A stretch of 35,825 bases of DNA from Thiobacillaceae bacterium (lineage in GTDB: Bacteria; Pseudomonadota; Gammaproteobacteria; Burkholderiales; Thiobacillaceae): positions 1 through 35,825 of the forward strand of contig JALOTG010000044.1 in NCBI GenBank assembly GCA_025458005.1. Direction: 5' to 3'. Position 1 is the stretch's first letter. Every line of letters begins with the position of its first letter. This document shows positions 1-35,825 of the stretch, in pieces. Under the pieces are notes generated by a model. It was not told the DNA's origin. It made no database searches and was given only the letters and a program-made list of their open reading frames with translations. Both the position numbers and the translations under genes were made by a program.

Positions 1-2563
1 GCATCAGCTTGCCCACCCCCTTCACGTCCAGCACCTCGAACGGGTTGTCCTGCAGGATCTTGTTCTGGTTGTACATGGGCAGGAACTTGTTCTCGGCGTC
101 CTCGCGCGAGAAGGAGAAGGCGGCCTGGGTCAGGTCGTTGGTGCCGAAGGAGAAGAACTCCGCCTCCTCGGCCAGGCTCTCGGCGCGCATGCAGGCGCGC
201 ACCACCTCGAGCATGGAGCCGAACTTGAAGTTGAGCTTGACGCCCGAGCTGGCCTCCACGTCGGTGCGGATGCCCTCCACCCAGGTCTTCACCCGCTTCA
301 GTTCCTGGGCGGTGCAGACCTGCGGCACCATGATCTCCGGGTGCACCTCGATGCCCGCCTTCTGGCACTCGGCGGCCGCCTCCAGGATGGCGCGGATCTG
401 CATCGAGTAGATCTCCGGGTAGGTCAGGCCCAGGCGCACGCCGCGGTGGCCCAGCATGGGGTTGACCTCGAACAGGGCGCGCACCTTCTTCAGCATCGCC
501 TCCTTCTTCTGCAGCGCCTCGTCCACCAGGGCGGGGTCGGCGGGCAGCTGCACCTGGGGATGGATGTCGCGGGTACGGTAGAGGAAGTCGACCGCGTCGT
601 GCAGCACCTGCATGCCGCGCACCGTGTCGCGCAGATGCTTGAGCTGCTCCAGCTCGTCCACCAGCTGCTGTTCGGTGGGCAGGAACTCGTGGATGGGCGG
701 GTCGAGCAGCCGTATGGTGACCGGGCGCGGCGCCATGACCTTGAAGATGCCGGCGAAGTCGGCGCGCTGGATGGGCAGCAGCTTGTTCAGCGCCACCTGG
801 CGGTCGGCCGGGGTTTCGGCGACGATCATCTCGACGACGATGGGCAGCCGCTCGACGGCGTTGAACATGCGCTCGGTGCGGCACAGGCCGATGCCCATGG
901 CGCCGAACTTCAGCGCCCGCTCCGCGTCATGCGGCGTGTCGGCGTTGGCCATCACCTTAAGTTTCGCCATCTCGTCCGCCCAGCCGAGCAGGGTGGCCAG
1001 CTCGGCGGAGAATTCCGCCTCGATCATCGCCACCTCGCCGATGTAGACGTTGCCGGTGGTGCCGTCGATGGTGATCACCGCGCCCTCGCCGAACACCTGG
1101 TCGCCGACCACCGCCTGGCGCAGGCGCACGTCGACGTGGATGCCCTCGGCGCCGGCGACGCAGGGCTTGCCCATGCCGCGCGCCACCACCGCCGCGTGGC
1201 TGGTCTTGCCGCCGCGGCTGGTGAGGATGCCCTGGCTGGCGAAGAAGCCGTGGATGTCCTCCGGCTTGGTCTCCTCGCGCACCAGGATCACCTTCTCCCC
1301 GGCGCGGCCCAGCTTCTCGGCGCGGTCGGCGTCGAACACGGCGATGCCCGAGGCCGCCCCGGGCGAGGCGGGCAGGCCGCGGGCCACCGCGCGGGCGCCG
1401 GCCTTCGGGTCGAGGCGCGGGAACAGCAACTGCTCGAGCAGCTCCGGCTGGATGCGCAGCAGGGCCTGCTGCCGGTCGATGAGGCCTTCCTTGACCATCT
1501 CCACCGAGGTGCGCACCAGGGCGGCGGCGTTCATCTTGCCGTTGCGGGTCTGCAGGCAGTAGAGCACGCCCTTCTCGATGGTGTACTCGTAGTCCTGCAC
1601 CTCCTTGTAATGGGTCTCCAGCTGGTTCCTCAGCTCGACCAGCTGCCGGTACAGGTCCGGCATCTCCCGTTCCAGCTCGGCCACCGGCTTGGGCGTGCGA
1701 ATGCCGGCCACCACGTCCTCGCCCTGGGCGTTGACCAGGTATTCGCCGAACATGGCGTTCTCCCCGGTGCCCGGGTCGCGCGTGAAGCCCACGCCGGTCG
1801 CCGAGTCGTCGCCCATGTTGCCGAACACCATGGCCACCACGTTGACCGCCGTGCCGTTGGCCATCTCCGGGGTGATCTTGAACTCGCGCCGGTAGTCCAC
1901 CGCCCGCTTGCCGGACCAGGAGTTGAACACCGCCTTGATGGCGATCTCCAACTGCGCGTGGGGATCGGCCGGGAAGGGCTTGCCGGTGACCCGCTCCACC
2001 ACCTTGAGGAAGCGCTCGGCGATGTCGGCCAGGTTCGCGGCGGACAGGCCCACGTCGTGCTTGACGCCGGCCTCCGCCTTGACGGCGTTGAACTCGGCGT
2101 CGAACTCCTCCTCCGGCACGCCCAGGGCCACCTTGCCGAACAGCTGGATGAAGCGGCGGTAGGCGTCGTAGCCGAAGCGCTCGTTGCCGGTCTGGGCGAT
2201 GAGGCCCTGCAGCGTATCGGCGTTCAGGCCCAGGTTGAGGATGGTGTCCATCATGCCCGGCATGGACATGGCCGAGCCGGAGCGCACCGACACCAGCAGG
2301 GGGTTGTCGCGGCCGCCGAAGGTCTTGCCGGTCTTCTCCTCCACCGCCGCCATGTGCAGGCGCGCCTGCTCCAGCACGCCGTCGGGAAGCTGGCGGGCGG
2401 GGTCGTCCAGATAGGCCAGGCAGGCCTCGGTGGTGATGACGAAGCCGGGCGGGACGTTCAGCCCGAACTGGGTCATCTCGCACAGATTGGCGCCCTTGCC
2501 GCCCAGCAGCTGCTTGTTCTTGCCGTCGCCTTCGGTAAAGGCGTAGACCCATTTCTTGCTCAT
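1..2563 (-). CDS. ppdK: Pyruvate, phosphate dikinase (partial, C-terminus beyond left edge)
   Basis: Interconverts pyruvate, ATP and Pi with PEP, AMP and PPi in the cytoplasm. The reading frame is absent from the ORF track because its stop lies outside the window; I read it by hand. It starts MSKKWVYAFTEGDGKNKQLL, with the ATP-grasp start GGKGANLCEMTQ, and GGGAG lies upstream of the ATG. The phosphohistidine motif GGKTSHAAVVARGMGKPC puts the catalytic His near residue 456. The PEP-binding barrel follows, with GLCRTERMF, APRPVTIRLLDPPIHEF and FFSFGTNDLTQAAFSFSR. The visible 854 residues stop at DVKGVGKLM. I estimate about 60 residues are missing, including the usual catalytic Cys motif (CGEHGG). 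The frame is continuous from the N-terminus to the window edge. The large plus-strand ORF at 341-2944 is its antisense shadow. Confidence 0.96.
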   Translation of the reverse strand, partial: MSKKWVYAFTEGDGKNKQLLGGKGANLCEMTQFGLNVPPGFVITTEACLAYLDDPARQLPDGVLEQARLHMAAVEEKTGKTFGGRDNPLLVSVRSGSAMSMPGMMDTILNLGLNADTLQGLIAQTGNERFGYDAYRRFIQLFGKVALGVPEEEFDAEFNAVKAEAGVKHDVGLSAANLADIAERFLKVVERVTGKPFPADPHAQLEIAIKAVFNSWSGKRAVDYRREFKITPEMANGTAVNVVAMVFGNMGDDSATGVGFTRDPGTGENAMFGEYLVNAQGEDVVAGIRTPKPVAELEREMPDLYRQLVELRNQLETHYKEVQDYEYTIEKGVLYCLQTRNGKMNAAALVRTSVEMVKEGLIDRQQALLRIQPELLEQLLFPRLDPKAGARAVARGLPASPGAASGIAVFDADRAEKLGRAGEKVILVREETKPEDIHGFFASQGILTSRGGKTSHAAVVARGMGKPCVAGAEGIHVDVRLRQAVVGDQVFGEGAVITIDGTTGNVYIGEVAMIEAEFSAELATLLGWADEMAKLKVMANADTPHDAERALKFGAMGIGLCRTERMFNAVERLPIVVEMIVAETPADRQVALNKLLPIQRADFAGIFKVMAPRPVTIRLLDPPIHEFLPTEQQLVDELEQLKHLRDTVRGMQVLHDAVDFLYRTRDIHPQVQLPADPALVDEALQKKEAMLKKVRALFEVNPMLGHRGVRLGLTYPEIYSMQIRAILEAAAECQKAGIEVHPEIMVPQVCTAQELKRVKTWVEGIRTDVEASSGVKLNFKFGSMLEVVRACMRAESLAEEAEFFSFGTNDLTQAAFSFSREDAENKFLPMYNQNKILQDNPFEVLDVKGVGKLM

Positions 2564-2763
2564 GATGCATCTCCCAAAGGATGGATGTTGACCTACGGTA
2601 GCGTGTTCTCGCGCGCCCTCTGTGGGTGGGGAGGCGGGGTGGCGGGCCGCGGCGGGCTGGCGGGCGGTCTTGGCGCCGCGCTCCCGTCCCGTGCCGTTTG
2701 CCTCCCGGGGCTAGCTGTCTGGCGTATCCGACATGATTCCGATCGCGGCGGCCATCCGGCCGA

Positions 2764-3357
2764 TCAGGCGGGCCGCCCAGGTCCGAAGCGCTCCAGCCAG
2801 AGCAGCCCCATCACCGTCTTGCCCTCGCAGATGCGACCGTCGCGCACCATCTCCAGGGCCTCGGCCAGCGGCAGGCGCAGGATCTCCAGGAACTCGTCGT
2901 GGTCGAGGTCGTCGCCGACGTGCCGCAGCCCCGTCGCCAGGTAGTACACCAGCCGCTCGTCCGAGTAGCCGATGCAGGGATAGAAGGTGGCCAGGTAGCG
3001 CCATTCCGCCGCCGCGTAGCCGGTCTCCTCCAGCAGCTCGCGCTGGGCGCAGGCCAGCTCGGTCTCGTCGGGGTCGAACTTGCCGGCCGGCAGCTCGATG
3101 AAGTCCCGGCGCAGGGGATAGCGGTGCTGCCGCTCCAGCAGCACGTCGCCGTTGTCGAACCGGGGGATGACCACCGCCGCGCCGGGGTGGACCAGGTATT
3201 CGCGGGTGGACTCCTGGCCGTTGGGCAGCCGCACCCGATCCCGCTTGGCGTGCAGCAGGCGGCCCTGGTAGACGGTTTCGGAGGACAGGGGGTGTTCGGT
3301 GAGGTCGGGCGCGGCCATGGGGGAAGGCGGGGAAGCGGGCGGGGGGGTGTGGTTCAC
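2764..3357 (-). CDS. Nudix hydrolase, ADP-ribose pyrophosphatase type
   Basis: Predicted cytoplasmic pyrophosphohydrolase of the ADP-sugar group. The complete Nudix box G-x5-E-x7-REUxEExGU is visible as GKFDPDETELACAQRELLEE followed by TGY, at about residues 92-114. The flanking IELPAG and the downstream FYPCIGYSDE loop fit NudF-like ADP-ribose pyrophosphatases. The GTG start at 3357 has a GGGGA stretch five bases upstream; an internal ATG at 3318 (MAAPDL) is possible but lacks a good ribosome site. The proline-rich first 15 residues would be unusual, which supports the shorter form. It lies about 200 bp upstream of ppdK on the same strand and could be cotranscribed. The exact substrate cannot be told from sequence. 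Confidence 0.9.
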   Translation of the reverse strand: MNHTPPPASPPSPMAAPDLTEHPLSSETVYQGRLLHAKRDRVRLPNGQESTREYLVHPGAAVVIPRFDNGDVLLERQHRYPLRRDFIELPAGKFDPDETELACAQRELLEETGYAAAEWRYLATFYPCIGYSDERLVYYLATGLRHVGDDLDHDEFLEILRLPLAEALEMVRDGRICEGKTVMGLLWLERFGPGRPA

Positions 3358-3399
3358 TTTTCCCCGACAGTATAGACCGGCTTGCCGATGCTTTTATTG

Positions 3400-3413
3400 C
3401 CGACAGGTGTCGG
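3400..3413. promoter_or_regulatory. 14-bp palindrome upstream of trpB2
   Basis: The sequence CCGACA-GG-TGTCGG is an inverted repeat with 6-bp arms, ending 46 bases before the chosen trpB2 start. It lies in the short gap between the divergent Nudix gene and trpB2, so it could be an operator for either. No matching regulator is identified. Confidence 0.35.
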
Positions 3414-3459
3414 TTAGCATGAGCCCCCCGCCAGGCGTGCCATGCAAGGAGACCCCGAA

Positions 3460-4833
3460 ATGCCCGAAACCAAGATCATCCTGGAAGAAAAAGACATCCC
3501 CACCCACTGGTACAACGTGGTGGCGGACATGCCCAACAAGCCGCTGCCGCCGCTGGGTCCGGACGGCAAGCCGGTGGGACCGGACAAGATGGGCGCCATC
3601 TTCCCCATGAACATCCTCGAGCAGGAGATGAGCGCCGAGCGCTGGATCCCGATCCCCGAGCCGGTGCGGGAGATCTACCGGCTGTGGCGGCCCTCGCCCC
3701 TGTTCCGCGCCCACCGCCTGGAGGCGGCCCTGGGCACCCCGGCCAAGATCTACTACAAGTACGAGGGCGTCTCCCCGGCCGGCTCGCACAAGCCCAACTC
3801 CGCCGTGCCCCAGGCCTGGTTCAACAAGCAGGCCGGCATCAACCGCCTGACCACCGAGACCGGCGCCGGCCAGTGGGGCTGCAGCCTGTCCCTGGCCGGA
3901 CAGATGTTCGGCATGGAGATCCGCGTCTACATGGTGAAGGTGAGCTACCAGCAGAAGCCCTTCCGCCGTTCCATGATGCAGACCTGGGGCGCCGAGGTGT
4001 TCGCCAGCCCCACCGACATGACCCATGCCGGCCGCGCCATCCTCGCCCAGGATCCGGACAACCAGGGCAGCCTGGGCATCGCCATCTCCGAGGCGGTGGA
4101 GGAAGCGGCCAGCCGCGCCGACACCAACTACGCCCTGGGCTCGGTCCTCAACCACGTGCTGTTGCACCAGACCATCATCGGCCAGGAGGCCAAGAAGCAG
4201 TTCGAGAAGGTGGGCGACTACCCGGACATGATCTTCGCCCCCTGCGGCGGCGGCTGCAATTTCGCCGGCGTGTCCTTCCCCTTCTTCGCCGACAAGGCGG
4301 CCGGCGACAAGCGCGCCCAGAACCTGCGCTTCGTGGCGGTGGAGCCCAGCTCCTGCCCGACCCTGACCAAGGGCGTCTACGCCTACGACTTCGGCGACGC
4401 CTCCGGCTACACGCCGCTGATGAAGATGTACACCCTGGGCCACGATTTCATGCCACCCGGCATCCACGCCGGCGGCCTGCGCTACCACGGCGACTCGCCG
4501 CTGATCTCCCAGCTCTACCACGAGAAGCTGATCGAGGCGGTGGCCGTGCCCCAGGTGGCCACCTTCGAGGCCGGCGTGCAGTTCGCCCGCGCCGAGGGCA
4601 TCGTCCCCGCGCCGGAGTCCTGCCACGCCATCCGCGCCGCCATCGACGAAGCCCTGCGCTGCAAGCAGACGGGCGAGCCGAAGACCCTGCTCATCAACCT
4701 GTCCGGCCACGGCCACTTCGACATGGCCTCCTACGACAAGTACCTGGCCGGCGAGCTGACCGACTACGAGTATCCCGAGCACGAGATCCAGGCCGCGCTG
4801 GAGCGCTTGCCCAAGGTGGCGGAGCCGGCCTGA
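3460..4833 (+). CDS. trpB: Tryptophan synthase beta chain, TrpB2 type
   Basis: PLP-dependent TrpB-like enzyme of the TrpB2 (COG1350) branch, which typically makes tryptophan from indole and serine, often without a TrpA partner nearby. About 457 residues. TrpB2 marks are the extended N-terminus with GRPSPL-like [13 protein letters not shown], the PLP-lysine region [17 protein letters not shown], and a long insert before the TETGAGQWG loop. The phosphate-binding glycine loop reads CGGGCNFAG, where GGGSNFAG is usual, so a Cys replaces the Ser. The ATG at 3460 is preferred over 3442 because AAGGAG lies eight bases before it. No other trp genes are adjacent. It is convergent with the downstream ferritin-like gene. 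Confidence 0.95.
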
Positions 4834-4855
4834 CCGCAAGCCGCGGACCTGGAAC

Positions 4856-4882
4856 GGCCGCGCGACGCGCGGCCTCTTCCTT
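4856..4882 (+). terminator. Likely terminator after trpB2
   Basis: GGCCGCGCG-A-CGCGCGGCC is a perfect inverted repeat, followed by the pyrimidine-rich tract TCTTCCTT. It sits 22 bases after the trpB2 stop and before the convergent operon end at 4954. The T tract is weak. Confidence 0.5.
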
Positions 4883-4953
4883 GGCCGGGCTGACGCCGCT
4901 CGACCGGGCTGATGCGGCCCGGGCGCACGGCGCGCGTCGTCGCTGCGGAACGG

Positions 4954-5454
4954 CTAGACGCCGCCGCTGTGGACCGTGTCGTAATAGATCTTCTCCAGTT
5001 CCAGCTTGTGCTGGGTCTCCTCGCTGGCCAGGTAGCGGAACAGGTCACGGATGGGGCCTTCCGGCGCCGTTTCGGCCAGTTCGCCGTAGTGCGTCATGGC
5101 CGCGTGCTCCCGGCCCATGGCGTACTGCAATACGGTCTGGTCGTCCGGGTTCTCCCCCAGGTCCGGCAGGTGCAGGCAGTCGGAGAACTTGCTGTCGCTG
5201 GCGGTGCGCTGGATTTCCTCCTTCACCTGATCAGCGATGTCCGCGCGCCGGGCCAGGGCGTTGAACAGGTCGTAGTGCCGCTGCTCCTCCGCGGCCAGTT
5301 CCTCCACCAGGTAGCGGATGCGCTTGCTGACCCTGGGGATCAGGGCCGCGTAGAAATCCCGGGCGCTGGCCTCGAAGCCGGTGGCCACTTCCAGGATTTC
5401 CCGCAGGGTGGTCTTGCCGCGCAGGCGGTCGATTGCGTGGGTACCTTCGGTCAT
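4954..5454 (-). CDS. Ferritin-like (rubrerythrin-type) diiron protein
   Basis: A 166-residue four-helix protein with two ferritin-like half motifs. The first is FEASARDFYAAL followed by AAEEQRHYDLF. The second is GREHAAMTHYGELAE followed by SEETQHKLELEK. These supply the Glu and ExxH ligands of a diiron site. There is no rubredoxin domain and no signal peptide, so a cytoplasmic protein is expected. It starts MTEGTHAIDRL; its ATG overlaps the stop of the upstream NuoI-GltD fusion gene (ATGA), so translation is probably coupled. It is the last gene of the Mbx/MBS-like operon. Rubrerythrin relatives usually act in peroxide reduction or iron handling. A link to the complex's oxygen or sulfur chemistry is my inference from position only. 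The longer ORF start at 5622 is spurious. Confidence 0.85.
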   Translation of the reverse strand: MTEGTHAIDRLRGKTTLREILEVATGFEASARDFYAALIPRVSKRIRYLVEELAAEEQRHYDLFNALARRADIADQVKEEIQRTASDSKFSDCLHLPDLGENPDDQTVLQYAMGREHAAMTHYGELAETAPEGPIRDLFRYLASEETQHKLELEKIYYDTVHSGGV

Positions 5455-7250
5455 TTCGCCATCTCCACAGGCATCAGGACGGCATGCACGCTGGCGGCCA
5501 CCCGATGGCCGTCGGCCACCGCGTGCACCACGTCGGGGCCGGCCACGCAGTCTCCCGCCGCCCACAGCCAGGGCGCCGAGGTGCGGCCGTCGGCGTCGAT
5601 CTTCAGGCGGCCCCGGTTCCATTCCAGTTGTTCGGTCAGGGCCTCGCCCAGCAGGGAGGTGTCGGCGAACTGGCCGATGGCCTCGATCACCGTGTCGCAG
5701 GCGTGGATGGTTTCCTGGCCGTCGTCGTAGCGGGGCGCGAAGCGCTTGTTCTCGTCGAAGATGGACAGCACCTTCCAGGTCTTCAGGCCGATGAGCTTGC
5801 CCCGGGCGTCGATCTCGCAGCCCTGGGGACCGCAGTTGTCCCGGATGACGATGCCCTCTTCCAGGGCCTCCTTGATCTCGTCCGGGTCGGCCAGGAAGTG
5901 CTGCTGGTCCTCCAGGGCGGTGACCACCACGTCCACCTGGCCGTACTGCACCTTCTGCTTGCGGGCGAGCGACCGGGCGATGTCCATGGCCACGTTGCCG
6001 CCGCCGATGACCACGGCACAGTGGGGCAGATCGAAGGGTTCATTGGCGGCGATCCTGCGCAGCAGGTCGACGGCCCGATAGACCTTCTCGTGCTCGGAAT
6101 GGGGGATGCGGGTCTGCCGGCCCTGTTGCAGGCCGATGGCCAACACCACCGCGTCAAAGGTCTGGCGGAGTTCATCCAGGGTCTTGTCCACGCCGATGCG
6201 GCAGTTGTATTCGATCTTCACCCCCATGGACGCGATGACCGCCACGTCCCGGTCCAGGGCGTCATAGGGCAGGCGGTATTCGGGGATGCCATAGCGGGTC
6301 ATGCCGCCGGCCGCGGCCTCGGCCTCGAACACCGTGACGGCGTGGCCCATCCGCGCCAGATCGAAGGCGGCGGTGAGGCCCGCCGGGCCGGCGCCGATGA
6401 TGGCCACCCGCTTGCCCGTGGCCGGGCCGGGGCCGCCGATGAGGTCCGGGATACGGTCGAAGGGCACCTGATCCACGATGTGGCGTTTCAGCCAGCGGAT
6501 GGCGATGGGGTCCCCTTCGTGGCGGGCGGCGCAGGCGTCCTCGCACTTGTGGGTGCAGACCCGGCCGCACACGTGTGAGAAGGGGTTGGTCTCGTAGAGC
6601 AGCCTCAGGCCGCGCTCGTAGTCCCCGTCGCGGATGGCGGCGATGTACTGGGGTACCGCCATGTGGGTGGGGCAGGTGGCCACGCACAGGCCGCAGGCCA
6701 CGCAGCGGTCCGCCTCCAGGGCGGCCTCTTCCCGGGTGTAGCCGTGCACGATCTCCCGGAAGTTGTCGATGCGGTCTTCCGGGGGCATTTCCCCCATGGG
6801 GATGCGGTACTGGCCGGTGAGGCGGTGGCCTTCGGGGCGTCGGTAGCCCAGCTCGAGGGTGTTCCATTCCAGCCTGTCCACGCCCGGGGTAAAGCGGAAG
6901 GCGTCCGGGTCGCTTTCCACCCACGCGTAGGCGTTGGACATGGTCAGCGACTGGGTCATGCACACGTCCACACACAGGGCGCACCAGCAGCAGCGGCCGT
7001 AGTCGATGCGGGGGCGCAGGCCGGAATCTCCGGGTTTGGTCTCGATGCCCGTCACCGGCAGCATGTCGATGGCGCCGTTTTGGCAGATGGTCTCGCAGGT
7101 GCCGCAGCCAATGCACTTGGCCATGTCGTTCTGGTGGAAGCCGCGATAGCGGGGGGCGGCCTCCCGGTTCAGCGGGTCCGCGATGGACACCGGGTCGCGG
7201 AACAGGTGCTTCCAGGCGGTGAAGGGGGAAAGAAGGTCCTTGACGCTCAT
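5451..7250 (-). CDS. NuoI-like ferredoxin fused to GltD/NfnL-like NAD(P)H:FAD oxidoreductase
   Basis: A 599-residue fusion, starting MSVKDLLSPFTAW two bases after the nuoD-like stop. Residues of about 40-120 form a two-cluster ferredoxin like NuoI/MbxN, with CIGCGTCETICQNGAI and CCWCALCVDVC. From about 190 follows the N-terminal Fe-S domain of the glutamate synthase small subunit family, with CVACGLCVATCP and HVCGRVCTHKCEDAC. Then come the FAD Rossmann motif VAIIGAGPAGLTAAFDLARM, the second dinucleotide motif VVIGGGNVAMDIARSLA (pyridine nucleotide), and the closing WLWAAGDCVAG. The NuoI part should pass electrons to the NuoB-like subunit. The GltD-like part should oxidise or reduce NAD(P)H, replacing NuoEFG, none of which is present. 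Whether NADH or NADPH is used, and the direction, cannot be read from the sequence. Confidence 0.9.
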   Translation of the reverse strand: MSVKDLLSPFTAWKHLFRDPVSIADPLNREAAPRYRGFHQNDMAKCIGCGTCETICQNGAIDMLPVTGIETKPGDSGLRPRIDYGRCCWCALCVDVCMTQSLTMSNAYAWVESDPDAFRFTPGVDRLEWNTLELGYRRPEGHRLTGQYRIPMGEMPPEDRIDNFREIVHGYTREEAALEADRCVACGLCVATCPTHMAVPQYIAAIRDGDYERGLRLLYETNPFSHVCGRVCTHKCEDACAARHEGDPIAIRWLKRHIVDQVPFDRIPDLIGGPGPATGKRVAIIGAGPAGLTAAFDLARMGHAVTVFEAEAAAGGMTRYGIPEYRLPYDALDRDVAVIASMGVKIEYNCRIGVDKTLDELRQTFDAVVLAIGLQQGRQTRIPHSEHEKVYRAVDLLRRIAANEPFDLPHCAVVIGGGNVAMDIARSLARKQKVQYGQVDVVVTALEDQQHFLADPDEIKEALEEGIVIRDNCGPQGCEIDARGKLIGLKTWKVLSIFDENKRFAPRYDDGQETIHACDTVIEAIGQFADTSLLGEALTEQLEWNRGRLKIDADGRTSAPWLWAAGDCVAGPDVVHAVADGHRVAASVHAVLMPVEMAK

Positions 7251-7252
7251 GG

Positions 7253-8428
7253 CTATCGTTCGATCTCGGGCGGATAGGTGTGCAGGGACACCATCAGCGC
7301 GGCCACGTCGGAGATGTTGAGCCCCACGATCATGCGCTCCAGCAGGGCCATGGCGTGGGTGTAGGAGGGGCCGCGCACGTTGACCCGGCGCGGGTAGCCG
7401 CTGCCGTCGGTGACCAGGTAGTAGCCGTACTCGCCCCGCGAGCACTCCCCCCGCAGGTAGGTCTCGCCGCGGGGGATCCGCCAGTGCAGCATGCTGGGCA
7501 TGGGGGCCATGACCGGGCCGTCCTGGGGCATGCGCGCCAGGATCTGGCGGATCAGGTCCACGGACACCAGCACGTCCCGGCGGCGCACGTCGGCCCGCGT
7601 GTAGATGTCCGAGTCGTGGCCGATGACGGGCTCGAAGTCCAGCTGTGGGTAGACCAGGTAGGGGGCGTCCCGGCGCACGTCCTTGGCCACCCCGGCGGCC
7701 CGGGCGTTGGGGCCGGTGACGCCGTATTCGTCCAGCCAGGCGGGGTCGATGATGCCCTGCCCCACGCTGCGCCGCTTGAACACGGCGTTGCGGAACATCA
7801 CGTCCGAAACGTCCTTCAGGGTGCGCTCCACCTCCCGCAGGGTCTCTTCCATGCGGCCTTCGAAGCCCTCGGGCAGCTGGTCCCGCACGCCGCCTGGCAG
7901 GATGAACATGTGGTAGATGCGGGCGCCGGTCATCTCCTCGAAGCGGTCCAGCATCAGGTCGCGGGCATAGGTGGTCCACTGGCCGATGACGCCCAGGCCG
8001 ATGGCGCCGGCCTGCCCCCCCAGGTACATGAGATAGCTGTTGATGCGGCCCATCTCCAGGATCAGGGCGCGTATCCAATGGGCCTTCTCCGGCACCTCCA
8101 CGCCGGCGAGTTCCTCCACCGCCGCCGCGTAGCAGTATTCGTTGAAATCCGGCTCCGGTACGCAGATGCGGCAGACGATGGGGAAGCACTGGATGAAGGT
8201 GCGCCGCTCCATGAGCTTCTCGAAGCCCCGGTGCAGGTAGCCCACGTGGGTCTTGCCCGCCACCACCTCGTCGCCGCAGACGGTCAGTTCCACCGACATG
8301 TTGCCGGTGATGCCCGGGTGGTTGGGGCCCTGCCAGAGCTTCAGGTACTTGCCCGAGGCGAGGTCGATGTCCAGGCTGCCGTCGGGCTTCCTGGCCGGGT
8401 ATTGGGAGCGGTCGGGGGTGTAGGCCAT
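7253..8428 (-). CDS. NuoD/[NiFe]-hydrogenase large subunit-like protein (MbxL/MbsL type)
   Basis: A 391-residue homologue of complex I NuoD and of group 4 hydrogenase large subunits, expected in the cytoplasmic arm. Family marks are GPNHPGITGNMSVEL, HVGYLHRGFEKLMERRT and GVEVPEKAHWIRALILEMGR. The N-terminal metal motif is partly kept as VCRICVPEPDFNEY (Cys86, Cys89), but the usual His after it is absent. The C-terminus reads VGLNISDVAALMVSLHTYPP and has no CxxC, so a NiFe site is not expected. This pattern fits the Mbx/MBS and Ehr groups and excludes a true hydrogenase. The ATG lies one base from the stop of the upstream nuoC-like gene. Confidence 0.92.
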   Translation of the reverse strand: MAYTPDRSQYPARKPDGSLDIDLASGKYLKLWQGPNHPGITGNMSVELTVCGDEVVAGKTHVGYLHRGFEKLMERRTFIQCFPIVCRICVPEPDFNEYCYAAAVEELAGVEVPEKAHWIRALILEMGRINSYLMYLGGQAGAIGLGVIGQWTTYARDLMLDRFEEMTGARIYHMFILPGGVRDQLPEGFEGRMEETLREVERTLKDVSDVMFRNAVFKRRSVGQGIIDPAWLDEYGVTGPNARAAGVAKDVRRDAPYLVYPQLDFEPVIGHDSDIYTRADVRRRDVLVSVDLIRQILARMPQDGPVMAPMPSMLHWRIPRGETYLRGECSRGEYGYYLVTDGSGYPRRVNVRGPSYTHAMALLERMIVGLNISDVAALMVSLHTYPPEIER

Positions 8429-8429
8429 G

Positions 8430-8972
8430 TCAGCCCTTGCCCGGATAGAGCTGCTGCTTCATGTGGCTCTCGGGGTCGCGAGTTTCCCGCCCGGGCCGCT
8501 GGGCGTAGCTGTCCTGGGCGTACTGCAGGGTGTCGAAGTCGCGCCGGTAGGGGGGGATGTCGTTCCAGCCCTCCAGGATGAATTCCTCGTACACGCCGGG
8601 GCTGTCCGGGAAGTCGATGCCGAACATCTCCCGCAGCTCCCGCTGGTAGGTGGCCGCCGTGGGCCAGAGGTCGTGGATGCTGGCCATCACGGTGCCCAGC
8701 CGAGGCAGCATGACGCGCAGGCCGATGTCCCGGTTCTCGGCGCGGTTGGAGAGCAGGTAGGTGAGCTGGAACTGCCCCTGCTCGATCCAGTCCACCGCCG
8801 TCAGCAGCACCAGGTGGGTAAAGCCCTCCCGGTCCCGCAGGTGCAACAGGGCCGGCCGCAGGTATGCCCCGGGCAGGGTGACGAAGGCCAGATTGGATCT
8901 TTGCTCCGTGAACTCGCCCACGGGGAACAGGGCCTTCAGGCGGTCGTAGAGTGCGTGCATAGCATCGTTCAC
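8430..8972 (-). CDS. NuoC-like 30 kDa subunit (MbxK type)
   Basis: A NuoC/HycE-N-like subunit of the peripheral arm, about 177-180 residues. Recognisable parts are GFTHLVLLTAVDWIEQGQFQ, then SIHDLWPTAATYQRELREMF and GIDFPDSPGVYEEFILEGW, which match the conserved NuoC end before PPYRRDF. I chose the GTG at 8972 because it overlaps the nuoB-like stop as GTGA, the same junction seen elsewhere in this operon. The ATG at 8960 (MHALYDRLKALF) is equally possible and neither has a strong ribosome site. The ORF track extends the frame to 9446, but that part is a shadow of the nuoB-like gene. Confidence 0.88.
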   Translation of the reverse strand: MNDAMHALYDRLKALFPVGEFTEQRSNLAFVTLPGAYLRPALLHLRDREGFTHLVLLTAVDWIEQGQFQLTYLLSNRAENRDIGLRVMLPRLGTVMASIHDLWPTAATYQRELREMFGIDFPDSPGVYEEFILEGWNDIPPYRRDFDTLQYAQDSYAQRPGRETRDPESHMKQQLYPGKG

Positions 8973-9634
8973 CAGTTGTAGTCCGGCATGTCCCAGTCGT
9001 GGATCACCTGCTTCTGGTTGGCCTTGTACCAGGTGAAGTTCTCCGCGTAGCGGTTGGCGCCTTCCGCCTGGCCGGCGCGGATCAGCTTCTTCAAATCCTC
9101 GAAGCCCTGCAGCAGGGCCTCCGGGCGGGGCATGCAGCCGGTGATGTAGAGGTCCACGGGCAGGTACTGGTCGAGGCACTTGATGGTGTTGTAGGAATCC
9201 CAGTACATGCCGCCATTGATGGTGCAGGAGCCCAGGCCGACGACGTATTTCGGGTTCTGCATCTGCTCGTAGGCGCGGATGGCCCGCTTCAGGGTCTTGG
9301 TGGAGAGATAGCCGGAGATCACCAGCAGATTGGCCTGGCGCGCCGTGGGCCGCCACTGGATGCCGTAGCGGTAGGCGTCGAAGCGGGGCGTCATCAGGGG
9401 GCGCATCTCGATGGCGCCGCAGCCGGTGCCGAAGCCGAGGATCCACAGGGACTGGGCGCGGGCCCAGTTGAAGAAGTCCTCGACGATCTTCAGGTAGGCG
9501 CCGTGCTGCACCGTGGGCGGGGCGTCGCAGAAGTAGTCCCTGAGGGGCTCCACCTCGAATTCCACGCCGTCCGGCCCCTTCACCTTGCGGGGCATCAGCT
9601 CGGGTTTGATGAAATGCATCGGGTCGCGCTTCAT
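8969..9634 (-). CDS. NuoB-like [4Fe-4S] subunit with only three cluster cysteines (MbxJ/MbsJ type)
   Basis: A 221-residue homologue of NuoB and the hydrogenase small subunit. It carries the cluster that in complex I is N2. The first motif reads FGTGCGAIEM (Cys72), where complex I has two adjacent cysteines (CCAIE) and hydrogenases have CxxC. I checked the bases: the codons are TGC GGC. The other two ligand positions are kept, GLGSCTING (Cys137) and YITGCMPRPEAL (Cys167). Extra cysteines at 36 and 153 lie outside the usual motifs. A three-cysteine cluster leaves one iron open, which is what was proposed for catalysis in Pyrococcus MBS. The ATG is nine bases from the nuoH-like stop. Confidence 0.92.
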   Translation of the reverse strand: MKRDPMHFIKPELMPRKVKGPDGVEFEVEPLRDYFCDAPPTVQHGAYLKIVEDFFNWARAQSLWILGFGTGCGAIEMRPLMTPRFDAYRYGIQWRPTARQANLLVISGYLSTKTLKRAIRAYEQMQNPKYVVGLGSCTINGGMYWDSYNTIKCLDQYLPVDLYITGCMPRPEALLQGFEDLKKLIRAGQAEGANRYAENFTWYKANQKQVIHDWDMPDYNW

Positions 9635-9643
9635 GTCTTCACC

Positions 9644-10549
9644 TCACACCAGCAGGATGGCCAGCACGCCGAGGGGCACGGCCCAGACCAGGAACCAGCG
9701 GATGGACTGCTCCACCCGGAAGCGGGGGAAGACCACCCCCACGAACACCGAGACCAGGTAGATGCAGAACACCTTGAGGAAGAACACCGGCCAAGTGGCC
9801 GCGCCGCCGAAGAACAGGTTCATGTAGACCACGATCTTGGCGATGGGGAAGATGGCCCGGTTGGTCTGCATCAGGGCCAGGTAGGAGGAGTGGTACTCGG
9901 TGGGCGGGCCGATGGGTATCTCCTGGGGCGCCAGCACCACGTCGAAGGGCGGCCGCATCATGGAGCCGAGGAAGGCGAGCATGGCCGCCGCCACGGCGAG
10001 CGGGTTGGTGAACAGGGTCCAGTTTTCCACGCCGCCCTGCTGGGCGGCGACGATGTCGGTGATGGACAGGGTCTGGTACTGGAGCGCCACCGCGAACACC
10101 GCCAGGGCGAAGGGCAGTTCGGCGGCGGTGACCTGGGCCAGGCCCCGGCTGACGCCGATGGCCGCGTGGGGATGGCCGCTCTCCCCCGCCCCCAGGGCCA
10201 TGCCCAGGGTGCCGAAGAAGACGAAGTAGAGGGCCAGGATCAGGTCGCCGGCGAACGACAGGTTGGAGAACATCTCCGAGCCGTAAATCGTGGGCACGAA
10301 CAGCAGCAGGCCCACCCCGCCGGAGAGGCGGAACACCGGGCCCAGGTAGAACATGACGCCGTGGGTGATGGAGGTGCGCAGGCCGTAGTTCTTGATCAGG
10401 TCGGCGTAGTTCTGCCAGATGGGCACGCCGTGGCGGCGCCCCACCCGCGCGGCGATCTTCTGCATCAAGGCGCCCAGCAGCATGCCGTAGTTCACCACGA
10501 TGAACAGGGTCAGCAGGGCGTAGGGGATCTTGATCCACTCGAATGCCAT
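9644..10549 (-). CDS. NuoH-like membrane subunit (MbxM type)
   Basis: A 301-residue integral membrane protein with about eight hydrophobic segments, homologous to NuoH and HycD/MbhM. It joins the peripheral arm to the antiporter arm. Visible family marks are MQKIAARVGRRHGVPIWQNY followed by ADLIKNYG, the acidic loop GESGHPHAAIGVSRGLAQVT with the following AAELPFALAVF, and the loop RPPFDVVLAPQEIPIGPPTE. The loop spacing is closer to hydrogenase-type than to canonical NuoH. It begins four bases after the fused antiporter gene stops, which implies cotranslation. Length is normal for the family and no break is visible. Confidence 0.93.
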   Translation of the reverse strand: MAFEWIKIPYALLTLFIVVNYGMLLGALMQKIAARVGRRHGVPIWQNYADLIKNYGLRTSITHGVMFYLGPVFRLSGGVGLLLFVPTIYGSEMFSNLSFAGDLILALYFVFFGTLGMALGAGESGHPHAAIGVSRGLAQVTAAELPFALAVFAVALQYQTLSITDIVAAQQGGVENWTLFTNPLAVAAAMLAFLGSMMRPPFDVVLAPQEIPIGPPTEYHSSYLALMQTNRAIFPIAKIVVYMNLFFGGAATWPVFFLKVFCIYLVSVFVGVVFPRFRVEQSIRWFLVWAVPLGVLAILLV

Positions 10550-10553
10550 GGCC

Positions 10554-13500
10554 TCAGGCCCCCATGCCGATGAAGAAGGCGATGATGACGAAGGCCAGGA
10601 GGTGGAAGGCGTAGGTCTGGCCGTTGCCGTCGTAGAGCCGCCGTCCCAGGTCCCCCGCCGTGTGCAGCAGGTCGGTCACCGCCCCCCAGAAGTTCGTCGC
10701 CAAGGGCTGGGTCAGGAAACCCAGGGCCTTGCGGTAGGGGGCGAAGAAGTTCCAGGCGAAGTGGGTGGTCTCGGGCCGGTAGGGGCGCTCGGCCGAGAAC
10801 ACGATGTTGAACTGCTTCACCATCTGGGCGCGGCGGTTCACGAACAGCAGCCAGAGGAAGAGGGTCGTGAAGATCACGCCGACGACGATCATGATGGCGA
10901 TGGGGTCCCAGTAGCCGTACTGGCTGGTGATCTGCCCGCCCTCCCAGCGCAGGCCGCCGTCGGGGAAGAACCGGTCGAGGTAGGCGTCCACCTGGCGCAA
11001 GGCCAGGCCGGGCACCAGGGCGAACACCAGCAACAGGGCCACGTAGATCATCTGCGGCAGCACGATCCAGAAGGGCGCCTCCTTCACCCGTCTGAGCTCG
11101 TCCTTCAGCTGGCCCAGGAAGATGGTGTAGATGAGCCGGAACAGGTACAGGAAGGCCACCGGCCCGGCGAGGAAGAGGACCACGATGGGCAGGCGGGTCT
11201 CGCTGTCCATGATGGCGTTGTAGAAGATCCAGCGTCCGCCGAAGCCGGACAGCGGCGGCACGCCGGAGAGGGCGATGATGCCGATGAGCACGGCGATGAA
11301 GGACAGGGGCATGAGCCGGATCAGCCCGCCCATGCGGTACATCTCGCGGGTGCCGGTGCGCTTGGCCACGCCGCCCACGGCCAGGAACAGCATGGACTTG
11401 TAGATGTAGTGGTTGATGACGAACACCAGGGCCATGAGCCAGCCCAGGTGGTTCATCAGCGCCAGGCCGAACATGGCGTAGCCCATCTGGCCGATGGAGG
11501 AATAGGCCAGCAGGCGCTTGGCGTCTTCCTGGAACACCGCCATCAGGTTGCCCAGCAGGGCGGTGAGGGCGGCCACCCAGAGCAGGGCGTGGGTCAGCTC
11601 CACGCCATGGAGCTGCTGCTTGCCCATGGCCAGCAGCAGGACCATGAGTCCGTAGAGCCCCGCCTTCAGCAGGATGCCCGACACCATGGGGGAGACGTCC
11701 GTCTCCGCCTCGGCATGGGCGCCCGGCAGCCAGATGTGCACGCCGATGGCGGCGGTCTTGGTCATGAAGCCGATGGCCAGCAGCAGGAACACCCAGGGGG
11801 CCGCGGGCGCGGCTACCTGGGCCAGGGACGCCAGGTCGAGCTGGAGCGCGCCGGTGGCCGCGAGGTCGAGCCGTGGCACGGCGGCCGCCGCGATGGCGAA
11901 GCCCGCCAGGATCAGGAAGGCGCCGCCCAGGGAGAACAGGATGTAGGACAGGGCATGGGGCTCGGACGCCTTGCCGCGCAGGATCAGGAAGTAGGAGCCC
12001 ACCGTGAGCAGCTCCCAGGCGGCGAAGAACTCGAAGGCGGACGTGGCCTGGATCAGCATCACCATGCCGGCGTACATGAGCATGGCCGCCGGATAGAAGC
12101 CGATGCGCCGGCCGTGGGCGTGGTAGCTGGCCAGCAGGGTGAGGGCGCCGCCGATGAGGAAGATGATGGCGAAGATGAGCCGCATGGGGTCGTACTCGCC
12201 CCAGGTCATGATGAAGTAGGCCACCAGGCCGGCGATGGCCAGGGTGTTCTTGATCCAGGCGGGCAGCCAGTCCAGCAGCAGGAAGGCCAGGGCAAACAGC
12301 AGCGGCAGGGCCAGCAGCAGGTTGACGCGCCCGAACAGGTCGCCCCACAGCCAGGCCAGGGCCCAGCCCGCCGCCAGGGCGGCCAGCACGGGCACGAGCT
12401 TGTGGGGTGTGCAGGGCGCGGTCTCCCCTCCCGGGGCTTCCCGCTTCAGGAGGTAGCCGAACCAGCGGAACAGGTAACCGGCCTCGATCAGCGCGCCCAG
12501 CAGGACCAGGGCCAGCAGGACCAGGCGGTCCGCGCCGGCCAGGTGGTGCACCAGTTCCCACTTGGCGTAGAAGCCGGGGAAGGGGGGCAGGCCCGTGAGC
12601 ATGGCCATGAAGGTGGCGAAGGCGAACACCAGCAGGGGGCGTCTGCCCAGCGCCGCCCAGTCCGTCAGTCGCCGCTCCTGCACCAGCCCCGAGAGCCAGT
12701 ACAGGCCCGCCTTGGCCACGGCGTGCGAGACGAGCAGGCCGAAGGCGATGAAGGGGGTGGCCTCGCCCAGGATGTCCCGCTGGCCCAGCACCATCAGCAC
12801 CAGGCCGGTCTGGGCCACGGAGGAGTAGCCCAGCAGGCGGCGGTCATGGGTCTGGGGCAGGGCCAGGAGGTTGGCGGCAATGAAGGTGACGATGCCGATG
12901 GCCGTGGCCATCGGCAGCCAGGCGTCGCCGCCGATGAGCAGCAGCTTGTCCGCGGCGTAGAGGACCGCGGCGCCGGTGGCGGCGGAGAACAGGGCGGAGA
13001 AGGCGGGGGGGGCCGACTCGTAGATGTCCAGGGCCCAGCCGTTGGCCGGGAAGGGCTTCAGCTCGGACACGACGGCGATGAACATGAGGAAGAAGGCCAG
13101 GGCCGCGACGTTCGCCAGCCCCGCCTCGGCCATGCCGTCGATGTTCAGGGTGCCGGTGGCGTGGTAGGCGAAGATGATGCCGACGAGCAGGAACACCGAG
13201 ATGAACTGGGACACCACCAGGTACTTGAAGCCGGCCCCCAGGGCCAGGCCCGGCCGGTGGGTGTCGGACAGCAGCACCAGGCCGGCGGTGGAGATGACGG
13301 CCAGCTCCAGGAACACGAACAGGTTGAACATGTCCCGGGTAAGGATGATGCCGCCCAGTGCCATGACCGCCACCAGCAGCACGGCCATGGCGCGCCTGCC
13401 CTGGTTCAGCAGCACATCCTTGAGATGAATGGCCGAGAGCAGGCCGGTCAGGTTCACCAGCAGGGTCAGGGCGGCCTCCGGCAGGCCGAAGCGCAGGTTG

Positions 13501-13736
13501 ATGGCGAAGGGCGGCGGCGTGCCGGCGGTGAGGATCTCCACCGGGGCGGCCCCTTGCAGGACGAAGGCCCACAGCCAACGGGCCGGAATCCAGGCCATCC
13601 AGGCCAGGGCGACCAGGGTCAGTCCGTAGGCAACCCCGCTCTGCCGGGGATGCAGCAGCCCGAGCAGGAAGGCGGCGCCCAGGCCCGTGGCAAGGATGAG
13701 GAGGGGGCTCAGCAACAGGCCGTCCACGCCGCTCAC
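10554..13736 (-). CDS. Double antiporter-like subunit: MrpD/NuoN-like half fused to NuoL/MrpA-like half
   Basis: One open frame of 1060 residues holds two complete antiporter-like modules. Module 1 (about 1-480) has FVFLELAVIS (TM5 Glu), VVSELKPFPANGWALDIYES (TM7 Lys) and LLVSHAVAKAGLYWLSG (TM12 Lys). Module 2 (about 490-1060) has FAAWELLTVGSYF (TM5 Glu), GFMTKTAAIGVHIWLPGAHA, SGILLKAGLYGLM, LLAYSSIGQMGYAMFG and VINHYIYKSMLFLAVGG. It ends in a long C-terminal extension as in NuoL/MbhH types. In Pyrococcus Mbx/MBS these are separate H and H' proteins; complex I also keeps them separate. The GTG start at 13736 overlaps the mrpC stop (GTGA). The 150 extra residues in the ORF track are a shadow of mrpC. 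Confidence 0.9.
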   Translation of the reverse strand: MSGVDGLLLSPLLILATGLGAAFLLGLLHPRQSGVAYGLTLVALAWMAWIPARWLWAFVLQGAAPVEILTAGTPPPFAINLRFGLPEAALTLLVNLTGLLSAIHLKDVLLNQGRRAMAVLLVAVMALGGIILTRDMFNLFVFLELAVISTAGLVLLSDTHRPGLALGAGFKYLVVSQFISVFLLVGIIFAYHATGTLNIDGMAEAGLANVAALAFFLMFIAVVSELKPFPANGWALDIYESAPPAFSALFSAATGAAVLYAADKLLLIGGDAWLPMATAIGIVTFIAANLLALPQTHDRRLLGYSSVAQTGLVLMVLGQRDILGEATPFIAFGLLVSHAVAKAGLYWLSGLVQERRLTDWAALGRRPLLVFAFATFMAMLTGLPPFPGFYAKWELVHHLAGADRLVLLALVLLGALIEAGYLFRWFGYLLKREAPGGETAPCTPHKLVPVLAALAAGWALAWLWGDLFGRVNLLLALPLLFALAFLLLDWLPAWIKNTLAIAGLVAYFIMTWGEYDPMRLIFAIIFLIGGALTLLASYHAHGRRIGFYPAAMLMYAGMVMLIQATSAFEFFAAWELLTVGSYFLILRGKASEPHALSYILFSLGGAFLILAGFAIAAAAVPRLDLAATGALQLDLASLAQVAAPAAPWVFLLLAIGFMTKTAAIGVHIWLPGAHAEAETDVSPMVSGILLKAGLYGLMVLLLAMGKQQLHGVELTHALLWVAALTALLGNLMAVFQEDAKRLLAYSSIGQMGYAMFGLALMNHLGWLMALVFVINHYIYKSMLFLAVGGVAKRTGTREMYRMGGLIRLMPLSFIAVLIGIIALSGVPPLSGFGGRWIFYNAIMDSETRLPIVVLFLAGPVAFLYLFRLIYTIFLGQLKDELRRVKEAPFWIVLPQMIYVALLLVFALVPGLALRQVDAYLDRFFPDGGLRWEGGQITSQYGYWDPIAIMIVVGVIFTTLFLWLLFVNRRAQMVKQFNIVFSAERPYRPETTHFAWNFFAPYRKALGFLTQPLATNFWGAVTDLLHTAGDLGRRLYDGNGQTYAFHLLAFVIIAFFIGMGA

Positions 13737-14098
13737 CCCTTCAGCTCCGTGAACCGGCCGATGTCCAGCGTGCGCTTCTGGCTGTACAGCCGCAGGGCGT
13801 AGGCCAGCATCAGGGCGGTGATCCCCACGCCGATGACGATGGCGGTGAGCACCAGGGCCTGGGGCAGGGGGTCGATGATGCGGGCCGCGGCATCGCTGGC
13901 GGCCAGGGTGGCGTCCAGGATGGGGGCCGTGCGCCCGTGCATATAGCCGATGGAGACGATGACGACGTTCACCCCCGTGCCGGCCACGGTGAAGGCGACG
14001 ATCATGCGCAGCAGGTTGCGGCGGGTGAGGGCGCCGTAGAAGCCGATGAGAATCAGCAGGAAGCCGGTGGCCATGGCCAGTTGGGCGATGCCGGGCAT
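13733..14098 (-). CDS. mrpC: MrpC/NuoK-like antiporter subunit
   Basis: A 121-residue membrane protein with three hydrophobic helices, of the MrpC/MnhC (NuoK-like, MbxG) family. Visible are GFYGALTRRNLLRMIVAFTV, then GTGVNVVIVSIGYM, and the helix-3 stretch DPLPQALVLTAIVIGVGITA, which is the conserved family signature. In the Mrp antiporter and in complex I this subunit forms part of the proton path. The ATG at 14098 overlaps the upstream stop as TGATG; a GTG at 14101 would give GTGA. The last bases overlap the start of the fused antiporter gene. Confidence 0.93.
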   Translation of the reverse strand: MPGIAQLAMATGFLLILIGFYGALTRRNLLRMIVAFTVAGTGVNVVIVSIGYMHGRTAPILDATLAASDAAARIIDPLPQALVLTAIVIGVGITALMLAYALRLYSQKRTLDIGRFTELKG

Positions 14099-14811
14099 CA
14101 CGCTTCCTCGCGCGTTTCAGCGTCCGTCTCGGCGAGGCTGACCAGCATGGAGGACACCTCCGCGCCCACCTTGAGGCCGATGAGGACATAGATCAGGGGG
14201 ATGGCGCCGGCGGAGAACAACGCCCCCAGGGCGCCGGTGGGCAGGATGCGGTTGTCCAGGAAACCGCCCGCCAGGATCAGGCCCAGCAGGCCGATGAGCA
14301 CGTAGACGACGCCGGCGACGGATTCCACGGCGGCGATCAGGCGATGACCGAATCGCCGCAGCGGATCGGCCAGCAGGAGCAGCAGCGTGCCGGAGGCGAT
14401 GATGGCGCCGCCCTGGAAACCACCGCCCGGGGTCAGGTGGCCGTTGACGAAGACATAGACGCCCAGCAGCAGGATCAGCGGCGCCAGGTAGCGGCTGCCG
14501 GTGGTGAGCAGCTCCCCCACCGGCACCCGGCCCCGGGCGGGGGTGCCGGATTGACCGCCCTGGGACAGCACCAGGCCCACGATGGTGGCGGCCAGGAACA
14601 GCACCGTGACCTCGCCCAGGGTGTCCAGGCCCCGGTAGGTGACGATGATGGCGGTGACGATGTTGGCCGCCCCCAGGTCCTGGGCGGTACGCTGGGCGTA
14701 GTAGCGGGCGGTCTGGTTCAGTTCGGCGTCCGGCGCGTAGGTCGCGAGCAGAACCGCGAACAGGCCGCCGACCGCCAGCACCAGCACCAGGGCGATGAAG
14801 CGCTTAACCAT
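14098..14811 (-). CDS. mrpB: MbhE-like plus MrpB domain protein (MbxE-F type)
   Basis: A 237-residue membrane protein that joins two usually distinct Mrp pieces. The first 85 residues hold QDLGAANIVTAIIVTYRGLD followed by TLGEVTVLFLAA, the MbhE/MrpA-C-terminal (NuoJ-like) signature. After a linker rich in Gly and Pro, residues of about 105-225 hold an MrpB domain: SRYLAPLILLLGVYVFVNGH and LTPGGGFQGGAIIASGTLLL. It overlaps the preceding DUF4040 gene by eight bases. The charged tail ETDAETREEA is cytoplasmic by prediction. Confidence 0.9.
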   Translation of the reverse strand: MVKRFIALVLVLAVGGLFAVLLATYAPDAELNQTARYYAQRTAQDLGAANIVTAIIVTYRGLDTLGEVTVLFLAATIVGLVLSQGGQSGTPARGRVPVGELLTTGSRYLAPLILLLGVYVFVNGHLTPGGGFQGGAIIASGTLLLLLADPLRRFGHRLIAAVESVAGVVYVLIGLLGLILAGGFLDNRILPTGALGALFSAGAIPLIYVLIGLKVGAEVSSMLVSLAETDAETREEA

Positions 14812-15106
14812 CCTCGCCTCCCTTCGTTTCGGACTGGCTCCGGATGCGGCCCAGCACGAAGAAGAACAGGAAGGTGGTGAGACCGCTGCCGATGGCCGCC
14901 TCGGTCATGGCCACGTCAGGCGCCGCCAGCACCAGGAACAGCACCGAGGCCAGCAGGCTCACCAGGCCGGCGGCGAGGATGGCGATGGGCAGCCCGCTCG
15001 TGTCGGTCTGCGCCTCCTCGGCGCCGGGCTCGCCGATCGCCAGCAGGGCGGCGCCGAGCATGGCGACGCACAGCACCCCGGTCATGGCGGTCATCAGGTT
15101 GCCCAT
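14804..15106 (-). CDS. DUF4040/MbhD-like Mrp subunit
   Basis: A 100-residue membrane protein equal to the DUF4040 part of MrpA, as in MbhD/MbxD. The signature LAAPDVAMTEAAIGSGLTTF is clear. Three hydrophobic segments are predicted. The ATG at 15106 overlaps the mrpG stop as TGATG; a GTG three bases earlier is possible. The ORF track start at 15259 is a shadow of mrpG. A full-length MrpA is not present; its functions appear split between this gene, the MbhE-like domain and the second antiporter module. Confidence 0.88.
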   Translation of the reverse strand: MGNLMTAMTGVLCVAMLGAALLAIGEPGAEEAQTDTSGLPIAILAAGLVSLLASVLFLVLAAPDVAMTEAAIGSGLTTFLFFFVLGRIRSQSETKGGEDG

Positions 15107-15444
15107 CACGCCTCCCCCCGGTCTTCCGACAGCCGGTCCACGCTGGTGAGAGACGACTTGACCGTGCCGGCCCGATGGGCCGCCCGGGCCAGCACCTGGG
15201 ACGAGATGGGGTTGGTGAACAGGATGAACAGGCCGATGAGCAGCAGTTTCAGCCCCCACTCGGGGTGCAGGCAGGCGGCCCCCGCCAGGCCCAGCAGGGT
15301 GCCCAGGGTGGTGGCCTTGGTGCCCGCCTGGATGCGGTTGAACAGGTCGGGCATGCGCACCAGACCCAGGCCGCCCAGCAGCAGGAAGACCGCGCCAGCC
15401 ACAAGCAGCAGCGCGCCCAGGAGATGCAAGGGGGTGTCAGTCAA
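15106..15444 (-). CDS. mrpG: MrpG-family antiporter subunit
   Basis: A 112-residue MrpG/MnhG protein (MbxC type) with three hydrophobic helices. The family block GGLGLVRMPDLFNRIQAGTK followed by ATTLGTLLGLAG is intact, as is the third-helix LFILFTNPISSQVLARAAHR. It begins inside the end of mrpF, with a 4-base overlap. It is expected in the membrane arm of the complex. Confidence 0.94.
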   Translation of the reverse strand: MTDTPLHLLGALLLVAGAVFLLLGGLGLVRMPDLFNRIQAGTKATTLGTLLGLAGAACLHPEWGLKLLLIGLFILFTNPISSQVLARAAHRAGTVKSSLTSVDRLSEDRGEA

Positions 15445-15701
15445 AGGCCCCGCTCCAGGTAGCGGGCGATGACGATCACCCCCAGGAAGGACAGCAGGGC
15501 ATAGACCAGCGCCACGTCCAGGTAGATGCCGCGCCCCTCGGCAATGGCGGCCAGGACGATGCCGGTGATGCCGACGATGGTGAGCACGTCGAAAGCCACC
15601 ACCCGGTCGCCGGGCGACGGCCCCCTGAGGAAGCGGACCAGGGCCAGCAGCAGGGCCAGTCCGGCCAGGGCCGCCGCCAGCTGGATCAGCGTTTCAGCCA
15701 T
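15441..15701 (-). CDS. mrpF: MrpF-family antiporter subunit
   Basis: An 86-residue MrpF/MnhF protein (MbxB type) with three hydrophobic helices. Family marks are LVRFLRGPSPGDRVVAFDVL and LDVALVYALLSFLGVIVIAR. It starts within the last bases of mrpE (15694) and overlaps mrpG by four bases, so the whole Mrp block is tightly packed and probably cotranslated. Confidence 0.94.
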   Translation of the reverse strand: MAETLIQLAAALAGLALLLALVRFLRGPSPGDRVVAFDVLTIVGITGIVLAAIAEGRGIYLDVALVYALLSFLGVIVIARYLERGL

Positions 15702-16106
15702 ACATGACCTCCAGGTAGCGCTCGAAGCCGGACACGATGCGGGCCGTGGCGGTTTCGATGTCTTCCGACTCCACGTTCACCCAGTGGATGTAGAGCCACT
15801 CGCCGTCCATCTCCACGGTGAGGGTGCCGGGGGTGAGGGTGATGGAGTTGGGCCCGCCAGGCGCAGGTTGGACTTGACCAGTTCCCTGAGGAAGTAGGCC
15901 ACGTAGACCGGCGCCGTGAGAAGTGCCCGGGGCGTGAAGCGGAATTCCGAGACCACCGACAGGCCGCCGCTGAACAGCAGGGTGATGACCAGGGCCGCGA
16001 CCACCCCCACCAGGAGGACGTCCGCGGCCAGGGAGCCGTTCAGCAGCAGCCACAGCCCCAGCAGGGTGGCGAACAGCATGGCCGACTCGCGCGCCCCGGC
16101 CATCAT
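15694..16106 (-). pseudogene. mrpE: mrpE, internally deleted and frameshifted
   Basis: MrpE (MbxA type) is the first subunit gene of the operon. The N-terminal half is in one frame, from ATG 16106: LLGLWLLLNGSLAADVLLVG through VYVAYFLRELVKSNLRLAG. The C-terminal half is in another frame and ends at 15694: NSITLTPGTLTVEMDGEWLY to YLEVMYG. In intact MrpE proteins roughly 30 residues separate KSNL from the ITLTPGTL block, so about 90 bases appear lost near 15850-15862, with a frame change. As written no single protein contains both halves. The flanking genes are intact and in tight coupling, which makes an assembly or sequencing error a serious alternative to real loss. Confidence 0.8.
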
Positions 16107-16207
16107 CCCGCCAGGGGTTCCGGGACGACCGTGGAACGGTCGGTCGCACGCGCCCGGGCCGCGCAGGGGACCGAGTCGACTCTCGCCGCAAGCTTGTCTT
16201 CGTTCAT
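16103..16207 (-). CDS. Possible 34-residue leader ORF coupled to mrpE
   Basis: ATG at 16207 opens MNEDKLAARVDSVPCAARAR and runs 34 codons to a TGA that overlaps the mrpE ATG. The coupling is suggestive, but there is no good ribosome site, no hydrophobic segment and no recognised family. It may be a leader peptide, a gene remnant or chance. Confidence 0.25.
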   Translation of the reverse strand: MNEDKLAARVDSVPCAARARATDRSTVVPEPLAG

Positions 16208-16305
16208 GGGTACTCTAAAGCAGGAATCGGGCCAGTTGGCCGCGACGGGGCCAACCTGCGCCCACGGGCGTGGCCAAGGGCCGCGAAAGGCCCTGGCAGG
16301 CGGGC

Positions 16306-16335
16306 ATCTAATGTGCTTGCAATGATACATGGCAA
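16306..16335 (-). promoter_or_regulatory. Candidate sigma-70 promoter of the Mbx/MBS-like operon
   Basis: On the minus strand, TTGCCA is followed after 18 bases by TTAGAT, about 200 bases before mrpE and 100 before the leader ORF. It sits in the only AT-rich patch upstream of the operon. Match to consensus is moderate. Confidence 0.4.
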
Positions 16336-16366
16336 AATTGACAGTGATGTGACTGACAGATCTGAC

Positions 16367-16381
16367 GCGCCAACTTGGCGC
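16367..16381. promoter_or_regulatory. Perfect palindrome GCGCCAA-C-TTGGCGC, possible operator
   Basis: A 15-bp inverted repeat with 7-bp arms lies about 32 bases upstream of the candidate -35 of the operon. Position and symmetry fit an activator or repressor site. I do not recognise the regulator. Confidence 0.4.
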
Positions 16382-16395
16382 TCGGATGCCCCAGC

Positions 16396-16424
16396 ATCAT
16401 GCGCCGGCGGAGCGGGCGCATGAT
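16396..16424. repeat. Inverted repeat with 10-bp arms
   Basis: ATCATGCGCC and GGCGCATGAT are separated by nine bases. It lies between the OmpA terminator and the operon promoter region. It has no T tract, so it may be an RNA hairpin or a binding site rather than a terminator. Confidence 0.45.
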
Positions 16425-16474
16425 CCGCAGCCCATTGATGCGGGGGGGCCTGTCCCATGCTCGGGGACCACCGC

Positions 16475-16501
16475 GAAAAGAAAGGCCGCCCTGGGGCGGC
16501 C
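16475..16501 (-). terminator. Intrinsic terminator of the OmpA-like gene
   Basis: Read on the minus strand, GGCCGCCCCAGGGCGGCC forms an 8-bp stem and is followed by TTTCTTTTC. It begins about 50 bases after the OmpA-like stop. Confidence 0.8.
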
Positions 16502-16553
16502 CTGACCGCGACCGACTCCCCGCTGGCGGCGGGGAGCCCCGGATCTGCCGAAC

Positions 16554-17612
16554 TTACTCGAGAACGCGCAGCTCGACGCGACGGTTCTGGGCGCGCCCGT
16601 CGGCCGTGGCGTTGTCCGCGATCGGGCTGGACTCGCCATAGCCCTTGGCGGTCAGTCGGGCGGCGGCGATGCCCTGGGACACGAAGTAGTCCATCACGGC
16701 CTTGGCGCGACGTTCGGACAGCGGCTGGTTGTAGGCCTCCTCGTTGACGCTGTCGGTGTGACCGGCCACCTCCACCTTGAGGGCGGGATAGCGCTTCAGG
16801 GTCGCCACCGCGTCGTCCAGGATGGGTTTGGCGTCGTCGCGGATCACGTCGGCGTCGAAGTCGAAGTTCACCCCCTTGAGGATGATACTGCTGGTCAGGG
16901 TGCAGCCCTTGCTGTCCACCTTGTCGCCCCTCGGCGTGTCGGGGCACTGGTCGAGGCCGTCCACCACGCCGTCGCCGTCGCTGTCCAGCTCGCAACCGTT
17001 GGCGTCCACCTTGCGGCCGGGCGGGGTGCCCGGGCAACGGTCGAGGCGATCCACCACGCCATCGCCGTCGCTGTCCAGCTCGCAGCCCTGGGCGTTCACC
17101 TTGGCGCCCCTGGGCGTGTCGGGGCACTTGTCGAGGGCATCGACGACGCCGTCGCCGTCGCTGTCCGGTTCGCAACCCTGGGCGTCCACCTTGCGGCCGG
17201 CGGGGGTGTCCGGACAGCGGTCCAGGCGATCCACCACCCCGTCGCCGTCGCTGTCCAGCTCGCAGCCGCTGGCGTCCACCTTGGCGCCCGCCGGGGTGTT
17301 GGGACACTTGTCCTTGTCGTCGGTCACCCCGTCGCCGTCGCTGTCCTGGGGCGCGGCCTTCACGGGGGCGGCCTTCACGGGGGCGGCGGGGGCGGGTACC
17401 GGGCATTCCCTGCCCAGCAGTTCCCGACCCGGACAGCCGATGGTCCTGTAAAGCTCGTAGCCGCTGGTGAATCCGCTGCCGCTGGCGGCGTTGGCGGGGT
17501 CGTAGAAGCGTGCCTCCTGCGCCTGGACACTGATCGCCGCGGTGGCGAGGAACGCCGCGCCGAGGGCGCCAAGGACGGTCAGACGAGAGGGGGGGCGGGA
17601 TTTCTGCAGCAT
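16554..17612 (-). CDS. OmpA-family protein with five thrombospondin type 3 repeats
   Basis: A 352-residue outer-membrane or periplasmic protein. The start MLQKSRPPSRLTVLGALGAA has AGGAG seven bases upstream; a signal peptide ends near AAISVQAQ. A short N-terminal segment (YELYRTIGCPGRELLGREC) and a Pro/Ala linker follow. Next are five 30-residue units of the form DSDGDGVVDRLDRCPDTPAG, which are Asp-rich calcium-binding type 3 repeats. The C-terminus is an OmpA-like peptidoglycan-binding domain, with GVNFDFDADVI, VEVAGHTDSVNEEAYNQPLS and the RRVEL end. There is no evident full N-terminal beta-barrel; it is more like a linker protein tethering the outer membrane to peptidoglycan. The longer ORF start at 17732 lacks support. 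Confidence 0.92.
   Translation of the reverse strand: MLQKSRPPSRLTVLGALGAAFLATAAISVQAQEARFYDPANAASGSGFTSGYELYRTIGCPGRELLGRECPVPAPAAPVKAAPVKAAPQDSDGDGVTDDKDKCPNTPAGAKVDASGCELDSDGDGVVDRLDRCPDTPAGRKVDAQGCEPDSDGDGVVDALDKCPDTPRGAKVNAQGCELDSDGDGVVDRLDRCPGTPPGRKVDANGCELDSDGDGVVDGLDQCPDTPRGDKVDSKGCTLTSSIILKGVNFDFDADVIRDDAKPILDDAVATLKRYPALKVEVAGHTDSVNEEAYNQPLSERRAKAVMDYFVSQGIAAARLTAKGYGESSPIADNATADGRAQNRRVELRVLE
16896..17345 (-). repeat. Five tandem 90-bp coding repeats (thrombospondin type 3)
   Basis: Exactly 450 bp, five units of 90 bp, encoding D-S-D-G-D-G-V repeats ending in GCEL/GCEP/GCTL. Units 2 and 4 (both DRLDRCP) are most alike, which suggests duplication of a two-unit block. Copy number could vary by slippage or be miscounted in assembly. 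Confidence 0.9.
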
Positions 17613-17764
17613 GGTTGTTCTCCTGGGTAAGGAAGTAAGGGACGACGGTAGCATCTCGGCTCTCACCGCCCGGCGGATGCCTTGGCGGAGGCCAGGAAAG
17701 GCGTGGTCACAGTCACGATCGGTGCCCGACACTCATGTCCAGTGGAGTGACCTGGGACAAGGAC

Positions 17765-18184
17765 TCACTTCTTCAGGGCGTCGCGGATCTCGCGCAGCAG
17801 CACGATGTCCTCCGGAGGCGTGGCCGGCGGGGGTGGCGCGGCGGGCTTTTCCCGCCTCAGCTTGTTGATCGCCTTGACCGCCACGAAGATGGCGAAGGCG
17901 ACGATGATGAAGTCCACCAGGGTGTTGATGAAGGCCCCGTACTTGATCAGCGGCGCGCCCGCCTTCTCGGCCGCCTCCAGGGTTTCGAAGGTCTGCTCGC
18001 CCAGATTGATGTAGAGCTGCTTGAAGTCCACGCCGCCCATGAGCTTGCCGATCGGCGGCATCACCACGTCCTTGACCAGGGAATCGACGATCTTGCCGAA
18101 GGCCGCGCCGATGATGACCCCCACCGCCAGGTCCACCACGTTGCCGCGCATGGCGAATTCCTTGAACTCCTGCATCATGCCCAT
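17765..18184 (-). CDS. mscL: Large-conductance mechanosensitive channel MscL
   Basis: A 139-residue inner-membrane channel that opens under membrane tension to release solutes. The N-terminal amphipathic segment and TM1 read [20 protein letters not shown] and [22 protein letters not shown]2 reads [20 protein letters not shown]. The C-terminal helix [14 protein letters not shown] is present after a Pro-rich linker. AAGGAG lies nine bases before the ATG at 18184. The length is normal. It is divergent from the fumarase gene, with about 140 bp between starts. Confidence 0.97.
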
Positions 18185-18326
18185 TGCCGCATCTCCTTGA
18201 GGAATCGGGGTGATTTTCCGTGGTATCCGGTGACGTTGCTCGCGCGATGCCGAGACAAGCGGCCATTCCTGATGGTTCTTTTATTACATAGCGTAGACTA
18301 AATCATCAGCCGAACAAAACCCGACC

Positions 18327-19856
18327 ATGACTCTGATCCGCCCGGAAGACCTCATCCAGAGCTTGCGCGACGCCTTCCAGTTCATCTCCTACTACCACCC
18401 GGCGGATTTCGTGCGCGCCCTGAAGGATGCCCACGACCGCGAGCAGTCGCCGGCGGCCCGCGACGCCCTCGCCCAGATCCTGATCAACTCCCGCCTGTGC
18501 GCCGAGGGCCACCGCCCCATCTGCCAGGACACCGGCATGGCCGTGGTGTTCATGAAGATCGGCATGAATGTCCGCTTCGACGGCCCGCTCGGCCTGCAGG
18601 AGATGGTCGACGAGGGGGTGCGCCGGGCCTACACCGACCCCGACAACCCACTGCGCGCCTCGATCCTGGCCGACCCCGCCGGCGCGCGCCGCAATACTCG
18701 CGACAACACCCCCGCCGTGCTCTACACCGAGCTGGTGCCGGGCGACGCGCTGGAGGTGAAGGTGGCGGCCAAGGGGGGCGGTTCGGAGAACAAGGCGCAG
18801 TTCACGGTGCTCAATCCCAGCGACTCCATCGTCGACTGGGTGCTGTCGGTGGTCCCCGAGATGGGCGCCGGCTGGTGCCCGCCCGGCATCCTCGGACTGG
18901 GCATCGGCGGCACGCCGGAGAAGGCCCTGCTGATGGCCAAGGAGGCCCTGCTGGATCCCATCGACATCCAGGACCTGCGCGCCCGCGGCCCCGCCAACCG
19001 CGTCGAGGAACTGCGCCTGGAGCTGATGGACAGGGTGAACGCCCTGGGCATCGGCGCCCAGGGTCTGGGCGGCCTGACCACGGTGCTCGACGTCAAGATC
19101 CGCGACTATCCCACCCACGCCGCCTCGCTGCCCGTCGGCCTGATCCCCAACTGCGCCGCCACCCGCCACCTGCACTTCACCCTGGACGGCGGCGGTCCGG
19201 CCCGGTTCGACCCGCCGCCCCTGGAGATCTGGCCGGAGATCACCCGGGACGCGGCGGCGGGCACCCGCCGCGTCGACCTGGACCGCCTCACCAAGGCGGA
19301 CACCGCCGCCTGGCGCGCCGGCGACCGGCTGCTGCTCAGCGGCAGGCTGCTCACCGGCCGCGACGCGGCCCACCAGCGCATCGCCGACCTCGTCGCCCGC
19401 GGCGAACCCCTGCCGGTGGACTTCGCCAACCGCTTCATCTACTACGTCGGTCCGGTGGACCCCGTGCCTGGCGAGGCGGTGGGGCCGGCCGGCCCCACCA
19501 CCGCCACCCGCATGGACCGGTTCACCGACCTGATGCTGGGGCGAGTGGGGCTGATCGGCATGGTCGGCAAGGCGGAGCGCGGACCCGAGGCGATCGAGGC
19601 CATCCGGCGCCACGGCGGCGTGTACTGCATCGCCGTGGGCGGCGCGGCCTACCTGGTGTCGAAGGCCATCACCGCCGCCCGTGTGCTGGCCTTCCCGGAC
19701 CTGGGCATGGAGGCCATCTACGAGTTCGAGGTGCGCGACATGCCGGTCACCGTGGCGGTGGACAGCCAGGGCCGCTCGGTCCACGATAGCGGCCCGCGGG
19801 AGTGGCGCGTCAACATCGAGCGTCTCGGCCATGCCCGGAGCCCCGCGCGGGGTTGA
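18327..19856 (+). CDS. Class I fumarate hydratase ([4Fe-4S] type)
   Basis: A 509-residue cytoplasmic enzyme that interconverts fumarate and malate in the TCA cycle, oxygen-sensitive through its [4Fe-4S] cluster. Cluster cysteines fit the motifs HRPICQDTGMAVVF, GAGWCPPGILGLGIGGT and LIPNCAATRH. The substrate-binding KGGGSENKAQF is intact. The C-terminal domain holds GPTTATRMDRF and GLIGMVGKAERG. Both the alpha and beta parts are in one chain, as in FumA/FumB and beta-proteobacterial enzymes. The ATG at 18327 begins the family's usual start region. No FumC is visible in the window. Confidence 0.95.
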   Translation: MTLIRPEDLIQSLRDAFQFISYYHPADFVRALKDAHDREQSPAARDALAQILINSRLCAEGHRPICQDTGMAVVFMKIGMNVRFDGPLGLQEMVDEGVRRAYTDPDNPLRASILADPAGARRNTRDNTPAVLYTELVPGDALEVKVAAKGGGSENKAQFTVLNPSDSIVDWVLSVVPEMGAGWCPPGILGLGIGGTPEKALLMAKEALLDPIDIQDLRARGPANRVEELRLELMDRVNALGIGAQGLGGLTTVLDVKIRDYPTHAASLPVGLIPNCAATRHLHFTLDGGGPARFDPPPLEIWPEITRDAAAGTRRVDLDRLTKADTAAWRAGDRLLLSGRLLTGRDAAHQRIADLVARGEPLPVDFANRFIYYVGPVDPVPGEAVGPAGPTTATRMDRFTDLMLGRVGLIGMVGKAERGPEAIEAIRRHGGVYCIAVGGAAYLVSKAITAARVLAFPDLGMEAIYEFEVRDMPVTVAVDSQGRSVHDSGPREWRVNIERLGHARSPARG

Positions 19857-19948
19857 GGGGGAATCTGCCGTGGCGGGCGGATGGATGTTCACGACTGGCA
19901 GCGTGGCACGCTGCATAATGGGCAACGGGCCACGCCGCCGCGAGCGGC

Positions 19949-19977
19949 TTGCAAAAAGTTAATGCATTTTCTAAAGT
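19949..19977 (+). promoter_or_regulatory. Candidate sigma-70 promoter of pbpG
   Basis: TTGCAA, 17 bases, then TAAAGT, in an AT-rich stretch 65-95 bases before the pbpG ATG. The surrounding region (19949-20010) is the least GC-rich between fumarase and pbpG. Confidence 0.5.
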
Positions 19978-20041
19978 TTTATTGTTAATCGCCGATATTT
20001 GCTAGAGTATCCACTCGTTCGTCCGCGCCCAAGCAAAAGCA

Positions 20042-21038
20042 ATGAACAAAGCGCTGATCCTGATCCTCACCCTGCTGGCCTTCATCGCCACGCCGGCGGC
20101 CGGGCTTGCCCGCGAGACGTCGGCGTCCGCCCCTGGCCAGACGGAAAAGACCGTCAAGAAGGCCAAGAAGGTCACCGGCAAGGACAAGAAGGCGCAGGTG
20201 AAGAAATCGGGCAAGAAGAAGCTCGCGTCGGCCAAGAAGTCCGGCAAGAAGAAACTGGCGTCGGCCAAGACGAAGAAAAAGATCGCCGCCAAGAAGCAAT
20301 CCCGCGCCAAGACCAAGCTGTCCTCGGCCAAGCGCGCCCAGGCCCGCGCCATGGCGGAGATGGGCGCGCCCTACACCGGTGGAGAACTGGCGCTGCGCTC
20401 GGCGGTCGCCATGGACCATCGACGCCGAGGACGTGGATCGCCTCAAGCACACCCGCTCGCGCCTGGCCGTGGGCACCACCCTGACCCGGGAAGAACTGAT
20501 GCACCTGGCCCTGATCGCCTCGGAAAACCGCGCCGCGGCCGCCCTGTCGCGCGCCTATCCGGGCGGGCGGGAGGCCTTCGTCGCCGCCATGAATCGCAAG
20601 GCCCGCGCCCTGGGCATGGAGAACACCCATTTCGTGGACGGCACCGGACTGTCCAGCGGCAACCGCTCCACCGCCGCCGACCTGGTCAAGCTGGTGGACA
20701 CCGCCTATCGCTACCCGCTCATCCGCAAGATCTCCACGACCGGCAACTACGACGTGCTGCTCGACGGCAAGCAGGTGCGCCACCTGGCCTTCGTCAACAC
20801 CAACCAGCTGACCCGCCGCGAGGACTGGGCGATCGGCGTGTCCAAGACCGGCTACATCAACGAGGCCGGCCATTGCCTGGTCATGCAGGCCGAGATCGCC
20901 CAGCAGAAGGTGATCATCGTCCTGCTCGACTCCTGGGGGAAACTGTCCCGCATCGGCGACGCCAACCGCATCCGCAAGTGGCTGGAAATGAACCTGCCCG
21001 GCAAGTTCGCCGACCGGTCGGGCAAGACATCGGTTTGA
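20042..21038 (+). pseudogene. pbpG: pbpG (PBP7-type D-Ala-D-Ala endopeptidase), internally deleted and frameshifted
   Basis: The N-terminal part from ATG 20042 has a signal peptide (ILTLLAFIATPAAGLA), a very Lys-rich linker and GGELALRSAVA. The C-terminal part, in another frame and ending at 21038, resumes at TIDAEDVDRLKHTRSRLAVG and continues with SENRAAAALSRAYPGG (SxN motif), HFVDGTGLSSGN and VSKTGYINEAGHCLVM (KTG motif). In intact PBP7 proteins about 45 residues lie between these blocks, including the SxxK catalytic serine. That block is missing, with the break near 20408-20415. As written the enzyme is dead. The rest of the gene shows no decay, so a collapsed or misassembled read region is possible. 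Confidence 0.82.
20201..20266 (+). repeat. Two tandem 33-bp repeats in the Lys-rich linker of PbpG
   Basis: Two in-frame copies encode KKSGKKKLASA twice, differing by a few synonymous third-position bases. The synonymous differences suggest the repeat is old and kept at protein level. Confidence 0.85.
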
Positions 21039-21060
21039 CCTGAGGTTGGAGAGGGTTGAG

Positions 21061-21084
21061 AGGCGGCGCAAGCCGCCTTTTTTT
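21061..21084 (+). terminator. Intrinsic terminator after pbpG
   Basis: AGGCGGC-GCAA-GCCGCCT stem-loop followed by a run of six T, 22 bases after the pbpG stop. GCAA is a stable tetraloop of the GNRA type. Confidence 0.9.
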
Positions 21085-21168
21085 CGCTTCTTCCCGCGGC
21101 CGACGGTCGCTTCGGCCGCGGCGGGCATGGTTTAATGGCGGCCAATCGCCAACCATGCTGGAGTCCCC

Positions 21169-22200
21169 ATGCACAAGAACACATCCGCTTCATTGCGCGC
21201 CGTCCTCTGCCTGGCCGTTTTGGGCATGGCCAGCGCGACCCCGGCCCAGGCCGCCGCCCCGGCCAGCCTGGCCGATTGCGCGGCCATCCCCGAGGACGCG
21301 GCCCGCCTGCGTTGCTATGACCAGGTCGCCCGCGCGCCCCGGCCCGCCCCCGCCGAGGACGTGGTGGCCATCTCCCCCGTTGCCGCGACCGGCAAGGCGG
21401 CCGCCCAGGTCACCCCGCTGTCCGCGCGCTGGGAACTCGACCCGGAAAGCCAGAAAGGCGTCTGGTCGTTTCGCCCCCACAAACCCAGTTACTTCCTGTT
21501 CGGCCGCTACACCGACGATGTCAACATCGATCCCTACATCATCAAGTTTGACGAGGACGTCATCGACGATGTCGAGGTCAAGTTCCAGTTGAGCTTCAAG
21601 GTCAAGGCCCTGGAAGACATGTTCGGCAGCAATGCCGACCTGTGGTTCGGCTATACCCAGCAGAGCAACTGGCAGCTCTACAACGACGACATCTCGTCGC
21701 CCTTCCGCGAGACCAACTACGAACCCGAGGTCTTCGTCTCCTTCCCGACCCGCTATGACCTCCTGGGACTGACCGGACGCTTCGTCAACGTCGGCTTCGT
21801 GCATCAGTCGAACGGCCGCAGCGATCCCCTGTCGCGCAGCTGGAACCGCCTGTATGCCCAATTCGGCTTCGAGTACGGCGACAACTTCAGCCTCCTGTTC
21901 AAGCCCTGGTATCGCATCGAGGAGGATGGTGACGACGACGACAACCCGGACATCACCGACTTCGTCGGCGATTTCGAGCTCCTGGCCAGCTACAGGCTGG
22001 GCGGGCATACGCTCAGCGCCCTCGGTCGCACCAGCTTCGAGCTCGAACACGGCTTCCTGCAGCTGGACTGGACCTTCCCCCTGTACCAGAACCTGAAGGG
22101 CTATGTGCAGGCCACCACCGGCTATGGCGAGAGCCTGCTCGACTACAACCATCAGCAGAACACGATCGGCATCGGCATTTCGCTGGTCGACTGGATGTGA
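21169..22200 (+). CDS. pldA: Outer-membrane phospholipase A1 (OMPLA)
   Basis: A 343-residue outer-membrane enzyme that hydrolyses phospholipids. A signal peptide (AVLCLAVLGMASATPAQA) is followed by SLADCAAIPEDAARLRCYDQ, a Cys-containing segment common at the start of proteobacterial PldA proteins. The active-site block GFVHQSNGRSDPLSRSWNR carries the catalytic His and Ser (HxSNG). Alternating hydrophobic beta strands continue to the end, which reads IGIGISLVDWM, as expected for an outer-membrane barrel. An acidic loop EEDGDDDDNPDITD lies between strands and may bind calcium. The ATG at 21169 has TGGAG upstream. Confidence 0.93.
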   Translation: MHKNTSASLRAVLCLAVLGMASATPAQAAAPASLADCAAIPEDAARLRCYDQVARAPRPAPAEDVVAISPVAATGKAAAQVTPLSARWELDPESQKGVWSFRPHKPSYFLFGRYTDDVNIDPYIIKFDEDVIDDVEVKFQLSFKVKALEDMFGSNADLWFGYTQQSNWQLYNDDISSPFRETNYEPEVFVSFPTRYDLLGLTGRFVNVGFVHQSNGRSDPLSRSWNRLYAQFGFEYGDNFSLLFKPWYRIEEDGDDDDNPDITDFVGDFELLASYRLGGHTLSALGRTSFELEHGFLQLDWTFPLYQNLKGYVQATTGYGESLLDYNHQQNTIGIGISLVDWM

Positions 22201-22478
22201 TGCCCGCCAGCCGCCTGGGAAGTCCCGAAGACGCGCCCAAGGCGGCGGGCGCCCGTGAACGAAGCCGTCCCTGAGACGGACGCGAGTGCCCCGCGCGACG
22301 GCGGCCTCGGGTGCCATGGCCGCCTCGTCCACGCCCACATGCCGCCCCGGCGGGCTTAGGCCGGGCCGGCGCGGCCCTGCCCCGCCGTCGTCACGCCTCT
22401 CACCACGGCACCCCAGCAGCGGAACCTAGTCGCATCGAGCCGTGCCAACCCGGCGAGGCGCGACTAGAATGCCCCGCG

Positions 22479-23495
22479 ATGCCCCGCCGATGTCCCGCGG
22501 CCCGCCGCCTGTGTCGCGTCTGGCTGGTGCTGCCGCTGGCTTTGCTGCTGGCGGCCTGCGCCACGCCCCACGTGCAACGGACGGACGAAGCCATGACCCT
22601 GCCCGCACTCCTGCCCGACCATGTTCGCGCCGAGGACGGCGCCCGCCTGCCCCTCAGCGTCTGGCTGCCGGAAGGTCGGCCACGCGGTGTCGTCCTCGGG
22701 CTGCACGGCTTCAATGACTATCGCCGCGCCTTCGAGGAGGTGGGGGAGGGGCTGGTCGCCCAAGGGATCGCCGTCTATGCCTTCGATCAACGCGGTTTCG
22801 GCGAGACGGAGCGGACCGGCCTGTGGTACGGCGGGGAGCGCATGGCGAGGGACGCGCGCGCGGTGGCCGGCCTGCTGCGCGAGCACCATGCCGGCGTGCC
22901 CCTCTACCTGCTCGGCGAAAGCATGGGCGGGGCCGTCGCCCTGCTTGCCCTGGCCGATGCGCCAACACGCCTGTCGGATGGGCTGGTCCTGCTGGCCCCG
23001 GCGGTGTGGGGGCGTTCCACCATGCCCGTGCTGCAGCGCGGCGCCCTCTGGCTGGCCGCCCATCTCTTCCCCGACCGGATCGTGTCGCCGCCGAAGGGGC
23101 TGAACATCCGCCCGACGGACAACCCCGAGGCGCGCCGCAAGCTGCGCGAGGACCCGCTGGTGATCAAGGCGACCCGGGTCGATGCCCTGTGGGGCATCGC
23201 GGAACTGATGGACCAGGCCCTGCTCACGTCACCCCCGCCCGGCCTGCCGACCCTGATCCTGTATGGCGAGCGGGACGAGATCATCCCCAAGCGCCCCACC
23301 TGCCGCTGGCTGGCCGGCCTGCCGGCCGAGGCGCCGATCCGGCTGGCGGTCTATCCCGAGGGCTGGCACATGCTGACCCGCGACCTGCAGGCGGCCACCG
23401 TGCTGGCGGACCTGGCCGCCTGGCTGACGGACCCCGCCGGGCACTTGCCTTCCGGGGTCGAGGTGGCGGGGCGGCAGCCGCACTTCTGCGGCTGA
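22479..23495 (+). CDS. Lipoprotein alpha/beta hydrolase (monoacylglycerol lipase/lysophospholipase family)
   Basis: A 338-residue serine hydrolase. The signal LVLPLALLLAAC is a lipobox, so the protein should be lipid-anchored after cleavage before Cys. The fold marks are GVVLGLHGFNDYRRAF (oxyanion region), YAFDQRGFGETERTG, and the nucleophile elbow LLGESMGGAVALLAL (GxSxG). The late Asp (LILYGERDEIIPKRP) and His (YPEGWHMLTRDL) complete the triad. It follows pldA on the same strand after 278 bp of non-coding sequence, so joint turnover of membrane lipids is possible but not shown. The start at 22479 places the signal peptide correctly; the ORF track's 22311 start adds a Pro/Arg-rich stretch without support. 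Confidence 0.88.
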   Translation: MPRRCPAARRLCRVWLVLPLALLLAACATPHVQRTDEAMTLPALLPDHVRAEDGARLPLSVWLPEGRPRGVVLGLHGFNDYRRAFEEVGEGLVAQGIAVYAFDQRGFGETERTGLWYGGERMARDARAVAGLLREHHAGVPLYLLGESMGGAVALLALADAPTRLSDGLVLLAPAVWGRSTMPVLQRGALWLAAHLFPDRIVSPPKGLNIRPTDNPEARRKLREDPLVIKATRVDALWGIAELMDQALLTSPPPGLPTLILYGERDEIIPKRPTCRWLAGLPAEAPIRLAVYPEGWHMLTRDLQAATVLADLAAWLTDPAGHLPSGVEVAGRQPHFCG

Positions 23496-23656
23496 AGCCG
23501 GGCGCGCCGGGCCTGCAAGCCGCGGTCCTGCCCCCGCCCCGTCGGGGGAAAACCCGGGACTGGCTTGCCGGATTCAGGTCACGACCGGCCCGCGGCTGAT
23601 ATGTGCCCGCGCCGAAACCCGGCGATCCCTGTCTTCGGCCCCCGTCATGACGACGC

Positions 23657-25627
<1,971 letters not shown>

Positions 25628-25683
25628 ACGGGTGTTCTCCTCGACGCTCAAGGTTGGAAGTGCAGTGGAAGGCCACAGGGGCG

Positions 25684-25712
25684 AAATTAGGACAAAATCA
25701 TGCTTTTTTCAA
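25684..25712 (-). promoter_or_regulatory. Sigma-70 promoter candidate for acs
   Basis: On the minus strand, TTGAAA, 17 bases, TAATTT. The -10 lies 57 bases before the acs ATG. It is in the AT-rich gap between the divergent acs and glnE genes. Confidence 0.6.
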
Positions 25713-25725
25713 ACGCCCGTCAGCC

Positions 25726-28419
25726 ATGAGCCCACCCGACCCTCAAGCCGTCATCGCCCAGGCCGGTGAATACAGCCGCTGGCTGGCCGGCCGCCTGGCG
25801 GCGCAGCCCGACCTGGCGGCGGATCTGGCCGCCGGCCTGGCGCGGCCCTGGAGCCGCACCGAGATGGACGACTGGCTGGCCGCCCAGGCGGCCGACGATG
25901 AGGCCGCCCTCGGCCGCGCCCTGCGCCGGCTGCGCCAGCGCCTGCTCGCTCGCCTGATCGCGCGCGACCTGGCCGGCATGGCCGACCTGGCCGAGGTGAC
26001 CCGCAGCATGACCGAGTTCGCCGAGCTCGCCGTGCAGGCCGGCCTCGACTTCCTGCATCGCGACCTGGCCGGCGTGCACGGCGAGCCCCTGGACGGCCGG
26101 GGCAGCCCGCAGCGGCTGATCGTGGTGGGCATGGGCAAGCTGGGCGGCGGCGAGCTGAACGTCTCCTCGGACATCGACCTGATCTTCGTCTATCCCGAGG
26201 ACGGCGAGACCAGCGGGCCGCGCCGCCTGGGCAATCACGAGTTCTTCGTGCGCCTGGGCAAGCGGCTCATCAACCTGCTCAACGAGGCCACCGCGGATGG
26301 CTTCGTGTTCCGGGTGGATATGCGCCTGCGTCCCTACGGCGACTCGGGGCCGCTGGTGTCCAGCTTCGCCATGCTGGAGCAGTACTTCTACACCCAGGCG
26401 CGCGAGTGGGAACGCTACGCCTGGATCAAGGGCCGGGCGATCAGCGGCGAGCGCGTCGCCGAGCTGGAGCAGTTGCGCCGCCCCTTCGTGTTCCGCAAAT
26501 ACCTGGATTTCGGCGCCTTCGGGGCGATGCGCGAGCTGCACGCGCAGATCCGCCGCGAGGTGATGCGCCGCGACAAGGCGGACAACATCAAGCTGGGGCC
26601 GGGCGGCATCCGCGAGATCGAGTTCATCGCCCAGGTCTTCCAGCTCATCCGCGGCGGCAAGCTGTCCTCGCTGCAGGCGCGGCCGACGCGCGCCGTGCTG
26701 CACCAGCTCGCCGCCTACAACCTGATCCCGGAGGAGACGGCCGCCGTGCTGGAGGAGGCCTACGTCTTCCTGCGCAACCTGGAGCATCGCCTGCAGTACC
26801 TGGACGACGCCCAGACCCAGACCCTGCCGCACGACCTCGAGGCCCGCCGCCGCGTCGCGGCGGCCATGGGCTACGCCGACTGGGAAGGCTTCGAGGCCCA
26901 CCTCAACAGCCTGCGCCGCAAGGTCTCGGGCCAGTTCGAGCAGGTGTTCGGCGCCCCCCAGGAGGACCAGTCCGGCCATCCCCTGGCCGGCCTGTGCGAT
27001 CAGTCCGCCGAGGCGGCGGTGCCGCGCCTCGACGAGCTGGGCTACCGGGACGCCGCCGCGACCCTGGAGCGGCTGCGCGCCCTGCGTTCGAGCAGCCGCT
27101 ATCACGCCCTGCCGGCGGCCAACAAGACCGCCCTGGAGGGCCTGCTGCCGCCCCTGATCGAGGTGTCCGCCCGCTTCCCCAACCCGGACGAGACCCTGGC
27201 GCGCATCCTCGACCTGCTCGAGGCGGTCAGCCGGCGCGCCCCCTATCTGCAGCTGATGCAGGAATATCCCCAGACCCTCAATCAGGTCGCCCGGCTGGCC
27301 AGCGCCAGCCCCTGGGCCGCCCAGTACCTGCGCCAGCGCCCACACCTGCTCGACGAGCTGCTCGACCCGCGCGCGCTCTACGCGGCGCCCGACTGGCAGC
27401 TGGCGCGGCGCGAACTGGCGGAACGCCTGGCCGGCCTGGCCGGCGACGTGGAGCAGCAGATGGACACCCTGCGCCACTTCAAGCAGGCCGCCACCTTCCG
27501 CCTGCTCGCCCAGGACCTGGCCGACAAGCTGAGCATCGAGACGCTGTCCGACCACCTGGCCGACCTGGCCGACCTGATGGTGGAGGCTACCCTCGGGCTG
27601 GTCTGGGCCAGCCTGTCGGGCCGGCATCGCGAGGTGCCCGCCTTCGCGGTCATCGCCTACGGCAAGCTGGGCGGCAAGGAACTCGGCTACGCCTCGGACC
27701 TGGATATCGTCTTCCTCTACGACGACGACCACCCGGACGCCCAGGAGGTCTACGCCAAGCTGGCCAAGCGGCTCAATACCTGGCTGTCCACCCTGACTCC
27801 CGCCGGGGTGCTCTACGAGACCGACCTGCGCCTGCGCCCGGACGGGGCCGCCGGCCTGCTGGTGAGCACCATCGCGGCGTTCGAGGACTACCAGCGCCGC
27901 AGCGCCTGGACCTGGGAGCACCAGGCCCTGACCCGGGCGCGCTACTGCTGCGGCGACCGCGGCGTCGGCGCGCGCTTCGAGGCGATCCGCGAGGCGGTGC
28001 TGCGCCAGCCGCGCGATCCGGCCAAACTCAGGGACGAGGTGCTGGAGATGCGCCGGAAGATGCGCGACGGGCATCCCAATCCGAGTGGCCGGTTCGACGT
28101 CAAGCACGACCCGGGCGGCCTGGTGGACGTGGAGTTCGCCGTGCAGTACCTGGTGCTCGCGCACGCCCACGCGCACGCCGCGCTGACCGCCAACGTCGGC
28201 AACATCGCCCTGCTCGGGCGCTGCGCGGAGCTGGGCCTGCTGCCGGCCGAGGTGGCCCGGCCGGCGGCGGACGCCTACCGGGAACTGCGTCGCCTGCAGC
28301 ACGCGGTCAAGCTGCGCGGCGACGAGTATGCCCGGGTCAATCTGGCCGAGGTTGCCGAGAAGGCCCGGGCCGTGCTGCGCCTGTGGCTGGCCGTGTTCGG
28401 CGAGGGCGCGACCGCCTGA
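25726..28419 (+). CDS. glnE: Bifunctional glutamine synthetase adenylyltransferase/adenylyl-removing enzyme
   Basis: An 897-residue regulator that adds or removes AMP on glutamine synthetase in response to nitrogen status via PII. Two nucleotidyltransferase domains are present. The N-terminal (deadenylylating) one has VGMGKLGGGELNVSSDIDLI (GxGKLGGxEx..SDxDL). The C-terminal (adenylylating) one has IAYGKLGGKELGYASDLDIV. Each is followed by its helical domain, with GPGGIREIEFIAQVFQLIRG and DPGGLVDVEFAVQYLVLAHA. The start MSPPDPQAVIAQAGEYSRW is preferred; the 24 additional residues in the ORF track read through the acs promoter. The length is slightly under the E. coli protein and nothing is missing. 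Confidence 0.97.
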   Translation: MSPPDPQAVIAQAGEYSRWLAGRLAAQPDLAADLAAGLARPWSRTEMDDWLAAQAADDEAALGRALRRLRQRLLARLIARDLAGMADLAEVTRSMTEFAELAVQAGLDFLHRDLAGVHGEPLDGRGSPQRLIVVGMGKLGGGELNVSSDIDLIFVYPEDGETSGPRRLGNHEFFVRLGKRLINLLNEATADGFVFRVDMRLRPYGDSGPLVSSFAMLEQYFYTQAREWERYAWIKGRAISGERVAELEQLRRPFVFRKYLDFGAFGAMRELHAQIRREVMRRDKADNIKLGPGGIREIEFIAQVFQLIRGGKLSSLQARPTRAVLHQLAAYNLIPEETAAVLEEAYVFLRNLEHRLQYLDDAQTQTLPHDLEARRRVAAAMGYADWEGFEAHLNSLRRKVSGQFEQVFGAPQEDQSGHPLAGLCDQSAEAAVPRLDELGYRDAAATLERLRALRSSSRYHALPAANKTALEGLLPPLIEVSARFPNPDETLARILDLLEAVSRRAPYLQLMQEYPQTLNQVARLASASPWAAQYLRQRPHLLDELLDPRALYAAPDWQLARRELAERLAGLAGDVEQQMDTLRHFKQAATFRLLAQDLADKLSIETLSDHLADLADLMVEATLGLVWASLSGRHREVPAFAVIAYGKLGGKELGYASDLDIVFLYDDDHPDAQEVYAKLAKRLNTWLSTLTPAGVLYETDLRLRPDGAAGLLVSTIAAFEDYQRRSAWTWEHQALTRARYCCGDRGVGARFEAIREAVLRQPRDPAKLRDEVLEMRRKMRDGHPNPSGRFDVKHDPGGLVDVEFAVQYLVLAHAHAHAALTANVGNIALLGRCAELGLLPAEVARPAADAYRELRRLQHAVKLRGDEYARVNLAEVAEKARAVLRLWLAVFGEGATA

Positions 28420-28447
28420 GGAAAAGCTCCCGCCCGCCGCATTCCCT

Positions 28448-28477
28448 TTCCAGCCATCGCGGGCCCTGGGATAGAAT
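28448..28477 (+). promoter_or_regulatory. Weak sigma-70 promoter candidate for ilvE
   Basis: TTCCAG, 18 bases, TAGAAT, with the -10 ending 36 bases before the ilvE ATG. The -10 is good, the -35 poor. Confidence 0.35.
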
Positions 28478-28513
28478 TGGCCATCTGATTCGAGAATCGC
28501 TGGAGTCCCCACC

Positions 28514-29434
28514 ATGTCCATGGCCGATCGCGACGGCGTCATCTGGTACGACGGCAGGCTCGTGCCCTGGCGCGAAGCCACCACCCACGTCCTCACCCAT
28601 ACCCTGCACTACGGCATGGGCGTGTTCGAGGGCGTGCGCGCCTACGAGACGCCCCGGGGCACGGCCATCTTCCGGCTCCAGGAACACACCGACCGCCTGT
28701 TCCGCTCGGCCCACATCCTGGGCATGAAGATGCCGTTCGACAAGGCGACCCTGAACGAGGCGCAGAAGCAGGTGGTGCGCGAGAACGGCCTGAAGTCCGG
28801 CTACCTGCGGCCGATGGCCTTCTACGGCGCCGAGGCGATGGGCATCTCGGCCAAGACCCTGTCCACCCACGTCATCGTCGCCGCCTGGCCCTGGGGTGCC
28901 TACCTGGGCCAGGACGCCCTCGAGCACGGCATCCGCGTGAAGACCTCCTCCTTTTCCCGGCACCATGTGAACATCACCATGTGCAAGGCCAAGGCCAACG
29001 GCAACTACATGAACTCCATCCTCGCCCACCGCGAGGCGGAGACCGACGGCTACGACGAGGCCCTGCTGCTGGACGTGGACGGCTTCGTCGCCGAGGGCTC
29101 CGGGGAGAACATCTTCATCATCCGCCGCGGCAAGATGTACACCCCGGACCTGACCAGCGCCCTGGAAGGCATCACCCGCGACACCCTCATCCAGCTGGCC
29201 GACGAGATCGGCTTGCCGGTGATCGAGAAGCGCATCACCCGCGATGAGGTGTACTCCGCCGACGAGGCCTTCTTCACCGGCACCGCCGCCGAGGTGACCC
29301 CGATCCGGGAACTGGACAACCGGACCATCGGCAATGGCGACCGGGGGCCGATCACCGCGCGGCTGCAGGGCATGTATTTCGATTGCGTCCAGGGTCGGGC
29401 CGAGCGGCACGCCGACTGGCTGGCGCACATTTGA
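28514..29434 (+). CDS. ilvE: Branched-chain amino acid aminotransferase
   Basis: A 306-residue class IV PLP aminotransferase for the last step of Leu, Ile and Val synthesis. Visible are THTLHYGMGVFEGVRAYETP, the PLP-lysine region NITMCKAKANGNYMNSILAH, DEALLLDVDGFVAEGSGENI and the phosphate-binding EVYSADEAFFTGTAAEVTPI. The ATG at 28514 is used; MADRDGV six bases on is possible. It is followed after 10 bp by the small zinc protein gene, then the DUF302 gene, likely as one transcript ending at the terminator near 30201. Confidence 0.96.
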   Translation: MSMADRDGVIWYDGRLVPWREATTHVLTHTLHYGMGVFEGVRAYETPRGTAIFRLQEHTDRLFRSAHILGMKMPFDKATLNEAQKQVVRENGLKSGYLRPMAFYGAEAMGISAKTLSTHVIVAAWPWGAYLGQDALEHGIRVKTSSFSRHHVNITMCKAKANGNYMNSILAHREAETDGYDEALLLDVDGFVAEGSGENIFIIRRGKMYTPDLTSALEGITRDTLIQLADEIGLPVIEKRITRDEVYSADEAFFTGTAAEVTPIRELDNRTIGNGDRGPITARLQGMYFDCVQGRAERHADWLAHI

Positions 29435-29444
29435 GGAAGCCGGC

Positions 29445-29648
29445 ATGAATCCAGTCGAAAACAAGCAACGCGTCGTGGAAGTGGGCGACGGGGATCTCCC
29501 CCTGCATTGCCCGATGCCGGGCCAGAGCCTGTGGAATAGCCACCCGCGGGTGTTCCTGCCGATCGAGGACAAGGGCGAGGCGCTCTGTCCCTATTGCGGT
29601 ACCCTTTACCGCCTGAAGGCGGGTGCCGGTCGCCCGCGCCACCATTGA
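29445..29648 (+). CDS. Small zinc-finger protein, zf-CHCC (NDUFS6-like) family
   Basis: A 67-residue protein. The zinc ligands are seen in DLPLHCPMPGQSLWNSHPRV (Cys, His) and GEALCPYCGTLYRL (CxxC). This matches the short zf-CHCC family that is related to the zinc subunit NDUFS6 of mitochondrial complex I and is often found beside ilvE in betaproteobacteria. The start at 29445 follows GAGGAAG; the ORF track's longer form runs into ilvE. Function in bacteria is not settled. Confidence 0.88.
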   Translation: MNPVENKQRVVEVGDGDLPLHCPMPGQSLWNSHPRVFLPIEDKGEALCPYCGTLYRLKAGAGRPRHH

Positions 29649-29661
29649 GGATGACACTCCG

Positions 29662-30180
29662 ATGAAACCCCGTTGGCTCGCCCTGATCGCCGTACTCGCC
29701 CTGACCAGCCCCGTCCTGGCCCAGGTCCCCGCCCAATCCGCCAGCCCGGAGCAGGTCCAGCAGGCGATGCTGCGCCAGATGCAGATCATGGCGGCGATGT
29801 TCGACCTGCGCACCTCGAAGCTGGGCTTCGAGGAGACCGTGTCCGCCATCAAGGCCGCCGCCGAGAAGCGCGGCTGGAAGGTGGAGCGGTTGCATGACGT
29901 GCAGGCCTCCATGCGCGCCGGAGGGGCAAAGGATGCCCTGCCCATGAAGGTGATCTCCACCTGCCCGCCGGGGGCCAACGAGAAGCTGGCCAAGGCCAGC
30001 CAGGGCAAGGCCCCGCCGCTGCCCTGCCGGGTCACCGTGTTCCAGGACAAGGAAGGCAAGGTCCAGGTGGTGCGGCTCAACACCAGTCTGTTCGCCAAGG
30101 CGATGCAGGGCGAGCCGGCCCGGGTGATGGCCGAGGTGGCCGCCGAGGAGGATGCGATGCTCAAGGGCATCGTCGACTGA
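29662..30180 (+). CDS. Secreted DUF302 family protein
   Basis: A 172-residue protein with a signal peptide (MKPRWLALIAVLALTSPVLA). The DUF302-like body starts near SKLGFEETVSAIKAAAEKRG and WKVERLHDVQ. It contains CPPGANEKL and LPCRVTVFQDKEGKVQVVRL, so two cysteines may form a disulfide in the periplasm. The molecular function of DUF302 proteins is unknown; some are met near redox and sulfur genes. It starts 13 bp after the zinc protein gene. Confidence 0.8.
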   Translation: MKPRWLALIAVLALTSPVLAQVPAQSASPEQVQQAMLRQMQIMAAMFDLRTSKLGFEETVSAIKAAAEKRGWKVERLHDVQASMRAGGAKDALPMKVISTCPPGANEKLAKASQGKAPPLPCRVTVFQDKEGKVQVVRLNTSLFAKAMQGEPARVMAEVAAEEDAMLKGIVD

Positions 30181-30200
30181 GCGATCCTGCCGCGCAATGG

Positions 30201-30229
30201 AAAAGCGCCGGGCATGCCCGGCGCTTTTT
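30201..30229. terminator. Bidirectional intrinsic terminator between DUF302 gene and hemN
   Basis: AAAAGCGCCGGGCATGCCCGGCGCTTTTT, a perfect palindrome with A tract on one side and T tract on the other. It serves both converging genes. Confidence 0.92.
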
Positions 30230-30244
30230 GCTTCCCGGCCCGGC

Positions 30245-31615
30245 TCAGGCCGTGCGCGAATAGCGCGGCTGTTCCTGGCTGGCCTGCCTGAGGTAGCTGT
30301 CGAAGCACATGGCGATGTTGCGCAGGAACAGGCGGCCCAGATCGGTCACCGCGATCCGGTCCGGCGCGATCCGCACCAGGCCATCCGCCGCCAGGGGGGG
30401 CAACTCGGCCAGGGCATCGGCGAAGTAGTCGCGGAAGTCGATGCCCCACTCGGCCCCGAAGGACTGCATGTCCAGTTCCAGGTCGCACATGACGCGGGTG
30501 ATCGCGTCGCGCCGGACCTGGTCGTCGCGGGTCAGGCGCAGGCCGCGTTCCACCGGCAGGTGGCCGCTGGCCACCCGCTCCTGGTAATGCTTGAGGTTCT
30601 TTTCGTTCTGCATGTAGACATCCGGCGTCTGGCTGATGCTGGAGGCGCCGAAGGCGTAAATGTCGCAATGCTTGTGCGTGGTGTAGCCCTGGAAGTTGCG
30701 CCACAGCGTCTTCCCCTGTTGCGCGCGGACCATCTCGTCGTCCGGCTTGGCGAAGTGGTCCATGCCGATGTTCAGGTAGCCGGCCGCGCCCAGCCGGTCG
30801 TGGATCAACTGCTGCAGGTCGAGGCGGGTGGCGAAGTCGGGCAGATCCTCTTCGTGGATCAGTTTCTGGTGCTTCTTCATCCACGGCACGTGGGCGTAGG
30901 CGAAGATGGCGAAGCGGTCGGGCGCCCAGGCGACCACCTGGTCCAGGGTGCGGGAGAAGCTCTCCACCGACTGGTGCGGCAGGCCGACGATGAGGTCCAT
31001 GTTGATGCTGGCGAAGCCCAGCTCCCGCGCCCAGCCGTAGACCTGGCGGATCATCTCGGCCGGCTGCACCCGGTTGACCGCCTTCTGCACCCGTTCGTCC
31101 AAGTCCTGCACGCCGATGGACAGGCGGTTGAAGCCGGACTCGCGCAGGGCCGCCAGGTGCTCCCGGGTCAGTTCGCGCGGGTCGGCCTCGCAACCCATTT
31201 CCGCATTTTCGGCGATGTTGAAGCGGGCGCGGATCATCCCCATCAGCCGGCGGATGTCCTCGGGCCTCAGATAGGTGGGCGTGCCGCCGCCCCAGTGCAG
31301 CTGCTCGACCCGGCGGCGCGAGTCGGTGAGCCCGGCGACGCGGGCGAGCTCCCGGTCGAGTACGCCCAGGTAGCGCTCGGCCTTGTGATAGTCGCCGGTC
31401 GCCACCATGTTGCAACCGCAGTAGTAGCAGAGCGTGTCGCAGAACGGGATGTGCGCGTACAGAGACAGGCCGCGCCCGGGGTCCTGGGACGCGCGCAGCT
31501 CGTCCAGCCAGTCCGACTCGGTGAAGTCGGTGGTGAAGTACGGCGCGGTCGGGTAGGAGGTGTAGCGCGGTCCGGGGCGGCTGTACTTGTTGAGCAGTTG
31601 GGTCAGATCGGTCAT
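30245..31615 (-). CDS. hemN: Oxygen-independent coproporphyrinogen III oxidase (radical SAM)
   Basis: A 456-residue cytoplasmic enzyme that makes protoporphyrinogen IX without oxygen in heme synthesis. The radical SAM motif is HIPFCDTLCYYCGCNMV (CxxxCxxC plus the extra C of HemN). Other marks are LHWGGGTPTYL, EADPRELTREHL, NRLSIGVQDLDERVQKAVNR, MDLIVGLPHQSVESF and FGASSISQTPDVYMQN. The start MTDLTQLLNKYSRPGPRYTS matches the usual HemN start; the ORF track's 25 extra residues would overlap the divergent NTF2-like gene. Heme supply suits the cytochrome genes nearby. Confidence 0.96.
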   Translation of the reverse strand: MTDLTQLLNKYSRPGPRYTSYPTAPYFTTDFTESDWLDELRASQDPGRGLSLYAHIPFCDTLCYYCGCNMVATGDYHKAERYLGVLDRELARVAGLTDSRRRVEQLHWGGGTPTYLRPEDIRRLMGMIRARFNIAENAEMGCEADPRELTREHLAALRESGFNRLSIGVQDLDERVQKAVNRVQPAEMIRQVYGWARELGFASINMDLIVGLPHQSVESFSRTLDQVVAWAPDRFAIFAYAHVPWMKKHQKLIHEEDLPDFATRLDLQQLIHDRLGAAGYLNIGMDHFAKPDDEMVRAQQGKTLWRNFQGYTTHKHCDIYAFGASSISQTPDVYMQNEKNLKHYQERVASGHLPVERGLRLTRDDQVRRDAITRVMCDLELDMQSFGAEWGIDFRDYFADALAELPPLAADGLVRIAPDRIAVTDLGRLFLRNIAMCFDSYLRQASQEQPRYSRTA

Positions 31616-31683
31616 GGCGGCACGCTGGGCTGGGATCGGTCCATTGTAGGCAGGCGCCTGATTTCGTAGCAAGGAATTGGTCA

Positions 31684-32121
31684 TTGACAAGCGAGCGATG
31701 GGATAGTCCCGAGGACGCGGAACGCGCCTTCTACCTGGCCTTCGAGGCCGGAGACCTTGAGGCCATGATGGCGGTTTGGGACGAGACCGCGGACGTGTGC
31801 TGCATCCACCCCATGGGCCAGGCGTTGTGCGGACCCGATGCGGTGCGGGAGGGCTGGCGGGAGATACTCGCCTCCGGCCAGCGCCTGCAGTTCAGCGCCG
31901 AGCCCGCGCTCCGGCAGATCGGGACGGAGCTGGCGGTGAGCGTGGTGCGCGAACACATCCGGGTGGTCGGCCAGGACAAGACCAGCCCGCCCATGGTGGC
32001 AACCAACGTCTATCGCCGAACCACCGGCGGCTGGCGCATGACCCTGCATCATGTCTCGCCGGCGGTGGTCGCCATGGGCAACGGGATGGAGGACAAGCCC
32101 GCGTCCCGCTATCTGCATTGA
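31684..32121 (+). CDS. NTF2-like/SnoaL-type protein (DUF4440-like)
   Basis: A 145-residue cone-shaped fold protein. The start is a TTG at 31684, supported by AAGGA about eight bases upstream and the absence of any nearby ATG. Family marks are AFYLAFEAGDLEAMMAVWDE, CCIHPMGQALCGPDAVREGW and TNVYRRTTGGWRMTLHHVSP. Such proteins in proteobacteria are small and of unknown ligand. It is divergent from hemN with 68 bp between starts. No partner is obvious. Confidence 0.88.
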   Translation: MTSERWDSPEDAERAFYLAFEAGDLEAMMAVWDETADVCCIHPMGQALCGPDAVREGWREILASGQRLQFSAEPALRQIGTELAVSVVREHIRVVGQDKTSPPMVATNVYRRTTGGWRMTLHHVSPAVVAMGNGMEDKPASRYLH

Positions 32122-32154
32122 TGAGGCCGATGCCGGGTTTTTTTGTCACCGGGG

Positions 32155-32190
32155 TGTCGGAATTTCGGCAGAGTGACTAAAATTCCGACA
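32155..32190. promoter_or_regulatory. 11-bp inverted repeat, likely enhancer site for the sigma-54 promoter
   Basis: TGTCGGAATTT, 14 bases, AAATTCCGACA, with perfect arms. Its centre is about 128 bases upstream of the predicted start of the sigma-54 promoter, a usual distance for an enhancer-binding protein. The activator is not identified. Confidence 0.6.
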
Positions 32191-32243
32191 GCACTTGCCA
32201 AAAGATGTATTTATAATGTTATATATCTGCAATGCTCATGGGC

Positions 32244-32259
32244 CCTCGACGGTTCGAGG
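32244..32259. repeat. Short palindrome CCTCGA-CGGT-TCGAGG
   Basis: Perfect 6-bp arms ending 16 bases before the sigma-54 -24 element. It could be a second regulatory site (for example IHF-independent repression) or chance. Confidence 0.3.
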
Positions 32260-32274
32260 TCGAAAATCCGCTGA

Positions 32275-32290
32275 TGGCACAGGAATTGCT
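32275..32290 (+). promoter_or_regulatory. Sigma-54 (RpoN) promoter
   Basis: TGGCAC-A-GGAA-TTGCT matches the consensus TGGCACR-N4-TTGCW at every defined base, with GG and GC ten bases apart. Transcription would start near 32301. The only sequence before the terminators is the short RNA listed next. Confidence 0.8.
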
Positions 32291-32341
32291 GGAATCAGGC
32301 TGAAGGACGGGGGTTGCGCCGTCCCCAACGAACCTCCCTGA

Positions 32342-32361
32342 CCGCCGCAACGGCGGTTTTT
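32342..32361 (+). terminator. First of two tandem terminators
   Basis: CCGCCG-CAA-CGGCGG followed by five T. Confidence 0.85.
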
Positions 32362-32363
32362 CG

Positions 32364-32395
32364 AGCGGCATCGGTTTCCGATGCCGCTTTTTTTT
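32364..32395 (+). terminator. Second of two tandem terminators
   Basis: GCGGCATCGG-TTT-CCGATGCCGC, a 10-bp perfect stem, followed by eight T. Confidence 0.92.
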
Positions 32396-32544
32396 GCACT
32401 CCTCGCCTTGATCGAGTCAGGATTCTCCCTCCGGACCCGGCCGATCGGCGCGGTATCCGCCCCCCGCCGATGCAGGCGCTGCCGCGCAATCGCGTGCGGA
32501 CTCCTGGAAACCGGATACGTACATAGAAATATCCGCAGCATTTA

Positions 32545-32587
32545 TTGATGGCCATCAAGGAATCCCTCTTTGGTGGTTCAGTACCAT
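32545..32587 (+). promoter_or_regulatory. FNR/ANR-type site and class II promoter ahead of fccAB
   Basis: TTGAT-GGCC-ATCAA at 32545-32558 is a perfect match to the FNR consensus TTGAT-N4-ATCAA. A TACCAT -10 lies at 32582-32587. A start near 32593 would put the site centre at about -41.5, the class II FNR position. The fccA ATG follows at 32658. Confidence 0.7.
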
Positions 32588-32657
32588 ATGTCGGACTGCG
32601 GCCAGGTACGGATGGCTCCACCATGGTCGTGCAGTGACTTTTTGTCTGGAGGAGAGC

Positions 32658-33102
32658 ATGCACAAAGTGCACCAAGGCATTGCGACGGCGATGACCGCCG
32701 TGGGCCTGATGCTGGCTGGCCTGGCCCAGGCCGCGCCGAATATCGAGGGACTGGCGCGCACCTGCAACAACTGCCACGGCACGGGCGGGGTGAGCGTGGG
32801 CACATCGATGCCCTCGATCGCCGGGCTGTCGGAGGCCTACCTGAAGCACATCATGATGGAATGGAAGAGCGGCGCGCGCGCCTCGGCCAACATGACGCGC
32901 CTGATCAAGGGCTACACCGACGAGGAGATCGCCGGCCTGGCCGCCTACTACGCCAAGCTGCCCTGGACGCCGCAGCCGCAGAAGGTGGGCGCGGACATCC
33001 TGGCCAAGGGCAAGGAGGCCACCGAGGATCAACAACGCCCGCAAGATGGACGCGGGCAACGTGCCCGTCGCCGCCGAGTTCTACGGCGCGCAAGGCAAGT
33101 AA
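32658..33102 (+). pseudogene. fccA: fccA, sulfide dehydrogenase cytochrome subunit, internally deleted and frameshifted
   Basis: Periplasmic cytochrome c partner of FccB. The N-terminal domain from ATG 32658 (GGAGGAG upstream) has a signal peptide ending AQAAP, heme motif CNNCHG and axial Met region, then GYTDEEIAGLAAYYAKLPWT and AKGKEATE. At about 33027 the frame changes. The other frame gives INNARKMDAGNVPVAAEFYG and AQGK then TAA, resembling the C-terminal helix of FccA. The block between, which in diheme FccA carries the second CxxCH, is absent. As written only one heme motif remains and the C-terminus is scrambled (EDQQRPQDGRG). fccB directly follows and is intact, so an assembly gap is a real alternative. 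Confidence 0.75.
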
Positions 33103-33112
33103 GGGAAAGAGC

Positions 33113-34492
33113 ATGAGCCAAATCGATCGTCGCACCTTCATCAAGGCCCTGGCCGCCGCCTCTTCCGCCTCCGCCCTGTCATTGCCGTCGCTCGCCCTGG
33201 CCAAGACCAAGGCCAAGGTGGTGGTGATCGGCGGCGGCTATGCCGGCGCCACCGCCGCCAAGTACGTCAAACTGCTCGACAAGGACATCGAGGTGACCTT
33301 GATCGAGCCCAACCAGATCTACGTGTCCTGCCCGCTGTCCAACGAGGTGGTGGTCGGCCACCGCGACATCAAGACCCTGGCGGTCGGCTACGACGGGCTG
33401 AAGAAGCGCGGCGTCACCGTGCTGCACGACCTGGTCACCGGCGTGGACCGGGCCAAGAAGGTGGTCAGCACCAAGGGCGGCAAGAAGCTCGCCTACGACG
33501 CCTTGGTCATGTCGCCCGGCATCGACTTCCAGTACACGGGCATCGAAGGCTACACGGAGGCCCTCACCGAGCAGTTCCCGCACGCCTGGAAGGCCGGGCC
33601 GCAGACCCTGCTGCTGAAGAAGCAGCTCGAGGCGATGCCCGATGGCGGCGTGTTCGTCATCGTCGTGCCGAAGGGCCCGTTCCGCTGCCCGCCCGGCCCC
33701 TACGAGCGCGCCTCGCTGGTGGCCAACTACTTCCAGCACCACGGCAAGAAGAAGAGCAAGGTCATCATCCTGGACGCCAACGACTCGCACTCCAAGAAGG
33801 GCCTGTTCAACCAGGCCTGGGCCAAGCTGTACGGCTGGGAGAAGGAGGGCCTGGGCACCAACGGCATGATCGAGTGGGTGAAGGGCGCGGAGGGGGGCGG
33901 CGTCACCAAGCTGGACGCCAAGACCAAGACGGTGTCCTCCGACTTCGTCGACGTTAAGGCCGACGTGCTCAACATCATCCCTTCGCACAAGGCCGGCAAG
34001 ATCGCCGCCGACGCGGGCCTCACGGGCGCCGAGGGCAATAACTTCGAGAAGGGCTGGTGCAAGGTGGAGCCGATGACCATGGCCAGCGCGCTGGACGCCA
34101 ACATCTACGCCATCGGCGACAGTTGCGTGGCCGGCGAGATGCCGCTGTACGGCAACCCCAACGCGGCCTTCGACATGCCCAAGAGCGCGCACATCGCCAT
34201 GACCCAGGCCAAGGTGGCGGCCGCCGCCATCGTCGCCAAGCTCAATGGCCTGCCGACCCCCGAGCCCTACTACGCCAATACCTGCTACAGCGTGGTGGGC
34301 GACGACTACGGCATCTCGGTGGCGCACCTGTACCGGGTGGTCAACGGCACCTTCAAGTACATCCCGGAGGGCAGCGGCGTGTCCATGACGACCATGCCCG
34401 ACAAGTCGCCCGTGCCCGCCATCTACCGCAAGCTCGAGGCCGAGTACGCCGACGGCTGGCTGCGCAACGTCATCGCGGATGCGTTCGGCTGA
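33113..34492 (+). CDS. fccB: Sulfide dehydrogenase flavoprotein subunit (flavocytochrome c)
   Basis: A 459-residue periplasmic FAD protein that oxidises sulfide to sulfur or polysulfide and passes electrons to FccA. A Tat signal (DRRTFIKALAAASSASALSL) is present, consistent with export of a folded flavoprotein. The FAD fold starts VVVIGGGYAGATAAKYVKLL. Cys73 in YVSCPLSNEVV matches the cysteine that binds FAD covalently in Allochromatium FccB. The two redox-active cysteines are kept, in FRCPPGPYERASL and NTCYSVVGDDYG. NIYAIGDSCVAGEMPLYGNP is the second FAD motif. It starts 10 bp after fccA and is probably in the same FNR-controlled transcript. Confidence 0.95.
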   Translation: MSQIDRRTFIKALAAASSASALSLPSLALAKTKAKVVVIGGGYAGATAAKYVKLLDKDIEVTLIEPNQIYVSCPLSNEVVVGHRDIKTLAVGYDGLKKRGVTVLHDLVTGVDRAKKVVSTKGGKKLAYDALVMSPGIDFQYTGIEGYTEALTEQFPHAWKAGPQTLLLKKQLEAMPDGGVFVIVVPKGPFRCPPGPYERASLVANYFQHHGKKKSKVIILDANDSHSKKGLFNQAWAKLYGWEKEGLGTNGMIEWVKGAEGGGVTKLDAKTKTVSSDFVDVKADVLNIIPSHKAGKIAADAGLTGAEGNNFEKGWCKVEPMTMASALDANIYAIGDSCVAGEMPLYGNPNAAFDMPKSAHIAMTQAKVAAAAIVAKLNGLPTPEPYYANTCYSVVGDDYGISVAHLYRVVNGTFKYIPEGSGVSMTTMPDKSPVPAIYRKLEAEYADGWLRNVIADAFG

Positions 34493-34535
34493 GCGGGTGA
34501 CGAGTGACGCTGACCTTTTTCGAGGAAGGAGGCCC

Positions 34536-34568
34536 ATGACCGACACGCGAAACCTGACCGATGTCTAG
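34536..34568 (+). CDS. Possible 10-residue ORF (leader peptide or gene remnant)
   Basis: AAGGAGG followed three bases later by ATG and the frame [10 protein letters not shown], then TAG. The ribosome site is very strong for so short a frame. It lies between fccB and the octaheme nitrite reductase gene. It may be a leader, or the start of a gene whose body is lost, as in the other broken genes here. Confidence 0.3.
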
Positions 34569-34572
34569 TACT

Positions 34573-34595
34573 GGCGGCCCCGCCGCGGGGCCGCC
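34573..34595 (+). terminator. Strong hairpin between fccB and the octaheme nitrite reductase gene
   Basis: GGCGGCCCC-GCCGC-GGGGCCGCC, 9-bp stem, no T tract after it. It could attenuate, protect the fccAB mRNA end, or mark a processing site. Confidence 0.4.
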
Positions 34596-34623
34596 AAATC
34601 GAGCACCTGACAAGGAGATAAGC

Positions 34624-35825
34624 ATGAGGAAATCAAGCATCTGGGGACGAATGGCATCCGGCCTGGCCGCTGCCCTGTTCGCCTTCGGCGTGCAGGCGGC
34701 GGTGGACATCCCCAAACCGCAGATACCACCCCCGCCGCCCGAGAAGGCCCCGCCCGTCAAGCCGATCGACAGCAAGAAGTGCTATGCCTGTCACGAAAAC
34801 GTCGAGGATTGGCACACCCAGGGCCGTCACGCCACGGTGAACTGCGCCCATTGCCACGACGCTGAAGAGCACCTGAAGACCGCCAAGGGCAGCAACATGG
34901 GCACCCGTCCGGGCACCAACAAGGACCACCGCGCCTGCGCCACTTGCCACGTCGAGCAGTACAACACCTTCGTGCAGCCCAACCTGGAATCCCACGCCCG
35001 CGTCGAAAAGGCCCGCTACACCAGCCGGTCGCCCCTGTTCGACAAGCTGATGGAAGGTTACGGCTTCACCAAGGAGCACGCCGAGCCCCGCTCCCACGCC
35101 TTCATGCTGGTGGACCAGTGGGTGGTGGACCGCGCCTTCGGCGGCCGCATGCAGTTCAAGGACTGGACCTATGTGAACAAGGCCGAGCTGGCCGCCAACG
35201 GCGCCTGGAACGTGATTGTTGACAAGGAACCCAGCACCTCTGACCAGAAGCTCTTCATGCGCCAGACCGCCGCGGCCGTGAACCCCGTCTGCATGAACTG
35301 CAAGACGCAGGATCACATCCTGGACTGGGCCTACAAGGGCGACAAGCACCCCGCCGCCAAGTGGGACCGCACCTCCAAGCCGGTCGAGTTCGCCCGGGCC
35401 GTGAACCATCCGCTGAACTGCTTCATGTGCCACGATCCCCACTCGGCCAAGCCGCGCGTGGTGCGTGACGCCCTGATCGAGGCCGTGGTGGACCGCAAGC
35501 TGGGCACCTATCCCATGGACCCGGTGAAGAGCCAGCAAACCAAGATGGAGAAGGTGGTGTTCCAGCGGGATGGCAAGGACTTCCGCGCCATCGGCATGCT
35601 GTCCAAGTCCGACTCCAACCTGATGTGCGCCCAGTGCCACGTGGAGTATAACTGCGGCGTCGGCTTCGACTGCGCCGGTGCAGACGGCAAGGTCAAGATG
35701 ACCCCCGATCCGGACCAGAAGATGATCACCATGGCCGATCCGCGCACCAACCTGTTCCCGTGGACCAACGTCTTCGGCTACAAGAAGGTGATGACCGAGG
35801 ACTACAAGTTCAAGGACTTCAAGCA
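34624..35825 (+). CDS. Octaheme cytochrome c nitrite reductase (partial, right edge)
   Basis: A periplasmic multiheme enzyme; 400 residues are visible before the window ends. The ATG has AAGGAGA upstream and a signal peptide ends near FGVQAA. Heme motifs in order are CYACH (53), CAHCH (74), CATCH (105), CMNCK (223), CFMCH (266) and CAQCH (335). A lysine-ligated CxxCK as fourth heme, after three CxxCH, is the pattern of octaheme nitrite reductases such as the Thioalkalivibrio enzyme; in NrfA it is the first heme. CHVEYNC puts a Tyr and Cys two residues apart (342, 344), as in the Tyr-Cys crosslink of that enzyme. It would reduce nitrite to ammonia. The last two hemes should lie beyond the edge. 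Confidence 0.9.

Follow-up and report, generated by a model that had tools for sequence, protein, structure and literature searches.

An operon in which a NuoI-type ferredoxin is fused to an NfnL/GltD-type flavoprotein, and which, judging by sequence matches and motifs, builds a complex whose core is of the MBS (sulfane reductase) type rather than the hydrogenase or complex I type, was found in a stretch of 35,825 nucleotides from a Thiobacillaceae bacterium (hereafter the window). We consider it reasonably likely that this is a complex of the MBS type that carries an NADH site of its own, in which electrons would run from NADH over FAD and four clusters to an open NuoB cluster, with sulfane chemistry there coupled to ions. 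If so, NADH would meet an MBS-type complex at a built-in site, without recourse to NuoEFG or to free ferredoxin, and in a mostly proteobacterial set of sulfur bacteria NADH would be linked, with energy coupling, to the pool of sulfane sulfur.

The fusion protein and its operon

Listed from upstream to downstream, all on one strand, the operon consists of the following genes.

15694-16106, minus strand: mrpE, MrpE-like gene, broken in this assembly (compared with relatives, it lacks about 30 codons and changes frame)
15441-15701, minus strand: mrpF, MrpF-like subunit (sequence reading and conserved position)
15106-15444, minus strand: mrpG, MrpG-like subunit (sequence reading and conserved position)
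14804-15106, minus strand: mbhD, MbhD-like subunit (profile match)
14098-14811, minus strand: mbhE-mnhB, MbhE and MnhB (MrpB) subunit (profile match)
13733-14101, minus strand: mrpC, MrpC/NuoK-like subunit (profile match)
10554-13727, minus strand: joined antiporters, two antiporter-like subunits (MbsH/H' type) in one 1057-residue ORF (two Proton_antipo_M stretches; GTG start at 13727 assumed)
9644-10549, minus strand: nuoH, NuoH/MbsM-like membrane subunit (profile and solved-structure match)
8969-9634, minus strand: nuoB, NuoB/MbsJ-like subunit (three-Cys proximal cluster: TGCG, SC..NGG, GCMPRPE)
8430-8960, minus strand: nuoC, NuoC/MbsK-like subunit (profile match)
7253-8428, minus strand: nuoD, NuoD/MbsL-like large subunit (profile match and motif reading)
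5451-7250, minus strand: fusion gene (ATG at 7250, stop ending at 5451; single open frame, 599 residues)
4954-5454, minus strand: rubrerythrin-like ferritin protein, 166 residues, without a rubredoxin domain

The fusion starts directly 3' of nuoD, whose stop ends at 7253, and its end overlaps the rubrerythrin-like gene (5454). The initial annotation had described a NuoI-type ferredoxin and a GltD/NfnL-like flavoprotein in one frame at 5451-7250, and the ORF, Pfam and NCBIfam analyses agree exactly with both its coordinates and its description. The protein opens with a NuoI/MbsN-like domain for two [4Fe-4S] clusters (residues ~1-118; ligands Cys46, 49, 52, 56, 87, 90, 93 and 97), followed by a linker, a Fer4_20 domain for two more [4Fe-4S] clusters (Cys183, 186, 189, 193, 228, 232, 236 and 240), and NfnL/GltD-type FAD and NAD domains beginning at residues 280 and 416, the latter with the motif GGGNVAMD. 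Pfam matched Fer4_7 at 45-100 (5e-12), Fer4_20 at 160-261 (8e-29) and Pyr_redox_2 at 281-577 (2e-29), while the NCBIfam NuoI models covered 5-110 (2e-26) and the gltA/GltD models 156-591 (1e-82). The whole-fusion model NF010590/PRK13984 spans residues 2-593 (model positions 7-607 of 611) with 837 bits against a curated cut-off of 946, which is passed by one relative (G066, 1000 bits). An AlphaFold model of the fusion reached a mean pLDDT of 84.5 and a pTM of 0.82, and its GltD part superposed on P. furiosus NfnL (5jca/5vj7) with a target-normalized TM score of 0.87-0.88.

Since 24 intact full-length sequences from different genomes, 40-84% identical to the window protein, align over their full length, an assembly join, an artefact or a chance fusion is ruled out. 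In this alignment none of the fusion's 16 cluster cysteines varies, a set that would suffice for four [4Fe-4S] clusters, and the FAD and GGGNxA NAD motifs are invariant or nearly so. The E/EExxH-type ligand residues of the rubrerythrin-like protein likewise align in relatives.

ORF reading and profile search revealed no nuoEFG genes in the operon, and an Mrp-type membrane module with two antiporter-like subunits is present, as in MBS/MBX. The claim that this Mbx-type operon brings its own nicotinamide-nucleotide site instead of NuoEFG is thus upheld. The antiporter subunits form one continuous match also in L007, L008, L010, L013, L015, L052-L055, L057, L070 and L071, and separate matches in L012, L014, L016, L017, L058, L069, L072, L073 and L075. 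In the window's mrpE the N-terminal 84 residues lie in one frame and the C-terminal part in another, through either an assembly error or a real loss. Upstream of the operon, beside mscL, lies a gene for an OmpA-family protein with thrombospondin type 3 repeats (16554-17732, minus strand).

In NfnL/GltD enzymes the second strand of the NADP domain ends in YRR(T/S)xxEM, whose arginines bind the 2'-phosphate. At this position the window fusion reads ALEDQQHF (within TALEDQQHF), and across the family alignment the arginines give way to an acidic or uncharged residue in nearly every relative; YRRR is kept in one member alone (L070, Bacteroidota phylum). Because the residues for the NADPH phosphate are replaced by A-L-E in nearly all members, NADH would be the likelier nucleotide for most of the family, and NADPH is suggested for L070. 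Of the NAD(P)H site initially proposed, the nicotinamide-nucleotide site itself therefore holds, on a GltD/NfnL-type domain, and NADPH becomes the less likely substrate.

Assignment of the core to the MBS type

Among solved structures, P. furiosus MBS (6u8y) is the best match for NuoB (7e-63 versus 6e-38), NuoD (2e-91 versus 5e-62), NuoH (1.5e-39 versus 1e-12) and the NuoI part of the fusion (1e-22 versus 1e-11; closest to MbsN), the margin being some ten orders of magnitude or larger in every case. More importantly, the proximal cluster of NuoB, aligned to MbsJ, is held by three cysteines (T[GA]CG / SC..NGG / GCMPRPE) in 24/24 NuoB sequences, a single cysteine standing in the window protein where complex I has the N2 tandem cysteines. 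The window NuoD shares the MBS motif RICVPEPD with MbsL, and a motif of this type is found across the family; the CxxC pairs of the NiFe site are absent from it. Tyr87 and His38 of Thermus NuoD, the quinone residues of complex I, correspond by our assignment from an ungapped alignment to 2fug_4 to Val and Thr in the window, and these positions are not conserved in the family.

The MBS-type assignment rests on these matches taken together with the three-Cys NuoB, the RICVPEPD motif and the loss of NiFe and quinone ligands. An ordinary complex I and a group 4 [NiFe] hydrogenase (Mbh) were ruled out on the active-site residues of NuoB and NuoD. The initial annotation had spoken of an Mbx-like enzyme, which is right for the operon; the subunit B, D, H and I matches and motifs narrow it to the MBS type. 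Two cysteines near the MBS site, the equivalents of C25 and C385, are missing from members with joined antiporters (type A); both are reportedly dispensable in MBS. The open three-Cys cluster itself is the site at which MBS was shown to reduce polysulfide (PMC7684303).

Distribution, sulfur context and apparent module exchange

A genome scan recovered 13 fusions. By phylum, the fusion occurred in 6/398 sampled Pseudomonadota, 2/296 Bacteroidota genomes (phylum of L015), 2/145 Omnitrophota (phylum of L022), 2/3 Mcinerneyibacteriota (phylum of L017), and 1/297 and 3/299 genomes of the phyla of L021 and L025, respectively. Among the controls, Thermotoga maritima encodes a protein that passes the cut-off of NF010590. 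The family to which the window belongs, which includes Parasulfuritortus, has the fusion in 7 of 37 genomes, one copy being cut by a contig end.

In every locus whose upstream side could be read (27/27), an MBS-type NuoD lies directly upstream of the fusion. The search for the domain pair, with neighbouring genes recorded, yielded a single candidate for a fusion without Mbx genes, L074 (G1384, Omnitrophota phylum), where the fusion sits on another contig than an MBS-type nuoHBCD set; in that genome no NuoI gene was found after the NuoD of the MBS-type operon. The candidate was accordingly dropped, and its layout fits a fusion acting in trans. The association with Mbx-like genes, which the initial annotation had exposed to refutation by just such relatives, therefore survives. 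In the L074 locus (2815-6185, minus strand), the fusion adjoins a gene reading as formate-tetrahydrofolate ligase.

Directly 3' of the fusion, a rubrerythrin-like gene was present in 18/18 Pseudomonadota loci where this side is visible; none was detected in the six loci examined from other phyla. In one Salinivirgaceae locus (L015), its place is taken by a dihydroorotate dehydrogenase-like gene (11796-12776, plus strand).

Five of the six sampled Pseudomonadota carriers encode dsrA, versus a background of 51/398 (hypergeometric p 1.6e-4, ignoring ancestry). The sixth is the draft genome of the window itself, 90% complete, in which dsrA was not found. As dsrA is common in the window's family with or without the fusion, it does not discriminate there and was dropped as a marker within the family. 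About 26 kb from the fusion, the window carries a gene for a flavoprotein of the flavocytochrome c sulfide dehydrogenase type (32570-34492, plus strand); the Pfam FCSD match begins at ORF residue ~216, and the true start is probably near 33.2 kb. In a locus from another phylum (L069, 962-3117, minus strand), a CoA-disulfide-reductase-like flavoprotein and a thioredoxin follow the fusion, an arrangement reminiscent of the Pyrococcus NSR. In T. maritima, mbxA rises 4.4-fold with S0 (PMC9431562). A complex type otherwise run by ferredoxin could here exchange electrons directly with NADH instead, with a probable link to sulfur oxidation.

Two core types carry the fusion in Pseudomonadota: in type A, to which the window belongs, the antiporters are joined, and in type B (L012, L014, L016, L058) they are separate. 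The type B NuoD is only ~45% identical to that of the window, and both types occur within one genus (G014, G003). Along the fusion, identity between the window and the type B member L012 runs at 38, 52 and 20% through the NuoI half and linker, and at 88, 92 and 84% through the NAD domain, where a type A Thiothrix reaches a lower 62, 70 and 60%. For the rubrerythrin gene the figure is 77%. The trees agree in topology with an exchange of modules, and the AU tests of clades are mixed: for NuoD, grouping type B with betaproteobacterial type A was rejected (p 3e-52); for the whole fusion, type A as a clade that excludes B was only just rejected (p 0.04); and for the GltD part such a clade was not rejected (p 0.5), the best tree joining A and B with 100/100 support. 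We read the exchange mainly from the identity profile, which is clearer than these tests. The flavoprotein half and the rubrerythrin gene were thus apparently transferred onto the type B core in one lineage. With the same flavoprotein half on two MBS-type cores in one bacterial family, the swapping of electron-input modules in respiratory complexes becomes testable.

Proposed mechanism and comparison with known systems

From the domain make-up, the operon, the MBS-type site, the conservation of wire ligands and the co-occurrence, all established here, we infer an electron path, a substrate, a preference for NADH and a coupling. NADH would exchange hydride with the NfnL-type FAD in the C-terminal half of the fusion, and electrons would pass through the two Fer4_20 [4Fe-4S] clusters and the two of the NuoI domain to the three-Cys cluster of NuoB. 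At this open cluster sulfane sulfur (polysulfide or persulfide) would be cleaved or, in the backward direction, sulfide oxidized, and this chemistry would be coupled to the passage of ions through NuoH and the Mrp/antiporter arm. A sulfane substrate is suggested by homology to one characterised archaeal enzyme. The rubrerythrin-like neighbour of Pseudomonadota would probably shield the open, oxygen-labile cluster from oxygen or peroxide.

Textbook potentials are -320 mV for NAD+/NADH and about -260 to -270 mV for polysulfide or S0/HS-. Towards sulfide, the resulting gap of ~50-60 mV yields only ~10 kJ/mol for each electron pair and so does not pay for a single ion at 150 mV; a pump moving at least one ion per pair would tend to run backwards under such conditions and make NADH, a direction suited to autotrophic sulfur oxidisers. 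For the forward direction this is little for an ion pump, and it counts against our preferred explanation, as do the loss of the C25 and C385 equivalents in type A, the broken mrpE of the window, and the distribution of dsrA in the window's family and draft genome. In sulfur-oxidising Pseudomonadota the complex could mainly reduce NAD+, driven by the ion gradient, and in fermenters and sulfur reducers run towards sulfide; on these energetic grounds we put the chances of such a division at about even. In fermenters the same complex may run forwards perhaps with help from ferredoxin. A more specific proposal, tentative and on balance doubtful, is that sulfur-oxidising Pseudomonadota use it as an ion-gradient-driven, quinone-independent sulfide (or persulfide):NAD+ oxidoreductase that would supply NADH for biosynthesis from reduced sulfur, its NADH head being an exchangeable cassette on the MBS core.

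Three other functions were weighed against a sulfane-directed electron path. An ion-coupled ferredoxin:NAD+ oxidoreductase analogous to Rnf, in which ferredoxin would dock on the NuoI domain and NAD(H) bind to the GltD domain, with coupling by the membrane arm, seems unlikely. Such an exchange is the old proposal for the Pyrococcus Mbx. It would suit a NuoI domain closest to MbsN, the subunit beside which ferredoxin would dock, and in the Riftia symbiont the network neighbours of the Mrp-Mbx genes are shared with the rTCA cycle, which requires ferredoxin (PMC11636981). Yet the exchange would then take place upstream of the NuoB cluster. Electrons would not reach the cavity whose chemistry, in this superfamily, drives pumping, and the open three-Cys cluster, though conserved, would be left without a job. 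Ferredoxin may nevertheless serve as an extra electron input.

That the flavin bifurcates, sending NAD(P)H electrons partly into the MBS arm and partly to ferredoxin or some other partner, is suggested by its nearest fold, the large subunit of bifurcating Nfn, and by the retention of both Fer4_20 clusters. We regard it as improbable, for the operon contains no NfnS-like partner gene, and plain glutamate synthase has a GltD of this very fold that is not known to bifurcate. More improbable still is an NADH:quinone oxidoreductase with a GltD-type head replacing NuoEFG. The overall homology to complex I and the many carriers from respiring bacterial groups would accommodate one; the altered quinone positions of NuoD, the single cysteine at N2 and a NuoH far closer to MBS than to complex I speak against it.

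The preferred reading, an NADH-linked MBS-type complex, sets the window beside several known systems. It shares with MBS/MBX of P. furiosus (6u8y; PMC7684303) the Mrp-type, NuoH, B, C, D and I parts, the three-Cys cluster, RICVPEPD and the lack of NiFe ligands. It differs in the fusion of NuoI to an NfnL/GltD flavoprotein, the joined antiporter subunits and the rubrerythrin-like neighbour. There is no separate MbsN subunit; its counterpart is confined to the N-terminal part of the fusion, and for this reason we prefer the name "MBS-type with fused head" to plain MBS. The initial statement that the Pyrococcus NAD(P)H link is through separate proteins reflects an older Fd:NADP+ proposal and has been superseded, MBS now being described as ferredoxin-dependent and NSR as a separate enzyme (PMC7684303, PMC9431562). 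The MBX of T. maritima is an MBS homologue induced by S0, in a genome that encodes a fusion-type protein, and differs in being treated as ferredoxin-dependent (PMC9431562). Going by a table in PMC2246101, T. petrophila seems to lack TM1205-1216 (mbx) and to retain TM1217, which is relevant if TM1217 is the fusion. Candidatus Endoriftia is a proteobacterial sulfur oxidiser with an Mrp-Mbx complex, mentioned in passing in PMC11636981, with no fusion described in the text examined.

The open-access literature searched gave no description of a NuoI-GltD or Mbx-GltD fusion or of an NADH-linked MBS. The fusion is not wholly new all the same: its parts are known, the whole is modelled as the "putative oxidoreductase" NF010590/PRK13984 with no function assigned, and a T. 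maritima member exists. The "distinct self-contained class" of the initial annotation is accordingly retained as a probably NADH-headed MBS-type variant and given up as something wholly unseen. With NfnL/GltD (5jca, 4ylf, 6s6s) the fusion shares the fold, the FAD motif, two [4Fe-4S] clusters and the NAD domain; it departs from them in the acidic A-L-E at the YRR position and in pairing with a membrane complex where they pair with NfnS or GltB.

Follow-up and report, generated by a model that had tools for sequence, protein, structure and literature searches.

A single open reading frame in the window analyzed here, a 35,825-nucleotide stretch of a Thiobacillaceae genome, joins two antiporter-like subunits, H and H', which are separate chains in the membrane-bound sulfane sulfur reductase of Pyrococcus furiosus (MBS, formerly Mbx; PDB 6u8y). 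The fusion is real and common to many bacteria: neither an error nor peculiar to one genome, it is a known machine in a conserved variant form. The favored reading, with a probability of roughly 0.6, is that the fused gene belongs to an ion-pumping complex of the MBS type, linked to NAD(P)H, in which the two pump subunits were fused once.

The fused gene and its cluster

The frame, on the minus strand, runs uninterrupted for 1,060 amino acids; it opens with a GTG at 13736 that overlaps the stop codon of the mrpC-like gene upstream, and closes with a TGA at 10554. In close relatives, the start is at the counterpart of 13736 or lies a few codons farther in. An alternative start at 14189 (1,211 aa) was rejected, as the additional part merely overlaps the mrpC-like gene in another frame, and the plus-strand reading of 10554-13736 was rejected as a meaningless frame. 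Third-position GC content (GC3) is 0.94-0.98, and codon-position GC is uniform through the junction. Pfam matched Proton_antipo_M (PF00361) to two stretches of the protein. NCBIfam and PDB searches placed residues ~12-430 with MbsH ('subunit N') and residues 451-1059 with residues 8-617 of 6u8y_X, which is the whole of MbsH' ('subunit M'), including its C-terminal lateral helix and last transmembrane (TM) helix. Together with the single frame, these matches bear out a sequence-only reading of this DNA in which two antiporter subunits were recognized in one protein; its statement that the equivalents are separate in complex I, Mrp, and MBS holds for the solved structures of those systems.

The fused gene lies in a cluster of 13 genes. 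On the same strand, Mrp-, MbhD-, and MnhB-like genes are upstream of it, and NuoH-B-C-D-like genes, an Fe-S/flavin NAD(P)H protein gene, and a rubrerythrin-like gene are downstream:

15694..16191, minus strand: mrpE-like gene (PF01899, C-terminal part only; the N-terminal part is in another frame)
15441..15701, minus strand: MrpF-like subunit (PF04066)
15106..15444, minus strand: MrpG-like subunit (PF03334)
14804..15106, minus strand: MbhD/DUF4040-like subunit (PF13244)
14098..14811, minus strand: MbhE + MnhB-like subunit (PF04039 + PF20501)
13733..14101, minus strand: MrpC/NuoK-like subunit (PF00420)
10554..13736, minus strand: fused H-H' protein, 1,060 aa, two antiporter-like subunits in one chain (family and PDB matches, AlphaFold2)
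12333..13736, minus strand: N half, residues 1-468, MbsH/MrpD/NuoN-like (6u8y_H match, VIA, residue survey)
12321..12332, minus strand: junction, ~residues 469-472, short linker from N-half TM14 to C-half TM1 (model and homologue alignment)
10554..12320, minus strand: C half, residues 473-1060, MbsH'-like (6u8y_X match, residue survey, model)
9644..10549, minus strand: NuoH/MbsM-like membrane anchor (PF00146)
8969..9634, minus strand: NuoB/MbsJ-like subunit (best match 6u8y_J, E 7e-63)
8430..8972, minus strand: NuoC/MbsK-like subunit (PF00329)
7253..8428, minus strand: NuoD/MbsL-like subunit (best match 6u8y_L, E 1.7e-91)
5451..7250, minus strand: NuoI/MbsN-like two-cluster ferredoxin domain plus GltD/NfnB-like FAD/NAD(P) module (Fer4, Fer4_20, Pyr_redox_2)
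4954..5454, minus strand: rubrerythrin-like diiron protein (PF02915), overlapping the preceding stop codon

The mrpE-like gene carries a frame-shifting internal deletion in this window and is intact in relatives; therefore, either the assembly is faulty at mrpE or this copy of the cluster may not function. The damage leaves the fusion unaffected. The same window also contains a gene resembling flavocytochrome c sulfide dehydrogenase. Elsewhere in the genome, contig C69 carries three consecutive complex I-type antiporter genes with the lengths of L, M, and N, and there are several Mrp-like antiporter genes.

Distribution and integrity of the fusion

A single frame spans both halves at 23/23 loci compared (17 in alignment A2, including the window, and six from a phylum sample), mostly in Pseudomonadota. 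The fused proteins in alignment A2 are 36-81% identical to the window protein over its whole length (n=17), and split-gene loci (eight bacterial loci and Pyrococcus) are at or below about 30% identity. Three genomes of the same GTDB family carry the fusion at 75-81% identity. A scan of named genomes gave 80 loci. Fused single genes occur in Rhodobacteraceae, Aliiruegeria, Celeribacter, gammaproteobacterial, Rhodocyclaceae, Bacteroidetes-labelled, and Spirochaetes MAG loci, as well as in Microvirga, (Para)Burkholderia, Rhizobium, and (Pseudo)Chelatococcus. Two adjacent genes occur in Rectinema, Bacteroidetes SpSt, Bipolaricaulota, Zixibacteria, a delta proteobacterium, an Acholeplasmatales MAG, another bacterium, and Fermentibacteria. 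Relatives therefore do not always have two genes, and the suggestion that the fusion is a structural novelty cannot be upheld for this copy alone, as the fusion occurs across several bacterial families.

Among 397 other, evenly sampled Pseudomonadota genomes, six carry the gene, fused in each case, and all H' of MBS type in the sample (E below 1e-90) belong to fused genes. A search of the same sample with the H' family found no split MBS-type H', the other matches being conventional proteins of ~500-720 aa. A class sample added two genomes, one with the fused gene intact and one (G542) with it deleted in part. A 654-aa frame in the latter was rejected as a split gene, since MnhB, MrpC, and the N half are all absent from its contig, which shows a broken mrpG and other deletions as well; G542 holds a deleted or misassembled copy of the cluster, not a two-gene form. 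Very long frames in two other genomes (G030 and G058) were rejected as further fusions, having one antiporter region each.

These comparisons bear on the concern, raised by the sequence-only reading, that a lost stop codon produced by sequencing or assembly error joins two normal genes. The source genome is a draft of 329 contigs, ~90% complete, and the nearby mrpE is damaged, both of which favor such an error. However, the same open frame, with no stop between the halves, is present in independent genomes, including named isolates, and on a Paraburkholderia sprentiae plasmid the fused gene is annotated as one CDS ('proton-conducting transporter membrane subunit'). This conservation already refutes a lost stop codon as the origin of the fusion itself, and the probability of the error is negligible.

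In separate trees of the two halves, read as unrooted and drawn from relatives whose sampling was biased by starting from a fused query, a single branch (SH-aLRT 100) parts the 23 fused loci from the nine split ones, P. furiosus among the latter. As far as these sequences can tell, the pattern agrees with one fusion event and later divergence into two groups. In type A (the window and all fused loci outside type B with enough flanking sequence), redox genes are located downstream. In type B (Rhizobiales and Burkholderia), the order is MrpE-F-MbhD-G-MnhB-C-HH, and nothing redox-like is found beside the cluster. Two near-complete type-B genomes gave no NuoD-like match above complex I level (31-34%), and what matched the flavin module there were proteins of usual GltD length, whereas type-A control genomes gave orthologues at 81-83% and 67% in the same NuoD and flavin-module searches. 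Therefore, the double subunit appears to be used without a redox arm as well.

Predicted structure and key residues of the two halves

An AlphaFold2 model built with 17 fused homologues (pLDDT 80.2, pTM 0.82; weak at residues 623-630, 830-833, 941-945, and 969-992) gives two antiporter-like folds. The N half is predicted to have 14 TM helices within residues 12-467, followed by a gap of a few residues, and the C half 16 TM helices plus a lateral helix (~993-1033). The N-half model (residues 7-469) matches 6u8y_H and 7qru_D with VIA Z scores of 39.6 and 43.0, respectively, and the N half aligns to MrpD, NuoN, and MbsH at Z ~40-43. Several complex I NuoL-type chains align from ~8 to ~1044, a span for which only the first and last aligned residues are reported; it hints that the N-half core and the lateral-helix region might be matched together, which would fit a lateral helix running across the N half, the arrangement known from MBS.

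In the model, a helix at residues 444-467 ends the N half, and the next helices are at 473/477-488, placing the junction at ~468-472 instead of the 480-520 first proposed. Since the predicted helix count of the N half is even, no topological change would be needed for fusion: the C terminus of H and the beginning of H' would be on one side, where a short linker could join them without an additional helix. It is a reasonable inference that a covalent double pump would fix stoichiometry and order. The lateral helix of H' already ties the two subunits to each other in MBS (PMC7684303), and thus the gain from a covalent link may be modest.

It is conceivable that one gene yields two proteins, the halves being separated by internal initiation or by cleavage. 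Nothing speaks for this directly; GTG codons 448 and 450, the only in-frame starts within residues 425-500, lie near the junction. However, no evident ribosome-binding site or Shine-Dalgarno-like sequence precedes either codon, both are inside the last helix of the N half, and the linker comprises only a few residues. Separate halves are consequently most improbable, and the gene is presumably expressed as one chain.

The two halves differ in their key residues, which were surveyed against the reference residues of MbsH and MbsH' (PMC7684303). The N half has E144 (TM5), E225 and K227 (TM7), H338 and K342 (TM11), and K392 (TM12), and the C half has E575 (TM5), K660 (TM7), K691 (TM8), H776 (TM11), and R835 (TM12). 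The TM7 kink of the N half is Glu225, as is E219 in MbsH, with Lys227 two residues on. The counterpart of MbsH TM8 K250 is Ala256, and every fused protein has Ala, Ser, or Thr there. None of the fused proteins retains the first TM11 His in either half. In TM12 of the C half, Arg835 is characteristic of the proteobacterial type-A proteins; type B and the MAG proteins from Bacteroidetes and Spirochaetes have Lys. The assertion that a TM5 Glu, a TM7 Lys, and a TM12 Lys are present in both halves is thus correct at four of six positions (E144, E575, K660, and K392), or five if K227 is counted, and fails at Glu225 in TM7 of the N half and Arg835 in TM12 of the C half. With Glu225 at the TM7 kink and no TM8 Lys in the N half, the description "two complete pumps" is true of the fold, not of the residues.

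Lacking the TM8 Lys and one TM11 His of the MbsH central axis, the N half may not pump like MbsH. One explanation is that the C half, which retains the TM5 Glu, TM7 Lys, TM8 Lys, and a TM11 His, is the real pump, and that the N half is a partly degenerate partner, with the fusion chiefly structural and serving to position H; its losses in all fused proteins point in this direction. In contrast, the TM5 Glu, the TM7 Glu/Lys pair, His338/Lys342, and the TM12 Lys of the N half are invariant in 17 proteins, and split bacterial relatives are likewise without the N-half TM8 Lys, so that its loss is not tied to the fusion. Degeneracy of the N half is therefore a doubtful explanation, although it deserves some weight. 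A broader proposal, given slightly less than even odds, is that the covalently linked double antiporter, of single origin and with chemically unequal halves, is a separate branch of the Mrp/MBS family, serving both as the pump of an NAD(P)H-driven MBS-like complex (type A) and, with no redox arm, as the core of a new class of stand-alone cation/proton antiporters (type B).

Redox arm, proposed function, and relation to known systems

Among solved structures, H', NuoD, and NuoB are closest to chains of 6u8y, and the Fe-S/flavin protein matches 6u8y_N, NfnA/NfnI-alpha, and the glutamate synthase small chain (GltD). By alignment, the NuoB-like cluster cysteines C72, C137, and C167 correspond to MbsJ C28, C93, and C123. 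The position of MbsJ C25 is Gly in every type-A locus read, including the window, and Cys in every split locus read. The NuoD-like subunit resembles MbsL: the complex I quinone-site residues (His38 and Tyr87 of the 49-kDa subunit) are not His/Tyr, and the cysteine set for NiFe binding is not full, with the C-terminal CxxC pair of hydrogenases absent and the N-terminal pair incomplete. In P. furiosus MBS, mutagenesis has shown C25, C85, and C385 to be dispensable, and the three-Cys cluster is the proposed catalyst (PMC7684303). The three-Cys NuoB, the NuoD sites, and these mutants speak for chemistry like that of MBS, here probably with NAD(P)H as partner. A rubrerythrin-like gene is found downstream by similarity at 8/8 type-A loci, and a Pfam rubrerythrin is present at locus L037; as this conserved gene has no counterpart described in MBS, it hints at another substrate or at a link to oxygen or peroxide. 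Most named type-A hosts are proteobacteria rather than sulfur-respiring archaea, which, like the rubrerythrin-like gene, counts against the favored reading.

In the favored reading, H-H' is a natural fusion of MBS/Mbx-type H and H' in which each half retains its own fold, and the type-A double subunit would be the pump unit of a redox complex in this organism. NAD(P)H is probably oxidized at the GltD/NfnB-like flavin domain, and electrons would pass through [4Fe-4S] clusters to the NuoB-like cluster with only three predicted cysteine ligands, where sulfane sulfur or another non-quinone substrate may be reduced. Coupled to this reduction, ions would move through H-H' and the MrpEFG/MbhD/MnhB/MrpC module. 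The reverse is possible, with an ion gradient driving NAD(P)+ reduction. A complex working mainly in this direction in autotrophic or sulfur-oxidizing hosts, where an H+ or Na+ gradient would drive electrons from sulfide, polysulfide, or another donor to NAD(P)+, agrees with the NAD(P)-type flavin module, with the flavocytochrome c sulfide dehydrogenase-like gene in the window, and with a putative Mrp-Mbx complex, which may or may not be of the fused type, that is co-expressed with carbon fixation genes in the Riftia symbiont (PMC11636981). However, direction is not readable from sequence, and a mainly reverse mode is considered unlikely.

For complex I and its relatives, it has long been asked how redox energy is passed on to several antiporter-like subunits. 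A naturally fused pump pair with unequal residue sets, occurring with and without a redox arm, makes coupling between neighbors testable in one gene: the linker can be cut, either half can be disabled, and the redox-linked form can be compared with the stand-alone form. The favored reading would also add proteobacteria to the range of MBS-type complexes, here with an NAD(P)H domain attached.

Among known systems, the two NiFe-binding CxxC pairs that define the energy-converting [NiFe] hydrogenase (MBH) are absent or incomplete in the window NuoD. Complex I (NADH:quinone oxidoreductase) has homologous NuoB/C/D/H/I/K and antiporter-like subunits, and the NuoB/C/D/H/I-like subunits could suggest that the cluster encodes a variant of it. 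In contrast to complex I, with its three separate L/M/N subunits, quinone site, and NuoE/F/G module, the window has a NuoD without both quinone-site residues, no third antiporter-like subunit, no NuoE/F/G, and an MrpE/F/G/B module, and the clustered nuoL/M/N-type genes of this genome are elsewhere, on contig C69. A complex I variant is thus highly unlikely. The complex I fusions given in PMC12361115 are NuoCD and NuoBCD, not pump subunits.

Mrp/CPA3 antiporters (7qru, 6z16, 7d3u) share the MrpC/E/F/G/B-type module and the antiporter-like fold, and type-B fused clusters stand alone as Mrp does. However, MrpA and MrpD are separate in Mrp, whereas here both roles are in the H-H' chain and MbhD and MnhB are separate genes. 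A stand-alone Mrp, with separate MrpA and MrpD and no redox arm, describes neither type, since type A has a redox arm and type B has A and D in one chain. A different fusion, of mrpA with mrpB, is known in group 2 Mrp (PMC5703873). No description of an H-H' fusion was found in the open-licence literature searched, which treats MBS/Mbx in archaea, so that an earlier description elsewhere is possible, and the MBS paper does not mention one (PMC7684303).

The two-gene bacterial clusters (Rectinema, Zixibacteria, Fermentibacteria, and Bacteroidota; L031, L033, L035, and L043) have the gene order of the window and an Fe-S/GltD-type NAD(P)H protein, but their H and H' genes are adjacent and separate and the C25-type cysteine is kept; the rubrerythrin-like protein of the window had no similarity match at these four loci. 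A Thermotoga maritima protein likewise matches the H' family NF006419. P. furiosus MBS differs in having H and H' as separate chains and not one 1,060-aa frame, in receiving electrons from ferredoxin and not through an attached NAD(P)H flavin domain, and in its MbsJ C25 and MbsL C385, which are replaced in the window. It nevertheless shares gene content and the order MrpE/F/G-MbhD-MnhB-MrpC-H-H'-NuoH-B-C-D-I with the window, as well as two antiporter-like subunits with a lateral helix on H', a NuoD-like subunit without quinone or NiFe sites, and a three-Cys proximal cluster.

Redox genes at the 3' end of the cluster

Two genes follow one another here in the MBS-like cluster of the window:

5451-7250 (-): NuoI-like two-cluster ferredoxin domain and GltD/NfnB-like flavin module in one fusion (Fe-S/flavin protein)
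4954-5454 (-): rubrerythrin-like diiron protein, overlapping the end of the Fe-S/flavin gene

The ferredoxin-flavin fusion is common to type-A clusters (fused H-H' antiporter with redox arm) and to bacterial MBS-like clusters in which H and H' are split. In all eight type-A loci compared by similarity, the Fe-S/flavin gene is followed by a counterpart of the rubrerythrin-like gene; in L037, too, it is followed by a member of the rubrerythrin family. The window rubrerythrin-like protein had no similarity match around six split-type clusters.

Damaged genes and neighbours

One cluster gene is damaged in the window:

15694-16191 (-): mrpE-like gene, damage near 15850

It is spread over two frames, with approximately 30 residues gone, and is intact in relatives L120, L126, L127, L022, and L032. 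The damage may be a real lesion or an assembly fault. L133 (contig C152 of the class-level relative G542) is a deleted or misassembled copy: it has neither MnhB nor MrpC nor the N half of H-H', its MbhD start runs in frame into the C half, a second deletion is flanked by repeated FAW codons, and mrpG carries a frameshift.

Immediately 5' of the window cluster lies a gene (16554-17732, -) for a protein of the OmpA family that contains thrombospondin type 3 repeats. Elsewhere, a flavocytochrome c sulfide dehydrogenase-like flavoprotein gene (32570-34492, +) hints at sulfur oxidation by the host.

Stand-alone fused clusters

In Rhizobiales and Burkholderia (L025-L030, L100, L124, and L125), fused clusters stand alone, in the order E-F-MbhD-G-MnhB-C-HH, and the redox arm is absent from them. 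Relative to type A, the order of MbhD and MrpG is reversed in these clusters.
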